Part shown: positions 1 to 55,018 of the stretch, piece by piece
How positions within the stretch are numbered: position 1 is the first letter of the stretch
Layout: every line of letters starts with the position of its first letter
DNA from: Phosphitispora fastidiosa
GTDB taxonomy: Bacteria; Bacillota; Thermincolia; Thermincolales; UBA2595
DNA: 55,018 nt
Assembly (NCBI RefSeq): GCF_019008365.1
Contig: NZ_JAHHUL010000023.1
Coordinates: 1-55,018, forward strand
Direction of reading: 5' to 3'
Notes under the pieces: model-generated
Database searches by the model: none
Told to the model about the DNA's origin: nothing
Seen by the model: only the letters and a program-made list of their open reading frames with translations
Translations under genes and position numbers: made by a program

Positions 1-362
1 ACCCAGGAACTGCTCCCCTCCCATTGTGGCTTAACTACATAAATTTTTGCTGATTTTGGGGAGGGGGAAAGTGCATCCATTGCTTTACCAAATTATATCA
101 CAAATGACGTTTTATGTATGAATACTGTCGGTTTTCTGTGTTATCAAGAGTTTAGCCGGGGTTTACAAAACTTTGAATCCCCATAAGTGTTTCTGAACAC
201 GCGGCTTCGTCCAACACGTGTTGCCGCAATTGAGCATATTGAGTAATGACTTAACGCCGGTAGGGCCAGTGCTTAGCCGGTGTTTTTGCATGCTCAACTG
301 CGGAAACACGGCTAAAATGTTAGATGATGTTGTGCCTCCCCAATGAATAACCGTAATCTCCT
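1..362. other. Left-edge stretch without a supported gene
   Basis: I see no convincing gene here. A 67-codon minus-strand frame (163-366) overlaps the end of the DUF262 gene by 4 bases, but its composition (many Asn, Thr, Trp, Cys and no recognisable motif) looks non-coding. Reading leftwards on the minus strand there is a consensus TATAAT at 92-97 and G-rich runs at 1-75. These could be the promoter and leader of a gene that lies outside the window, but no good -35 box is visible. The stretch may also be the remnant of an inserted element. Confidence 0.3.
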
Positions 363-2336
363 TCACTCTATAGTCTCAACCTGCCATTCATCAGTTGTTA
401 ATTCTATAGCTTCTATAGCTTGAAAACAAAATTTTTGGATAACCTGAGCTGACAAGTTAATTTCTATAAAGGCTCCATTCTTTAGCTCCCGAATTGCCCG
501 GAACTTTTTTTTGTCTCGTCCAATAAAGCGAGGAAACTGCTGAATTAACTGTTCAAACTTATCTGGTTCTAGCTCCGCGATTGTATTTGTGGTCTGCTCA
601 AGGACATCTCTCCAAGAATTTACCGAGAATTTTTGACCAAGTATCCATAAGGCCTGAGGAGTTGTTCCGGTAACATCTGCATGCCCATTATATTCATAAT
701 TTTTATCCCCAAAATACGGCCAAACTTCCAAAGCTTTTTCAGCAAGAAAGTTAGCACGGCTTAAAATGTCTTCCTTATTCCAAGAGAGCTTGTCCACAAA
801 GTATTTGTTTAGTTCAAGATGACTTTCAGTAAACCGAATCCTCTTGTTTTCAAAATCATCGTTTGACAATTCCGGGTTATATGCGGTTAATGTTAGATTA
901 CCGAGGGTATGTAGATGTAAATCGTGTATTATCCCCCAATCATCTCCTAAATGGTCTTGCCACCATTCTGTGAGAGTTTGAGGCATCACATGCTCAATAG
1001 TTAATTCTTCAAACGGCACTTGTTCCTTATGATTGTAAGACTCTTCTATGCTCTCTAAAATAATCTTCGTCTTTCTTGCTCTGTCACCAGTACCATATAA
1101 GTTTGAATCCTGTAATCTAGCCTTAAATTCGGAATCCTTCGGATAACCTTTTGATTGGAGGATACCTTTTAATTTATCAACAAAACTTCCAGTTTCTTTG
1201 TTATTAATTGATGTATAAAGGGGAGGGAATATTTTATTGAGTTGGTTGGTGGGAACGTTACAAACAAAACGACGAATCATAAAGTTTTCTATTACTTTAA
1301 GAATTTCTATAAAATCATCGTCCGAGATTTTAGTTTGAGCGTAATCATCGTAACAATTCAATAAGAAAGGATATGCTGTAGTTACCTCAATTCGATTGAT
1401 GCGCTGTAAAGCTTTCCTCACCCCTAAATTGGTTTCATTATCGGGACAAAGAAGCTTTTGGTAGTATTCTGCAAACCTCGAAAGGTTTTTTAGATGATTA
1501 AGTGCATCTTCCTGACCAACAAGCTCTTTAAGCGATAAATAAACATCACTTTGCTTAACCTTGGAGCCAGTTCTCATCAAATAATGACGTATAAATTCAG
1601 TTAAATTGTCCCCAAGACCCTCTTGCATAGGTTTCCAGTAATCAGAATAAACATTTTCCTGGTCGTTAATATGAATCCGCATAAAGAAATAGTTACGAAT
1701 CAAATCAGACTGAGTCAGCGGTCTTCCTTTTGCATTAAGACTCTCAAAAACCAAATGAGGATTATCTTCTGGGTCAAGAACAATACTTACCACTGACAAA
1801 TAACTAGAAATAACTTTTTGTAGGGTTTGGCAGTCAATATTACTCTGCTTAACTTTTCTTTCAAAGTATTTATATGCTTCTGTAACTTTATCTTCAGGCA
1901 GAATAGGTTCTGAGTCTATTAACTTTTTAAAAGAAGCCCGGTCAACCTGTGTTGGCAAGAGTTTATAATGGTCTGACTCCTTTTTATATGGATTAACTAG
2001 CAACGTATTATTTATCTCTTCGGCCAGTTCATTTTGTTGAATTTTAGTTAACTGATCGCGTAGAAGAGTAAGCAATATGAAAATCGTTGAAAGACGCTGC
2101 TGACCATCAATCAATAGGTACTTTGCTACACCTTCAGGTACCGAAGTAGTAGGCATGGTGACTATTGAGCCTATGAAGTGGTCACGAGGATTTTCCATCT
2201 CACTTAATTCTATTAAATCATTCCATAAAATCTCCCATTCCTTTTTATCCCAACTGTAGGAACGCTGAAAAAGAGGAACAACGTACTGTTTCGTCCCTTC
2301 AATAATTGGCTGTAACTTTGTTTCGGATGCGTTCAT
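363..2336 (-). CDS. DUF262/DUF1524 protein, GmrSD-like nuclease family
   Basis: A 657-residue protein with the two-domain architecture of GmrSD-type enzymes, which are modification-dependent (type IV) restriction nucleases and related defence proteins. The N-terminal DUF262 domain (about residues 5-230) carries FQRSYSW near residue 25 and the ParB-like signature IDGQQRLST near residue 77. The C-terminal DUF1524 region (about 480-560) carries the HNH-like EHVMPQTL followed by LGNLTLTAYN. A further C-terminal segment of about 100 residues is not recognised. The ATG start is supported by AAGGTGG a few bases upstream. The gene is visibly more AT-rich than the housekeeping genes beside it and stands alone, consistent with horizontal acquisition. 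The nuclease role is inferred from the family; the substrate is unknown. Confidence 0.8.
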   Translation of the reverse strand: MNASETKLQPIIEGTKQYVVPLFQRSYSWDKKEWEILWNDLIELSEMENPRDHFIGSIVTMPTTSVPEGVAKYLLIDGQQRLSTIFILLTLLRDQLTKIQQNELAEEINNTLLVNPYKKESDHYKLLPTQVDRASFKKLIDSEPILPEDKVTEAYKYFERKVKQSNIDCQTLQKVISSYLSVVSIVLDPEDNPHLVFESLNAKGRPLTQSDLIRNYFFMRIHINDQENVYSDYWKPMQEGLGDNLTEFIRHYLMRTGSKVKQSDVYLSLKELVGQEDALNHLKNLSRFAEYYQKLLCPDNETNLGVRKALQRINRIEVTTAYPFLLNCYDDYAQTKISDDDFIEILKVIENFMIRRFVCNVPTNQLNKIFPPLYTSINNKETGSFVDKLKGILQSKGYPKDSEFKARLQDSNLYGTGDRARKTKIILESIEESYNHKEQVPFEELTIEHVMPQTLTEWWQDHLGDDWGIIHDLHLHTLGNLTLTAYNPELSNDDFENKRIRFTESHLELNKYFVDKLSWNKEDILSRANFLAEKALEVWPYFGDKNYEYNGHADVTGTTPQALWILGQKFSVNSWRDVLEQTTNTIAELEPDKFEQLIQQFPRFIGRDKKKFRAIRELKNGAFIEINLSAQVIQKFCFQAIEAIELTTDEWQVETIE

Positions 2337-2570
2337 TGAATGACCACCTTCCCAAAAATCAATATATTTTTTGACCCCAAAGAATACTCCGATAGCACAA
2401 TTTCATCTAACTCCCGCATTTACGCCCAAAGCTTTCGTTTATGCCACCTATAGCCGCCTCAAATCAAACTTCCGCCTTCAATAATAATTTCTTTTTCTCC
2501 AAACCTCCCTATAATCCCTTCTTTTTCCACCAATGTCACAATTTGATTTATAACCTCCTAACAACCTGCA

Positions 2571-2603
2571 CAAAAAAAGGTATCCCATTTTTACATGGGA
2601 CAC
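2571..2603 (-). terminator. Rho-independent terminator after metK
   Basis: On the minus strand a 9-bp stem (GTGTCCCAT/ATGGGATAC, one G-T pair) with a 6-base loop is followed by CTTTTTTT. It lies about 30 bases after the metK stop and ends the coaBC-metK transcript. Confidence 0.85.
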
Positions 2604-2632
2604 CCACTTCTGTGCCTTTTGGGTCGCAATAT

Positions 2633-3823
2633 TTAAATTCCGGCATCTTTCCGGAGAGCTTCTGCCTTGTCGGTTTTCTCCCATTTCAGGTCTACATCAG
2701 TCCTGCCAAAATGTCCAAATGCAGCAATCTGCCTGTAAATAGGTCTTCTCAGGTCAAGATCCCTGATAATGCCTGCCGGTCTCAGGTCAAAGTGTTTTCT
2801 GACCAATTCAACCATTTTTTCCTCTTCCAGTTTGCCGGTTCCGAAGGTTTCCACCATTATGGATACCGGCTGGGCTACCCCAATGGCGTAAGCCAATTGG
2901 ACCTCACAGCGCCCGGCCAGGCCAGCGGCAACGATATTCTTGGCCACATAACGGGCGGCATATGCTGCCGACCGGTCAACCTTTGTGGGGTCTTTGCCGG
3001 AAAAGGCTCCGCCGCCGTGACGCGCCATCCCGCCATATGTATCGACAATTATTTTCCTGCCGGTAACCCCGGCATCCCCCTGTGGCCCGCCAACTACGAA
3101 CCTCCCGGTGGGATTGACCAGAATCCTTGTTTTCTCATCCATTAATTCGACCGGAATCACTGGTTTGATTACTTTTTCGATGATGCCTTCCCTGATTGTA
3201 TCCATGGAAACATCAGGTTTATGCTGGGTAGAGATAATTACAGTATCGACTCTTTTGGGGGTATCGCCCTCATACTCGATAGTCACCTGGCTCTTGCCGT
3301 CAGGCCTGAGAAAAGTGAGTTCTCTCTTTTTCCTGACATCTGACAGTCTTCTGGTGAGTTTTTGAGCCAGCGAGATGGGTAAGGGCATCAATTCCGGGGT
3401 TTCGTTGGAAGCATAGCCAAACATCATCCCCTGGTCGCCGGCGCCGATTGCTTCAATCTCAGTGTCTGACATTTCACCGGATTTTGCCTCCAGAGCCTTG
3501 TCCACTCCCATTGCTATATCAGGTGACTGTTCATCAATAGAAGTAATCACCGCACAGGTATCACAATCAAAACCGTATTTGGCTCTGGTATATCCAATCT
3601 CCCTGATAGTTTCCCTGACAACTTTGGTGATATCCACGTAACATTTAGTAGTAATTTCCCCCATTACCAGGACCAGACCGGTGGTTACTGCGGTTTCACA
3701 GGCAACTCTGGCCATAGGATCCTGCTCAATGATTGCATCAAGTACTGCATCAGAAATCTGGTCGGCTATCTTATCAGGATGGCCTTCAGTTACAGATTCA
3801 GATGTAAAAAGTCTTTTTGCCAA
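2633..3823 (-). CDS. metK: S-adenosylmethionine synthetase
   Basis: Makes S-adenosylmethionine from methionine and ATP in the cytosol. The 396-residue length matches the family. Visible signatures are [10 protein letters not shown] at the N-terminus (methionine/ATP binding), [12 protein letters not shown] near residue 118 and the phosphate loop [16 protein letters not shown] near residue 260. I place the start at a TTG (3821-3823) because AAGGAGG lies 7 bases upstream and the family N-terminus (AKRLFTSES) begins right there; the longer frame to 3898 runs through the spacer. It is the last gene after coaBC (92-base spacer). I see no S-box riboswitch in that spacer. The SAM made here would also feed the radical SAM enzymes encoded elsewhere in the window. 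Confidence 0.97.
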
Positions 3824-3915
3824 GAATATCCCTCCTTCAATGATTTTAAGTCTTGCGGAAAAGTCTTCCTTCGAAAATATCTTTTCCTTTATATTCAAGG
3901 ATTTGCCCTAATGTT

Positions 3916-5106
3916 TTAAAACACAGCTATGAGCCTGTCCAAAATTCGGTGGGCAACTTCCTCTTTTGCCATTTTATCAATTTGCTCCATATGCCCGTCT
4001 TTGTAGATTAACTTTACAATATTAGTATCTGTACCAAAACCGGCCCCACGCTGAGTAATGTCATTGGCAACTATTAAATCAAGATTTTTTGCTGTAATCT
4101 TTTTGATGGCATTTTCCACTACATTATCAGTTTCTGCAGCAAACCCCACCAAGACCTGTTTACCCTTGTTTTCTCCGAGATAGTGCAGGATATCAGGCGT
4201 CCTTTCAAAAATTACCTCCAGGTCGCCCGGACCCTTCTTCATTTTGTTGGCAAAGCTTTCTTTAGGGCTGTAATCAGCTACCGCGGCAGCCTTGACGATT
4301 ATGTCAGCCTCCTGATAATGCTCCTTCACCGCCGCAAACATGTCCCTGGCGCTTAATACAGGAATGTGCTCCACACCCTGCGGCGCCGGGATGTTCACCG
4401 GTCCTGACACAAGTATTACCCTGGCTCCTCTGCTGCGTGCCGCCCCGGCAATGGCATATCCCATTTTTCCGGTGCTGCCGTTGGACAGAAACCTAACCGG
4501 GTCCAGGTATTCCCTGGTAGGCCCGGCTGTTATCAAAAATGTCTTCCCTGAGAAATCGCCGGATTTACTAACCAGACCGGCAATTTCCTCAAAAATAATA
4601 TCCAAACCGGGCAGCCGTCCTTTGCCCTCATAGCCACAGGCAAGCCCTCCTACGTCCGGTTCGAGAAAACGGCATCCATAAGATGCCAGCTTTTTGAGAT
4701 TACTCTGAAAAACGGGATTTTCATACATATGTACATTCATGGCCGGTACAAAAAGAACCGGAGCCTTTGTTGCCATGATTACTGTAGACAGGATGTCGTC
4801 AGCTATACCGGCGCTGACCTTGCCGATAATGTTTGCTGTAGCCGGCACAACTGCCAGCAGATCGGCCCTGTCAGCAAGGGAGATATGCTTTACTTCCCAC
4901 TTTTCGGGTGTTTCAAACATACCTGTTGTCACCGGGTTCCGGGATATCGTCTGCAGGGTCAGCGGCGTGATAAACCGTGTGGCAGCTTCAGTCATGACCA
5001 CATGGACATCTGCACCTGTCTTAACAAGCCTGCTGACCAGGTCGGGAGTCTTATAGGCAGCTATACCCCCGGTTATCCCAATAACTATGCACTTTCCTGT
5101 CAACAT
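3916..5106 (-). CDS. coaBC: Bifunctional phosphopantothenoylcysteine decarboxylase/phosphopantothenate-cysteine ligase
   Basis: Catalyses two steps of coenzyme A synthesis: coupling of 4'-phosphopantothenate to cysteine, then decarboxylation to 4'-phosphopantetheine. The 396-residue fusion shows an N-terminal CoaC flavoprotein domain (about 1-180) with GITGGIAAYK, the PAMN substrate-binding motif near residue 121 and the catalytic-cysteine segment LACGYEGKGRLP near residue 157. The CoaB domain (about 185-396) has TAGPTREYLDPVRFLSNGS, GFAAET and ANDI. The start is ATG with only a weak ribosome site. It follows rpoZ by about 30 bases and precedes metK, as in the conserved yicC-remA-gmk-rpoZ-coaBC run of Firmicutes. 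Confidence 0.97.
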   Translation of the reverse strand: MLTGKCIVIGITGGIAAYKTPDLVSRLVKTGADVHVVMTEAATRFITPLTLQTISRNPVTTGMFETPEKWEVKHISLADRADLLAVVPATANIIGKVSAGIADDILSTVIMATKAPVLFVPAMNVHMYENPVFQSNLKKLASYGCRFLEPDVGGLACGYEGKGRLPGLDIIFEEIAGLVSKSGDFSGKTFLITAGPTREYLDPVRFLSNGSTGKMGYAIAGAARSRGARVILVSGPVNIPAPQGVEHIPVLSARDMFAAVKEHYQEADIIVKAAAVADYSPKESFANKMKKGPGDLEVIFERTPDILHYLGENKGKQVLVGFAAETDNVVENAIKKITAKNLDLIVANDITQRGAGFGTDTNIVKLIYKDGHMEQIDKMAKEEVAHRILDRLIAVF

Positions 5107-5136
5107 CAGCCTTCACCAACTTTTCCGGGCGGGAGA

Positions 5137-5343
5137 TTACTTAATCCCTGCTTTGGTTCTCTCATACTGAATCAGATTTTCAGAAATTTCCTCAAGAGCT
5201 ACAGAAACAGGTTTATAAGAATCGGATTCAACAAGCTTGGGCATCCCTTCGGTAATTTCTCTGGCCCTTTTCGCTGCAGCTACAACCAAAGTATACTTAC
5301 TGTCTACGTGTTTCATCAAATCATCCAAAGAAGGCTGCTTCAT
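5137..5343 (-). CDS. rpoZ: RNA polymerase omega subunit
   Basis: Small 68-residue subunit that helps assemble and stabilise RNA polymerase by contacting beta-prime. It begins with the family signature PSLDDLMKHVDSKYTLV and continues with AAKRAREIT, then VSVALEEI. A GAGGGGG ribosome site precedes the ATG. Position between gmk and coaBC matches the widespread gmk-rpoZ-coaBC order, which supports the call despite the short length. Confidence 0.93.
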   Translation of the reverse strand: MKQPSLDDLMKHVDSKYTLVVAAAKRAREITEGMPKLVESDSYKPVSVALEEISENLIQYERTKAGIK

Positions 5344-5397
5344 TTTTTACCCCCTCACCAATTCTTTGTTCCAGTCCTGTCCGGCTGGCTTTTTCTG

Positions 5398-6030
5398 TTA
5401 AGAAAGCTTATCTGCCAGGAGCGGCGCCTCCGGACCAGCATCACGCTGAATCCGGTACCTGTTGGTACGGCTGCTTTCAGCGACAATTATACACTCCACC
5501 TTATCCACTGCCTCTTCTAAAATATCATTTACCACTACATAATTATATTCATGCAGGTGAGATAATTCCTCCATGGACTTGCCCAATCTTTTGGTAATAA
5601 CTTCCATCGAGTCGGTACCTCTGCCTGTTATCCGCGCTCTGAGCGCTTCCATGGACGGTGGAATCACAAAAATATATATACCATCCGGAGCTTTTTGCTT
5701 TACTTTAAGAGCGCCCTTAATATCTATTTCCAGCAATACATCACGGCCCTGAGCTAAAGCTTCGTCAACCGGGGTTTTGGGAGTCCCGTAATAGTTATCA
5801 TATACCGGCGCCCATTCCAGGAACTCATCCCGGGCCAGCATTGCTTCAAAATCTGTTTTATCCTTAAAGTGATATTCCTTTCCATCGGTTTCTCCGGCTC
5901 TAGGTAGTCTGGTAGTGGCAGAAACCGAAAGAAATATATCAGGTCTCCGCTTTAAGAGGGACTTGCAAATAGTCCCTTTTCCTGTACCCGACGGACCTGA
6001 AATCACAATAAGCAAACCCGGTACTGTCAT
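5398..6030 (-). CDS. gmk: Guanylate kinase
   Basis: Phosphorylates GMP to GDP using ATP. The 210-residue protein has the P-loop SGPSGTGKGTI at residues 10-20, the GMP-binding region SVSATTRLPRAGETDGKEYHF near residues 36-56 (quoted region spans the conserved TTR-PR-GE-DG-YHF pattern), and the ADP-lid region with GRGTDSMEVITKRL. Length and motif spacing are normal. It lies 95 bases after remA and 54 bases before rpoZ. An ATG start with GAGGGG upstream is used. Confidence 0.96.
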   Translation of the reverse strand: MTVPGLLIVISGPSGTGKGTICKSLLKRRPDIFLSVSATTRLPRAGETDGKEYHFKDKTDFEAMLARDEFLEWAPVYDNYYGTPKTPVDEALAQGRDVLLEIDIKGALKVKQKAPDGIYIFVIPPSMEALRARITGRGTDSMEVITKRLGKSMEELSHLHEYNYVVVNDILEEAVDKVECIIVAESSRTNRYRIQRDAGPEAPLLADKLS

Positions 6031-6125
6031 ACCACCATTCCCCTCTATTAAATTTTTTATCGGCCAGGTTCTCCTTCAAATCAACAGACCTCCGGTATTG
6101 ACCGGCTTTCGCCTGCTGTTGACTC

Positions 6126-6398
6126 TTAGTCTGCCGGGTCTTCCTGGTGCGAATTATCCTTGTTTGACAGCCGGTGAGCAACTGTTTCGGGCTGAACAGC
6201 CGATAGAATGACGTGGTCACTGTCAGTAATGATAACAGCCCTGGTCCTCCGTCCATATGTCGCATCAATCAGCATACCGCGATCACGGGCTTCGGTAATG
6301 ATCCTTTTTATTGGCGCCGATTCCGGGCTGACGATTGCAATAATCCTGTTGGCAGAAACGATATTGCCAAAACCGATATTGATTAATTTGATATCCAT
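6126..6398 (-). CDS. remA: RemA/DUF370 family DNA-binding regulator
   Basis: A 90-residue member of the RemA (formerly DUF370) family. In Bacillus RemA is a DNA-binding protein that activates extracellular-matrix and osmoprotection genes. The sequence has the family core [20 protein letters not shown] at the N-terminus and [17 protein letters not shown] in the middle. The last 15 or so residues are polar and variable. GGAGGAAG precedes the ATG. It sits between yicC and gmk exactly as in Bacillus (yloC-ylzA-gmk). The target genes in this organism cannot be read from the window; the nearby osmolyte genes ablAB are worth considering. Confidence 0.92.
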
Positions 6399-6508
6399 GA
6401 AATCTTCCTCCTCAAATGGAATTAGTAAAAACCTGTCTTCTGCAGGTACTTTATAATATTTTCCCCGACAAACCTCCTTTTACTCGAAAAAGTACGTATT
6501 GCTCACAG

Positions 6509-7387
6509 TTATTCTATATTCTGCACCTGTTCTCTTATTTTCTCCACTTCACTCTTTGCTTTTATTACCATGGAGGTTATGTTAACATCATTGGCCTTGG
6601 AGCCAATTGTATTGAACTCCCGGTTAAGCTCCTGGACCAGAAAATCAAGTTTTCTGCCGGCAGGTTCGTCCTGTGAAAGTGTTGTCCGAAGTTCCTCAAA
6701 ATGGCTTCTGAGCCTGACCAGTTCCTCAGATATGTTGCTGCGATCAGCAAAAACAGCAATCTCAGAGGCTAGCCTGGCTTCATCAATATCAACCTCCGCA
6801 TCCAATTCCTTCAGCCTCAATTTCAGTTTTTCGCGGTATTCGGAGACAACTGCCGGAGCTCTCCCGGTTATTGTTTCAGTGTACTGCTCCAGTCTGCCGG
6901 CGCGCATGAGCAAATCTTCTCTCAGCCTGCTGCCTTCAGTTGTACGCATTTCCACAATCTTCTCCACGGCTTCCTCAACCGCTTTTTGCAGGACTGGCCA
7001 GATAATGTCGAGATCATCCGGGACATCTTCGGTTACAATCACATCCGGAAGTCTTGCTATATCTATTATTCCGGGTTTATCCGAAATTCCCAGTGTTTCT
7101 CCTAAATCCTCCAATGCATTATAATAAGCCATTGCAAGGTCTTTGTCAACTTGAATTGACTTATTTCCCCTGCCCAAATCGCTGACATTTATAAAAACAT
7201 CCAGCCTGCCCCTGGAGACATATTCCTGAATCAATTTTCTGATACGATCCTCCAGGGCTATGTAATACTTGGGCATTCTTACTACAACTTCACAGAACCT
7301 GTGGTTTACGGACCTTATTTCCACCGTAAAGGCCTTTTCCTGAGTTTCGTTTTCGCCCCTGCCGTAGCCGGTCATACTTTTCACCAT
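6509..7387 (-). CDS. yicC: YicC family endoribonuclease-like protein
   Basis: A 292-residue member of the YicC/YloC family, which in Escherichia coli and Bacillus has been linked to RNA turnover and endoribonuclease activity. It starts with the family hallmark KSMTGYGRGE and ends with the conserved NREFNTIGSKANDVNIT and a VIKAKSEVEKIREQVQNIE tail. It is the first gene of the run yicC-remA-gmk-rpoZ-coaBC-metK. The ATG at 7385-7387 lacks a strong ribosome site; an internal ATG four codons on is an alternative start. A TATAAT at 7500-7505 on this strand, with a poor -35, is the only promoter candidate upstream. Confidence 0.93.
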   Translation of the reverse strand: MVKSMTGYGRGENETQEKAFTVEIRSVNHRFCEVVVRMPKYYIALEDRIRKLIQEYVSRGRLDVFINVSDLGRGNKSIQVDKDLAMAYYNALEDLGETLGISDKPGIIDIARLPDVIVTEDVPDDLDIIWPVLQKAVEEAVEKIVEMRTTEGSRLREDLLMRAGRLEQYTETITGRAPAVVSEYREKLKLRLKELDAEVDIDEARLASEIAVFADRSNISEELVRLRSHFEELRTTLSQDEPAGRKLDFLVQELNREFNTIGSKANDVNITSMVIKAKSEVEKIREQVQNIE

Positions 7388-7734
7388 ATCTGTATTTATT
7401 CAACCCCTTTTTGTCTTATTATGTACTGCTTTATGCAAAATTTTGTGTCTAATTGCTGTTTTCTTTTTGTTACTCATTATTTCCAGATCCTACACAAAAA
7501 TTATAGTTCTACTTAATATGAAAAACTCCTTTTAAAATCAAAAAAAATCAAAATATCTCCTTTGGCATTTCCTATATTTCTACATTCTACCGCTTTTTCC
7601 TGCAACACCACGTATAACTCTACGGACAAATCCGCTGTCTCTCCCGAAAGAAATGGCCGCCCCACTATTCTTATGTGGGACAGCCTCGTCTATGTTACAG
7701 TTTTTTTCAAAACTCCGGTGGTCCAATATCCGTC
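7388..7734. other. Spacer between dapL and yicC
   Basis: This AT-rich 347-base spacer holds no gene that I can support. It contains the hairpin listed separately at 7655-7685 and, reading on the minus strand, a consensus -10 TATAAT at 7500-7505 about 115 bases before yicC. No matching -35 box is evident, so the promoter is weakly supported. Confidence 0.4.
7655..7685 (-). terminator. Hairpin after dapL, possible terminator
   Basis: On the minus strand an 11-bp stem (GGCTGTCCCAC/GTGGGGCGGCC, two G-U pairs) closes a 9-base loop about 50 bases after the dapL stop. The following ATTTCTTT is only a weak U-tract, so it may terminate poorly or act mainly as a 3' stabiliser. Confidence 0.5.
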
Positions 7735-8907
7735 TTAAAATTCTAATGGTCCGATACTCTTCTTGAAACGGCCAATGGCTTCTTCTATGCGCTCCTTTTC
7801 CACTGTCAGGGCAATCCGGAAGAAACCTTCCCCGTATTCACCGTAACCATTGCCTGGAGTAATAACCACCCCGGACTTTGCAAACACCATCTCAGCAAAG
7901 GATATTGAGGTATATCCCTTGGGCACGGGCACCCATAGATAAATAGTCGCTTTTGGCATATCCAGGTTCCAACCCATGCTGTTCAATCCGTCAATAACAA
8001 TTTTAGCCCTTTCCTTATATACTTCGCTCATTTCAGCCGGACAATCCTGCGGGCCTGACAGGGCAGCTATCCCAGCATACTGTACTGCCTGGAAGGCCCC
8101 GGAATCTATGTTTGACTTAATCCTGCCAAGGGCCTCAACCACGCGGGAATTACCAACAGCCCAGGCAATCCGCCATCCGGTCATGTTAAAGGATTTTGAA
8201 AGTGAGCCAAACTCAATACCAACATCCTTGGCTCCGGGATACTCTAAAAAGCTGGGTGGCCTGTATCCGTCAAAGGCGATTTCCTGATAAGCCGCATCAT
8301 GACATACAATCACATCATACTTCCGGGCAAATTCGATTACTTTCCTGTAAAAATCATCGTTGGCAATTGCCCCGGTAGGATTATTGGGGTAATTAATAAA
8401 CATTAGTTTTGCCTTTTGAGCAATTTCCTCCGGTATTGCATCCAAGTCAGGCAGGAAACCGTTTTCTGCCTTTAAAGGCATTGCATACGACTCTGCCCCT
8501 GCCAGCAGGGCGCCAATTCCATATACGGGATAACCAGGGTCAGGAATCAAGGCAACATCACCGGGGTCCAGGTAGCATAGTGAAATATGGGCAATGCCTT
8601 CTTTCGAACCTATCAGGGTGACCACTTCGCTTTTAGGATCAAGGTCAACCCCAAACCTTTCCTTATAATATTGTGCTACTGAATCACGGTACTTGAGCAT
8701 TCCCACTGAAGACGGGTAGCGGTGATTCTCCGGGTTATGTGCCTGCTCACAAAGCTTATCAATAATATGTCCGGGAGTCGGCCGGTCAGGATCACCGATC
8801 CCCAGGCTGATAACGTCAACCCCTTCGGCTTTTGCCTTTTCAATAGTCTTTTCAATGCGGGCAAACAAGTATGGTGGTAACTGTTTAATTCTCTTTGCCT
8901 CTTCCAC
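7735..8907 (-). CDS. dapL: LL-diaminopimelate aminotransferase
   Basis: A 390-residue PLP enzyme that converts tetrahydrodipicolinate directly to LL-2,6-diaminopimelate with glutamate as amino donor, bypassing the acylated intermediates of lysine and peptidoglycan synthesis. Visible: the N-terminal [11 protein letters not shown] and [12 protein letters not shown] typical of Dap[10 protein letters not shown] near residue 172, and the PLP lysine in [13 protein letters not shown] near residue 234. A GTG start is chosen, with AAGGAGG 11 bases upstream. It follows dapF by 49 bases and is probably cotranscribed with it. The product LL-DAP is the substrate of DapF, so the pair performs consecutive steps. 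Confidence 0.96.
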
Positions 8908-8956
8908 TTAATAAACAACCTCCTTGTATTTATGGGCAGCAGCCGGTCTGTCTGCC

Positions 8957-9784
8957 TTAATATTCTCCGGTAAATACGTATTCACCCGGGCCGGTCATAT
9001 AAACATGGTTATTCTCCGCCCACTCAATAACGAGGTCACCACCTGCCAGGTGAACCGTTACCTTCCTGTCGGTGAGACTGTTCAAAACACACGCTACCCC
9101 GGTAGCACAGGCACCTGTGCCGCAAGCCAGGGTCTCCCCGGCTCCCCGCTCCCAGACCCTCATATTAACCTCCTGCCTGTTAAGCACGTGTACAAATTCA
9201 ACATTTGTCTTCCTGGGAAAAACCGGGTGACTTTCCAGTGCCGGACCAACCTGTGACAGGGGCACATTATTTACATCACTGACAAAAGTAATACAATGGG
9301 GATTTCCCATTGATACACACGTTACCCTGTATTTCTCTTCATCTACCGCTACAGGTTCATCAACTACCCTGCCGGCAGCGCCCTCCATGGGGATTAATCC
9401 TCGCTCCAAACGCGGTTCACCCATGTCCACCTTAACTGAAGTCACAGTTTCGCCATCCAGGACTAATTCAGGAATAATTATGCCGGCAAGGGTTTCCACC
9501 GTAAGCGCCCTTTTCCTGACAATATTCTGTTCATAAACATACCTGGCAAAACACCTTATCGCATTCCCACACATTTCAGGCTCACTGCCATCAGGATTAA
9601 ATATCCGCATCCGGATGTCGGCTTCCCGGGAGGGAAGAATTAATACCAGACCGTCAGCTCCGACACCGAAATGCCTGTCACAAACTTTCCGCGATAATTC
9701 ACCCAAATCTCCTGTTAGGTCATATTCTAAAGAATTAACCAGGACAAAGTCATTACCCAGTCCCTGCATCTTAGTAAACTTCAT
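8957..9784 (-). CDS. dapF: Diaminopimelate epimerase
   Basis: Interconverts LL- and meso-diaminopimelate, the latter being the peptidoglycan cross-linking residue and lysine precursor. The 275-residue protein begins [13 protein letters not shown], has the first catalytic-cysteine motif [17 protein letters not shown] near residue 72 and the second in [15 protein letters not shown] near residue 217. The start is placed at 9784, where GAAGGGGGTGG sits just upstream; a longer in-frame extension (to 9841) contains no family residues and overlaps a GC-rich inverted repeat. It is transcribed from the promoter at 9895-9923 together with dapL. Confidence 0.96.
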
Positions 9785-9807
9785 TCTTCCACCCCCTTCC
9801 ATTAATC

Positions 9808-9839
9808 GGCGCGCGCCTTTCAGTTCCGCTGCGCGCGCC
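9808..9839. repeat. GC-rich inverted repeat in the dapF leader
   Basis: GGCGCGCGCC (9808-9817, itself a perfect palindrome) and GCGCGCGCC (9831-9839) are separated by 13 bases and can pair as a 9-bp, all-GC stem in the dapF leader, directly upstream of the ribosome site. Surrounding sequence is far less GC-rich. Confidence 0.6.
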
Positions 9840-9894
9840 ATTTTATACCTTCATACCTTTGAGCCAAGCATTAGAGGCATATATCTATTTCAAT

Positions 9895-9923
9895 ATCTTA
9901 TAACAACTTTTTCCGTTTTGCAA
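9895..9923 (-). promoter_or_regulatory. Sigma-A-type promoter for dapF-dapL
   Basis: On the minus strand TTGCAA (-35, 9918-9923), 17 bases, TAAGAT (-10, 9895-9900). It reads towards dapF with a leader of roughly 100 bases. Confidence 0.65.
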
Positions 9924-9934
9924 CACCCCACACA

Positions 9935-9946
9935 ATTGTATACAAT
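9935..9946. promoter_or_regulatory. Perfect 12-bp palindrome between divergent promoters
   Basis: ATTGTATACAAT is a perfect palindrome located between the -35 boxes of the divergent dapF and rqcH promoters. Its GTATAC core resembles GntR-family operators (GT-N-TA-N-AC pattern). A regulator is inferred, not identified. Confidence 0.35.
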
Positions 9947-9970
9947 ATATAGCAGTTTACGGCAGGCGAA

Positions 9971-10000
9971 TTGACTGGTTTTTCAATAGAGTGTTATACT
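9971..10000 (+). promoter_or_regulatory. Sigma-A-type promoter for rqcH
   Basis: TTGACT (9971-9976), 18 bases, TATACT (9995-10000), about 45 bases before the rqcH ribosome site. Confidence 0.65.
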
Positions 10001-10051
10001 ATAATGACCGAAAGTTTTTCATTCTATTCCAAGAAAAGGAGGGGTGATCAA

Positions 10052-11803
10052 ATGGCTTTTGACGGACTGGTAATGGCCGCTGTCCGCGAAGAACTCAATA
10101 GAATCGTCATTGGCGGCCGGATTGAGAAAATTTATCAGCCCCTAGCTAGGGAAATACTCCTGGTAATTCACAAGGACCGCACCAAATACCGGCTCCTGAT
10201 ATCGGCAGATGCCGGCAAGGCCCGGATCCATGTTACCAAAACCGTGAGGGAGAATCCCCTGACCCCTCCCCTGTTTTGCATGGTCCTGAGAAAGCACCTT
10301 GAAGGAGGAAAAATCTTTGGTGTGGAACAGCCGGGTCTGGAAAGAATTCTTAAAATACGGGTAGAGGCGGCAGACGAACTGGGCATCCTGGCGGAAAAAA
10401 CACTGATCTGCGAGGTAATGGGAAAACACAGTAATATTATCCTGGTTAATCCCAGTTCCAACACTATCCTTGACGGGATCAACCGTTATTCATATGCCAC
10501 CAGCAGACACCGCGAAATACTGCCCGGCAGGCAGTATGTTTCCCCGCCGGAATCAGAAAAGCAGGACCCGTCTATTGTAACCGAAGACCTTTTCCGCTCA
10601 AAGCTGTGGAATCCCTCCCAGGACCTGTCTGTTGAGAAAATACTGCTTAACAGCTTTGACGGGCTCAGCCCGCAAACCTGCAGAGAGATAGCTGCCCGGG
10701 CGGGTCTTGAGCCCGATACCGGGTGTCAGTTTCTTGGTGAACTGGAGCTGAACCGGCTCTGGAGCTCCTTTGAAACAATTCGGGAACAACTCCGGTCAGG
10801 AGTTTTTCAACCGGTGGTCTGCTATTCCGACGGCGCTCCGGCTGCCTTCTCAGCCATAAGCTTGACCCATATTCCTGAAGCCTGCTGCAAACAGGGGGGC
10901 ATCAGTGAGGTCATTGACGAATTCTATTCGGTAAAGGAACGCCGGGAACAATTCCGGCAGGAAGCAGCCAACCTGCTGAAAACCTTGAAAAATGAAATTA
11001 AGAAAACCGGAAAAAAGCATTCCATACACACCCTGAATTTGAAGAAGGCCGCTGATGCCGAACAGCTAAAGATTTTTGGTGAATTAATTACCGCAAATCT
11101 GTTCCAGATACCGGAACGTACCGATACTGTTGAACTGGAGAATTATTATGACCCTGAGGGAAAAACAGTGCTGATCCCTCTGAACCCCAGGTTTTCCACA
11201 GCAGAAAATGCCCAACTATATTTCAAGAAATACACTAAGGCCCGCCAGGCAGGCGTAATTGCCCGGAACTATCTTCAGGAGACCGAAGCTGAACTGGATT
11301 ATCTGGAATCTGTTGTTACTGCCGCTGAGCAGGCCGAAAACATGACTGAGCTTAAGGAAATAAGAGCAGAGCTTATCAAGGAAGGGTACATTAAACCGGA
11401 AAAACCCGGCCCCAGAGGGCCCAAAAAACAGGAAGCGCAGGCTTCCAAACCGGAACCTATGAAAATAAAAACAGAGGAAGGCTTCGAAATCCTGGTGGGC
11501 CGTAACAACCGACAAAACGACTACCTGACCATGAAGCTGGCCCAGCCGGACGACCTCTGGCTGCACGTCAAGGATATCCCGGGTTCCCATATTGTTGTCA
11601 GGAGCCCCCAAACTGCCGGCGTTCCCGACAATGTCATCGAAAGGGCTGCAGAGGTGGCCGCATACTATTCCCGGGGTCGGGAATCGTCAAAAGTACCTGT
11701 GGATTATACGCTGCGGAAGAATGTCCGCAAACCAAAAGGCGCCAAACCCGGGATGGTTATTTATGACAGTCAGAAGACTGTCTTTGTGGAACCGAAACCG
11801 TAA
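10052..11803 (+). CDS. rqcH: Rqc2 homologue RqcH (NFACT family)
   Basis: A 583-residue NFACT-family protein. Family members bind stalled large ribosomal subunits and direct C-terminal alanine tailing of incomplete chains (bacterial ribosome quality control); older annotations call them fibronectin-binding proteins. The N-terminal NFACT-N domain starts MAFDGLVMAAVREELN and includes GGRIEKIYQP. A coiled-coil region lies near residues 310-440. The C-terminal NFACT-R domain shows GRNNRQNDYLT and DLWLHVKDIPGSH, then SKVPVDYTLRKNVRKPKGA. The start at 10052 has AAGGAGGGGTGA upstream; the frame is open further 5' but that part includes the promoter. It is monocistronic, between its own promoter and a strong terminator. 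Confidence 0.95.
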   Translation: MAFDGLVMAAVREELNRIVIGGRIEKIYQPLAREILLVIHKDRTKYRLLISADAGKARIHVTKTVRENPLTPPLFCMVLRKHLEGGKIFGVEQPGLERILKIRVEAADELGILAEKTLICEVMGKHSNIILVNPSSNTILDGINRYSYATSRHREILPGRQYVSPPESEKQDPSIVTEDLFRSKLWNPSQDLSVEKILLNSFDGLSPQTCREIAARAGLEPDTGCQFLGELELNRLWSSFETIREQLRSGVFQPVVCYSDGAPAAFSAISLTHIPEACCKQGGISEVIDEFYSVKERREQFRQEAANLLKTLKNEIKKTGKKHSIHTLNLKKAADAEQLKIFGELITANLFQIPERTDTVELENYYDPEGKTVLIPLNPRFSTAENAQLYFKKYTKARQAGVIARNYLQETEAELDYLESVVTAAEQAENMTELKEIRAELIKEGYIKPEKPGPRGPKKQEAQASKPEPMKIKTEEGFEILVGRNNRQNDYLTMKLAQPDDLWLHVKDIPGSHIVVRSPQTAGVPDNVIERAAEVAAYYSRGRESSKVPVDYTLRKNVRKPKGAKPGMVIYDSQKTVFVEPKP

Positions 11804-11806
11804 TAA

Positions 11807-11850
11807 ATGCAGTGAGTCAGCCTTTGCAAGGCTGACTCACTGCATTTTAT
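11807..11850 (+). terminator. Strong terminator after rqcH
   Basis: A perfect 16-bp stem (11807-11822 with 11830-11845) with a 7-base loop is followed by TTTAT. It starts a few bases after the rqcH stop and separates it from the convergent pyrE; it may act in both directions, although the minus-strand U-tract is weak. Confidence 0.85.
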
Positions 11851-11863
11851 CGGGAACAAATCT

Positions 11864-12439
11864 TTATACCTGTCTGCTGCCCGGTTTTATCACAGGAAGG
11901 CCTTCTCTGCACAAAGGGCAGTCCTCAGGGTCATAAGACTGAATTTCCATCGAGAGCACGGCTTCAGCTTTGACGCCAAAGTCCACCTTACCATTGCTGC
12001 GGTTAACCAGAACGCCAACTCCGACAACCTCGCCGCCTTTTTGGCGCACTACTTCAATTACCTCTTTGACAGAGCCCCCTGTGGTGACCACATCCTCCAC
12101 AACCAGAACCTTTTCACCCGGTTCAATGACAAATCCCCGTCTTAGTGACATTACCCCCTGTTCCCGTTCGGTAAATATTGTCCTGACCCCCATTGCCCTG
12201 CCGACCTCGTAGGCTACGATGATTCCGCCAAGGGCGGGGCCGATAACTGTATCCACTTTGACGCCCGCAAACCTCTCTGCAAGGTCACGGCACAATCGGG
12301 AAGCATATTCAGGGTACTGCAGGACCTGGGCACACTGCATATACTGGCTGCTGTGCCTCCCTGAAGTCAACCTGAAATGCCCTGTAAGAAGAGCTTTTGA
12401 TTTAGTGAAAATTTCGATAGCCTGTTCCTCGGTTAACAA
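11864..12439 (-). CDS. pyrE: Orotate phosphoribosyltransferase
   Basis: Transfers phosphoribose from PRPP to orotate to give orotidine 5'-phosphate. The 191-residue protein has the PRPP-binding motif VLVVEDVVTTGGSVKEV near residue 113 and FTEREQGVMSLRRGF near residue 89. The C-terminal DPEDCPLCREGLPVIKPGS tail, with its C-x2-C pair, is a feature of the PyrE subgroup found in clostridia and archaea. It starts with TTG, with GGAGGGG directly upstream and a 7-base overlap with the end of pyrF, so translation is probably coupled. It is the last gene of the pyr operon. Confidence 0.95.
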   Translation of the reverse strand: MLTEEQAIEIFTKSKALLTGHFRLTSGRHSSQYMQCAQVLQYPEYASRLCRDLAERFAGVKVDTVIGPALGGIIVAYEVGRAMGVRTIFTEREQGVMSLRRGFVIEPGEKVLVVEDVVTTGGSVKEVIEVVRQKGGEVVGVGVLVNRSNGKVDFGVKAEAVLSMEIQSYDPEDCPLCREGLPVIKPGSRQV

Positions 12440-13161
12440 TTTAACCCCTCCTCCATTTCATCAACTATTCTTTTAGCTGCCTCAACTGGGTCAGCAGCCC
12501 CTGTTATCGGCCTGCCAACCACCAGGTAACTGGCGCCTGCCTTAACTGCCTCTGCCGGTGTCATCACCCGTTTCTGGTCATTTACCGCCGCCCACGCCGG
12601 ACGCACCCCGGGAGTAATAATCACGAAATCCGGCCCGCAGGCTGCCCTGATAGCGGAAATCTCTTTGGGGGAAGCCACCACGCCGTTCAATCCTGAACTT
12701 TGTGCCAGCCTGGCCCAGCGGACAACCTGGTCAGCCACAGTTCCGGAAACGCCCATTTCATCATTCAGGATCTTCTGATTAATACTGGTCAGAACAGTGA
12801 CACCGATTACCAGCGGCTTTGGCTCACCGGATTTGGCGCTCTCCGCTGCGGTAAACTCCACAGCCTTTTGCATCATTTCTGACCCACCGGCTGTATGTAC
12901 ATTATACATAAATACCTTCATCCGGGTCAGCACAGCTCCTGCCTTACCCACCGTATTGGGAATATCATGCAGCTTCAGGTCAAGAAAAACCCGGCCGCCA
13001 AGGCTGTGAATCCGCTTCACAACATCAGGCCCTTCACTGTTAAACAGCTGCATCCCGATCTTAAATACCCCTACATGGTCCTGCAGCATTGCGACAAGTT
13101 TTTCCGCCTCTGTTACAGTATCCACATCAAGAGCTATAATCAGCCTGTCTTTTACAGACAT
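12433..13161 (-). CDS. pyrF: Orotidine 5'-phosphate decarboxylase
   Basis: Decarboxylates OMP to UMP, the final step of the pathway. The 242-residue protein starts SVKDRLIIALDVDT, has the catalytic DLKLHDIPNTV near residue 58 and ends in GRPITGAADPVEAAK (phosphate binding). The start is placed at 13161, where GGAGGTGA lies 5 bases upstream; an in-frame extension to 13206 would overlap pyrD and lacks support. Genes upstream (pyrD) and downstream (pyrE) touch or overlap it. Confidence 0.96.
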   Translation of the reverse strand: MSVKDRLIIALDVDTVTEAEKLVAMLQDHVGVFKIGMQLFNSEGPDVVKRIHSLGGRVFLDLKLHDIPNTVGKAGAVLTRMKVFMYNVHTAGGSEMMQKAVEFTAAESAKSGEPKPLVIGVTVLTSINQKILNDEMGVSGTVADQVVRWARLAQSSGLNGVVASPKEISAIRAACGPDFVIITPGVRPAWAAVNDQKRVMTPAEAVKAGASYLVVGRPITGAADPVEAAKRIVDEMEEGLNC

Positions 13162-13177
13162 ATCGTTCACCTCCATA

Positions 13178-14161
13178 TTATTTCCAGGCGGCCCCCACCA
13201 GGTCATTTACATCTGTAATGCCATTGTCTTTCAGATATTGTTCAATCCCGGCAATGATCTCCATAGTTGCCCCGGGTTTAACAAAGTTGGCCGTCCCCAC
13301 AGCAACCGCAGCGGCCCCGGCCAGGATGAATTCAATGGCATCCTCTGCATTCATAATGCCGCCCATTCCCAGGATGGGCATCCTGACAGCCTGAGCAACC
13401 TGCCACACCATCCGGACAGCCACCGGCCTGATAGCCGGACCTGACAGTCCGCCCATAACATTGCCCAGAAACGGTTTCCTGGACCTGATATCTATTTTCA
13501 TGCCCAGCAGGGTGTTGATCAAAGCCAGGGCATCTGCCCCCGCTTCGGCAACTCTCCCGGCTATTTCGACTATGTCTGTCACATTGGGTGACAGCTTGGC
13601 AATCAGGGGAAGTGTGGTGTTTTCCCTGACCACCCGGATTACCTCTGCAGCCATAAGACAGTCAGTACCAAAAACCATCCCGCCCTGCTTCACATTGGGG
13701 CAGGAAATATTGACCTCCAGGGCAGATACGCCCTGGGCCCCGGACAGCCGCCGGGTAACCTCTGCATAATCATCCAGTGAATTGCCGGCAATATTAACAA
13801 TGACCGGTGTATCGTAATTCCTGAGATATGGCAGGTCTTCCTCGATAAAGTGATCCACCCCGGGGTTCTGCAGGCCTATACAGTTAAGGATGCCGGCAGG
13901 GGTCTCGGCAATCCTGGGGGTCGGGTTGCCCTTCCGGGGTTCCAGGGTAGTGCCTTTTACAGTAATAGCACCAAGCCTGTTAAGGTCAACATATGGCGCA
14001 TATTCCGGACCAAATCCAAAGGTACCGGAAGCTGTTGTTACCGGGTTTTTCATCTGCAGCCCACCCAGGTTAACACCCAGGTTAACAGCAGGTTTAACAG
14101 CAGGTTTAACAGCAAGGTTATCTGCCGGGATATCTGTCGGGTTATCTGTCGGGTTAGTCAT
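13178..14161 (-). CDS. pyrD: Dihydroorotate dehydrogenase B, catalytic subunit, with a repeat-expanded N-terminus
   Basis: FMN subunit of the NAD-linked class 1B enzyme that oxidises dihydroorotate to orotate, working with PyrK. In its 327 residues the family core begins at about residue 30 with [12 protein letters not shown] and SGTFGFG, followed by KGTT near residue 72, [11 protein letters not shown] (catalytic Cys in the 1B class) and GGIMNAEDA. Ahead of the core are eight tetrapeptides ([32 protein letters not shown]) encoded by a 12-bp tandem repeat. The ATG at 14161 has GAGGTGA 8 bases upstream and overlaps the pyrK stop by 8 bases, so the extension is probably translated. No internal start with a ribosome site was seen. 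Confidence 0.95.
14060..14155 (-). repeat. 12-bp minisatellite in the 5' end of pyrD, eight units
   Basis: Eight successive 12-base units on the minus strand: AACCCGACAGAT twice, then ATCCCGGCAGAT, AACCTTGCTGTT, AAACCTGCTGTT twice, AACCTGGGTGTT and AACCTGGGTGGG. The period is in frame. The last unit encodes the NLGG that is native to PyrD, which suggests that the array grew outwards from it. Confidence 0.9.
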
Positions 14162-14972
14162 CCAGAATCACCTCACTCGCCTCAAAAACCGGGCCATCTA
14201 CACATACCTTTTTATACTCAAAGCCCTCTGCTGAATCATCCGGCTCCCTGCCGGCAGCAGTTTTGCTTTTACACACACAGGCCAGACAAGCGCCCACTCC
14301 GCAGCCCATATATTCCTCCAGGGAAACCTGGCCGCTGAGCCCAAACCCTTTGGTCAGGCTGATCAGCCCTTTAAGCATGGGATTGGGGCCACAGGCAAAG
14401 AAATAATCAGGTGTGCCGCCAGATATTTCATCTTCAGCCAGTAGGGTGACAAAACCTTTGTAACCAAGACTGCCGTCATCTGTAGCTATCTTCACTTTTA
14501 CACCAAGTAACTCCAACTGTTCCCTTCCGATGATAAAATCTGCAGACCGTGCTCCCAGCAGTACAGTCTGTTGAATTCCATAATGTTTCAGGCTGTGGAT
14601 GAGGGGAAACAAGGGAGCCACCCCGATACCTCCACCCACTACCAGCGCCTTTTTAATCCCATCAGGTACTGTAAACCCTTTTCCCAGAGGCCCCATAACA
14701 TCTATCTCGTCACCGGGGGCCATCTCCGCCAGCAGGCGGGTCCCTGTGCCAACGACCTGGTAAAGAAGACTTATGGTTCCTTTGCCATAATCAATCCCAT
14801 GAAGGCTGATGGGCCTTCTCAGCAGCGGGTCCAGACCGCTGCTGCAGCGAACATGGACAAACTGCCCGGGCTTGGCCAGTTTTGTTAATTGAGGGACATA
14901 TACCCTCATAAGAAAATGCTCCGGCCCAACTTTCGTATTGACAACAACTTCACCTAATCCAGAATAAGACAT
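14154..14972 (-). CDS. pyrK: Dihydroorotate dehydrogenase B, electron-transfer subunit
   Basis: A 272-residue FAD and [2Fe-2S] subunit that passes electrons from PyrD to NAD. The N-terminal ferredoxin-reductase barrel contains [12 protein letters not shown] (FAD binding) near residue 49. The NAD-binding part has GGGIGVAPL near residue 112, and the cluster-binding segment [18 protein letters not shown] near residue 222 has a further Cys in KKVCVDGP. All cluster cysteines expected for the family are present. It precedes pyrD with an 8-base overlap. Confidence 0.95.
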
Positions 14973-15001
14973 GCTTGTGAACTCACCTCACATATTGGTA
15001 G

Positions 15002-16117
15002 TCAACGGCCTGCCACGTAATCAGCGACCAGGCCAAGGGCTGCGGGGAAATCCCGTCTCCCCAGGCCCACCCTGAAGTGGTTACCGCCGAAATCAAAAAC
15101 CGACCCGGGAAGTATCATGACATTTTTGCTGCGGACAATTTCTTCACAAAACCCCTCTGCCGGCATGCGCCGCTCCAGCATTGGGAAGGCCACTGAACCT
15201 CCCATAGGTGGTATCCAGGTAAACAGGTCCGGATACCTGGTAAAAAATTCTTCCGCAACAGCCTTATTTCTACTAATGATCTCCATATTCCTGGCAATGA
15301 TCTTATCTTTTGCCTCCAGTGCCATAATGGCCAGGACCTCTGAGGGTGCACTGCCGCAGATGGTGGTATAATCCTTGAAAGAGGCAAACCTTTTCAGAAG
15401 CGCCCGGTCACGGGTTGCCAGCCAGCCTGTTCTTAGTCCGGGAACCCCGAAAGCCTTGGAGAGTCCTGACAGGGTAATCCCTTTTTCATAACGGGCAGCC
15501 ACTGCATCAAGGCGCCCGGTAATGTCAAACTCCAATAACCGGTACATCTCATCGGAAAATATGTATATCCCTCTACTGCGTGCCAATTCAATAATCCGGT
15601 CATATTCTGCCCTTGTGGGCAGATAACCGGTAGGATTGTGCGGGAAATTAACAATAATCAGCCGGGTTTCCGGCCGGAAATCCTTTTCCAGGGCATCAAG
15701 GTCCAGATGCCATGAACCGCCTCCGGGTTGAAGGCCCCACCGGGTCACCGTGCAGCCCAGGGATTCCGGGATCTCATAAAGGGACTGGTAAGCGGGGTGA
15801 ATCACAATCACATGGTCACCCTTATCCAGAATGGTGTTCAAGGCAATAAAAATCCCCTCTTCCGGAGCGGCTGTCATGATATCATCAGCAGAGATGCCCG
15901 GGTAAAGTCTTGCTATAGCTTCGCGCAGATCAGGATGCCCCGCTGATTCCGTATATCCAAGACCCAGGTTTTCCCACAACCGTAAGCTGTGAGCATCGGC
16001 CATTGCCAGCATTTCAGCCATGGTCAGGCTCTCACAGTCAGATGCACTCAACAGAAAACGGACACTGAACTCATATTTGGCAAAAAACCTTTCTAACTTA
16101 AATTCCGGCAGCTTCAA
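15002..16117 (-). CDS. Class I/II PLP aminotransferase inside the pyr operon
   Basis: A 371-residue fold-type I aminotransferase. Visible: LGYTESAGHPDLREAIA near residue 57, the HPAYQSLY region, NFPHNPTGY near residue 153 (PLP-contacting Asn), the DEMYRL segment near residue 181 and the Schiff-base lysine in LSGLSKAFGVPGLRTGW near residue 214. The TTG start (16115-16117) is preferred because it lies 1 base after the stop of the phosphoesterase gene and has GGAAGGGG upstream. Substrate is not determinable by eye. Being cotranscribed between carB and pyrK, it might supply aspartate for PyrB; that is inference from position only. Confidence 0.85.
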   Translation of the reverse strand: MKLPEFKLERFFAKYEFSVRFLLSASDCESLTMAEMLAMADAHSLRLWENLGLGYTESAGHPDLREAIARLYPGISADDIMTAAPEEGIFIALNTILDKGDHVIVIHPAYQSLYEIPESLGCTVTRWGLQPGGGSWHLDLDALEKDFRPETRLIIVNFPHNPTGYLPTRAEYDRIIELARSRGIYIFSDEMYRLLEFDITGRLDAVAARYEKGITLSGLSKAFGVPGLRTGWLATRDRALLKRFASFKDYTTICGSAPSEVLAIMALEAKDKIIARNMEIISRNKAVAEEFFTRYPDLFTWIPPMGGSVAFPMLERRMPAEGFCEEIVRSKNVMILPGSVFDFGGNHFRVGLGRRDFPAALGLVADYVAGR

Positions 16118-16118
16118 A

Positions 16119-16982
16119 TCAACATCCCCTTCCGTAAATGATTTTCCGCTCCTGGTTTCTGTCAGCAGGCAGCAGAGTAACCAGCACAATTTCCGGTTTA
16201 ATATTTAATCTTATGGGCAGATCGCTCTCCCCGAGTCCCGGGTTGATTATCATCGTGGAAGGGCCTGATTGGTACCTGCCATAATTCCATCGGGGGAATA
16301 ACCCCTGGCCAGGCGTAAAAACAGCGCCAACCAGCGGGAACCTCACCTGTCCCCCGTGAGTGTGCCCGGCCAGCACCACATCAACCTTTGCGGCAGCTGC
16401 CTCAGGGAAGATATTGGGCGAATGGGCCAGCAATACCCGCGGCGCCGGCGATGCTCCCGGCTCTTCCCCGGCTGCCTTTAAAGCCTCATCAAGCCTGTCC
16501 CTTCCGGTATGCGGGTCATCTACACCCAGTACCCAGAGGTAACCTTCATCTTCTCCGACCCTTTCAGCCTTATTATCCAATATCCGGACTCCCAGTTGCA
16601 CAAGCTTTTCCCTCTGCCGAAAACCTGTGGTCCACTCGTGGTTGCCGGGAACAAAATATACCGGCTTGTCCGGTAGCTGTTCAATGAGTTCCACTGCAGG
16701 ACCAAAGTCAGGGTTGAATTTATTTACCAGGTCACCGGTAATGGCAATCATATCAAACTGCTGTTGTCTGATAAGGTACAGCAGTTTTTGCTGCGCTTTC
16801 CCAAACCGTTTTCCGTGAAGGTCACTAAGGTGGAGTACAGTGAACCCGGCGAGACCTTCAGGCAGGTTTGCCAGGCAGACACTGTACTTCCTTACCCTTA
16901 AGGCATACCGTTCCCTGTACCATAAAGAAAACAAAATTATTATTGCCGCAATCAGTATAATACCATACCGGAACGTTAGCAA
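16119..16982 (-). CDS. Membrane-anchored metallophosphoesterase (YkuE-like)
   Basis: A 287-residue calcineurin-type phosphoesterase. An N-terminal membrane segment (about residues 5-22, IILIAAIIILFSLWY) is followed by the metal-binding motifs LHLSDLHGKRFG, ITGDLVNKF, VPGNHEWTTG and GHTHGGQVRFP, all intact and correctly ordered. It starts with TTG, with GGGAGG upstream. The family includes YkuE and UDP-diacylglucosamine hydrolase-like enzymes; the substrate is unknown. It is placed between carB and the aminotransferase in the pyr operon, 130 bases after carB, and overlaps nothing. Confidence 0.88.
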   Translation of the reverse strand: MLTFRYGIILIAAIIILFSLWYRERYALRVRKYSVCLANLPEGLAGFTVLHLSDLHGKRFGKAQQKLLYLIRQQQFDMIAITGDLVNKFNPDFGPAVELIEQLPDKPVYFVPGNHEWTTGFRQREKLVQLGVRILDNKAERVGEDEGYLWVLGVDDPHTGRDRLDEALKAAGEEPGASPAPRVLLAHSPNIFPEAAAAKVDVVLAGHTHGGQVRFPLVGAVFTPGQGLFPRWNYGRYQSGPSTMIINPGLGESDLPIRLNIKPEIVLVTLLPADRNQERKIIYGRGC

Positions 16983-17030
16983 CAGTATCTATCCCTCCCC
17001 CGAAAGTCCGCAGACCGGTCTGTACTATGC

Positions 17031-17076
17031 GTCAGTGGCCAGTGGTCAGTGGCCAGTGGTCAGTGGCCAGTGGTCA
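17031..17076. repeat. 14-bp tandem repeat between carB and the phosphoesterase
   Basis: GTCAGTGGCCAGTG occurs three times without spacers (17031-17044, 17045-17058, 17059-17072), followed by GTCA. It lies in the 130-base spacer of the pyr operon and is a short variable-number type repeat. Confidence 0.9.
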
Positions 17077-17112
17077 TTTACCGCCGGCCACCCCCAAAAA
17101 AGCCGAAACCGC

Positions 17113-20100
17113 TTAACTCAGATATTCCTGCAATGGAATTATGGCAAAATCTTTCCCTTGCTCCAGTGACTGCAGCACACTAAGGATAACATTTGTGGTA
17201 TCAAGTGAAGTCAGGCATGGAATAGCATGTTCCACTGCCGCCCTTCTTATACGGAAGCCATCGCGTTCCGGCATCTTACCCCTGGTCAGGGTATTGATGA
17301 CCAGATCAATTTTGCCCTGTCTGATAATATCTATAATGTTGGGAGAACCTTCTCTTATCTTGTTTACTTTTTCCACAGGCAGACCGGCTTCACTGATGAC
17401 CTTTGCGGTACCACATGTGGCTGCCAGCCTGAATCCCAGATCAACAAAGCCCTTTAGGACAGGCATTACTTCATCCTTATCCTTATCAGCAACCGTTGCC
17501 AAAATAGTACCCTTCCTGGGAATATCCAGCCCGGCTGCTACCACGGCTTTATACATGGCCATGGAGAAGTCGGTATCAAAGCCCATTACCTCCCCGGTTG
17601 ATTTCATTTCCGGACCAAGGGACGTATCTACGCGGAGCAGTTTGGCAAAAGAGAATACCGGGGCCTTAACAGCTATATAGTCAGGGGCGGGGTACAGCCC
17701 GTTTTGATATCCCAATTCCTTCAGGGTTTTACCAAGAATCATTTTGGTGGCCACATTTACCATCGGGACCCCGGTAATTTTGCTGAGGTAGGGTACTGTC
17801 CGGCTGGAGCGCGGGTTTACCTCAATGACATATAACTGCTCATCATGGAGTACATACTGGATATTGATGAGCCCTTTGACATGGAGCGCCCTTGCCAGCC
17901 TGGTAGTATAATCAACCAAATCCGCAGCCTGTTTGCTGTTGAGGCTGCGCGCCGGATAAACAGCGATACTGTCCCCGGAGTGAACTCCGGCCCTTTCAAT
18001 ATGCTCCATTATCCCGGGAATCAGGACGTCCTCGCCGTCGGAAATAGCGTCAACCTCGATTTCCTTGCCTATCATATACTTGTCAACCAGCACCGGATGC
18101 CTCGGTGAGACATTAACCGCTGAGGTCATATACTCCAACAGCTCAGCCTGATTATATACAATTTCCATCGCCCGGCCTCCCAGTACGTATGATGGCCGTA
18201 CCAGGACGGGAAAGCCTACTCCCTCAGCAATCACCTGGGCATCTGCCACCGATGTGGCCGTCCTGCCCGGAGGTTTGGGAATACCCAGTTCCATCAGCAA
18301 TTGGTCGAACTTATCACGGTCTTCAGCCATATCAATATATTTAACAGGTGTGCCCAGTATCTTTATCCCTGCTTCTGCCAGAGTCTCGGCAAGGTTGATA
18401 GCAGTCTGGCCGCCAAACTGGACAACCACACCCTCAGGTTTTTCCAGTTCAATGATATTTAAGACATCCTCCGGAATAAGTGGTTCAAAATAGAGCCTGT
18501 CAGAGGTATCAAAATCAGTACTTACAGTCTCTGGGTTGTTATTGATAATAATGGTTTCAATTCCCTCTTCTCTCAGGGACCAGACCGAATGCACCGAACA
18601 ATAGTCGAACTCAATGCCCTGACCGATACGAATAGGCCCTGACCCCAGCACAACAGCCTTGCGGCGTTCGGTCGGGATGGCCTCGTTTTCCTCCTCATAT
18701 GTCGAGTAATAGTATGGTGTCACCGCCTCAAACTCAGCGGCACAGGTGTCTACCATTTTATAAACCGGCTGCAGTCCGTAATTCTTCCTGAGCTCTCTAA
18801 TTTCCTTCTCATCCAGATTAGTCAACTGAGATATATATATGTCAGGAAAACCCAGGTGTTTTGCTCTTGTCATCACATCTTCCGTCAGGAAACTGCTTCC
18901 CCCGGCTTCTACGCCCTTCGTAAGTTCCGTTTCAAAATCAATCAGATTCTTTATTTTCTCCAGGAACCAGACATCTATTTTTGACATTTCGTTCAGAGAC
19001 TCAACATTCATCCCGCGGCGCAACCCCTCCGCCACAGCAAAAATCCTCTCATCATCAGCAATTCTGATCTTTTTCTCCAGCGCTTCCTGTGGCATCCTGT
19101 CTATCCCCTTCAGGGAAAGGCCGAAAACTCCAATCTCCAGTGAGCGAATGGCTTTCATCAGCCCTGCCTCAAAGGTCCGGTCAATAGCCATAACCTCACC
19201 GGTTGCTTTCATTTGAGTACCCAGATAACGGTCAGCAAAAGCAAATTTGTCAAATGGCCAGCGGGGTATTTTGACAACAATGTAGTCAAGGGCGGGCTCA
19301 AAAGCCGCATAAGTCTTTCCGGTAACTGTATTCCGAATTTCGTCCAAGGTAAATCCGATGGCAATTTTTGAAGCCACCTTGGCAATCGGAAAGCCCGTCG
19401 CCTTTGAAGCCAGGGCGCTGGATCTGGACACCCTGGGGTTGACTTCTATGATAACATATTCAAAGCTGTCGGGATTTAAGGCCAGTTGGACATTACAGCC
19501 CCCCTCAATTCCCAGGGCTCTGATTATCTTCAATGATGCCGTCCTTAACATCTGATATTCCTTATCAGCAAGGGTCTGTGAAGGAGCCACAACAATACTG
19601 TCCCCGGTATGAATCCCAACCGCATCAATGTTTTCCATATTACAGATGGTAATGCAATTATCATTGCCGTCCCTGACAACCTCATATTCTATTTCCTTCC
19701 AGCCGGCCACACTGCGCTCAATCAGGCACTGCTTAATCATGCTGAGCTTCAGCCCTTTGGTGGCGAATGCTCTGAGTTCTTCAACATCATTGGCGATTCC
19801 GCCCCCGGTACCGCCAAGGGTATAAGCGGGACGGACAATCACCGGGTAACCTGCATCTTCAGCAAAGGCCACCGCATCCTCAACATTGTCAACAATAGTA
19901 CTGTCGGGAATGGGCTCCCCTATTTCCTGCATCATGGCTTTGAACAGCTCCCGGTCCTCGGCCTTCTTAATAGTTTCCAGAGGGGTCCCCAGGAGCACTA
20001 CCCCTTCCTCAGCGAGAACACCCTGCTCCGCAAGCTCAACCGCTATGTTCAAGCCTACCTGCCCACCCAGGGTGGGGAGCAGCCCGTCAGGCTTTTCTTT

Positions 20101-20337
20101 CCTGATAATCCGGGCCACAAACTTAGGTGTGAGGGGTTCAATATATACCCTGTCAGCAATATTGGCATCTGTCATAATGGTAGCCGGGTTGCTGTTTACC
20201 AGCACCACTTCCATGCCTTCCTCCCGGAGGGCTTGACAGGCCTGAGTGCCGGCATAGTCAAATTCCGCAGCCTGGCCGATAATTATTGGTCCGGAACCGA
20301 TAACCATTACCTTTTTTATTCCTTCTTTAATGGGCAT
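17113..20337 (-). CDS. carB: Carbamoyl-phosphate synthase large subunit
   Basis: Makes carbamoyl phosphate from bicarbonate, ammonia delivered by CarA, and two ATP. The 1074 residues match the family. Two ATP-grasp halves are visible: the first with [20 protein letters not shown] at the N-terminus and [12 protein letters not shown], the second with [20 protein letters not shown] near residue 560 and [13 protein letters not shown]-terminal MGS-like allosteric domain (about 935-1074) would bind UMP or other effectors. The start at 20337 has GGAGAGGAGA upstream and leaves 4 bases after the carA stop. It is part of the pyr operon, so this copy is presumably the pyrimidine or only enzyme. Confidence 0.97.
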
Positions 20338-20341
20338 AGTT

Positions 20342-21424
20342 CTATCTCCTCTCCTGCGAAATGAGCTGCATAAACTGGCCAAACAGGTATTCAGAATCCC
20401 ACGGTCCCGGAGCAGCCTCAGGATGGTACTGGACCGAGAATACAGGAAGCGATTTGTGCTTCAGGCCTTCCACTGTACCATCATTAAGGTTAATATGGGA
20501 TACCACGACTTCATCCTGAGGAACTGAGTCTGCGGCCACGGCAAACCCGTGGTTCTGTGAGGTAATGTGCACCTTTCCGGTAGCCAGATCCTTAACCGGA
20601 TGGTTAGCCCCCCTGTGCCCAAACTTCAGCTTGTAAGTCCTGCCTCCGAGGGCCAGGGCAATAATCTGGTGACCAAGGCAGATACCAAACATAGGTATTT
20701 CTCCGATCAACTGCCGCACTGTTTCAATAGCAAAAGGAACATTCTCCGGATCCCCGGGCCCATTTGACAGCATGATGCCATCCGGTTTAAGGGCCAGGAC
20801 TTCATTGGCAGTTGTAGCGGCAGGTACCACAATAACTTCACAGCCCAGGTCATGGAGCGACCTGGCAATGTTCAGCTTGGCCCCAAAGTCCATCAGGACA
20901 ACCCGGTAACCCTTATTTGACATGACATAACTTTCTTTGATGGTTACTTTGAGGACATGGTCAGAACCCATCAGGTCCGGTTGGCCAATTACCCGCTGCT
21001 TCATTTCCGCCACGTCAATACTGTCACCGGCAGCAATTACAGCCCCCATCGTCCCGTGATTTCTCAGCCGCCTGGTAAGCGCCCGGGTGTCTATTCCACA
21101 AATACCGGGAATACCGTTTTCCTTGAGGTACTCGACAACAGTCTTTTCAGACCTCCAGTTGCTGGGAAGCTCACAGAACTCCCTGGCCACAAAACCCAGG
21201 ACAAAGGGTTTCCTGGACTCAAAATCTTCAGGATTTATCCCGTAATTTCCAATCAGAGGATAAGTCATGGTAACAATTTGTCCACAGTAGGAAGGGTCTG
21301 TCAGAATCTCCTGATACCCTGTCATACTGGTATTAAATACTATCTCGCCAAAATTCTGAGTTTCCGCTCCAAACCCCTTACCCTCAAAAACGGTGCCGTC
21401 CTCAAGGACCAGTGCTGCCTTCAT
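20342..21424 (-). CDS. carA: Carbamoyl-phosphate synthase small subunit
   Basis: Glutamine amidotransferase subunit (360 residues) that supplies ammonia to CarB. The N-terminal CarA domain starts [18 protein letters not shown] and includes [17 protein letters not shown]. The class I glutaminase domain has the nucleophile cysteine in [17 protein letters not shown] near residue 246 and the His-Glu pair in [11 protein letters not shown] near residue 330. The start is ATG with GGGGGGAT upstream. It lies 79 bases after pyrC. Confidence 0.97.
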
Positions 21425-21503
21425 TAGCCAATCCCCCCAGAGTATATTATCTAAAACGGTTCGCTAAACATCCGGTAACTACATGCTGATTCTGTTAATA
21501 CGG

Positions 21504-22796
21504 TCAGACCAGAAGCTTCCGTTTATGCATCACAAGCTGTCCTCCGACTATGGTTGTTGTAGGCATGCCAATAAGTTCCCACCCTCCGAATGGAGAGTTC
21601 TTGGCCTTAGAGGCAAAGCTGTTTACATCCACAATCTCCTTCAGTTCAGGGTCAACCACTGTAATATCGGCATCTGTACCGACTCCCAGGTGTCCTTTAC
21701 CTTCCAGACTCAGAATACGTGCCGGGTTAACACTCATCTTCATAACCAGTTCTTCCAGGCTCAGGACTCCCGGTCTGACCAGTTCCCGGAAAGCCAACCC
21801 AACAGCAGTCTCCAGCCCGACTATGCCAAAAGGCGCATAGTTATATTCCACATCCTTTTCCTCAACCGTATGTGGAGCATGGTCAGTTGCAATGACATCT
21901 ATGGTCCCGTCCCGGAGTCCTTCTTTGACCGCCCTGACATCGGCTTCGCCGCGCAGCGGCGGGTTAACCTTGGTAGCTGTGTCAAAGCCGCCTACAATCT
22001 CATCAGTCAGGCTGAAATGGTGCGGGGTGGCCTCTGCAGTAACCCGGATTCCCTTCTTTTTAGCCATTCTGACCAGTTCAACCGAACCTGCAGTGCTGAT
22101 ATGGGCAATATGGAGCCCGGCGCCTGTCAGCTCTGCCAGCATGATATCTCTGGCAACCATAGCCTCCTCAGCCAGCCTGGTAATTCCCTTAAGACCATAA
22201 ACCGTGGAAAAGTAGCCTTCGTGCATCACCCCGTCGGCGACAAGGTTCAGATCCTCACAGTGAGAAATAACCGGCATCCCAAACATAGCCGCATACTGCA
22301 TGGCCAGCCTCATTACCTGGGCATTCATTAGAGGCCTGCCGTCATCAGATATGGCCACAGCCCCGGCCAGCCGCATATCACCAATTTCCGCAAGCTCTTC
22401 ACCCTTGGAGCCCTTGGTGACTGCTCCTATGGGAAAAACATTTACTGCCCCTTCGCCGGCAGCCCTGAATTTGACGAACTCCACCAAGGCCTGATTGTCG
22501 ATGACCGGATTTGTATTAGGCATACAGGCCACACCGGTGAAACCTCCCATGGCCGCAGCCCTGGTTCCGCTAGCGATAGTCTCCTTGGCCTCCAGACCGG
22601 GTTCCCGCAGATGGACATGCATGTCAATAAAACCCGGCATCACCAGCTTACCGACTGCTTCAACCACTTCTGCCCCGTCAGCAGCAATATTTTTGTCTAC
22701 CGCAGCGATCTTTCCTTTATCAACAAGGACATCAGCGTCCTGAGAAATTCCGTTAACCGGATCGATTACTTTTCCGCCCTTAATTAACAGCTTCAT
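21504..22796 (-). CDS. pyrC: Dihydroorotase
   Basis: Zinc amidohydrolase (430 residues, class I) that cyclises carbamoyl aspartate to dihydroorotate. Metal ligands are visible in [10 protein letters not shown] near residue 58, SHCED near residue 179, AHISTAGS near residue 231 and ATDHAPHT near residue 304. The N-terminus [13 protein letters not shown] is typical. It overlaps the end of pyrB by 17 bases, with GGAGGAGG just upstream, so translation is likely coupled. This is the active class I enzyme type, not the inactive partner seen with some PyrB proteins. Confidence 0.97.
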
Positions 22797-23721
22797 GGGG
22801 GTTACCTCCTCCTGTCAGCAGATACAGCAAGGCCATCCTTACGGCAACTCCGTTGGTGACCTGCTCATTTATAACGGCCTGGATGCCGTCAGCAACATCA
22901 GGGGCAATCTCAATTCCCCTGTTCATGGGGCCTGGGTGCATCACCAGAGCCTCAGGGGATGCCAGCTTTAACCTCTCCGCAGTTACTCCATACAGTCGGG
23001 AATACTCCCTGATGGTGGGGAATAACCCTTTCTGCTGCCTCTCCAACTGCATCCGGAGCACCATTACCACATCCACATCGCGCAGTCCCTCTGCAATGGA
23101 GGTATAAGGCGTCACCCCCAGCTTCCCAATATCAGGCGGCAGCAGCGTAGCCGGAGCTATTACCCGCACCTCGGCCCCCATCCTGGTAAGTCCCCAGATG
23201 TTTGACCGGGCCACCCTGCTGAACATGATATCACCTACAATCGCCACCTTAAGCCCTTCAAGTCTGCCTTTTTTCTCTTTTATGGTGAACATGTCCAAAA
23301 GCGCCTGGGTTGGATGTTCATGAAAACCGTCCCCGGCATTTATCACAGCTGCCGAGAGGTGTTTTGCCAGGATATGAGGAGCGCCCGAAGCGGAATGCCT
23401 GATAACAACTACATCTGCCCCCATTACTTCAAGAGTTTTCCCGGTATCCTTCAGGGTCTCACCCTTGACCACACTGCTTGTTGAGGTACTGATATTGATA
23501 GTGTCAGCACTCATATACTTCCCGGCAAGTTCAAATGATGTCCTGGTCCTCGTGCTGGGTTCATAAAAAAGGTTAATTACGGTTTTCCCCCTAAGGGTCG
23601 GCACCTTCTTAATCTGCCTGCCGATGATATCCTTCATCGGTTCAGCCGTTTCCAGAATAAGTCCGATTTCCTCTATTGACAAATCCCTTATCCCCAAAAG
23701 GTCTTTCCGGTTCAGCCCCAT
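22780..23721 (-). CDS. pyrB: Aspartate carbamoyltransferase catalytic subunit
   Basis: Condenses carbamoyl phosphate with aspartate, the committed pyrimidine step. The 313-residue protein has the carbamoyl-phosphate motif [13 protein letters not shown] near residue 54, the HPTQALLDM segment near residue 136 and MHPGPMNRG near residue 261. A ribosome site AAAAGGAGGGG precedes the ATG. No pyrI regulatory subunit gene is present, in keeping with PyrR attenuation as the control mechanism. Its leader carries the PyrR attenuator and a 328-base palindromic element. Confidence 0.97.
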
Positions 23722-23765
23722 TGCTGTCCCCTCCTTTTATATCATTATACTTTTTGGCTTCCCCT

Positions 23766-24093
23766 TTACGAGTTGCTCTGGAAATAACTGTCGCTTATGG
23801 TGAGGTGTTGCACAAGTTTTTTCCTTGCACAGGCGTTGTGAGTCTTGCTGCAAAGCACCGGCAACAAGGCAGAGAGTCCCCGCATGTCCGAAGATGGCGA
23901 AGGCCGCCGGGAAGTTTTGGCCTGCCAAAACGAGAGGCGGCCATCTTGTAAAAAAAGCCCAATGAGCCATCGAGTTCGGGGACGCTGCCTTGTTGCCGGG
24001 GGGTGGCAGCTTAGACTCATAGGCGGCAGTGCGGAAAAATCGGTGCAATGCCTCACCATATGCACCCCGGTCATTTCCAGAGCTTACTCGTAA
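23766..24093. repeat. 328-bp imperfect palindrome in the pyrB leader
   Basis: The ends are TTACGAG (23766-23772) and CTCGTAA (24087-24093). The two halves, read from each end inwards, match over about 115 bases with blocks such as GCTCTGGAAAT, TATGGTGAGG, TGAGTCT and CCGGCAACAAGGCAG, with an unpaired centre. It could be a miniature inverted-repeat element or a large RNA hairpin. Open frames across it (for example minus 23737-24132) look like by-products of the repeat. No clear target duplication is visible, and no gene lies in the 481-base pyrR-pyrB spacer. Confidence 0.8.
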
Positions 24094-24105
24094 CGCCCGG
24101 GAAAC

Positions 24106-24202
24106 AAAAAACTCCTTACCGGCTCTTGACAAGCCAATAAGGAGGTAAATGCATTAAAACGTCTACCTGCCCTTATTGGCCTCACAGGACCAGTTTAAAG
24201 GG
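24106..24202 (-). promoter_or_regulatory. PyrR attenuator between pyrR and pyrB
   Basis: All three mutually exclusive elements are visible on the minus strand. The PyrR-binding hairpin (24170-24202) has lower stem CCCTT/AAGGG, upper stem GGTC/GGCC and hexaloop CTGTGA, matching the CNGNGA consensus. The antiterminator pairs GCCAATAAGG-type arms (24171-24180 with 24133-24142). The terminator (24106-24144) has a 13-bp stem with a 7-base loop and TTTTTT. The hairpin begins right at the pyrR stop. UMP-bound PyrR would favour termination before pyrB. Confidence 0.9.
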
Positions 24203-24814
<612 letters not shown>

Positions 24815-24832
24815 CTACAAAAACTGCACATT

Positions 24833-24927
24833 AAAAAGCCTGCTTACTGAGACGCAAGCAGGCATAGTTTCCCCAAAATAAATAACTACTATGTTCCCTT
24901 ACTAGCCTCTCGGACTAATTTAAAGGA
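24833..24927 (-). promoter_or_regulatory. PyrR attenuator in the pyrR leader
   Basis: On the minus strand, a PyrR-binding hairpin (24895-24927) has lower stem TCCTTT/AAGGGA and upper stem TAGTC/GGCTA with loop CGAGA, one base shorter than the CNGNGA consensus. It is followed by a possible antiterminator (CATAGT/ACTATG, 24863-24868 with 24888-24893) and a terminator (24833-24863: GCCTGCTT/AAGCAGGC, TTTTT). It would make PyrR autoregulatory. Confidence 0.8.
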
Positions 24928-24940
24928 GATATTTTTATTT

Positions 24941-24969
24941 AGTGTATCAGATGGGTAATAGAAAGTCAA
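24941..24969 (-). promoter_or_regulatory. Sigma-A-type promoter of the pyr operon
   Basis: TTGACT (24964-24969), 17 bases, TACACT (24941-24946) on the minus strand, just after the stop of the stalk-domain gene and just before the first PyrR attenuator. Confidence 0.8.
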
Positions 24970-24976
24970 CTTTTAA

Positions 24977-25864
24977 TTACCAGTGTGTTTTAATTACCAT
25001 TGTGGCAATAATTTTGTCGACTACTGCCAAATCCTGTTCCATGGCTTCGGAATTGGTTTCAACACTGTAGACCATGTTCCCGCTGCCTGCTTTCCGGGCC
25101 GAAAATATGTAGGTATACGGAACCGAACTCACATATACATTAGCCTTGGTCAGCCTCAGGGAGGTGCTTGTTTCACTTTCCAGAGTCCATCCTTCTGAAA
25201 GCAACAGTTCTTTCTTTAATTTTATGACAGTGGCCAGGTCTCTGTTGTCATAAGTTAATTCAAATTCTGTCTCCTCAGGACTCTCAATAATCAGGGCGCT
25301 TCCTTCGGAAATTGATTCCCAGTCCCCTTCGGGAAATAGAACAGAACTGCCTGTCACAGGCTCAATATATTCTTCCCAGTCTGAGGTATCCACATTGATA
25401 ACTGTAATTTTGCGGGCTGCTGCATCCCAGTCTACATTTGCCCCCATGGCTTCCCCTACAAATCTGAGTGGTACAAAGGTACGTCCTCCTTTGATGACCG
25501 CAGGAACGTCCAAAGCCTGGGGTTTATTATCAACAAAGGCTGTTTTGCTTCCTATGGCAACCTTGATAACGGTTCCGGAATCAGTTTCAATCAAAACCGT
25601 CCTGGTAGATGGCAGCCAGTCAACATATGCATCCAGAGCTTCAGCAATAAATCGCAGGGGAACGAGAGTCCTTCCCGAATCTATGTAAGGAGCCTGGTCA
25701 GAGTAGTAGGGACGTTCATTTATATGAGACAGGTTTTCCCCAACAGTGAGTTTAACCACTTTGTAGAAGTCATAGTAATCCACCATTGCCGAAACAGGCG
25801 CCGCCAGCAAGCCAAGGGTCAAAATCAGGAACAGCATAACCATCATCTTTTTCATTCTGCGCAT
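24977..25864 (-). CDS. Secreted protein with copper-amine-oxidase-like stalk domain
   Basis: A 295-residue exported protein. The N-terminus (MRRMKKMM, hydrophobic core to about residue 25, cleavage around PVSA) is a typical signal peptide. Residues about 35-155 form two beta-rich stalk repeats, each with the pattern GRT-VPLRF-EA and a following VDW (GRTLVPLRFIAEALDAYVDW; GRTFVPLRFVGEAMG). The C-terminal 120 residues are unrecognised and resemble small secreted lipoprotein-like folds. Such domains are abundant in clostridial cell-envelope proteins; no enzymatic residue is evident. GGGAGGGG precedes the ATG. It has its own promoter candidate and no terminator before pyrR. Confidence 0.85.
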   Translation of the reverse strand: MRRMKKMMVMLFLILTLGLLAAPVSAMVDYYDFYKVVKLTVGENLSHINERPYYSDQAPYIDSGRTLVPLRFIAEALDAYVDWLPSTRTVLIETDSGTVIKVAIGSKTAFVDNKPQALDVPAVIKGGRTFVPLRFVGEAMGANVDWDAAARKITVINVDTSDWEEYIEPVTGSSVLFPEGDWESISEGSALIIESPEETEFELTYDNRDLATVIKLKKELLLSEGWTLESETSTSLRLTKANVYVSSVPYTYIFSARKAGSGNMVYSVETNSEAMEQDLAVVDKIIATMVIKTHW

Positions 25865-25902
25865 ATATTCCCCTCCCGGTTCATTTTGTTAATACCAACC
25901 TT

Positions 25903-25932
25903 ATTATACAATTTTGTATAGCCTGACTTCAA
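25903..25932 (-). promoter_or_regulatory. Promoter with overlapping inverted repeat, stalk-domain gene
   Basis: Minus strand TTGAAG (25927-25932), 18 bases, TATAAT (25903-25908). An inverted repeat TATACAA-TT-TTGTATA (25905-25920) overlaps the -10 box and could be an operator. Confidence 0.5.
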
Positions 25933-26077
25933 TCCCTAACAGGGAATTTTGTGTATTTCAGGGCCCTGCCCCCTAAAAATCTGTTTTTCTGACGTAATAT
26001 TAGGTGGAAGTGGTTCCAACTGGATTTACCCTTAAAATTATATAATCTTTGTGGAGATAAGCCCCAACGTCTCTACC

Positions 26078-26113
26078 AAAAAGGAGCAGCCTGACTCAGC
26101 TGCTCCGTTTTTT
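26078..26113. terminator. Bidirectional terminator after ablB
   Basis: An 8-bp stem GGAGCAGC/GCTGCTCC (26083-26090 with 26099-26106) is flanked by AAAAA on the left and GTTTTTT on the right, so it can act on either strand. On the minus strand it follows ablB by about 20 bases. Confidence 0.8.
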
Positions 26114-26131
26114 CCTTTGGTGCTCAAGGCT

Positions 26132-27016
26132 TTATTTTATACTTTTTTCCCAGATATTCATGTTTTCATACCTGCCGCCAATATCACAATTGTTTATCAG
26201 CCTGCCCCCATATGTGTACCCCTTCTTGTACATCACTGCATTAATGGGAGGGATTCCTGCCCTGGCAAGACTATACAGGCAGATTAACTTTCTTTGGGCC
26301 AGTTTTTGCTCCATGTGGTCAATAAGCATTGCCATGACTCCCCTGCCCCTGTGTTCCGGGAGGGTAACACAATCTGTAAGTTCAGCGCTCAGGTGCCTAT
26401 TATCTATGTCGGCGGAAATTATTCCGGCAATTTCACTTTTGTATTCAGCTATCAGCATGATATTCCCTTCCCGCCCGGTGAGTTCTTTAAAATACCGGCG
26501 TTCCTCGACAGGACTGGGATAGGTTACAAAAACATCTCTAAAAATATCCATAACGGTATTTATATCATCATCTTTAAGAATTCGAATAGAATAATTTTTG
26601 CAATTACTGCTCTTATCCGCTCCGACACAGCTTCGTTTTCTCTGGAGAATTCTTTTCAGAATGAGGTCTTCATTGACTAAATGTTCACTGCCAGACCTGT
26701 CAGCACACAGAAACCGGCTCATTAAATACACAGGGTCACCCCTGAAATAAGTGTTCATCACACCTTCAAGCCTATAGCCGAGAGACAGAAACTTCTGCCA
26801 ATCATTCTTATGTGAATAGACAATTATTTTCCCCGCCTGGGACTTACTGCCAAGAATTTCAATGTAATTTGCCAGGGCCCCAATATCACGAGCCTGATAA
26901 TCCACCACGCGTATCCGCCTGCTGCGGCAGTCATTAACAGCCTCCACAGCAAACTCATCTGTGTTCATTTTTACTAAACTGGTTTCCCGGTCAAAGGTGT
27001 CTTTTTCCCCTATCAT
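26132..27016 (-). CDS. ablB: Beta-lysine N6-acetyltransferase
   Basis: A 294-residue GNAT-fold acetyltransferase that, in methanogens and some bacteria, acetylates beta-lysine to the compatible solute N-epsilon-acetyl-beta-lysine. The GNAT core lies at about residues 145-275, with the acetyl-CoA loop in LPEHRGRGVMAMLIDHME near residue 223 and ARAGIPPINAVMYKKGYTYGG towards the end. The ATG overlaps the ablA stop by 4 bases, a coupled arrangement that strongly supports the specific function over a generic acetyltransferase. It is followed by a terminator. Confidence 0.92.
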   Translation of the reverse strand: MIGEKDTFDRETSLVKMNTDEFAVEAVNDCRSRRIRVVDYQARDIGALANYIEILGSKSQAGKIIVYSHKNDWQKFLSLGYRLEGVMNTYFRGDPVYLMSRFLCADRSGSEHLVNEDLILKRILQRKRSCVGADKSSNCKNYSIRILKDDDINTVMDIFRDVFVTYPSPVEERRYFKELTGREGNIMLIAEYKSEIAGIISADIDNRHLSAELTDCVTLPEHRGRGVMAMLIDHMEQKLAQRKLICLYSLARAGIPPINAVMYKKGYTYGGRLINNCDIGGRYENMNIWEKSIK

Positions 27017-28287
27017 GATACTGTTACACCATTGTTTTCGCGTCTCTTCTCCCTTGAGTTGCCTTTAGGAGTAAGGCTTATGCTTTGTTCACCAAACAGC
27101 TTGGCTACCCCCTCCCTTGATTTTATCCTGATACTTTTACACTCCCCGCACTCCATACAGGCAGCAGTCTTGTCATCAGGTTCGCGATAAGAGCAGAGAA
27201 CACCCTCATAATTCCGGAGAATAATTTTATTAGTTGAATGGGAAATAACATACTGCGGCCCGACCGGGATTTTTCCCCCTCCGCCAGGTGCGTCGATAAC
27301 ATAAGTCGGTACTGCCAACCCGGTAGTGTGTCCCCGCAAGGTCTCCATTATTTCTATCCCCCTGGATACAGGTGTCCGGAAATGTTCAATTCCCTGCGCC
27401 ATATCGCACTGGTACAGGTAGTACGGCCTTACCCTGATTGTCAGCAGTTTCTGAAGCAGCTTTTTCATAACATTGGGGCAGTCGTTGATTCCGCGCAGCA
27501 GCACACTCTGGTTCCCCAGGGGCACCCCGGCTTCATTCAGCCTGCTGCAGGCATTTCTGGCTTCAGCGGTTATTTCCCGCGGGTGATTAAAATGAGTATT
27601 AAGCCAAACGGGATGGTATTTCTTGATAATCCTACAAAGGTCTTCAGTAATTCTCTGGGGCAGCACGACAGGGGTGCGTGTCCCTATCCTGATCATTTCA
27701 ATATGCTTGATGAGCTTAAGGCTTCCAAGAATGTATTCCACAGTCTCATCTGGGATTACCAGCGCATCACCCCCGGAAATAAGCACATCTCTGATGCCGG
27801 GATTATTCCTGATATAGTTGATTGCCCTGTCTAAGTATTTCTTGGGCAGCGCCTTGTCCGACTGGCCCGCAAAACGTCTTCTGGTACAGTGTCTGCAGTA
27901 CATGGAGCACTGGTCGGTGACCAGGAAAAGCACCCTGTCGGGATATCTGTGGGTAATTCCCGGAACCGGCGAATCCCCTTCTTCAAACAGGGGATCTTCC
28001 ATATCATACTGGGTGTGCTTTAACTCCAAAGCAGTAGGGATAGCCTGTTTTCGGATGGGGCAGGATGGGTCTTCACGGTTCATCAGGGCGGCATAATACG
28101 GAGTGACCGCCATGCGCAGGGACTGCAGGCATTCCGCTATCCCTGTCTCCTCCTCTGGTGTAAGATTCACTATTCCCTGCAGGTCTTCAACACAGGTGAG
28201 CCTGTTGGACAACTGCCACTTCCAGTCATTCCACTGCTCTGGTTCAACTTCCTTCCACTTTTCAAACTTTTTATAATTTGCTAACAT
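27013..28287 (-). CDS. ablA: Lysine 2,3-aminomutase
   Basis: Radical SAM/PLP enzyme (424 residues) converting L-lysine to L-beta-lysine. The [4Fe-4S] motif CSMYCRHC (Cys127, Cys131, Cys134) is followed by TRRRFAG. Both lysine side-chain-binding aspartates of characterised enzymes are present, in YLYQCDMAQG and VIDAPGGGGK; the last Lys binds PLP. The C-terminal CMECGEC zinc-type cysteines are present too. The start at 28287 has AGGAGGAATGTA upstream. With ablB it forms the two-gene osmolyte pathway. Expression is probably controlled by the long leader, which contains a strong terminator about 40 bases before the ribosome site. Confidence 0.95.
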   Translation of the reverse strand: MLANYKKFEKWKEVEPEQWNDWKWQLSNRLTCVEDLQGIVNLTPEEETGIAECLQSLRMAVTPYYAALMNREDPSCPIRKQAIPTALELKHTQYDMEDPLFEEGDSPVPGITHRYPDRVLFLVTDQCSMYCRHCTRRRFAGQSDKALPKKYLDRAINYIRNNPGIRDVLISGGDALVIPDETVEYILGSLKLIKHIEMIRIGTRTPVVLPQRITEDLCRIIKKYHPVWLNTHFNHPREITAEARNACSRLNEAGVPLGNQSVLLRGINDCPNVMKKLLQKLLTIRVRPYYLYQCDMAQGIEHFRTPVSRGIEIMETLRGHTTGLAVPTYVIDAPGGGGKIPVGPQYVISHSTNKIILRNYEGVLCSYREPDDKTAACMECGECKSIRIKSREGVAKLFGEQSISLTPKGNSREKRRENNGVTVS

Positions 28288-28311
28288 TACATTCCTCCTT
28301 ATATTTTGTAT

Positions 28312-28517
28312 AGGTTTCGGTTTGAAAATAAAAAACCCGGGCACTCTAACTCTCTTTCGCTAATGTCGAAAGAGAGTTAGAGTGCCCGGGTTTCGTCATC
28401 ACGTGACTCACCCTAAACCAAATGCCTGATTTATCCCTAGCCCCGGTCGATGTGACCGGAACTAAAAGAAGGCCCCAGCTCCCTAATTCAGATTTTTCCA
28501 TTCAGGTTTCGGTTTGA
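28312..28517. repeat. 14-bp direct repeats in the ablA leader
   Basis: AGGTTTCGGTTTGA occurs at 28312-28325 and again at 28504-28517 (plus strand), 192 bases apart. The segment between them includes the 27-bp terminator hairpin. Confidence 0.85.
28325..28393 (-). terminator. 27-bp-stem terminator in the ablA leader
   Basis: A perfect 27-bp stem (28333-28359 with 28367-28393) with a 7-base loop is followed on the minus strand by TTTTTTATTTT (partly within the stem base). It lies between the ablA promoter and ablA, so it must be conditional if ablA is to be expressed from that promoter. Confidence 0.85.
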
Positions 28518-28637
28518 TAACTTACATAACATCAACATGACCCTTACAACAATCCACACCCGTTCAGAAGCCCCGGCGTATTGCTGCTCGAACCATACTT
28601 ACTCCCTGAATTTACTTCACCTTAAATTTGCTCTTAT

Positions 28638-28666
28638 ATTTTACCATTAAATTACTTAAATGTCAA
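28638..28666 (-). promoter_or_regulatory. Near-consensus promoter for the ablA leader
   Basis: TTGACA (28661-28666), 17 bases, TAAAAT (28638-28643) on the minus strand, about 50 bases after the stop of the pseudouridine synthase gene. Confidence 0.8.
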
Positions 28667-28716
28667 GCGGCAGTAAGGCAGCCGATTTAGCAGCCTTAGG
28701 CTCCGGGGCGGCCGGC

Positions 28717-29727
28717 TTACTTTTCCTGAGCTCTCAGCCCTGCAATAAGCTCCTCAAAATATGGCGGAATATCTGCCTGAAACTCCATAAACTGCCCAGT
28801 TACCGGATGCCTGAAGCCCAGGAGCAAAGCGTGCAGCGCCTGTCCTTTAAGGCCCAGAGCATCCTTTTTAGGTCCGTAAACAGGGTCTCCGGCTACCGGA
28901 TGGCCCAAATAGGCCATGTGTACCCTTATCTGGTGTGTCCGGCCTGTCTCCAAATGACATTCTACTAAGGTATAATGTTCAAACCGCTCCAAAACCCGAT
29001 ATTTTGTGACCGCATTTTTGGAGTTTCTGGTAACCACCGCCATTTTCTTGCGATCCCTGGGGTCACGCCCCAGAGGGGCATCAACAATGCCCCCAGGCTC
29101 CTTGACCACACCTTTGACCAGAGCAATATATTTTCTGGAAACAGAGTGTTCCTTGAGCTGGTCGGCCAGGCTCAAATGGGCCCGGTCATTTTTGGCCACG
29201 ACCAGCAGCCCTGAGGTATCTTTATCAATTCTATGGACAATACCGGGCCTGATCACCCCATTAATGCCCGAGAGGTCATCACAGTGGTACAAAAGAGCAT
29301 TTACAAGTGTCCCCGAATAATTTCCCGCCGCCGGATGTACAACCATCCCCTGGGGCTTATTGACTACCAGCAGGTCACTGTCTTCATATACGATATCCAG
29401 TGGTATGTTTTCGACCGCAACCTCCTGCAGCTCAGGAACGGGGATTTTCACCAAGACCCGGTCCCCCTCCCTGACCTTATAGTTTGATTTAGCCACACCT
29501 CCGTTTACAGTAACGGCACCTATTTCAACAAGCTTCTGCGCTCTGGTGCGTGAAAAATCGGGGTCCAGACCCGCTATAAAAACATCGAGTCGTTGTCCTT
29601 TAGCTTCCCCGGTGACACCTTGCTCCAGTTCCTGCCCGGCGCCGCTTAATTCTTCAGGCTCATCGTCCCATTCCCTGAATTCATCTGATGTTTCCCGTAT
29701 TTCTTCGGTTCCTTTGTTTCTATTCAT
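28717..29727 (-). CDS. RluA/RluD family pseudouridine synthase
   Basis: A 336-residue RNA pseudouridine synthase, probably acting on 23S rRNA as do RluD and YlyB. After an acidic N-terminal tail of about 45 residues comes an S4 RNA-binding domain (about 46-105, QRLDVFIAGL ... VNGGVAKSNYKV). The catalytic domain has the aspartate motif GIVHRIDKDTSGLLVVAK near residue 164 and TGRTHQIRVHMAYLGHPV near residue 261. The acidic tail is longer than usual; an internal start near the S4 domain is possible, but the upstream ATG has GGAG and lies 2 bases after the lspA stop, suggesting coupling. lspA-rluD order is common in Firmicutes. Confidence 0.93.
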   Translation of the reverse strand: MNRNKGTEEIRETSDEFREWDDEPEELSGAGQELEQGVTGEAKGQRLDVFIAGLDPDFSRTRAQKLVEIGAVTVNGGVAKSNYKVREGDRVLVKIPVPELQEVAVENIPLDIVYEDSDLLVVNKPQGMVVHPAAGNYSGTLVNALLYHCDDLSGINGVIRPGIVHRIDKDTSGLLVVAKNDRAHLSLADQLKEHSVSRKYIALVKGVVKEPGGIVDAPLGRDPRDRKKMAVVTRNSKNAVTKYRVLERFEHYTLVECHLETGRTHQIRVHMAYLGHPVAGDPVYGPKKDALGLKGQALHALLLGFRHPVTGQFMEFQADIPPYFEELIAGLRAQEK

Positions 29728-29729
29728 AG

Positions 29730-30188
29730 TTATATCGGCTCCTGTTTCTGTTTTCTCCAGTCATCTTTCATTAGTTCTATAAAAAGTATGCCCACACCAA
29801 AGACTATTCCCATATCAGCAATATTAAACACCGGCCAGACCCTGAAATCAAAAAAATCGACTACCTGGCCAAATCTCAGGCGGTCTATCAGGTTTCCAAC
29901 CGCACCACCAACCTGAAGCGCCAGCCCGGTTTTCAGGAGAACTTTCCTGGCCGGAATCCGCCTGGCAAAAAAAATAATCCCCAGCAGCACAACTACCGTG
30001 ACAGAAACAAAAAACACTGTCTTATAAGGCAGCATGCCAAAAGCTGCTCCCGGATTCATTACATAAGTTATGTAAAACACCGGTTCAATAACAGGTATGG
30101 ATTCACTTTTAGTCATCCTGCTGATAACAAACCACTTGGAAAACTGGTCTGCAGCCAGGAGTCCCAGAGCAAGTAATATGTACCGCAA
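29730..30188 (-). CDS. lspA: Lipoprotein signal peptidase (signal peptidase II)
   Basis: A 152-residue membrane aspartyl protease that cleaves prolipoprotein signal peptides. Four hydrophobic segments are apparent (starting near residues 3, 60, 85 and 125). The two catalytic aspartates lie in GNLIDRL and in FNIADMGI, and NPGAAFGML is the conserved family box near residue 45. The TTG start has GGAGG 9 bases upstream. It precedes the pseudouridine synthase. Confidence 0.95.
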   Translation of the reverse strand: MRYILLALGLLAADQFSKWFVISRMTKSESIPVIEPVFYITYVMNPGAAFGMLPYKTVFFVSVTVVVLLGIIFFARRIPARKVLLKTGLALQVGGAVGNLIDRLRFGQVVDFFDFRVWPVFNIADMGIVFGVGILFIELMKDDWRKQKQEPI

Positions 30189-30311
30189 TGGCTGATACCT
30201 CCGTCAGTTTTAGTCAGTCTCTGTTCCCATATTTATTTGCTGCTTCATTTTATCATAGGCGACAGGCAGATTCAAGCTAACGGCTTTAGGATAAGCGCCC
30301 ATCTCTGCAGA

Positions 30312-30358
30312 CGGAAAACAAAGGGCTGCCTATCTGCTGCTGCAGCATTTGGCAACCC
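30312..30358 (-). terminator. Terminator after the yteA-like gene
   Basis: On the minus strand, an 8-bp stem GGGTTGCC/GGCAGCCC encloses a smaller TGCTGC/GCAGCA hairpin and is followed by TTTGTTTT. It lies just after the stop of the zinc-finger gene and before lspA. Confidence 0.6.
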
Positions 30359-30365
30359 GTTTGAT

Positions 30366-31106
30366 TCACAGGTGGGAATTCTTTTGTGTCCCCTTCTTTT
30401 CCCTGCTGTGGATGGTTTCATCATCTTCGCCGTCAAAGTCCTGATAAATCATCCCATCAACATTCTTCTCATATGGGATCTGTTCAACCCGTTCGACAGT
30501 GCCGACATTTTCATCGGCATCAATATACATATGGTCATAGTCGGTGACCCCGTGGACACTGATATCCTGGGGAGTCTCCGAGGTACCGAACCTGGCCACT
30601 GCCTGCCAGGTATCCTCACCGTCAAACATTATTTCATCCTCGGCATCACCCAGTTCGAACTCTGAGTTATCATGTGTAAAGCCGCCAAACGGGGGTACAA
30701 TCACATCCTCTTCAATCGGCCTCGGATGCCGGTCTGGCAGTTGTTCCCCCTTCTCTTTACATTTAATGCACATAGTCGTGGCCGGCATAGCTTCTAACCG
30801 CTCCAGAGGAATCTCAGTACCACAGGTATCACACTTTCCGTAAGCACCTTCTTTAATCTTTGTCAGGGCATCTTCAATTTTGGCCAGGTGCATTTGGGCG
30901 GCTTCCCTGAGAGCTATATCCTTACTTCGCTCAAAGGTCTCTGTTCCCAGATCCGCCGGGTGATTGTCATACATTGAAAGTTCACTGATCGAATCCTGGG
31001 CAGGAACCTCCAGGGCCCCTTCCTCCATGTGTGTTATCCGTTCCCTGATTTCCTGCCTCTCCTGCACCAGTTTCTGCCTGAACTGCTCCATCAGTTTCCT
31101 ATCCAT
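30366..31106 (-). CDS. yteA: TraR/DksA-type zinc-finger protein, YteA family
   Basis: A 246-residue protein of the YteA family found in spore-forming Firmicutes. Residues about 1-95 form the coiled-coil DksA-like part, with DNHPADLGTETFERSKDIAL near residue 44. The zinc finger is KCDTCGTEIPLER near residue 85 with the second pair in MCIKCKEKGE near residue 107. The C-terminal half is acidic, with the segment VIVPPFGGFTHD and an aspartate-rich tail typical of the family. The start at 31106 has CAGGAGG directly upstream. Its role is not established; DksA relatives act on RNA polymerase. Confidence 0.85.
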   Translation of the reverse strand: MDRKLMEQFRQKLVQERQEIRERITHMEEGALEVPAQDSISELSMYDNHPADLGTETFERSKDIALREAAQMHLAKIEDALTKIKEGAYGKCDTCGTEIPLERLEAMPATTMCIKCKEKGEQLPDRHPRPIEEDVIVPPFGGFTHDNSEFELGDAEDEIMFDGEDTWQAVARFGTSETPQDISVHGVTDYDHMYIDADENVGTVERVEQIPYEKNVDGMIYQDFDGEDDETIHSREKKGTQKNSHL

Positions 31107-31126
31107 GTCCGCCTCCTGAGTTGGTG

Positions 31127-31672
31127 TCATAATTGCTGCTTGTCCGGCTGCTCAATTATCCTGACAATTTCATCAACCGGCCTCCGGGCCGGTGGTTCGT
31201 TTGTCTCTGCAGCATAGCCGACAGGCACAATGGCAACCGGAATTGTGCCCCGTGGGATATCCAGGGCTTCCATAACAAGGGGCTCATCAAAAGAGCCGAC
31301 CCAGCAGGTGCCAAGTCCATAACCCTCGGCAGCCAGCAGGATGTTTTGCACGGCAGCCGCCGTATCCTGGATTACATACAGGTTGCGGCCCCGCTCCCGG
31401 TAACGGGCAGCCGTCATCTCGGGAATAGCACATACAACGATTATTACCGGGGCTTCACCGATAAAACGCTGGTTTGCCGCTGCCGAAGCCAGCTCATATT
31501 TCTTCTTTTCGTTATATATCACGTAGAATTCCCATGGCTGGACATTACCGGCACTGGGAGCCCATCTGGCGGCATCAATTATCCTGCCAATGGTTGCCAT
31601 GGGAACCTGTTCATTCTTAAATCTCCTGGTACTCCGTCTCTCCAGGATTGCTTCGATAACATCTTTGGTCAC
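31127..31672 (-). CDS. Nitroreductase family flavoprotein
   Basis: A 181-residue FMN-dependent NAD(P)H oxidoreductase-like protein. Family features are ILERRSTRRF near the N-terminus (FMN phosphate contacts), AARWAPSAGNVQPWEFYVI near residue 34, the helix DTAAAVQNILLAAEGYGLGTCWVG near residue 100 (listed in parts DTAAAVQNILL and GLGTCWVG), and VAIVPVGYA near the end. The GTG start has GAGGAGGG upstream. It precedes the yteA-like gene by 20 bases and follows the DUF5665 gene by 17 bases, so these three probably share a transcript. The physiological substrate is unknown. Confidence 0.88.
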   Translation of the reverse strand: MTKDVIEAILERRSTRRFKNEQVPMATIGRIIDAARWAPSAGNVQPWEFYVIYNEKKKYELASAAANQRFIGEAPVIIVVCAIPEMTAARYRERGRNLYVIQDTAAAVQNILLAAEGYGLGTCWVGSFDEPLVMEALDIPRGTIPVAIVPVGYAAETNEPPARRPVDEIVRIIEQPDKQQL

Positions 31673-31689
31673 ACCTGTCCCTCCTCATT

Positions 31690-32004
31690 TTACTGAAGCT
31701 TAAGGTTGTTTTGAACAATTTTAACAATATCGGCAATAAACTCCCCGATAATCGGTAGGTTAAGAACCTGCAATCTCTGCAGGGTGTAAATAACCAGCGC
31801 CCCAAGAAGGGTAAAGCCCACCGCCATTCCCAAACCCCGGGCCACCCCGGCAAAAAAGTTAATATAAAACAACCTCCCGGGACGGTTCAGCAGCTCAACA
31901 TATTCTGCAAGCTTCATTTTCTCCATTGCGGTCCCGAGCTCGTCGATTTTACGGGTCAGATAAGTTTCGTCCCCGTTCTGTTTCTTTTCCGCCAGCGCAA
32001 CCAC
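31690..32004 (-). CDS. DUF5665 family membrane protein
   Basis: A small 104-residue protein with the DUF5665 pattern: a charged N-terminal helix (KIDELGTAMEKMKLAEYVEL), the conserved LLNRPGRLFYINFFAGVARG near residue 38 and a membrane segment GMAVGFTLLGALVIYTL near residue 60, followed by LNLPIIGEFIADIVKIVQ. The GTG start has a GGGGG run immediately upstream. The family occurs widely in Firmicutes and its function is unknown. Confidence 0.85.
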   Translation of the reverse strand: MVALAEKKQNGDETYLTRKIDELGTAMEKMKLAEYVELLNRPGRLFYINFFAGVARGLGMAVGFTLLGALVIYTLQRLQVLNLPIIGEFIADIVKIVQNNLKLQ

Positions 32005-32141
32005 CCCCGCAGGTTAGTAATAATTTGCCCAGAATGTTTTAAATAAACACATGGTTTCACTACAATATATTTGGAATGATATACAATATAGAAGTCTTTA
32101 GACAAATTTCCTAAAAAACCTTCCTTATCAGTTGATGAACG

Positions 32142-32168
32142 AAAAAAAAGAGGGCTGTTTAAGCCCCC
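32142..32168 (-). terminator. Terminator after the 6-heme cytochrome gene
   Basis: On the minus strand a 7-bp stem GGGGGCT/AGCCCTC with a 5-base loop is followed by TTTTTTTT. It lies about 50 bases after the cytochrome stop and closes the four-gene cluster. Confidence 0.85.
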
Positions 32169-32215
32169 CGATAATCTCAGAGTGTTTCCGAAACTGATTC
32201 TTGATTATTTAATTG

Positions 32216-33724
32216 TTAGATAGTCGGGTTGGTTCCTGCTGCTTTTTGATCCCAGAAATACTGAGTGTTCTTGAAGGTTTCAGCCTTAGAATCACTGTGG
32301 CACTTCCAGCATACAGCCATGTTGGTGTAACGCTTCAGAGCTGAGGATGCGTTTACGTCAGGTGAAGTTACAGGCTGATTCTGAGCATCCAGCATAATTG
32401 CAGCATCAGTACCGTGAGCAAAGTGACAGGTCAGACATACCATGTTAGTGCCTTCACCGATCATGTCAGACTTGAGGCCCTGGCTGATCTTGTGACGGAA
32501 TGCTGAACTGAAGGTACCTGTTTCTTCTGCGGCGCTGTTAGCATTGTAATCAGTGTGGCAGGCAGCACAGAATGCGTTAACACCTGACACATAAGTTGTA
32601 ACTTCGTTAACAGGTACATTGTTGGGAGCGGTAGCAATCTGGTTCACGCCTACCTTAACAACTGTAACAGGAGCTACATCCATCTGAACCTGACCCAGGT
32701 CAGCCGGCAGTACGCCGCTTGGATCTGTGAAATAGCCTTCATTGTAATGAACTTCAAGGACATCATTATAGGATTTGGTCGGGTCACCCTGAACCTTGTA
32801 GTTCCATTCTGCTGTCCCGTCTCCGTTGCTGTCATACAGGACACGAATCTGTGACCAGTAGGCCTTGGGCTTTCCATAGGTGTAACCATAGAGCCATGGT
32901 TCTGTAATAGCATTTCCATCAGCATCTGCTGCTGTATAGTGTCCGGTTGTTGCATCTAAAGCCAGGGTAGCATTTACAATCTTCTTACCACCAGTCGGGT
33001 TGCCGGCTGCATCTGTAGGAGCAGTGGCGCCCATGTTATTAGGGTTGTAGTGGAGAAGCCTGTCACTGTAGGAACCGTGCGGAGCGTGGCAGCTTGCACA
33101 GGTAAATTCCTTACCCCATGTGTTTACATCAGTACTGGTTCTGTTACCACCTGGTGCTGCACTGGTAGTCATTACACCGGTAGCCATGTGAACTGAAGCA
33201 TTACCTACTGCCTTGTCAGGGTCACCGCCGAAGGTACCGGCATTGGAACCCTCAAATACGTTATAGAAGCCTAAAGTACCGTCATGGCAAGCTGTACAGG
33301 TGTTATAAACACCGTTTTTGAACAGCAGGTCCCTGCCTGAAGCGGTGTGAGTCTGGTGGCAGGAAGCACAGGAGTTGGTGTCATTGGTGTACTCACCGTG
33401 TGTCGCGTGCCCTTCAACGTTTTTGATAACATCACTGAAACTGGTTCCATCATTAACATCTACATTTTTACCTGTTTGGTTAGCGTTTACCAGCCCGGGT
33501 GTAACGGTGGTTGAATCTACATGACCACCGCCGGAAGTCAGAGGAGTATTGTACTTGTCAGAAGTTGTGTCAGGATCATAATCTCCTGGTGCGGCAAGTG
33601 CAACACTTACTCCGAGTGTCAGCATTAAGGCCAGCGCTAACGCCATTACTAAACTGAACTTTTTCACTTTGTTTCCTCCTTTAATCTCTGCGGATAGTTT
33701 AGAATATTTCACCATACTTTTCAT
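32216..33724 (-). CDS. Secreted 6-heme c-type cytochrome (paired CXXCH type)
   Basis: A 502-residue exported cytochrome. Six CXXCH haem-binding motifs are present (CASCH, CTACH, CASCH, CAACH, CLTCH, CWKCH); the first two form the doubled-CXXCH arrangement with the SGRDLLFKNG linker. The signal peptide is VKKFSLVMALALALMLTLG, then ALA before APGDYD. Two in-frame starts have equally good ribosome sites: ATG at 33724 (GGAGGTGA) and GTG at 33667 (GGAGGAAA), the latter giving a conventional signal peptide and 483 residues. There are long haem-free stretches between motifs 3 and 4. It is last in a cluster with a 12-heme cytochrome and was probably built for electron transfer outside the membrane; the partner is unknown. 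Confidence 0.9.
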   Translation of the reverse strand: MKSMVKYSKLSAEIKGGNKVKKFSLVMALALALMLTLGVSVALAAPGDYDPDTTSDKYNTPLTSGGGHVDSTTVTPGLVNANQTGKNVDVNDGTSFSDVIKNVEGHATHGEYTNDTNSCASCHQTHTASGRDLLFKNGVYNTCTACHDGTLGFYNVFEGSNAGTFGGDPDKAVGNASVHMATGVMTTSAAPGGNRTSTDVNTWGKEFTCASCHAPHGSYSDRLLHYNPNNMGATAPTDAAGNPTGGKKIVNATLALDATTGHYTAADADGNAITEPWLYGYTYGKPKAYWSQIRVLYDSNGDGTAEWNYKVQGDPTKSYNDVLEVHYNEGYFTDPSGVLPADLGQVQMDVAPVTVVKVGVNQIATAPNNVPVNEVTTYVSGVNAFCAACHTDYNANSAAEETGTFSSAFRHKISQGLKSDMIGEGTNMVCLTCHFAHGTDAAIMLDAQNQPVTSPDVNASSALKRYTNMAVCWKCHSDSKAETFKNTQYFWDQKAAGTNPTI

Positions 33725-33826
33725 AGTTTCACCTCCTTTCTTAAGCAATCTCAGGTGATTGATCAGTGGAATACCACTTGATACCATAATGATGGATTAA
33801 TGATTGATGGATTGCTGATAAATGGA

Positions 33827-34840
33827 TTACTGTGTCTGGAAAACGGCTACCCTCTGATTGGTGGTGTCTGTCACATATATCCGGCCCCTGTCGTCAATAA
33901 ACATACCGTTAGGCAGGGAGAACTGTTTTTCACCTTCACCGTATCCACCGATGGAAAATACCTGTTTACCGTCTTTGTCAAAACCGTAAATCCTGTGGGT
34001 CAGATTGCTGACGGCATATAAATTCCCCTTGGAGTCGACTCCGATACCCCTTGGATTGACAAACACAGACTGGCCTTTGCCATCCTTGGAACCATTAACT
34101 GTCTTCTTGTATTTCCCGTCTTTGTCAAAGACCTGGAGCCTCTGGTTTCCTGTATCAGTAACATATACATTTCCGGCGTCATCCACGGCTGCCGCATTGG
34201 GAGCATTCAGCTCACCGGGTTTAGTGCCTTTCTTGCCGAACTCGCTGACTAATTTACCGTTTAAGTCAAAGACCTTTACTGTATGAAGCTTGACATCAGT
34301 TACATAAACCCTGTCATTTTTAATTGCTATCCCGGCAGGCATCTGAAAAACACCTTCCGAGGCGCTCTTCTCGGCAAACAGGCCCTTGAAATTACCATCC
34401 TTGTCAAACCTGGATACAGACCCGTTATACAGGTCGGCTACATATACATTACCTTTGCTGTCTCCTGCCAACCCGTACGGGAACTGGAATTGTCCGGGTT
34501 CGGAGCCTGCTTCGCCAAAGGTCTTGATGGGATTTCCGTCATAATCAAAAATCTGGACCCTCTTGTTATTTGTATCAGCAATATAAATCTGTTCATTGGC
34601 TACGGTAACTGCCATTGGTTTATCAAACTCACCGCCCCCGAACTTGCCGTAAATCAGTCTTACAAAAGACGGCTCACCCGAAGGAGTGTTGGCAAAATTC
34701 TGCAGACCATTGAAAACATCCTTATTGGTAAGGTAACTGTATAGAAAACCTGTCAGTGCGATTACAAACATTAACTGTATAATCCAGTAGACGTACTTTC
34801 TCTTGATAATAATACCTGTTTTTCCCGCAACTTCTGCCAT
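33827..34840 (-). CDS. Membrane-anchored NHL-repeat beta-propeller
   Basis: A 337-residue protein with one N-terminal membrane segment (about residues 18-40, WIIQLMFVIALTGFLYSYL) and six NHL repeats filling residues 60-337, each with the pattern NVYVTDTGNQRLQVFDKDG. The number suggests a six-bladed propeller facing the outside. No catalytic motif is seen, and propellers of this type usually act as protein-binding scaffolds. It is located between the TPR protein and the 6-heme cytochrome, all in one direction, and NHL proteins recur beside multiheme cytochromes, so a structural or assembly role in that complex is inferred. Confidence 0.9.
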   Translation of the reverse strand: MAEVAGKTGIIIKRKYVYWIIQLMFVIALTGFLYSYLTNKDVFNGLQNFANTPSGEPSFVRLIYGKFGGGEFDKPMAVTVANEQIYIADTNNKRVQIFDYDGNPIKTFGEAGSEPGQFQFPYGLAGDSKGNVYVADLYNGSVSRFDKDGNFKGLFAEKSASEGVFQMPAGIAIKNDRVYVTDVKLHTVKVFDLNGKLVSEFGKKGTKPGELNAPNAAAVDDAGNVYVTDTGNQRLQVFDKDGKYKKTVNGSKDGKGQSVFVNPRGIGVDSKGNLYAVSNLTHRIYGFDKDGKQVFSIGGYGEGEKQFSLPNGMFIDDRGRIYVTDTTNQRVAVFQTQ

Positions 34841-34891
34841 ATGCCCCCGGCCTCAAATTCAGCCGGTCTTCACCTCTCTTACGGTTTATTT

Positions 34892-35557
34892 TTACTTAAG
34901 CCTGGCCAGAGCATCCTTGGCTTCCTGGAACTTAGGATCATAGTCTAAAGCTTTCTGGTAAAGCTCCTTGGCTCCATTTTTATCCCCTGTTTTCTCAGCA
35001 GAAACACCGATCTGATAAATAACATCTGCTGAGCCCGGATTCTCATCATTAGCCCTGTTGAGAGCAGTAATCGCCGACTTGTAATTGCCTTGGAGGTTAT
35101 AGACCACACCCATCATCATGAAGGGCTTGTAATCCCTCGGTGACAGCTTGGCAGCCTGGGAAAATGCTTCCAGCGCCTCATCATACTTATCCATGTCCTT
35201 ATAAACCAATCCCATATTGTAGTAAGGAGCAGCATATTTCTTGTCCAGGTCGGCAGCAATCTGAAACTGCTGCAAGGCTTCATTATTTTGACCTTTAAGG
35301 AACAGAGTGTACCCGTAGTTGACCCTCATTTCAGGCTTTTTCGGTTCAGCGTCAACCTGGGACTTATAAAATGCCAGCTGTTGTTCCACACGGGTTTGTT
35401 CCACGGACTTCCAGAAAAAAGTCTTACCCACCAGGAAACCTGAGGCTGCGAATACGGTTGCTGATATCAAAATAACAGCGATAGCCTGTAAAAGAGTAAA
35501 TGTCTTTTCATGTGAATTAATCCTTATCTTCCCGGCTTCAGGTGCTGCAGAACTCAT
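34892..35557 (-). CDS. Membrane-anchored TPR protein
   Basis: A 221-residue protein. A membrane segment (about residues 20-45, AIAVILISATVFAASGFLVG) follows a short cytoplasmic N-terminus. Residues 75-221 hold about four tetratricopeptide repeats, such as APYYNMGLVYKDMDKYDEAL and ADVIYQIGVSAEKTGDKNGA. It would be an extracytoplasmic protein-interaction platform. It lies 14 bases after the 12-heme cytochrome gene, so it is almost certainly cotranscribed; a role in cytochrome assembly or anchoring is inferred from context only. Confidence 0.9.
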   Translation of the reverse strand: MSSAAPEAGKIRINSHEKTFTLLQAIAVILISATVFAASGFLVGKTFFWKSVEQTRVEQQLAFYKSQVDAEPKKPEMRVNYGYTLFLKGQNNEALQQFQIAADLDKKYAAPYYNMGLVYKDMDKYDEALEAFSQAAKLSPRDYKPFMMMGVVYNLQGNYKSAITALNRANDENPGSADVIYQIGVSAEKTGDKNGAKELYQKALDYDPKFQEAKDALARLK

Positions 35558-35571
35558 CAGTCAATTCCCCC

Positions 35572-36753
35572 TTATTGTACTGGTGTAACTGTTATCTTTG
35601 GCTTTGGAAGTATTTTGCTGTCAGTTTCCTTAATCCGGTGACATCCGGAACATGTATCCTTTACATGGCATTGAAAACACCGCGGTTCCAGGACCGCATA
35701 TCTGGGCGGAATCTCAATAGGATGAGACACACGCCAGGGACGGTTTTTATGGATACTGGGGTGGCATGAAGAACAGGCAGCCTTTTGGGTGGTTCCTTTG
35801 ACATCCCTTCTAGGGCTGTGGCAGACCAGGCATTTCTGTTCATCCTGTTCCGCCCTCTTGCCGTGTTCGAAGGGCCAGTTGTCATCATGGGTCACAGGCC
35901 GCTTTTTATGACAATCAACACAGTATTCGTTGGTTTTGGCATAATCGGTATAGTCAGAATCTGAACCTGTCTGCATACTGGCCAGATAACGAGCTACCGG
36001 ATCCTCCTCGTCAGGCATTTGGTTTGAGGTTACTCCCGGGGCTTTAATATATGAGTGACAGGTATCACAATAATTGATATCCTTTTTCGCCTGCTGTCCG
36101 TGATTCAGTTTAAATGACTTCTCCCTGTGAGCTTCTGGCATCATATTGCCGCTGTGGCAGGCTTCACAAGCCACTGTGACCCCACGCCGGCCATGGCAGT
36201 CCATACACAGCTCCATTTCCGGCAGGGTAAATTGCGGGTCCATCACCTTGGTCCCGGCTGCCTTGTCCCACTCATTAAAATCCCCTCCCATGGTCATTCC
36301 CCTGGAGGCAATATTTCCGTGGGCCACCCCCTGGTGGCATTTGACACAGGCAACACCTTTTTCATTGTGCCTTTCATGGGGTATATACAGCCCCGGATAT
36401 GAAGGTGACACCTGTCTGTCTGTCGAATGACACTGCAGGCAGCGGTCATCAGGAATCTCTTCTGTCATTCGGATTGGCAGTTCATAATTCTTGGTTACAT
36501 AATTGTACAGCTCTTTAGTAGCTTCAACTTTATGTTTAAGGGCATTGGTCATCCCCGGATCAACATGACAGGTAACGCAGTCTACCTGGCTGTGGGATGA
36601 TGCTTCCCATGTGGCCACCTCAGGTTTCATTATGTGACAGGTTGCACAAAGCTTCGGAGTTGAAGTTGCATAGGTCACTCCGATAAATGCTATAATCGCA
36701 AATAAGGAGACACCCATAGCGATGATTGTGAATTTGAGTATTTTTACTTTCAT
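35572..36753 (-). CDS. 12-heme c-type cytochrome, NapC/NirT-like membrane anchor
   Basis: A 393-residue protein with a single N-terminal membrane segment (about residues 8-30) and twelve CXXCH motifs (CATCH, CVTCH, CLQCH, CVKCH, CMDCH, CEACH, CDTCH, CVDCH, CLVCH, CSSCH, CFQCH, CSGCH). The first four resemble the NapC/NirT quinol-oxidising module; the rest extend it into a much longer haem wire. TGGAGGTCC precedes the ATG. First gene of the cluster. A plausible role is to take electrons from menaquinol and pass them to the downstream 6-heme protein; this is inference from family and gene order. No cytochrome maturation genes lie in the window. Confidence 0.92.
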   Translation of the reverse strand: MKVKILKFTIIAMGVSLFAIIAFIGVTYATSTPKLCATCHIMKPEVATWEASSHSQVDCVTCHVDPGMTNALKHKVEATKELYNYVTKNYELPIRMTEEIPDDRCLQCHSTDRQVSPSYPGLYIPHERHNEKGVACVKCHQGVAHGNIASRGMTMGGDFNEWDKAAGTKVMDPQFTLPEMELCMDCHGRRGVTVACEACHSGNMMPEAHREKSFKLNHGQQAKKDINYCDTCHSYIKAPGVTSNQMPDEEDPVARYLASMQTGSDSDYTDYAKTNEYCVDCHKKRPVTHDDNWPFEHGKRAEQDEQKCLVCHSPRRDVKGTTQKAACSSCHPSIHKNRPWRVSHPIEIPPRYAVLEPRCFQCHVKDTCSGCHRIKETDSKILPKPKITVTPVQ

Positions 36754-37138
36754 GGCGGACCTCCAGGCCTGGTTAATGATTGGGCTATAGGACTAATATG
36801 GTTGCTATGTAGCCTTTATCCATGAGCCTTTGGAGCGTTCCGTTCCCGGTCAAACACAATGTTATCACAAGTCCATGGTTCAAACATGTGCCAGAAGTCC
36901 TGTAATTGCACAGTCAGAACATACTATTTATTTATACCTAAATGGGCCTGTACACAGTAAAAAGGCACATGTACTTTCATACATAGTGCCTGTACCCGCC
37001 ATAACACAACCAAGATAACGGAATAATTATCATTCGTCATAAAAATCTGCCATAGTATACTTCCTTTTGGTTACCAAAGACATACCTGGAGCAGTTGTTA
37101 GTATTCATAATAAATATCCCTTTCTGTTAGATTTCTAT
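36754..37138. other. Spacer upstream of the cytochrome cluster
   Basis: No gene is supported in this 385-base spacer. It contains the terminator-like hairpin at 36959-36990. Reading towards the cytochrome gene I find no convincing -35/-10 pair, so the promoter of the cluster is undetermined. Confidence 0.5.
36959..36990 (-). terminator. Terminator after the DUF6385 gene
   Basis: On the minus strand GGCAC-T-ATGTA pairs with TACAT-GTGCC (10 bp, one bulged base, 6-base loop), followed by TTTTT. It lies about 150 bases after the DUF6385-like gene and about 205 bases before the 12-heme gene, so it could alternatively be a leader attenuator of the cytochrome cluster. Confidence 0.65.
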
Positions 37139-37507
37139 TTAACTCCAGTCATTCCCCACGCCATAACATTGTTTTGCCGGCGGTCTGACCATCTGGAACC
37201 AGATGTCCAGTTTTACCGGGGAATTATTTGTTTTCGATTTATACTGGACAGATGAATATTTGGAAAAATAGTTGGGCACCAGATTGATAAGCTGTTTAGG
37301 TTGTACTTCTACCTCTAAGCCGTCATCCATCCAAATTTTCCTGTCAGGGCTTATCAGCATTTGGACAACTGCGGAATTGGTCTCGCATTCATTATAGATA
37401 AAATATGAAATGTAATTCAGAGCAAAGGAAACCCTCCGGGTCGGAGCCTTTTGAAAGTCATCCGAAGTTATTACCGTTTGCTTTAAATTGACAAAGGTTA
37501 TTGCCAA
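37139..37507 (-). CDS. DUF6385-like protein
   Basis: A 122-residue protein consistent with the DUF6385 family: SFALNYISYFIYNECETN, then AVVQMLISPDRKIWMDDG and VQPKQLINLVPNYFSKYSSV, ending in LDIWFQMV. It appears to be a single beta-sandwich domain without signal peptide or membrane segment. The TTG at 37507 is chosen because GAGGTGA lies 5 bases upstream; a GTG three codons earlier is an alternative. The same type of domain appears at the far end of the glycosylation island (54518-55018). Function unknown; the family is common near surface or spore polysaccharide genes, which is my recollection rather than something seen here. Confidence 0.65.
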   Translation of the reverse strand: MAITFVNLKQTVITSDDFQKAPTRRVSFALNYISYFIYNECETNSAVVQMLISPDRKIWMDDGLEVEVQPKQLINLVPNYFSKYSSVQYKSKTNNSPVKLDIWFQMVRPPAKQCYGVGNDWS

Positions 37508-37678
37508 GGGGCTCACCTCATTATGTTTCGTTGATATTACTATATGAATATTTTCGAGACGTGGTTAACTAAATCAGACAATATATCAGCGATTTTTCAC
37601 CCTTATTTTGAGGAACTTCTAAAATTCAAATTTCATATAATGACTTATGGATATTAAGTTTCAGGGAGTTGTTAGAAC

Positions 37679-39670
37679 TTGAAGAGTCAAACCGTTAGTG
37701 TTTGCCTGGTGATAGAAAACGAGGAAAAACACCTGGAGCGCTGCCTCATGAGCGTAAAAAACGTGGCAGATGAAATTATAGTAGCCGATATAGGCTCCAC
37801 TGACAGTTCATTGGAAATTGCCGGGCAGTATACCGACAAGGTTTTTGAAATCCGATGGCAGGAGGACTTTAGCAGAGTCCGTAATTTTGCCCTTAATAAG
37901 GCGACCAGTGACTGGATCCTGATACTTGACGGTGATGAAGAACTTGATCAGCAGTGCATAACTGCCCTGAAAGAAAAAGTCAGTGAAGGTGACTCCGAAG
38001 GTTATCTGATAAAGGTACTTAACTATTACCAATCCGGGAACAGAGTGGAAGTTTCACCGGATGTGGTTTTCCGGCTGTTCAGGAACGACAAGGCTTACCG
38101 TTTTACCGGAGTTATCCAAGAACAAATTTGTGGCAATATTATTAAGGCCAATCCCCAAGCCAAAATTTCCATCGCGGAGGACATCTGTATAGTTCATTAC
38201 GGTTATTTGGCAGAAGAGATTATAGCCAAAAATAAAGCGGCACGCAATACCAGGCTGTTGGAAAATGCCGTACAGAAAAATCCTGATGACCTGCTTAATC
38301 GCTTCCATCTTGGTTTGGAATACTTTCAAGCCGGCCAGATCAGCAGAGCTTTGGGCGAATTTCTCTATGTGCTCGACAAGGTAAATTTGCAGGCCATCTA
38401 TGCTCCAAAACTCATGAGGCATGTGGCCCAATGCTACTATCTCCTGGGGGACTTTGAAGACTGCCTTAATTTTATAGAAAATATATGGATGGAACACTTT
38501 CATGATCAAGGGGACTTATATTATCTGAAAGGGTTAGTATGCAGAGCCCTTGATCGCCATGCGGATGCTTACAACGCATTTAAGCTGTGCCTTGACGTAT
38601 CTGCCCAGCCGGCCTATTATGCAAACTTATACTGTCAGTATAAAGATAGAGTATATAATCAGTTGGGCGAGATAGCAGAGTTTTTCACCGACCTGGAAAC
38701 CGCCTTAGAATATTATACAAGCGCTCTCCGGGAGAACCCACGGGCACTCTATTCACTTGAAAGAATAGTTTCCATTCTGAATCCAAAGGATAACCCGGAT
38801 TATACCGTAACAGCTTTAAACAGCGTTTTTGACCTGACTGATCCGGGAATTCAACTCAACTTAGGCCATATCTTTTTCCGGGAAGAAGCTTACATACTGG
38901 CAGTAAAATTTTTTGATTCCGCTATGTCACAGGAACCGGCGCCGGTAGAGGTACCCCTGGTAAAAGGACTGTGCCTGATGAGGCTAAAGCAGTATCAGGA
39001 AGCCCTCGCAGAACTTGAAAAGATTCCCCCGGGCAGTAGCTTTTATGGGATAGCCCAGGGCAACATGTTTCTTTGTTACTGGTTACGCAGGCACAGCAGA
39101 AAATCGGCTGAATGCCTGAAAAACCTCAAAGCAGCCGGAACAAACCCGGGATTAGCGGAAGTATTGGATAAACTTCGAAAAAAACGGAAAGTCACTACTG
39201 ATGAGTTAATAAACAGTGAACAGCAGGTTTACCGGGAATTACATGAAATATTCGAAAGACTGGTTGAGTTAGGTGAATTTGAAAGATTTGATGAGGCCTG
39301 GAACTGCTTTGCAGGGCTTTATGAGAAGCCGCCGGCTAAATTGTTCGGAGATTTATATTTTAAGTACCGTTATTACGAAAAAGCCGAAAGGGAATACCGG
39401 ATTGCCCTGGAAGAGAATATCACCGATACCGAAACACTTTACCGCCTGGGCAAAACTTGCTGGGCCCTGAATAACCTCTCAGAAGCCGAAAAGTATATCT
39501 GTGCAGCGGTAGAACTGGGCTTAAATTTCCCGCGTGTTAACCGGGAGCTGGCCGGGCTGTATCAGGATCTGGCTGTTAAGACTCTGGAGGAAGGCCTTGC
39601 CGCTTACCCCGGAAACCAGGAATTATCAGTTCTCCTGAAAAACATCAAAGAAAATCCCATAGAGGTTTGA
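37679..39670 (+). CDS. Family 2 glycosyltransferase fused to TPR repeats (663 residues)
   Basis: The N-terminal GT-A domain (about 1-230) starts VSVCLVIENEEKHLERCL and has ADIGSTDSS near residue 39 and the metal-binding LDGDEEL near residue 84. The rest is TPR-like: FHLGLEYFQAGQISRALGEF near residue 209 and many later helices, ending in TLYRLGKTCWALNNLSEAEKY. This architecture matches SunS-like and flagellin or surface-protein glycosyltransferases. It starts with TTG, with GGGAG about 12 bases upstream. It is followed after 19 bases by a second enzyme of the same type, and opens the plus-strand glycosylation island. Confidence 0.88.
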   Translation: MKSQTVSVCLVIENEEKHLERCLMSVKNVADEIIVADIGSTDSSLEIAGQYTDKVFEIRWQEDFSRVRNFALNKATSDWILILDGDEELDQQCITALKEKVSEGDSEGYLIKVLNYYQSGNRVEVSPDVVFRLFRNDKAYRFTGVIQEQICGNIIKANPQAKISIAEDICIVHYGYLAEEIIAKNKAARNTRLLENAVQKNPDDLLNRFHLGLEYFQAGQISRALGEFLYVLDKVNLQAIYAPKLMRHVAQCYYLLGDFEDCLNFIENIWMEHFHDQGDLYYLKGLVCRALDRHADAYNAFKLCLDVSAQPAYYANLYCQYKDRVYNQLGEIAEFFTDLETALEYYTSALRENPRALYSLERIVSILNPKDNPDYTVTALNSVFDLTDPGIQLNLGHIFFREEAYILAVKFFDSAMSQEPAPVEVPLVKGLCLMRLKQYQEALAELEKIPPGSSFYGIAQGNMFLCYWLRRHSRKSAECLKNLKAAGTNPGLAEVLDKLRKKRKVTTDELINSEQQVYRELHEIFERLVELGEFERFDEAWNCFAGLYEKPPAKLFGDLYFKYRYYEKAEREYRIALEENITDTETLYRLGKTCWALNNLSEAEKYICAAVELGLNFPRVNRELAGLYQDLAVKTLEEGLAAYPGNQELSVLLKNIKENPIEV

Positions 39671-39689
39671 AACTGCCAGGTGATAATTC

Positions 39690-41177
39690 ATGAACAAAAA
39701 AATTCAGCGCCTTTCCCTTTGCATGATTGTCAAAAACGAAGCGAAAACACTTCCCCGCTGCCTGAAAAGTGTCCTCAGCCTTGTAGATGAGATTGTTATT
39801 GTCGATACAGGGTCCACTGATGCAACTTTATCTGCCGCAAAAAAGTTTGGCGCACAAACATACGAATATGCCTGGAATGACAGTTTCAGCAGCGCCCGTA
39901 ACTACTCCCTTGAAAGGGCAACAGGGGATTGGATACTGGTCCTTGATGCGGACGAAATACTTGTCTACGACAGCGCCAACCAATTTAAACTGCTTCTCGA
40001 CAGTAATAAATATGAAGCATACTTCATCAGAATTGTAAGCCTCCTGGGAGCGTCTTATGGCATCGAAACCAGTGAAAACCTTGTATTAAGGCTTTTCCGG
40101 AACTGCCCTGAGTACCGTTTTTCAGGTGCGATTCACGAGCAGGTATATCCATCGGTAATCAACCATGCCGGAGCTGAATCAGTGACAAAAGCTCCGGTAA
40201 CCATTTATCATGACGGTTATCTGCCCGAAATAATTCAAAAAAAAAATAAGACCTCGCGTAATTTGCAAATAATCAAAAAGGCCCTGTACCAAAACCCATG
40301 TAATCCATTTCTCTTATACAGCCTCGGCTGTGAATATTTTTTTTCAGAAAAGTATGCAGAAGCGCTGGAAACATTTCAGCAAGCCCTGCCTTTCATCAGT
40401 ACAGGAATGGAATATATACCTGACATGGTCATCAAATTAAGTCTCTCTTACTATAAAGTGGGAAAAATACCTGAAATGCTTCGTTTATTTGACAGCCTTC
40501 GCAACATATCACCCCCATCCCCCGAATTCCTTTTTTTGGCAGGGTTGGTGAGCCTTGAATCAGGAAAACCGGCTGAAACAGAACGGAACATAAAAAAATG
40601 TCTGGAGAAATTACCCGGTACTCCCGCGTCAAATCTAAATATTCGGGAACACCAGATTTACCAGATACTAGGGGAAATCTACGAAGCAAAACAATCATGG
40701 AATGAGGCCGTCAGGTTTTATTTTCTGGCCGTGAAATCCAACCCGGTTCACCTTTATCCTCTGCAGAAAATTATTGATCTTTACAAAAGACGGAAGCCCG
40801 GCCTTCCGGCAGAAGATATCCTGGGGTTCTGCCCACCCCATCAAAAGTGCTCCCTGTTAGACAGACTGAATTGGCAAACTGAGGAAGATACAGCTATTTT
40901 ACTAATTCTCAGCCTTACCCGGGACATAATGCTTAGTGATTCATATATTTGCCAATCAATTAAACCAGCAGTTATTGCTGTATTTAACAGAAAAAAAACT
41001 AAAAACGCCGGTTACCGCACCATTTCGGCTATGCACCTGACAAAAGCGGTAATGTCACTGGCAAGCTATAAATATGCGGACCCCGGATATATCATAAAAA
41101 CCTGCCAAAGTCTCTCAAAGAATATCAGGGATATTTTGCTGTTGCAGCCTATCGGATTAACAGAGTTATCGGATTAA
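39690..41177 (+). CDS. Family 2 glycosyltransferase fused to TPR repeats (495 residues)
   Basis: Paralogue of the preceding gene. The GT-A domain begins LSLCMIVKNEAKTLPRCLKS and has the canonical VDTGSTDATL near residue 38 and LDADEIL near residue 83, so its nucleotide-sugar motifs are closer to consensus than those of its neighbour. The TPR-like region (about 200-380) includes FLLYSLGCEYFFSEKYAEAL and HQIYQILGEIYEAKQSWNEA. It is shorter than its neighbour at the C-terminus. AGGTGAT precedes the ATG. Probably adds a sugar to a protein, or extends a glycan; acceptor unknown. Confidence 0.88.
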   Translation: MNKKIQRLSLCMIVKNEAKTLPRCLKSVLSLVDEIVIVDTGSTDATLSAAKKFGAQTYEYAWNDSFSSARNYSLERATGDWILVLDADEILVYDSANQFKLLLDSNKYEAYFIRIVSLLGASYGIETSENLVLRLFRNCPEYRFSGAIHEQVYPSVINHAGAESVTKAPVTIYHDGYLPEIIQKKNKTSRNLQIIKKALYQNPCNPFLLYSLGCEYFFSEKYAEALETFQQALPFISTGMEYIPDMVIKLSLSYYKVGKIPEMLRLFDSLRNISPPSPEFLFLAGLVSLESGKPAETERNIKKCLEKLPGTPASNLNIREHQIYQILGEIYEAKQSWNEAVRFYFLAVKSNPVHLYPLQKIIDLYKRRKPGLPAEDILGFCPPHQKCSLLDRLNWQTEEDTAILLILSLTRDIMLSDSYICQSIKPAVIAVFNRKKTKNAGYRTISAMHLTKAVMSLASYKYADPGYIIKTCQSLSKNIRDILLLQPIGLTELSD

Positions 41178-41282
41178 CCGGGGGAAAATCTGGTGAGACA
41201 TTTTTGGGAACAAGAAGCATGAAACTTGAATATTTTAATAAATGAGGATTACAAAAGTGTTTTTCCTGAGGAGGATAAGGGA

Positions 41283-42293
41283 ATGAACCTGCGCAACAAA
41301 AAAATCCTGGTTACCGGAGCTGACGGCTTTATCGGTTCACATTTAACGGAAGAACTGCTGAGATCGGGCTGCAACGTGCGCGCTTTCGTTCTATACAATT
41401 CATTTAATTCCTGGGGATGGCTGGATGAAGCGCCCAAGTCCCTCCAGGATAATCTGGAGATATTTTCCGGCGATATCCGTGACCCGCACGGGGTTTACGA
41501 AGCTGTGAAAGGATGTGACATAGTCCTGCACCTGGCAGCTTTGGTTGCTATCCCCTATTCCTATCATTCTCCAGACACTTATATAGACACTAATATTAAA
41601 GGAACTTTAAACATTCTGCAGGCCGCCCGCAAGCTGGAAGTGGCAAAAGTCGTCCACACATCCACCAGTGAAGTATATGGTACCGCCCGGTTTACCCCTA
41701 TAAATGAGGACCACCCCCTACAAGGACAGTCACCCTATGCAGCCACCAAGATTGCCGCTGATCAAATGGCCATGGCCTTTTATAATTCTTTCGATACCCC
41801 AGTTGCCATCATCCGTCCCTTTAATACTTATGGCCCCCGCCAATCGGCCCGGGCAGTTATCCCTACTGTAATAACTCAGATCGCCGGCGGGCAGCACAAA
41901 ATTAAGCTGGGCTCCACTCACCCCACCCGGGATTTTAATTATATAAAAGATACTGTAAAGGGCTTTATCTCTGTAGCCGAAGCAGCTGCTACTGTCGGAA
42001 AAGTAATTAATATAGGCAGCAATTACGAGATCTCTATTGGAGAATTGGTTGAACTTATCGCCGAAGTAATGCAGGTCAGGATAGAGATCCAGACTGAGGA
42101 GGAACGGCTGCGCCCGGAAAAAAGCGAGGTGGAGCGCTTATGGGCAGACAATACCAGGGCGGAAAAGCTCCTGGGCTGGAAACCCGAATATGCCGGATAT
42201 GAGGGTTTAAAGCGTGGCTTGGCGGAAACGATAAAGTGGTTTAGTCAAAGCGGGAATCTTAAAAAATACCGGCCGGAAGTTTATAACTTATGA
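41283..42293 (+). CDS. legB: NAD-dependent sugar-nucleotide 4,6-dehydratase, LegB-like
   Basis: A 336-residue extended short-chain dehydrogenase. The NAD loop GADGFIGSHLTEEL begins near residue 12. TSTSEVYGTA near residue 127 supplies the catalytic serine/threonine region and SPYAATKIAADQ near residue 153 the Tyr-x3-Lys pair. RPFNTYGPRQS near residue 177 is typical of 4,6-dehydratases. It closely resembles enzymes annotated LegB, which make the 4-keto-6-deoxy GDP- or UDP-N-acetylglucosamine intermediate of legionaminic acid. The start at 41283 has GAGGAGG 8 bases upstream; a longer frame from 41226 has no ribosome site. Stop overlaps the next start by 4 bases. Confidence 0.88.
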   Translation: MNLRNKKILVTGADGFIGSHLTEELLRSGCNVRAFVLYNSFNSWGWLDEAPKSLQDNLEIFSGDIRDPHGVYEAVKGCDIVLHLAALVAIPYSYHSPDTYIDTNIKGTLNILQAARKLEVAKVVHTSTSEVYGTARFTPINEDHPLQGQSPYAATKIAADQMAMAFYNSFDTPVAIIRPFNTYGPRQSARAVIPTVITQIAGGQHKIKLGSTHPTRDFNYIKDTVKGFISVAEAAATVGKVINIGSNYEISIGELVELIAEVMQVRIEIQTEEERLRPEKSEVERLWADNTRAEKLLGWKPEYAGYEGLKRGLAETIKWFSQSGNLKKYRPEVYNL

Positions 42294-43462
42294 AAAAGGA
42301 ACTTGATTTAAATACAATCATCAATACTTTGCAAAGGGTTTTACCTTCGATACAAAAATCAATTGCCCTGCACGAACCGCTGTTTACCGGGAATGAATGG
42401 GATTATGTCAAAAAGTGCCTGGACAGCGGCTGGGTTTCTTCAGCTGGAAAATATGTCTCCCTCTTTGAAAAACAAATTGCAGAATACACTGGAATCAAAC
42501 ACGTTATAGCAGTTGTAAATGGTACAGCAGCGCTACATACCTGTTTGCAGCTAGCCGGAGTCAGAGCCGGTGACGAGGTCTTAATGCCGGCGTTGACCTT
42601 TGTCGCCACCGCCAATGCTGTCATCTATTGCGGCGCAGTGCCTCATTTTGCAGACAGTGAGGAAAAAACCCTGGGTTTGGACCCTCTCAAACTGGGCAAC
42701 TATCTAAAAGATATCACTGAACTGCGGACTGTCGGCTGTTTCAACAGGAAAAGCGGTCGCCGCCTCAAAGCGGTGGTGCCCATGCACACCTTTGGACACC
42801 CGGTGGATATGGACCCCTTATTAGACGTCTGCCGGAGATTTGGCCTGGCGCTGGTAGAAGATGCGGCAGAATCTCTAGGTTCATTATACAAGGGAAAGCA
42901 CACCGGAAGCTGGGGACGGCTTTCCGTGCTCAGCTTTAATGGCAACAAGGTCATTACTACCGGTGGTGGCGGGGCTGTTTTAACTAATGACTCTTCTCTG
43001 GCCGTTTTGGCCCGGCATCTGACCACACAGGCTAAACTGCCCCATCCCTGGGCGTTCCATCATGATATGGTGGGATATAACTATAGGATGCCCAATATCA
43101 ATGCAGCCCTGGGCTGCGCTCAGCTCGAAAGGTTACCGGAGTTTATCAGGCAGAAAAGAGCTCTGGCTTTACGATATCAGGAAGCCTTTGCCGGAATTGA
43201 AGGGGTCCGGATATTCAAAGAGGCGGATTTTGCGCACAGCAATTACTGGCTCAATATACTTCTTCTTGATGAAGGTTACTCCGGTAAACGCGAAAAATTA
43301 CTTGAATTAACTAACCGGCAGGGTATTATGACCCGCCCCCCCTGGACCCTGATGCACAAACTGATCATGTATCAGGATTGCCCAAGAATGGATCTTGCCT
43401 GTGCTGAGAGTCTGGAAAAAAGACTCATTAATCTTCCGAGCAGTGCATTTCTCGCTGAGTGA
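42290..43462 (+). CDS. legC: PLP-dependent sugar aminotransferase, LegC family
   Basis: A 390-residue DegT/DnrJ/EryC1-type enzyme that aminates the 4-keto sugar produced by LegB. The N-terminus carries the LegC-type HEPLFTGNEWDYVKKCLD and GWVSSAGKYV. Also seen: NGTAALHTCLQLAGV, LVEDAAESLGS near residue 192 and the PLP lysine in SFNGNKVITTGGGG near residue 223. Length is normal. Translation is coupled to legB by an ATGA overlap. This pairing of LegB and LegC types argues for a legionaminic-acid-like rather than a pseudaminic-acid product. Confidence 0.9.
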   Translation: MKKELDLNTIINTLQRVLPSIQKSIALHEPLFTGNEWDYVKKCLDSGWVSSAGKYVSLFEKQIAEYTGIKHVIAVVNGTAALHTCLQLAGVRAGDEVLMPALTFVATANAVIYCGAVPHFADSEEKTLGLDPLKLGNYLKDITELRTVGCFNRKSGRRLKAVVPMHTFGHPVDMDPLLDVCRRFGLALVEDAAESLGSLYKGKHTGSWGRLSVLSFNGNKVITTGGGGAVLTNDSSLAVLARHLTTQAKLPHPWAFHHDMVGYNYRMPNINAALGCAQLERLPEFIRQKRALALRYQEAFAGIEGVRIFKEADFAHSNYWLNILLLDEGYSGKREKLLELTNRQGIMTRPPWTLMHKLIMYQDCPRMDLACAESLEKRLINLPSSAFLAE

Positions 43463-43486
43463 AATAGCTTTAAGGATGTGGGTAAG

Positions 43487-44719
43487 TTGAAACAAGAAAA
43501 GTTACTCCTGGAATTAGTACGGCAGCAGGCGGAAAAAAGTTCTTTTTACCGCAGTTTATATAAGGGACTTACCATTGATCATTTCACTGATATCCCATTT
43601 ACTACCAAACGAGTGTTACTAGACGATCAATTACAGAATCCGCCTTTTGGCACCAATGTCTGCGTGGACCGTAATAAAATTGCCCGCTTGCACAGAACCT
43701 CCGGAACCACCACACGGCCGCTGACCTTGGTACTGACAGCTCATGATGTGGAACAGGTTATCCTTGCCGGCAGCCGGGCCTTTCGAACTGCCGGAATGGA
43801 TGACAATGACATAGTTTTCAATTGCATGAATTATTGCATGTGGATGGGCGGCTTTATGGACCACCAGAGCATGGAAGCAACCGGAGCTGCTGTTGTACCC
43901 TACGGCGTCGGAAAAACAGAAAATCTCATCGATCTGCTTTTGGAAATCGACAGCCCGTGTCTTCACTCCACGCCTTCCTATCTTGCTGCAATTCGCAAGG
44001 TCCTGCATGAGAAATATAGTTTGCCGCCGGAACGCCTCGGACTGAAAAAAGGCTTTTTTGGCGGGGAGGCCGGCATGCAGGATGCAGGTTTCCGTAACAA
44101 AATAGAGGCTGAATGGCAAATGCAGGCAATCAATGCCAACTATGGAGTTTCAGAGGTTCTCAGTATCCTCGGCGCCGAATGCAGCCGCCGGGATGGGCTT
44201 CATTTTACGGCTTTGCCTTTTTTACATGTGGAGATAATTGACCCGGCAAGTGGAACAGGGCTGCCGCTGGCAGCGGGCAGTTGCGGTGAAATGGTCCTGA
44301 CCAACCTGGTGAAAGAAGCACAGCCTTTGGTCAGATACCGTACCGGGGATATTATTGAAATTGTGGCCATAGATGACTGCCCTTGCGGAAATGAAGGCTT
44401 TCGCTTCCTAACCCGGGGGCGAAGTGACGACATGCTTGTTATTAAAGGAATAAATTTTTATCCGGAATCCCTCCGCTCCCTGCTGTCCCCCTATCCCGAG
44501 TGTACCGGAGCCTATGTTGTAATGGTCCCTAACCGACAGCCCATTGATGAAATTGCCGTCAGGGTACAAGTGCTGGCCGGAAAACAGGACCATACTACCC
44601 TGGCTGAAAAGCTTAAAAAAGAAATCCGGGATAGATTATTTATTACGCCGCAAATCACCCTGGTCGAAAATCTGGCATACGGGGAAAACAAAATCAAGCT
44701 GGTGGAAAGGTGGAATTAG
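43487..44719 (+). CDS. PaaK-like AMP-forming acyl ligase
   Basis: An ANL-superfamily enzyme of the phenylacetate-CoA ligase/CapK type (about 410 residues). The nucleotide loop LHRTSGTTTRPL lies near residue 67. NANYGVSEVLSILGAECS is near residue 210, VRYRTGDI near residue 284 and the hinge region RGRSDDMLVIKGINFYPESL near residue 308. The family adenylates a carboxylic acid and passes it to CoA or another acceptor. Such a gene is not part of the known legionaminic pathway; here it sits between legC and an aminomutase-like enzyme. The TTG at 43487 has AAGGA 10 bases upstream; a GTG at 43478 is an alternative start. The acid is unknown. Confidence 0.8.
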   Translation: MKQEKLLLELVRQQAEKSSFYRSLYKGLTIDHFTDIPFTTKRVLLDDQLQNPPFGTNVCVDRNKIARLHRTSGTTTRPLTLVLTAHDVEQVILAGSRAFRTAGMDDNDIVFNCMNYCMWMGGFMDHQSMEATGAAVVPYGVGKTENLIDLLLEIDSPCLHSTPSYLAAIRKVLHEKYSLPPERLGLKKGFFGGEAGMQDAGFRNKIEAEWQMQAINANYGVSEVLSILGAECSRRDGLHFTALPFLHVEIIDPASGTGLPLAAGSCGEMVLTNLVKEAQPLVRYRTGDIIEIVAIDDCPCGNEGFRFLTRGRSDDMLVIKGINFYPESLRSLLSPYPECTGAYVVMVPNRQPIDEIAVRVQVLAGKQDHTTLAEKLKKEIRDRLFITPQITLVENLAYGENKIKLVERWN

Positions 44720-44721
44720 CC

Positions 44722-44817
44722 GTGTATACACTAAAGCGGAATCAAGTCCTGCCGCAACTACCGGCCGGAGTAAAACTGAGGCACGTCCACTGGATGACAG
44801 AGCAAAAGGGAGGATAA
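44722..44817 (+). CDS. Possible 31-residue small protein
   Basis: A GTG-initiated frame starts 2 bases after the ligase stop, with GGTGG about 9 bases upstream, and ends within the ribosome site (GGGAGG) of the next gene. It fills almost all of the only sizeable gap in this part of the operon. The peptide is basic (starts VYTLKRNQVLPQLPAG, ends WMTEQKGG) and matches nothing I recognise. It may be a genuine small protein or chance. Confidence 0.35.
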   Translation: MYTLKRNQVLPQLPAGVKLRHVHWMTEQKGG

Positions 44818-44823
44818 CACCAA

Positions 44824-45909
44824 ATGCCGGATGGGAAGAAAGCCGCCTTTAAACAGAAGGTGTCGGAATACCTCAAACATCTGCTTGCCAGAATCAGGAG
44901 TGAGTACGGGGAAAAATCCCCTGAATATGATGCTATATATAACCAGTATTTCTATTCGCCGCTGGAAGACATGGTGGAGCAAGAGCATAACCTGAAGCAT
45001 TACGAAGCGGCGCTCACCAGCAAGGGAGGATTACCGCGCGGCCTGGAAAGGCTGTACAAACGGCAGCTTGTGATCGACCTGACAATGGTCTGTGCTGCCC
45101 ACTGCCGCTATTGCCTGCGCTCGAACTATGACCCGGTGCGAATCAAAAGAAGCGACATTGCAGGAATTGTAGCTTATATCGCATCTGATGAGTATCTGAA
45201 AGAGCTGCTGGTCACAGGCGGTGACCCCTTGATGGTGCCACATTTGCTGATGCAGTTAATTTCGGAAGTGGTCCAAAAAGCTCCCAATATTCAAATTATC
45301 CGGATTGGTACACGCCTGCCGGTTCAATCTCCGGATAAATTTGATGAAGAGCTGTTCAATTTTTTTAAGTCATATCAGGAAAGTGTCAGCTTTGAATGTG
45401 CCATTCAAATCAACCATGCCATAGAATTACAGGAACAACCCCGTAAAATTATTGAAGACCTGCAGAAATCCGGGGTCCGGATTTACAGCCAAAACGTTTT
45501 ACTAAAAAATGTCAATGATAAGATCACCGCATTGGTGGAGTTATATGACCATCTCAGATATTTGGGCGTAGAAGCACATTATCTCTTTCATCCTGTTCCT
45601 TTAATCGGTACCCACCATTTCCGCCCCAGTATTGCCAAAGCCCTTTCCCTGATTAAGGAACTGACATCATCAGGCCGGATATCCGGCAGAATCAAACCAA
45701 TGCTATCATTAATGACAGATGTTGGCAAAGTAACCCTCTATGAGGGGACCCTCGGCGCAAAGGACGAACAGGGTTATTTAGATATCCAAACCAATTATCA
45801 AATTGAGGACAGATTACGCTGGAACCCGGATTACCTGCTTCCAGACTCGGCCCGGGTAGATGAGTGGGGGCACATTATTGTTAAATATCTTGATGGCAGT
45901 GATGACTGA
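44824..45909 (+). CDS. KamA-family radical SAM aminomutase-like enzyme with altered substrate site
   Basis: A 361-residue relative of lysine 2,3-aminomutase. The cluster motif CAAHCRYC (Cys90, Cys94, Cys97) and the following LVTGGDPLM and RIGTRLP (near residue 160) match the family, as does YLFHPVPLIGTHHFRP near residue 253. The PLP-binding lysine probably corresponds to Lys302 (TDVGKV). The two aspartates that bind the lysine side chain are replaced by Val258 and Ser295, whereas the AblA protein encoded at 27013-28287 keeps both. The substrate is therefore probably not lysine. GGGAGG precedes the ATG; the stop overlaps the next start by 1 base. It is shorter than AblA, lacking the C-terminal zinc cysteines. 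Confidence 0.82.
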   Translation: MPDGKKAAFKQKVSEYLKHLLARIRSEYGEKSPEYDAIYNQYFYSPLEDMVEQEHNLKHYEAALTSKGGLPRGLERLYKRQLVIDLTMVCAAHCRYCLRSNYDPVRIKRSDIAGIVAYIASDEYLKELLVTGGDPLMVPHLLMQLISEVVQKAPNIQIIRIGTRLPVQSPDKFDEELFNFFKSYQESVSFECAIQINHAIELQEQPRKIIEDLQKSGVRIYSQNVLLKNVNDKITALVELYDHLRYLGVEAHYLFHPVPLIGTHHFRPSIAKALSLIKELTSSGRISGRIKPMLSLMTDVGKVTLYEGTLGAKDEQGYLDIQTNYQIEDRLRWNPDYLLPDSARVDEWGHIIVKYLDGSDD

Positions 45910-46559
45910 TGGAAAAAGAAATGATTATCCTCATTGGCTGCGGTGAACATGCCCGCATGGTCATCGACAATATCGACCAAATGAAAGACATCGAAATATT
46001 TGGCTTAATCGCGGCAGACAAGGCGGAGACCGGCAAAAAAGTAATGGGGTATGAAATCATCTGCTGTGATGATGACATCGACGTATTGTTACAGGAAAAC
46101 CCCGATATCTCCGGATACTTTCTGGGAGTCGGAGACATGCGGACCAGGCAGCGCTTAGCGGTAAAGTATGATCATAAGATCAGAGCCGTCAACATAATCC
46201 ATCCGGCAGCCATTGTATCACGCTATGCCACAATCGGAACGGGCAATTTGTTTGAAGCCTATACCAAAATTGCCAATGGTGTGATGCTCGGTTCTCATTG
46301 CATTATCAACAGTTTTACCAGTGTAAACCATGACCAAATTATTGGCAGCAATGTATTGCTGGCCGGTAATGTCAGCATGGCAGGCAAAAGTATTGGTGAT
46401 AATACCCTGATTGCCGATGGCGCTTCCATCGGTTTTAAAAAAAATGTGGGCTGCTGCTGTATTATAGGTGATGGTGCGGTAGTTACCAAAGACATCCCTG
46501 ATTATTCCATCGTCTATGGCAACCCGGCCAGAAGGGTCAGAGAAAATGTTTGGGAATAG
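45909..46559 (+). CDS. legH: Left-handed beta-helix acyltransferase, NeuD/PglD (LegH-like)
   Basis: A 216-residue sugar N- or O-acyltransferase. The N-terminal PglD-like Rossmann part begins IILIGCGEHARMVIDNI and has GYFLGVGD near residue 69; the C-terminal half is a hexapeptide-repeat helix (HPAAIVSRYATIGTGN onward) with the catalytic His candidate in SFTSVNHDQIIG, ending VYGNPARRV. In the legionaminic route such an enzyme acetylates the 4-amino group from acetyl-CoA. Here the two upstream genes hint that a different acyl group might be used. The TGATG overlap indicates translational coupling to the aminomutase-like gene. Confidence 0.85.
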   Translation: MEKEMIILIGCGEHARMVIDNIDQMKDIEIFGLIAADKAETGKKVMGYEIICCDDDIDVLLQENPDISGYFLGVGDMRTRQRLAVKYDHKIRAVNIIHPAAIVSRYATIGTGNLFEAYTKIANGVMLGSHCIINSFTSVNHDQIIGSNVLLAGNVSMAGKSIGDNTLIADGASIGFKKNVGCCCIIGDGAVVTKDIPDYSIVYGNPARRVRENVWE

Positions 46560-47577
46560 TAAGATGCACTTTGGTCAGGGTAAGGTATACATCATTGCCG
46601 AAGCAGGCGTGAATCATAACGGCTCTCTGGCTATGGCTAAGGAATTAATTGAGTCAGCTTGCCAGACCGGTGCGGATGCCGTTAAATTTCAAACCTGGAA
46701 AACAGAAAATGTCATTACCCGTTCTGCGCCAAAAACAGCCTATCAGCTTGAGCAGGCAGGCCTTGATACAGACCTGTTTACAATGTTAAAAAGGTTGGAA
46801 CTGTCCTATGCTGATTTTGCTAAGCTGAAGGAATACTGCGATGCCTGTGGCACAGCCTTTCTCTCAACAGCAGATGAATATGAGAGCGCGGCATTTTTGA
46901 ACACCCTGCAGGAATTTTTTAAGATCGGGTCTGCGGAATTAACAGACTGGCCCTTTTTGCGGAAAGTCGCGGCTTTTGGAAAACCGGTGCTCCTTTCGAC
47001 GGGAATGAGTGACCTTGCCGAAATTTCGGCCGCCCTAAAAGTTCTTAGCGAAAGCGGCCTGCCCAAAGAGCAGGTTGTTGTGTTGCATGCCAATACCGAG
47101 TACCCGACTCCCTTTGCCAATGCAAACCTGCTTGCCATCAGGACTATTGCCGCAGAACTTGGTGTCAGGACCGGATATTCCGACCATACGCCAGGGATAG
47201 AAGCTGCGCTGGCAGCAGCTGCCCTGGGCGCCTGCGTAATAGAGAAGCATTTTACGCTGAACAGGGAATTACCGGGACCGGACCACAAGGCCAGTATCGA
47301 ACCGACAGAATTCAGGAAAATGGTTTCCGGTATCAGAAAGATTGAACTGGCTCTGGGAACTGGTGTCAAAGCGCCCAGCCCCGGAGAAAAGAAAAACATC
47401 CCATTTATCCGCAAGTCAATCGTCGCCCTAAAACCGATTCGAACAGGCGAAACCTTCAGTGAGGAAAACATCACGGTGAAAAGGCCGGGCTTTGGTATCA
47501 GTCCTATCCATTGGGATCAGGTGATTGGGCAAGTTGCAGACCGGAATTATGAAAAGGATGATTTCATATGCCTTTGA
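46546..47577 (+). CDS. legI: Nonulosonic acid synthase (NeuB/LegI type)
   Basis: Condenses phosphoenolpyruvate with a six-carbon N-acyl sugar to give a nine-carbon sialic-acid-like sugar. The 343 residues comprise a TIM barrel (YIIAEAGVNHNG, ADAVKFQTWK, KIGSAELTDWPFL, TGYSDHTPG, EKHFTLNRELPGPDHKAS) and a C-terminal antifreeze/SAF domain (about 285-343, RKSIVALKPIRTGE). The ATG at 46546 overlaps the previous gene by 14 bases with AAGGG upstream; the ATG at 46564, just after the previous stop, is an alternative. Confidence 0.92.
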   Translation: MFGNSKMHFGQGKVYIIAEAGVNHNGSLAMAKELIESACQTGADAVKFQTWKTENVITRSAPKTAYQLEQAGLDTDLFTMLKRLELSYADFAKLKEYCDACGTAFLSTADEYESAAFLNTLQEFFKIGSAELTDWPFLRKVAAFGKPVLLSTGMSDLAEISAALKVLSESGLPKEQVVVLHANTEYPTPFANANLLAIRTIAAELGVRTGYSDHTPGIEAALAAAALGACVIEKHFTLNRELPGPDHKASIEPTEFRKMVSGIRKIELALGTGVKAPSPGEKKNIPFIRKSIVALKPIRTGETFSEENITVKRPGFGISPIHWDQVIGQVADRNYEKDDFICL

Positions 47578-48734
47578 AAAGAAAAATTTGTATCATCACA
47601 GGTTCGCGCTCTGAATATGGCTTGCTCCGGTGTCTGATCAGAAGGCTTGATGAAGATGAGGACATTGATTACCGGCTTATTGTTACCGGAAGCCATCTGG
47701 CTCCCGAGTATGGCCTGACCTGGCAGGAAATTATCAGAGATGGCTTTGAAATAGCCAAAAAAGTGGAAATTCTTTTATCCTCCGATACCCGAAAGGGGAC
47801 CTGCAAGTCAATGGGATTGGCGCTGATGGGAATGGCTGATGCCCTTGAAGAGCTCAGACCGGATATTGTTGTTGTCCTGGGAGACCGGTTCGAAATCTTT
47901 GCAGCAGCAACAGCCGCCATGGTTTGCGGATACCCCCTGGCCCATATCGACGGCGGCGAATTGACAGAGGGGGCATTGGATGATTCCTTCCGACATTGCA
48001 TCACCAAAATGGCCCATGTGCATTTTACGGCAACTGAAGCGTACAGGCAGCGGGTGATTCAACTGGGTGAAATGCCGGAACGTGTCTATAACGTTGGTGG
48101 CATCCATGTGGATGCCATAAGAGATATTCCCCTGTTACACAAAAAACAGGTGGAGACCAAATTAGGTACTCCTCTGAGTGGAAAAACGATTTGCGTTACC
48201 TATCATCCCGAAACATTGAACACCCATAATCAGGAAAGTAATATCCGGGCATTGCTGGGGGCTTTGATGATGCTGGCTGACACAACAATCATTATTACTC
48301 TGCCCAACGCCGACCCCGGAAGCCGGACCATCATTGAAAAAATACGGGAATTCAGTCAAACCGAAAATGTTTATATTTTTGAGTCCCTCGGACATACCTG
48401 TTATTTGTCGCTGCTGCAGTATGTTGATGCCGTTGTCGGCAATTCTTCGAGCGGTATAGTTGAGGCGCCTTTATTTGGTATTGGCACTGTCAATATCGGA
48501 GGCCGCCAGAAAGGCCGGGTTGCCGGAGAATCTGTAATAAATGTACCTCATAATAAAGAAAGTATTTACCAGGCTATTCGCCGGGCCCAGTCCGCTGAAT
48601 TTAAAGCGGGACTGAAGTCTCTGGCAAATCCTTATGGAACTGGAGGAGCCGCAGCCCGTATCAGGGATATTCTTAAGCAAATTGAGCCGGAAGGCCTGAC
48701 CAGGAAACAGTTTTACGATTTAAGGTGTAACTAA
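47568..48734 (+). CDS. legG: Hydrolysing nucleotide-sugar 2-epimerase (NeuC/LegG type)
   Basis: Removes the nucleotide and inverts C2 to release the free manno-configured sugar used by the synthase. The 388-residue protein has the NeuC start ICIITGSRSEYGLL, VVVLGDRFEIFAAA near residue 103, HIDGGELTEGALDDSFRH near residue 125, VTYHPETL near residue 212 and GNSSSGIVEAP near residue 292. It overlaps the synthase gene by 10 bases. The order legI-legG is reversed relative to chemistry but usual in such clusters. The stop overlaps that of a convergent gene by 4 bases. Confidence 0.92.
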   Translation: MPLKRKICIITGSRSEYGLLRCLIRRLDEDEDIDYRLIVTGSHLAPEYGLTWQEIIRDGFEIAKKVEILLSSDTRKGTCKSMGLALMGMADALEELRPDIVVVLGDRFEIFAAATAAMVCGYPLAHIDGGELTEGALDDSFRHCITKMAHVHFTATEAYRQRVIQLGEMPERVYNVGGIHVDAIRDIPLLHKKQVETKLGTPLSGKTICVTYHPETLNTHNQESNIRALLGALMMLADTTIIITLPNADPGSRTIIEKIREFSQTENVYIFESLGHTCYLSLLQYVDAVVGNSSSGIVEAPLFGIGTVNIGGRQKGRVAGESVINVPHNKESIYQAIRRAQSAEFKAGLKSLANPYGTGGAAARIRDILKQIEPEGLTRKQFYDLRCN

Positions 48735-50119
48735 GTTTGGCGGAATCCCCTGAAAGAACTGTCTTTTTCGAGATACAACCTGCGCAGCGTTTCCCCGGCT
48801 TTTTGTATCTGCATCTGGTAATAATCTGTAATTAATTTTTGGTTAGCTTCATACAGGAGCCTGTGAACTTCATCATCACTGAGACCGGTAAAATTCACTG
48901 ACAGCAAGTCGGAATTCACATGCTTATGCTCATAAAAATCTTCACAGTCTTTTAACAGGCCTTTCGCAATGGCGTAATAGTATAACGGGGACCCGGGATA
49001 AGGGGTTACCGGTCTAATGGTTCTCATCTGGGCATGATCAGTGTATTTTAACAGGAATTCAACCCCTAACCTTAGTGACTCTGCGTTTTCGCCAATATTG
49101 CCAAAGATTATATTAAACCCTGGGCTAATTCCTGCAGCCAAGGTGTTTTCTATGCCGCCAGTAATCTGTTTTACGGTCAGGGCTTTATTCATATTGCGCA
49201 GGGCCTGTTCATCCAGGGATTCGATGCCGTAGTTAATAAAAACACATCCCGCCTCTTTCATCAGTTTCAGTACATCCGGTTTGGCATAATTAAGCCGGCC
49301 GTTGCAGTCCCACTTAACGTTAAGTTTATGCTTGATAAAACATTCACAGATTGCAACAGTCCTATGCGTTGAGCTCATCAATAGCTCGTCAGAAAAGGTT
49401 ATAAAGGAAATCCGGTAATCTTTTTTCAGACGCTGGATTTCTTCAACTATGCTTTCCGGGCTTCGTCCCCTGAAGCCCTCGTCCATGCGATAGCAAAAAT
49501 TACACTTAAAGGTACATCCCCTTCCCGATAAGACCGGCATCCAGCGTTCGCTGTTATTGATATGGGGCACCCTGAGCAAAGCATAATGGTCTATCGGGAA
49601 CAACTCCCAAGCAGGATATGGTATGCCGTCTATATCGGCAATTAAATCCTGCCGGGGCGTCTGGATGCAGGCCCCGTTTTCCAGAAAAGCTATGCTGTTT
49701 ACCGAGTGCAACGGCTTCTTTTGTTCCAGCGCCTCCAAGAGGTTAACAACAGTTATCTCGCCTTCTCCAATAACAACAGCATCTGCTGAAGTTTTTCTTA
49801 AAAAATAATCAGGTTCCGGTGCAGCCAAATGTCCCCCCAAAACATAAAAAGGCCGGTGTTTGGCTTGATTAACAGCCTCGGATATCTTTAACACCTTCCG
49901 GTATTGGTAATATCCTCCACACGCACTGACCCCAATAAAGTCATAATGTTTCTTATCTAATAAAGCGGTTAAATGGGATTCCGGCCAATGATAAACGTCC
50001 TGGTTATAAATTTCAACCTCATGACCGGCCTGAAGACATGCTGATGCAATATACGCCAACCCTTGTGGAAACCAGGAAATGAAAGAGTCGTTATCATATG
50101 CCACTAAAAGTATTTTCAT
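48731..50119 (-). CDS. B12-binding radical SAM protein
   Basis: A 462-residue class B-type radical SAM protein. The N-terminal cobalamin-binding-like domain (about 1-140) starts KILLVAYDNDSFISW and has YVLGGHLAAPEP; the radical SAM core has CTFKCNFCYR (Cys near residues 202, 206 and 209) and FITFSDELL, YGIESLDEQALRNMNK downstream. The DxHxxG signature of strict B12 binders is not evident, so cobalamin use is uncertain. AGGAGGAGAG precedes the ATG. It is the only minus-strand gene inside the island, convergent with legG and divergent from ptmE. Family members methylate or rearrange unreactive carbons; a role in modifying the sugar or its acyl group is only a possibility. Confidence 0.82.
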   Translation of the reverse strand: MKILLVAYDNDSFISWFPQGLAYIASACLQAGHEVEIYNQDVYHWPESHLTALLDKKHYDFIGVSACGGYYQYRKVLKISEAVNQAKHRPFYVLGGHLAAPEPDYFLRKTSADAVVIGEGEITVVNLLEALEQKKPLHSVNSIAFLENGACIQTPRQDLIADIDGIPYPAWELFPIDHYALLRVPHINNSERWMPVLSGRGCTFKCNFCYRMDEGFRGRSPESIVEEIQRLKKDYRISFITFSDELLMSSTHRTVAICECFIKHKLNVKWDCNGRLNYAKPDVLKLMKEAGCVFINYGIESLDEQALRNMNKALTVKQITGGIENTLAAGISPGFNIIFGNIGENAESLRLGVEFLLKYTDHAQMRTIRPVTPYPGSPLYYYAIAKGLLKDCEDFYEHKHVNSDLLSVNFTGLSDDEVHRLLYEANQKLITDYYQMQIQKAGETLRRLYLEKDSSFRGFRQT

Positions 50120-50245
50120 TTCTCTCCTCCTATTTTATCCTCATATTCTCTCGGAAATTCTACATCCTCAAAGCACATCTTGTATTAAGTTATGCCCGGA
50201 CAATACGGGTTATGTTTCAATGACCTGCTGGCTGCGCACTATTTC

Positions 50246-50258
50246 TGTGATAATCACA
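50246..50258. promoter_or_regulatory. 13-bp palindrome between divergent genes
   Basis: TGTGATAATCACA is a perfect palindrome with one central base. It lies in the 184-base divergent spacer between the radical SAM gene and ptmE, about 45 bases before the ptmE start, overlapping the expected promoter area. An operator is inferred; the spacing differs from CRP/FNR sites. Confidence 0.35.
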
Positions 50259-50303
50259 TATTATGAAATACATCATGTAAATAGTAAGAAAAGGGAACGT
50301 CAC

Positions 50304-51347
50304 ATGTGGAGAAATGTTCTTATCACCCCTAAAACTCCTATAGTAAAAGCTATAGATATAATCGACCGGTCAGGTTTGCGAATCGCTCTGGTGGTCAATG
50401 ATAACGGCAGGTTACTGGGGACTGTCACCGATGGTGATATCAGGCGCGCAATTCTCAAACAGCTAAGCCTGGATGAAGCTGTAAGTGTGGTCATGAACCC
50501 GGCCCCCAGCTATGTTTACAGTGAGCAATCCCGGCAAAATGCCATCCAGCTGATGAAAAGTAAAAAACTTCATCAGATCCCTGTTCTCGATAAAGGCCAT
50601 CACGTAGTTGGGCTGGAAATTGCCGATGAACTGTTCGCCCCCCCTTCTCGTGACAACTGGGTAATGCTCATGGCCGGCGGGCTGGGACGCCGCTTAGAAC
50701 CACTCACAGAAAACTGCCCTAAACCCTTGTTGAAAATAGGCAATAAACCGCTTCTGGAGACAATCCTGGAAAGTTTCGCCGAACAGGGATTCAGGCATTT
50801 CTATATCTCGGTGAATTATAAAGCAGAGATGATTAAAAAACATTTTGGGGATGGTTCCCATTGGGCGGTAGACATTAAATACCTGCAGGAAGGTAAGTCT
50901 TTGGGCACGGCCGGCGCCCTGGGACTGCTGCCCGCTAAACCGGAAGAACCGCTGCTCTTGATGAATGGGGATATCCTGACCAAAATGAACTATGGAAAAT
51001 TGCTGGATTTCCACTATAAGAATCTGGCCGAAGCTACTATCTGTGTTAAGGAATATAACAACCAGATACCCTATGGGGTAGTCACTGTTAAAAAAGACCG
51101 GCTCCTGAAAATTGAAGAAAAACCTCAGCACCATTTTTTTATTAGTGGAGGAATCTACGTGTTTAATCCTGCCGTTCTTGATTATGTCCCACATGGCTCA
51201 AGTTTGGATATTCCTGATCTCCTCAGAACACTTTTGGCACAAGAAAAAAAGATAGCTGCTTTTCCCATTCGCGAATACTGGATAGATATCGGGCACTTTG
51301 ATGATTATCAAAAAGCCAATAATGATTTTGCGAAGGTGTTTAAATGA
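50304..51347 (+). CDS. ptmE: CBS-domain sugar-1-phosphate nucleotidyltransferase (PtmE type)
   Basis: A 347-residue protein with two CBS domains (about 1-120, including LLGTVTDGDIRRAILK) followed by a nucleotidyltransferase domain: the signature LMAGGLGRRLEPLTENCPKP near residue 125, GTAGALGLL, LLMNGDILT and YWIDIGHFDDY near the end. In the Campylobacter legionaminic pathway PtmE makes GDP-glucosamine, which distinguishes the GDP route from the UDP route. The start at 50304 has AAAGGGA 7 bases upstream; earlier in-frame codons lie in the divergent promoter region. It is coupled to the next gene by an ATGA overlap. Confidence 0.9.
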   Translation: MWRNVLITPKTPIVKAIDIIDRSGLRIALVVNDNGRLLGTVTDGDIRRAILKQLSLDEAVSVVMNPAPSYVYSEQSRQNAIQLMKSKKLHQIPVLDKGHHVVGLEIADELFAPPSRDNWVMLMAGGLGRRLEPLTENCPKPLLKIGNKPLLETILESFAEQGFRHFYISVNYKAEMIKKHFGDGSHWAVDIKYLQEGKSLGTAGALGLLPAKPEEPLLLMNGDILTKMNYGKLLDFHYKNLAEATICVKEYNNQIPYGVVTVKKDRLLKIEEKPQHHFFISGGIYVFNPAVLDYVPHGSSLDIPDLLRTLLAQEKKIAAFPIREYWIDIGHFDDYQKANNDFAKVFK

Positions 51348-52048
51348 TAAACAACAATAAGGTTCTTGGCATAATCCCGGCACGGGGCGGTTCCAAGGGC
51401 ATTCCCCGCAAAAACATTAAACTCCTGGCCGGTAAACCATTAATCGCCTGGACTATAGAAGAGGCAAAAAAATCTCAGTACCTGGACCGTTTGATCCTCT
51501 CCTCTGAAGACACAGAGGTCATCACAACGGCAAAAACATGGGGGTGTGAAGCCCCCTTCGAGCGCCCGGCTGATTTGGCCCGGGACGATACCCCGGGGAT
51601 AGAACCCGTAATCCACGCTTTGGATCAATTAGATGAGCATTATGACTACGTAATCTTGCTACAGCCAACCTCCCCCCTGCGTACTGTCGAGGACATTGAC
51701 GGCTGTATCCGTTACTGCGTCCAGGAAGGGGCGCCGGCCTGCATTTCGGTGTCTTTAACAGATAAACACCCTTACTGGATGCATACCATAGATGAACGCC
51801 ACCGTTTACATCCCTTGCTTCCAACAGCTCAGGCAATCCAGCGGAGGCAGGACCTTCCCCCTGTCTACCTTGAAAACGGAGCAGTTTATGTTGCCCAAAA
51901 GGACTTCTTACTTAAAATGAAGAGCTTTACCACCGGGGAAACACTGGCTTATATCATACCTCCTGAGCGCTCATGGGATATTGACAATGAATTTGATTTC
52001 TACTACTGTTCACTGATAAAAGGAGGATATCATGACATTACAAGCTAA
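51344..52048 (+). CDS. legF: CMP-nonulosonic acid synthetase (NeuA/LegF type)
   Basis: Activates the nine-carbon sugar with CTP to CMP-sugar. The 234-residue protein begins with the CTP-binding IIPARGGSKGIPRKNIK, then LAGKPLIAWTIEEA, SSEDTEVI, ILLQPTSPLRT near residue 104, LENGAVYV and ending WDIDNEFDF. It has no C-terminal phosphatase domain. It lies directly before the Maf glycosyltransferase, which would use the CMP-sugar, with a 17-base overlap. Confidence 0.94.
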   Translation: MINNNKVLGIIPARGGSKGIPRKNIKLLAGKPLIAWTIEEAKKSQYLDRLILSSEDTEVITTAKTWGCEAPFERPADLARDDTPGIEPVIHALDQLDEHYDYVILLQPTSPLRTVEDIDGCIRYCVQEGAPACISVSLTDKHPYWMHTIDERHRLHPLLPTAQAIQRRQDLPPVYLENGAVYVAQKDFLLKMKSFTTGETLAYIIPPERSWDIDNEFDFYYCSLIKGGYHDITS

Positions 52049-54362
52049 TCTGGAAATATTGAAGGTCTCTTTTCCTGAAACATGGCAAAAAATTTGCGAA
52101 CTTGAGACCACTTTGGATAAAAATCTGGTTAGGGTAGTAACTAACAAAAAAGCAGCGCCCATTCTTCAGGTTGGGCAGGTATATGTTCATGACAGAAAAA
52201 ATCCCCGTCAGGACGCGAAAAATTTTATTGAACAGTTCAAAAACATCCCTGAACATTCGGACATCCTTTTTTACGGAGTAGGATTGGGCTACCATATAAG
52301 CGCTTATGCAGAAAAATACCCGGATAAATCTTTTTCCATCTACGAACCCGTTCCTGAGGTGTTTTATCAGTTTCTCTGCAATACAGACCTGCAGCAGTTC
52401 CCTTTTCATCTCGTCAAAAACATTCATCTTGAATCCAGCCAGGATGACCCAGAGAAGTTTTGCAGAAACCTGGTAACGCGGGTTAGAAAATCAATACTGA
52501 TTATCGCCCTTCCCGCTTACCACAGTCTATTTCCTAAAAAGAGCCAGACATTCTTTAACCAGTTTACAATTCATTTGAATGAGCGAAAAATGGAACTGGG
52601 CCCCTATATGATATTTCAAAAACTCTGGACCACTAACATCGTAAAAAACTTCACCCATGTTCTAAATAGTCCTAACGTCCTGCTGGGGAAAAGGAAATGC
52701 TTTTTTAATAAGCCTGCTATTTTGGTGGCCTCCGGGCCTTCACTGGAGGAGGAAATCGAAAATTTGAGAGAAATCAGGCAAAAGGGACTGGCTTATATCT
52801 TCTCCGTCGGAACAGCCCTCAATGCTCTGGTCAAACGTGGCATATATCCCCATGCAGCCTGCACCTATGACCCCAGCGAGGAAAACCAGATTGTGTGCAG
52901 AGAAGTCCTGGAAAAAGACATCAAGTCCATCCCCTTGCTTTTTGGCAGTACAGTGGGTCACGAAACTGTGGAAAAATACCCGGGCCCCAAAATGCATATG
53001 TTGATCAGCCAGGACTCCTTAGCGAGATTTTGTTTAAAACCCCAGGGGTCTGAGAGCCTGGACTTTATCAATGACGCGCCATCCATTGCGGTGATTGCCC
53101 TCCAGCTCCTTTATAAGCTGGGATTCAACCCAATCATCCTGGTGGGGCAAAATCTGGCTTATCTGGACGGTAAAAATTATACCGACGGGTCAACCTATCC
53201 CTCCCATGAAGCCTGTCAAATGCATCTGAAAAACGCAACCCTGGTTAAGGATGTAAATGGCAACGAGGTCCCTGCCAGTGAAACTTACATTCGTATAAGA
53301 CTACATATCGAGAACTACCTTCGCGATTATCAGGATGCCAAGGTAATCAACACAACAAAAAGGGGCGCTCATATTGAGGGAACAAAGTTTTTGCCGCTGG
53401 ATGAGGTCATGGGACAATATCTGCTTTCCCCTGTGGTAGAAAAAGATTGCTGGCATCTTTCAAGTCGTAGTTATGACCTGGATTATTTGTTTGAACAAAA
53501 CAACAGCATGAACACTGCCTGTACACAGGTTACCCAGCTGCTGGAAAAATGCAGGCTGGACCTTGATAACATCGTTTCACTGGCTCCAAGCGGTGATGTG
53601 GTGAATATCGAAGAAAGCTATAACCGGTTTAATCTTAGTATGGAGAATTTACGGAAAAATTTATTTTTTGCCAACTTAATCACTCACATGAGCCGCGTAG
53701 AATTGCAATTTCTGCTCCAGGTTATTCCTGAGATTTCCAGGGAAAGAAACCCCTTGCGAAAAGCTCACATGATGGAAAAAGAATTCCGTAGTTACCTTGA
53801 TGTTTGCGAACAGGATATCTACTCCGTTATTCCCATCTACCAGGAATTGAATCAAAAGCTGGATCAGTTTAACAAAGTATATTCAGTACGCAAGAAAGCT
53901 GCCAAAACCAAGGTCTTGCTTCTGGTCTGTGATGGTATCCTCACCGACGGGTATGTCTATATTTCTGCAGCAGGGGAAGAATCAGAAAAGTTCAGCCATA
54001 AGGACCGTGCAGGTATACGCATTTTAAGAGAAAAAGGTATTCAGACCCTGCTGATAAATCCCGAAGCCAGTCCGCTGTTGAATCAAGCAGCACAAAAATT
54101 AGAAATTGATACAATAACATCAAACAAAAGGGAAATAGTAGACACTACCCTGGCAAAATACTCGCTCAATATATCTGAAATTGCCTGCATTTGCAGTAAT
54201 CCAAGAGATTGGGAATTGTGCAGGAAGGTGGGATTAAGCTTTGCCGTGAAAGATGCTTCACCCGAGGTGCAGCAGAATGTTGATTTTGTACTTACGGCAA
54301 AGGGGGGCCAGGGTGTGCTCTGGGAAATTGCCGACTTGCTGACCAAAGACCTGAGATTCTAA
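52032..54362 (+). CDS. Maf-type glycosyltransferase (DUF115) with a fused degenerate KdsC-like HAD domain
   Basis: A 776-residue protein. The central part (about 200-415) is a DUF115/Maf domain: AILVASGPSLEEEIENLREI near residue 229, FSVGTALNALVKRGIYPH, ACTYDPSEENQ, and ILVGQNLAYLDGKNYTDGST. Maf proteins transfer nonulosonic acids to flagellin or other surface proteins. Residues about 624-776 align with KdsC-type phosphatases (CDGILTDG, then RKVGLSFAVKDASPEV and a GGQGVLWEIADLL end). The nucleophile Asp of DxDG is Val632 and the GDD motif is CSN, so the phosphatase is predicted inactive. GGAGG lies before the ATG. The last gene of the plus-strand island. Confidence 0.88.
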   Translation: MTLQANLEILKVSFPETWQKICELETTLDKNLVRVVTNKKAAPILQVGQVYVHDRKNPRQDAKNFIEQFKNIPEHSDILFYGVGLGYHISAYAEKYPDKSFSIYEPVPEVFYQFLCNTDLQQFPFHLVKNIHLESSQDDPEKFCRNLVTRVRKSILIIALPAYHSLFPKKSQTFFNQFTIHLNERKMELGPYMIFQKLWTTNIVKNFTHVLNSPNVLLGKRKCFFNKPAILVASGPSLEEEIENLREIRQKGLAYIFSVGTALNALVKRGIYPHAACTYDPSEENQIVCREVLEKDIKSIPLLFGSTVGHETVEKYPGPKMHMLISQDSLARFCLKPQGSESLDFINDAPSIAVIALQLLYKLGFNPIILVGQNLAYLDGKNYTDGSTYPSHEACQMHLKNATLVKDVNGNEVPASETYIRIRLHIENYLRDYQDAKVINTTKRGAHIEGTKFLPLDEVMGQYLLSPVVEKDCWHLSSRSYDLDYLFEQNNSMNTACTQVTQLLEKCRLDLDNIVSLAPSGDVVNIEESYNRFNLSMENLRKNLFFANLITHMSRVELQFLLQVIPEISRERNPLRKAHMMEKEFRSYLDVCEQDIYSVIPIYQELNQKLDQFNKVYSVRKKAAKTKVLLLVCDGILTDGYVYISAAGEESEKFSHKDRAGIRILREKGIQTLLINPEASPLLNQAAQKLEIDTITSNKREIVDTTLAKYSLNISEIACICSNPRDWELCRKVGLSFAVKDASPEVQQNVDFVLTAKGGQGVLWEIADLLTKDLRF

Positions 54363-54422
54363 CCATTAAAATCAAAAGAGGGGAGCTAAGGGCTTGTTGA
54401 TAGATGCTAAAAATGACAAATG

Positions 54423-54483
54423 GGGGTTGACATATCTGGAGGTCTTCGAGCTGGAAAACCAGAGGAACAGTCAACCCCTTTTG
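54423..54483. terminator. Branched inverted repeat between convergent genes
   Basis: GGGGTTGAC (54423-54431) pairs with GTCAACCCC (54470-54478). Between them is a small CTGG-AAAA-CCAG hairpin. CTTTT follows on the plus strand, so it may terminate the maf transcript and, more weakly, the convergent one. Confidence 0.5.
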
Positions 54484-54517
54484 CTTTCATTGAATTTGTC
54501 AACTAGCCTTAAGAATA

Positions 54518-55018
54518 CTAGTTTTGAGCCTGGAAGGTTTGATACAGAGTACCACTGCCTGAACCGGGATTGATATAATACAGACGTGCGTATCTTGGTG
54601 TTACACCTGTGGTTAAGAAAAGCCAGTTTTGCGATGCGAAGTTTCCGCTGGAATCATAGATATAGTCCCCACCGGAGGCAACACCGCCGCTTACTGCAGA
54701 TTTCTGCAGAATAACATGGACATCGGCTCCAATAGAACCGCTGTATTCAACTGCCAGGGTCCATGAGCTATAGCTTAAGACATCAAAGGCGCCGCTAACT
54801 TCTCCTGAGGTGCTAGGGGTAACATCAGCTGAGTCAGGACCGGAATCCACGATACTATGCCCACTGATGGCGACACTTCCACTGATATCTACAGCGCCGC
54901 TGATACTGGCTGTTACTGCGCCGCTTATCCCAATGGCGCTGCTGGATGTGATTTCGATTGGACCACTAACGGCGACACTTCCACTGATACCGGCTGTTAC
55001 TGCTCCACTTATCCCAAT
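54518..55018 (-). CDS. Repeat protein with DUF6385-like C-terminus, cut by the right edge
   Basis: The minus-strand frame is open to the edge of the window, so the N-terminus is missing (167 codons including stop are visible). The visible N-terminal 60 residues consist of short repeats such as ISGAVTASISGAVDISGSV and VAISGHS, with a core [IV]SG[SA]V every 7-8 residues; at DNA level a unit starting GGCGACACTTCCACTGATA recurs 102 bases apart. The C-terminal 100 residues (FDVLSYSSWTLAVEYSGS ... YARLYYINPGSGSG) resemble the domain of the gene at 37139-37507. Serine- and threonine-rich repeats next to a Maf gene make it a possible glycosylated surface protein. A GTG at 54850 is internal. Confidence 0.7.
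   Translation of the reverse strand: MGISGAVTAGISGSVAVSGPIEITSSSAIGISGAVTASISGAVDISGSVAISGHSIVDSGPDSADVTPSTSGEVSGAFDVLSYSSWTLAVEYSGSIGADVHVILQKSAVSGGVASGGDYIYDSSGNFASQNWLFLTTGVTPRYARLYYINPGSGSGTLYQTFQAQN

Follow-up and report, generated by a model that had tools for sequence, protein, structure and literature searches.

The window, meaning the whole stretch of DNA analysed (55,018 nucleotides, an entire contig of Phosphitispora fastidiosa), contains a legionaminic acid (Leg) gene cluster with an acyl ligase gene and a lysine 2,3-aminomutase-like gene in its interior:

41226-42293, + strand: legB, NAD-dependent 4,6-dehydratase (TIGR04180, 528 bits, cut-off 475)
42290-43462, + strand: legC, PLP aminotransferase (TIGR04181, 538 bits, cut-off 420)
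43487-44719, + strand: PaaK-like acyl-AMP/acyl-CoA ligase, cassette gene 1 (PaaK profiles about 200 bits, PDB 4r1l)
44722-44817, + strand: so-called 31-codon ORF, a vestigial gap and not a gene (comparison with orthologous loci)
44824-45909, + strand: KamA/lysine 2,3-aminomutase-like radical SAM enzyme, cassette gene 2 (fold match to lysine 2,3-aminomutase 2a5h, kept residues, own clade)
45909-46559, + strand: LegH/NeuD/PglD-type hexapeptide N-acyltransferase, cassette gene 3 (TIGR03570, 155.9 bits; 78-86% identical orthologues)
46516-47577, + strand: legI, NeuB-type synthase (TIGR03569, 442 bits)
47568-48734, + strand: legG, hydrolysing NDP-sugar 2-epimerase (TIGR03568, 469 bits)
48731-50119, - strand: B12-binding radical SAM protein (PF02310 and PF04055)
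50079-51347, + strand: ptmE/legX-like protein, CBS and nucleotidyltransferase domains (PF00483, PF00571)
51344-52048, + strand: CMP-nonulosonic acid cytidylyltransferase, legF/pseF-like (PF02348; PseF model 143 bits, below its cut-off)
52032-54362, + strand: Maf-type glycosyltransferase (MptE-like/Maf N) with a C-terminal HAD domain (PF01973, PF20157, PF08282)
27013-28344, - strand: canonical ablA, in the same window (passes TIGR03820; D/D pair kept)

LegB, LegC, LegG and LegI lie in one cluster and all score above their model cut-offs (LegI and LegG via NeuB- and NeuC-type models), in agreement with the identities and the order legC-ligase-KamA-LegH-legI given in a preliminary description of this DNA. 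The tight spacing noted there is also borne out: legC and the ligase gene are separated by 24 bp and the ligase and KamA-like genes by 104 bp, the KamA-like and legH genes overlap by one base, and legH overlaps legI. The true start of the ptmE/legX-like gene is probably near 50304, judging from orthologues that align from residue 76. The contig ends directly after the maf gene; three flagellin-type genes lie elsewhere in this genome, on other contigs, and the genome also encodes Spo0A. In another carrier of the cassette (G308), the cluster adjoins genes for collagen-like surface proteins.

The possible 31-codon gene of the preliminary description has no counterpart in three orthologous loci and was rejected as a gene: in two of these (L057 and L064), the same gap holds a decayed hexapeptide-acyltransferase C-terminus, and it is vestigial.

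Three other Bacillota genomes, from two further classes, carry the complete ligase-KamA-LegH-legI block, with 74-87% protein identity, giving synteny across four genomes and three classes in total. Estimates of dN/dS are about 0.1 for both the ligase and the KamA-like gene. Among 398 sampled genomes, orthologues of the two are confined to G000 and G308, both genes together, and the co-occurrence on which the preliminary description had staked its proposal is strict, within Leg clusters; a contig scan for further carriers, using two narrow peptide patterns, gave at least two matches. Taken together, synteny, dN/dS and co-occurrence indicate that the cassette is real, under selection and probably mobile, and its ligase and KamA-like genes are demonstrably linked. 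For the idea that the neighborhood is due to chance, with ligase and KamA-like enzyme serving some unrelated metabolism, no supporting point was found; the synteny, the one-base overlap of the KamA-like and legH genes and above all the exclusive co-occurrence make it very unlikely.

LegI proteins of cassette carriers are 74-87% identical to one another; against LegI from clusters without the cassette, the figure is 43-47%. Since one such cluster (L137) still shares legB (74%), ptmE (65%) and the B12 radical SAM gene (82%), LegI travels together with the cassette. Cassette GC content (0.45-0.49) is the same as that of the contig (0.477), so that composition says nothing for or against transfer; its direction is something we infer.

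The KamA-like protein (361 aa) has 23% overall identity to the AblA of the same window. Its AF2 model (pLDDT 78.9) matches lysine 2,3-aminomutase (LAM; 2a5h) with Z 30.2 over 296 aligned residues, the next entry having Z 15.5; by this predicted structure, LAM is by far its nearest fold. Its profile scores are 137.6 bits for the KamA family (TIGR00238, curated cut-off 199.2), 116 for lysine 2,3-aminomutase (TIGR03820, cut-off 525.4) and 125 for glutamate 2,3-aminomutase (TIGR04368, cut-off 650), and all four cassette KamA-like proteins fall below every NCBIfam KamA cut-off. In a tree they form an isolated clade on a very long branch, nested with neither the lysine nor the glutamate group. Short KamA proteins of neighboring genomes (L005-L010) were considered as orthologues and rejected, being closer to AblA, outside any Leg context and of other pocket classes. 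No orthologue was found in viral contigs; plasmids and phages have only distant KamA kin, some adjoining ATP-grasp ligases.

Much of the LAM active site can nevertheless be recognized. As the preliminary description had noted, the CxxxCxxC motif is kept (C90/C94/C97), and its candidate PLP lysine, Lys302, corresponds to LAM K337, a lysine in 92/92 family members. R99 corresponds to the alpha-carboxylate arginine R134 (arginine in 92/92), and Y78 occupies the position of the PLP-stacking tyrosine Y113. With the LAM-like modeled fold, these features place the enzyme in the radical SAM lysine 2,3-aminomutase family in the wide sense.

The substrate pocket is another matter. LAM D293 and D330 (Clostridium subterminale enzyme) are the aspartates that bind the lysine side chain. 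Of the replacements proposed for them earlier, Val258 stands (D293 aligns with it), and Ser295 does not: D330 aligns instead with Met297. This placement rests on short-loop subfamilies (TGFAVPTFVLDTPIGK and SGLAQPMYVIATNIGK vs. SGRIKPMLSLMTDVGK), with the local profile alignment to 2a5h ending before the hairpin, a region (residues 290-320) modeled with only moderate confidence (block-mean pLDDT about 59-80). The loss of both aspartates holds for either alignment, and they are not merely shifted; AblA, as previously stated, keeps both. With V258 and M297 at the aspartate positions, both pocket positions are hydrophobic. Of 92 family members, the four cassette proteins alone have this V/M pair; elsewhere in the family, a D/D pair goes with the lysine model and K/N with the glutamate model. 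The cassette enzyme thus resembles LAM in fold, cysteine motif, PLP lysine, carboxylate arginine and tyrosine position, and differs in its V/M pair, shorter length and isolated clade, and in having Leu77 and Gln81/Ser by alignment where LAM has R112 and R116 (arginines in AblA). It resembles glutamate 2,3-aminomutase in family and cofactors, and in that the pocket deviates from LAM at the same pair of positions, where that enzyme has its own Lys/Asn pair.

Could it still be a 2,3-aminomutase that acts on lysine or glutamate through a rearranged pocket, so that the sugar receives beta-lysine or beta-glutamate? The shared fold family would allow this, and beta-lysine is made by this genome, which has two ablA-ablB pairs; but the hydrophobic V258 and M297 in 4/4 orthologues, unlike D/D or K/N, the position in the tree outside both groups and the presence of a bona fide ablA 17 kb away make it distinctly improbable. 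By sequence comparison, the enzyme is a new, deeply divergent LAM relative whose pocket has gone from acidic to greasy. Another possibility is that it has kept the LAM scaffold and is no longer an aminomutase, carrying out other PLP-radical or non-PLP chemistry, with the ligase activating some other acid and the decoration not being a beta-amino acid. The very long branch and the missed cut-offs are in keeping with this, as are the replacement of a usual Tyr by H252, the clade-specific D85 and K291, and the lost R112/R116 equivalents, which may mean that the phosphate of PLP is bound differently or no longer bound. We regard it as rather doubtful: the counterparts of K337, R134 and Y113 and all three cysteines are kept, as for bound PLP and an alpha-amino acid. 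Retention of R99 and K302 in a modeled LAM fold allows a 2,3-aminomutase acting on an alpha-amino acid to be soundly predicted.

The ligase is closest to PaaK-type CoA ligases (PDB 4r1l, E 6e-52), sharing their fold family and C-terminal AMP-binding domain. Unlike them, it is encoded in a glycan cluster and scores far below their cut-offs (about 202-206 bits vs. 646-700; 202.5 vs. 646.3 for the phenylacetate-CoA ligase equivalog TIGR02155), and so is best described, on these scores, as PaaK-like and not PaaK. Its orthologues (L054, L057, L064) are 78-87% identical, and a C-terminal ENKI(K/R)LVE motif is kept in 4/4 cassette ligases. The operons of kin at about 39% identity also encode enoyl-CoA hydratases and thioesterases, company that would be expected for enzymes forming CoA esters. 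The LegH-type protein scores just below the TIGR03570 cut-off of 160.8 and matches a perosamine N-acetyltransferase in the PDB (E 7.5e-22).

On balance, we lean towards a horizontally spread Leg decoration cassette, in which the beta-amino acid product of an aminomutase is activated with CoA and then loaded onto the 4-amino sugar, ending up at N7 of Leg; the reaction, substrate class, CoA as carrier, sugar position and protein target are all points that we infer. The KamA-like enzyme would shift the amino group of an uncharged, probably aliphatic alpha-amino acid from C2 to C3, by PLP and radical SAM chemistry. The ligase would convert the product via its acyl-AMP to a CoA thioester, from which the LegH-type enzyme would pass the beta-aminoacyl moiety to the nucleotide sugar supplied by LegB and LegC, at its 4-amino group. 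LegG, the co-inherited LegI and the cytidylyltransferase could then yield CMP-Leg that bears a beta-aminoacyl group on N7; a surface protein might receive the decorated Leg from the Maf-type transferase.

Weighing against this are the lost R112/R116 equivalents and the moderate model confidence in the pocket hairpin; in addition, LegH might carry only acetyl, as in ordinary acetylation, with the cassette product going to N5 or to another sugar of the same glycan. The gap debris points to a former second hexapeptide acyltransferase between ligase and KamA-like genes, so that the ligase does not necessarily work with LegH. An N5 position has a possible parallel in C. botulinum Leg, whose glutamyl group is reportedly at N5 in the original structural paper. 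PMC2674064 gives its position as N7. The second transferase is, however, dead in 4/4 genomes, leaving LegH as the sole hexapeptide-type transferase in the block, and the ligase is still under strong selection; we therefore consider this alternative unlikely.

For the favored N7 beta-aminoacyl decoration, Leg5Ac7NMeGlu on Clostridium botulinum flagellin is a precedent (PMC2674064): there too a Gram-positive Leg/Maf system has an amino acid on an amino group of Leg, but it is an alpha-amino acid derivative (N-methylglutamyl), and the paper defines no enzymes for it and describes no aminomutase. The Campylobacter jejuni CMP-Leg pathway (LegB, C, H, G, I, F, PtmE) shares the core genes and a PtmE-type nucleotidyltransferase; its described set lacks the ligase/aminomutase pair, and its variation consists of acetamidino groups added via PtmG/H (PMC13317340). 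The Bacillus subtilis sps pathway also makes Leg in a spore-forming Firmicute, but by a UDP-linked route and for the spore crust; the ligase/KamA cassette is not found in the searched text of PMC7439481. Literature searches returned nothing joining Leg with an aminomutase as decoration (one paper that mentions both does so for separate pathways), O-antigen with aminomutase and beta-amino, or flagellin, glycosylation, nonulosonic and radical SAM jointly.

The fuller claim, a natural radical SAM 2,3-aminomutase for an aliphatic (uncharged) amino acid whose beta product is activated with CoA and joined to a nonulosonic acid, is offered more hesitantly, as nearly evenly balanced. If true, it would add a substrate class to the 2,3-aminomutase family and an enzymatic route to a type of beta-amino acid that its named members do not produce; it would be the first case of a sialic-acid-like sugar decorated with a beta-aminoacyl group, hint at how bacteria put amino acids on Leg, and connect radical SAM aminomutases with nonulosonic acid glycans, fields without an earlier meeting in the literature searched. 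The cassette could then serve as a small gene signature for predicting aminoacylated Leg glycans from genomes.

A further conserved neighbor, absent from the preliminary description, is the B12-binding radical SAM gene on the opposite strand (48731-50119). Its product has 82% identity in G308 and G422 and 65-82% in the Leg clusters of G152, G087, G066 and G047, and the gene is common to Leg clusters that have the cassette and ones that lack it.

The preliminary description proposed that a ligase/aminomutase block sits inside a legionaminic acid (Leg) operon and supplies a beta-aminoacyl decoration. The window spans the whole of contig C23 in a draft genome of 239 contigs and 4.09 Mb. In it the LegB, LegC, LegI and LegG profile models all score past their cut-offs, and the cluster reads as follows:

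41226 onward: legB, legC, PaaK-like ligase (43487-44719), KamA-like radical SAM protein (44824-45909), NeuD/LegH-type hexapeptide transferase (45909-46559), legI
After legI: legG, B12-binding radical SAM gene (other strand), ptmE-like nucleotidyltransferase, CMP-sugar synthetase, Maf-type glycosyltransferase
48731-50119 (-): the B12-binding radical SAM protein, 462 aa
52032-54362: the Maf-type glycosyltransferase, with a fused C-terminal HAD phosphatase-like domain

The block is real: the order ligase-KamA-LegH-LegI is identical in all three other carriers found (78-87% identity; LegI, 74-87%), and purifying selection acts on both the ligase and the KamA-like gene (dN ~0.05-0.14 vs dS 0.38-1.6). 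This support is stronger than a sequence-only reading could offer; the chemistry is what we infer. KamA-like orthologues occur in the MAGs HGW-Firmicutes-15 (G308; 79%) and SKS3.bin19 (87%) and in genome G422 (79%). Within a phylum sample of 398 genomes, ligase and KamA orthologues are both restricted to the host genome and G308, the next-best ligase being 39% identical and in a different gene context; a second sample (397 genomes) gave no new carrier, its G825 being taken as G308 from the same contig place. By class searched, carriers number 1 of 10 genomes in the host's class, 2 of 63 in that of G308 and 1 of 83 in that of genome G446. Patchy distribution combined with high identity among carriers leads us to infer that the cassette spread horizontally. 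As to possible protein targets of the glycan, flagellin and Spo0A genes are present in the host genome, away from the window, and collagen-like proteins adjoin the Leg cluster of G308.

The KamA-like protein scores below every KamA-type profile cut-off, and its sole match among solved proteins is lysine 2,3-aminomutase (LAM, 2a5h). An AlphaFold2 model (41-row alignment; pLDDT 78.9, pTM 0.81) aligns with LAM over 296 residues (Z 30.2; 15.5 for the second-best entry). In LAM, K337 is the PLP lysine, R134 holds the substrate carboxylate, and two pocket positions hold the lysine side chain. Among 92 aligned family members, the equivalents of K337 (here K302, the candidate PLP lysine proposed earlier) and R134 (R99) are universal, and the side-chain pocket pair differs by subfamily: Asp/Asp in 54, Lys/Asn in 20 (including one protein passing the glutamate 2,3-aminomutase model), Glu/Ala in 7, Arg/Met in 3, Glu/Asp in 2, Asp/Cys in 2, and Val/Met in 4, exclusively the four cassette proteins. 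The window's AblA (27013-28344, -) does keep both aspartates, as first described, and passes TIGR03820. Ser295, originally read as the second aspartate position, is misplaced: it was picked as the residue seven positions before the PLP lysine, an offset valid for the long APGGGGK loop; the loop here is short, so that the counterpart is Met297, five residues back. LAM R112 and R116 are arginines in AblA, and Leu and Gln or Ser in the KamA-like protein, an unexplained loss that could mean altered PLP binding. A maximum-likelihood tree groups the four cassette proteins on a single long branch with support 100, apart from the other 62; the exact place of this branch is unsure given midpoint-only rooting and long-branch effects. 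The KamA-like protein represents a pocket class new to the LAM family and sits in what would be a novel decoration module for a sugar pathway already known.

Against PaaK-type enzymes the ligase scores ~200 bits, far under the PaaK equivalog cut-offs, and 4r1l is its closest relative of solved structure. Its ~39%-identical kin lie in operons with enoyl-CoA hydratase/isomerase genes, and in two of three with thioesterase or hotdog genes too, which suggests CoA-ester products. The nearest relative of the LegH-type protein is perosamine N-acetyltransferase, which N-acylates a nucleotide sugar at its 4-amino group. Most likely, the KamA-like enzyme would convert an alpha-amino acid with an uncharged side chain to a beta-amino acid, the ligase would turn this into beta-aminoacyl-AMP and then beta-aminoacyl-CoA, and LegH would attach the beta-aminoacyl group to the LegB/LegC product at its 4-amino group; CMP-Leg with a 7-N-beta-aminoacyl group would then result from the action of LegG, LegI and the cytidylyltransferase, the Maf-type glycosyltransferase acting last. 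Legionaminic acid bearing an amino acid has precedent in Leg5Ac7NMeGlu of C. botulinum flagellin (PMC2674064); the literature searched describes no aminomutase in such a pathway.

LegI travels with the cassette: it is 74-87% identical between carriers and only 43-47% identical to LegI of clusters without it, although the cassette-free Leg cluster of genome G152 (L137) is otherwise similar (legB 74%, ptmE 65%, B12 radical SAM protein 82%). In the cassette's place G152 has (L137 11307-14581) a GNAT/FemAB-like protein with a weak PF13480 match, a 376-aa protein without a Pfam match, and another LegI. The natural reading is of a swappable acyl-decoration module, with LegI suited to the module's product.

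Ligase and KamA are separated by 104 bp, a stretch that contains a 31-codon ORF, at first considered a possible gene; the ORF is not conserved among cassette loci and is rejected as a remnant of a decayed acyltransferase stretch. Two other carriers' loci retain, between ligase and KamA, what looks by its hexapeptide pattern like a decayed acyltransferase C-terminus:

L057 ~3095-3205: ...VREGIFIENGTVIGMGSTVISNLSGGRVYAGVPAHLLNE-stop, without a start codon
L064 ~11985-12110 (-): ...VREGMLIGDETIVGMGSVVVNDL...

Most of this stretch is gone in the window and G308, and the debris has no close homologue among the loci compared. By this debris, an acyltransferase once stood 3' of the ligase and then died; its remains are the fossil of a former decoration enzyme.

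The B12-binding radical SAM protein is a steady Leg/Maf cluster companion in several Bacillota (65-82% identity), with or without the cassette. Relatives are at:

L056 1070-2458
L064 7848-9236
L137 9901-11289
L138 9884-11272
L139 9455-10843
L140 9665-11056

The Leg literature searched contained no enzyme of this kind; the protein may methylate or epimerise the sugar, or modify it in some other way. Flagellin genes lie beside its relatives in three Bacillota loci.

The host genome has two ablA-ablB pairs, which serve N-epsilon-acetyl-beta-lysine synthesis (window 26132-28344, and contig C8, L041 7685-9874). A Glu/Ala-pocket KamA subfamily of 360-390 aa occurs in many Bacillota (L005, L006, L007, L037, L050-L052); the one protein scanned passed no named equivalog model. 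On Sinorhizobium and Rhizobium plasmids (L067, L068), ATP-grasp genes annotated as biotin-carboxylase-like adjoin KamA-family genes, a further pairing of an aminomutase-like with a putative acid-activating enzyme; the L068 protein has an Arg/Met pocket. Many large phage or viral contigs also carry KamA-family genes (L070 and L071, Pseudomonas and Vibrio phages of ~200 kb; L073-L127).
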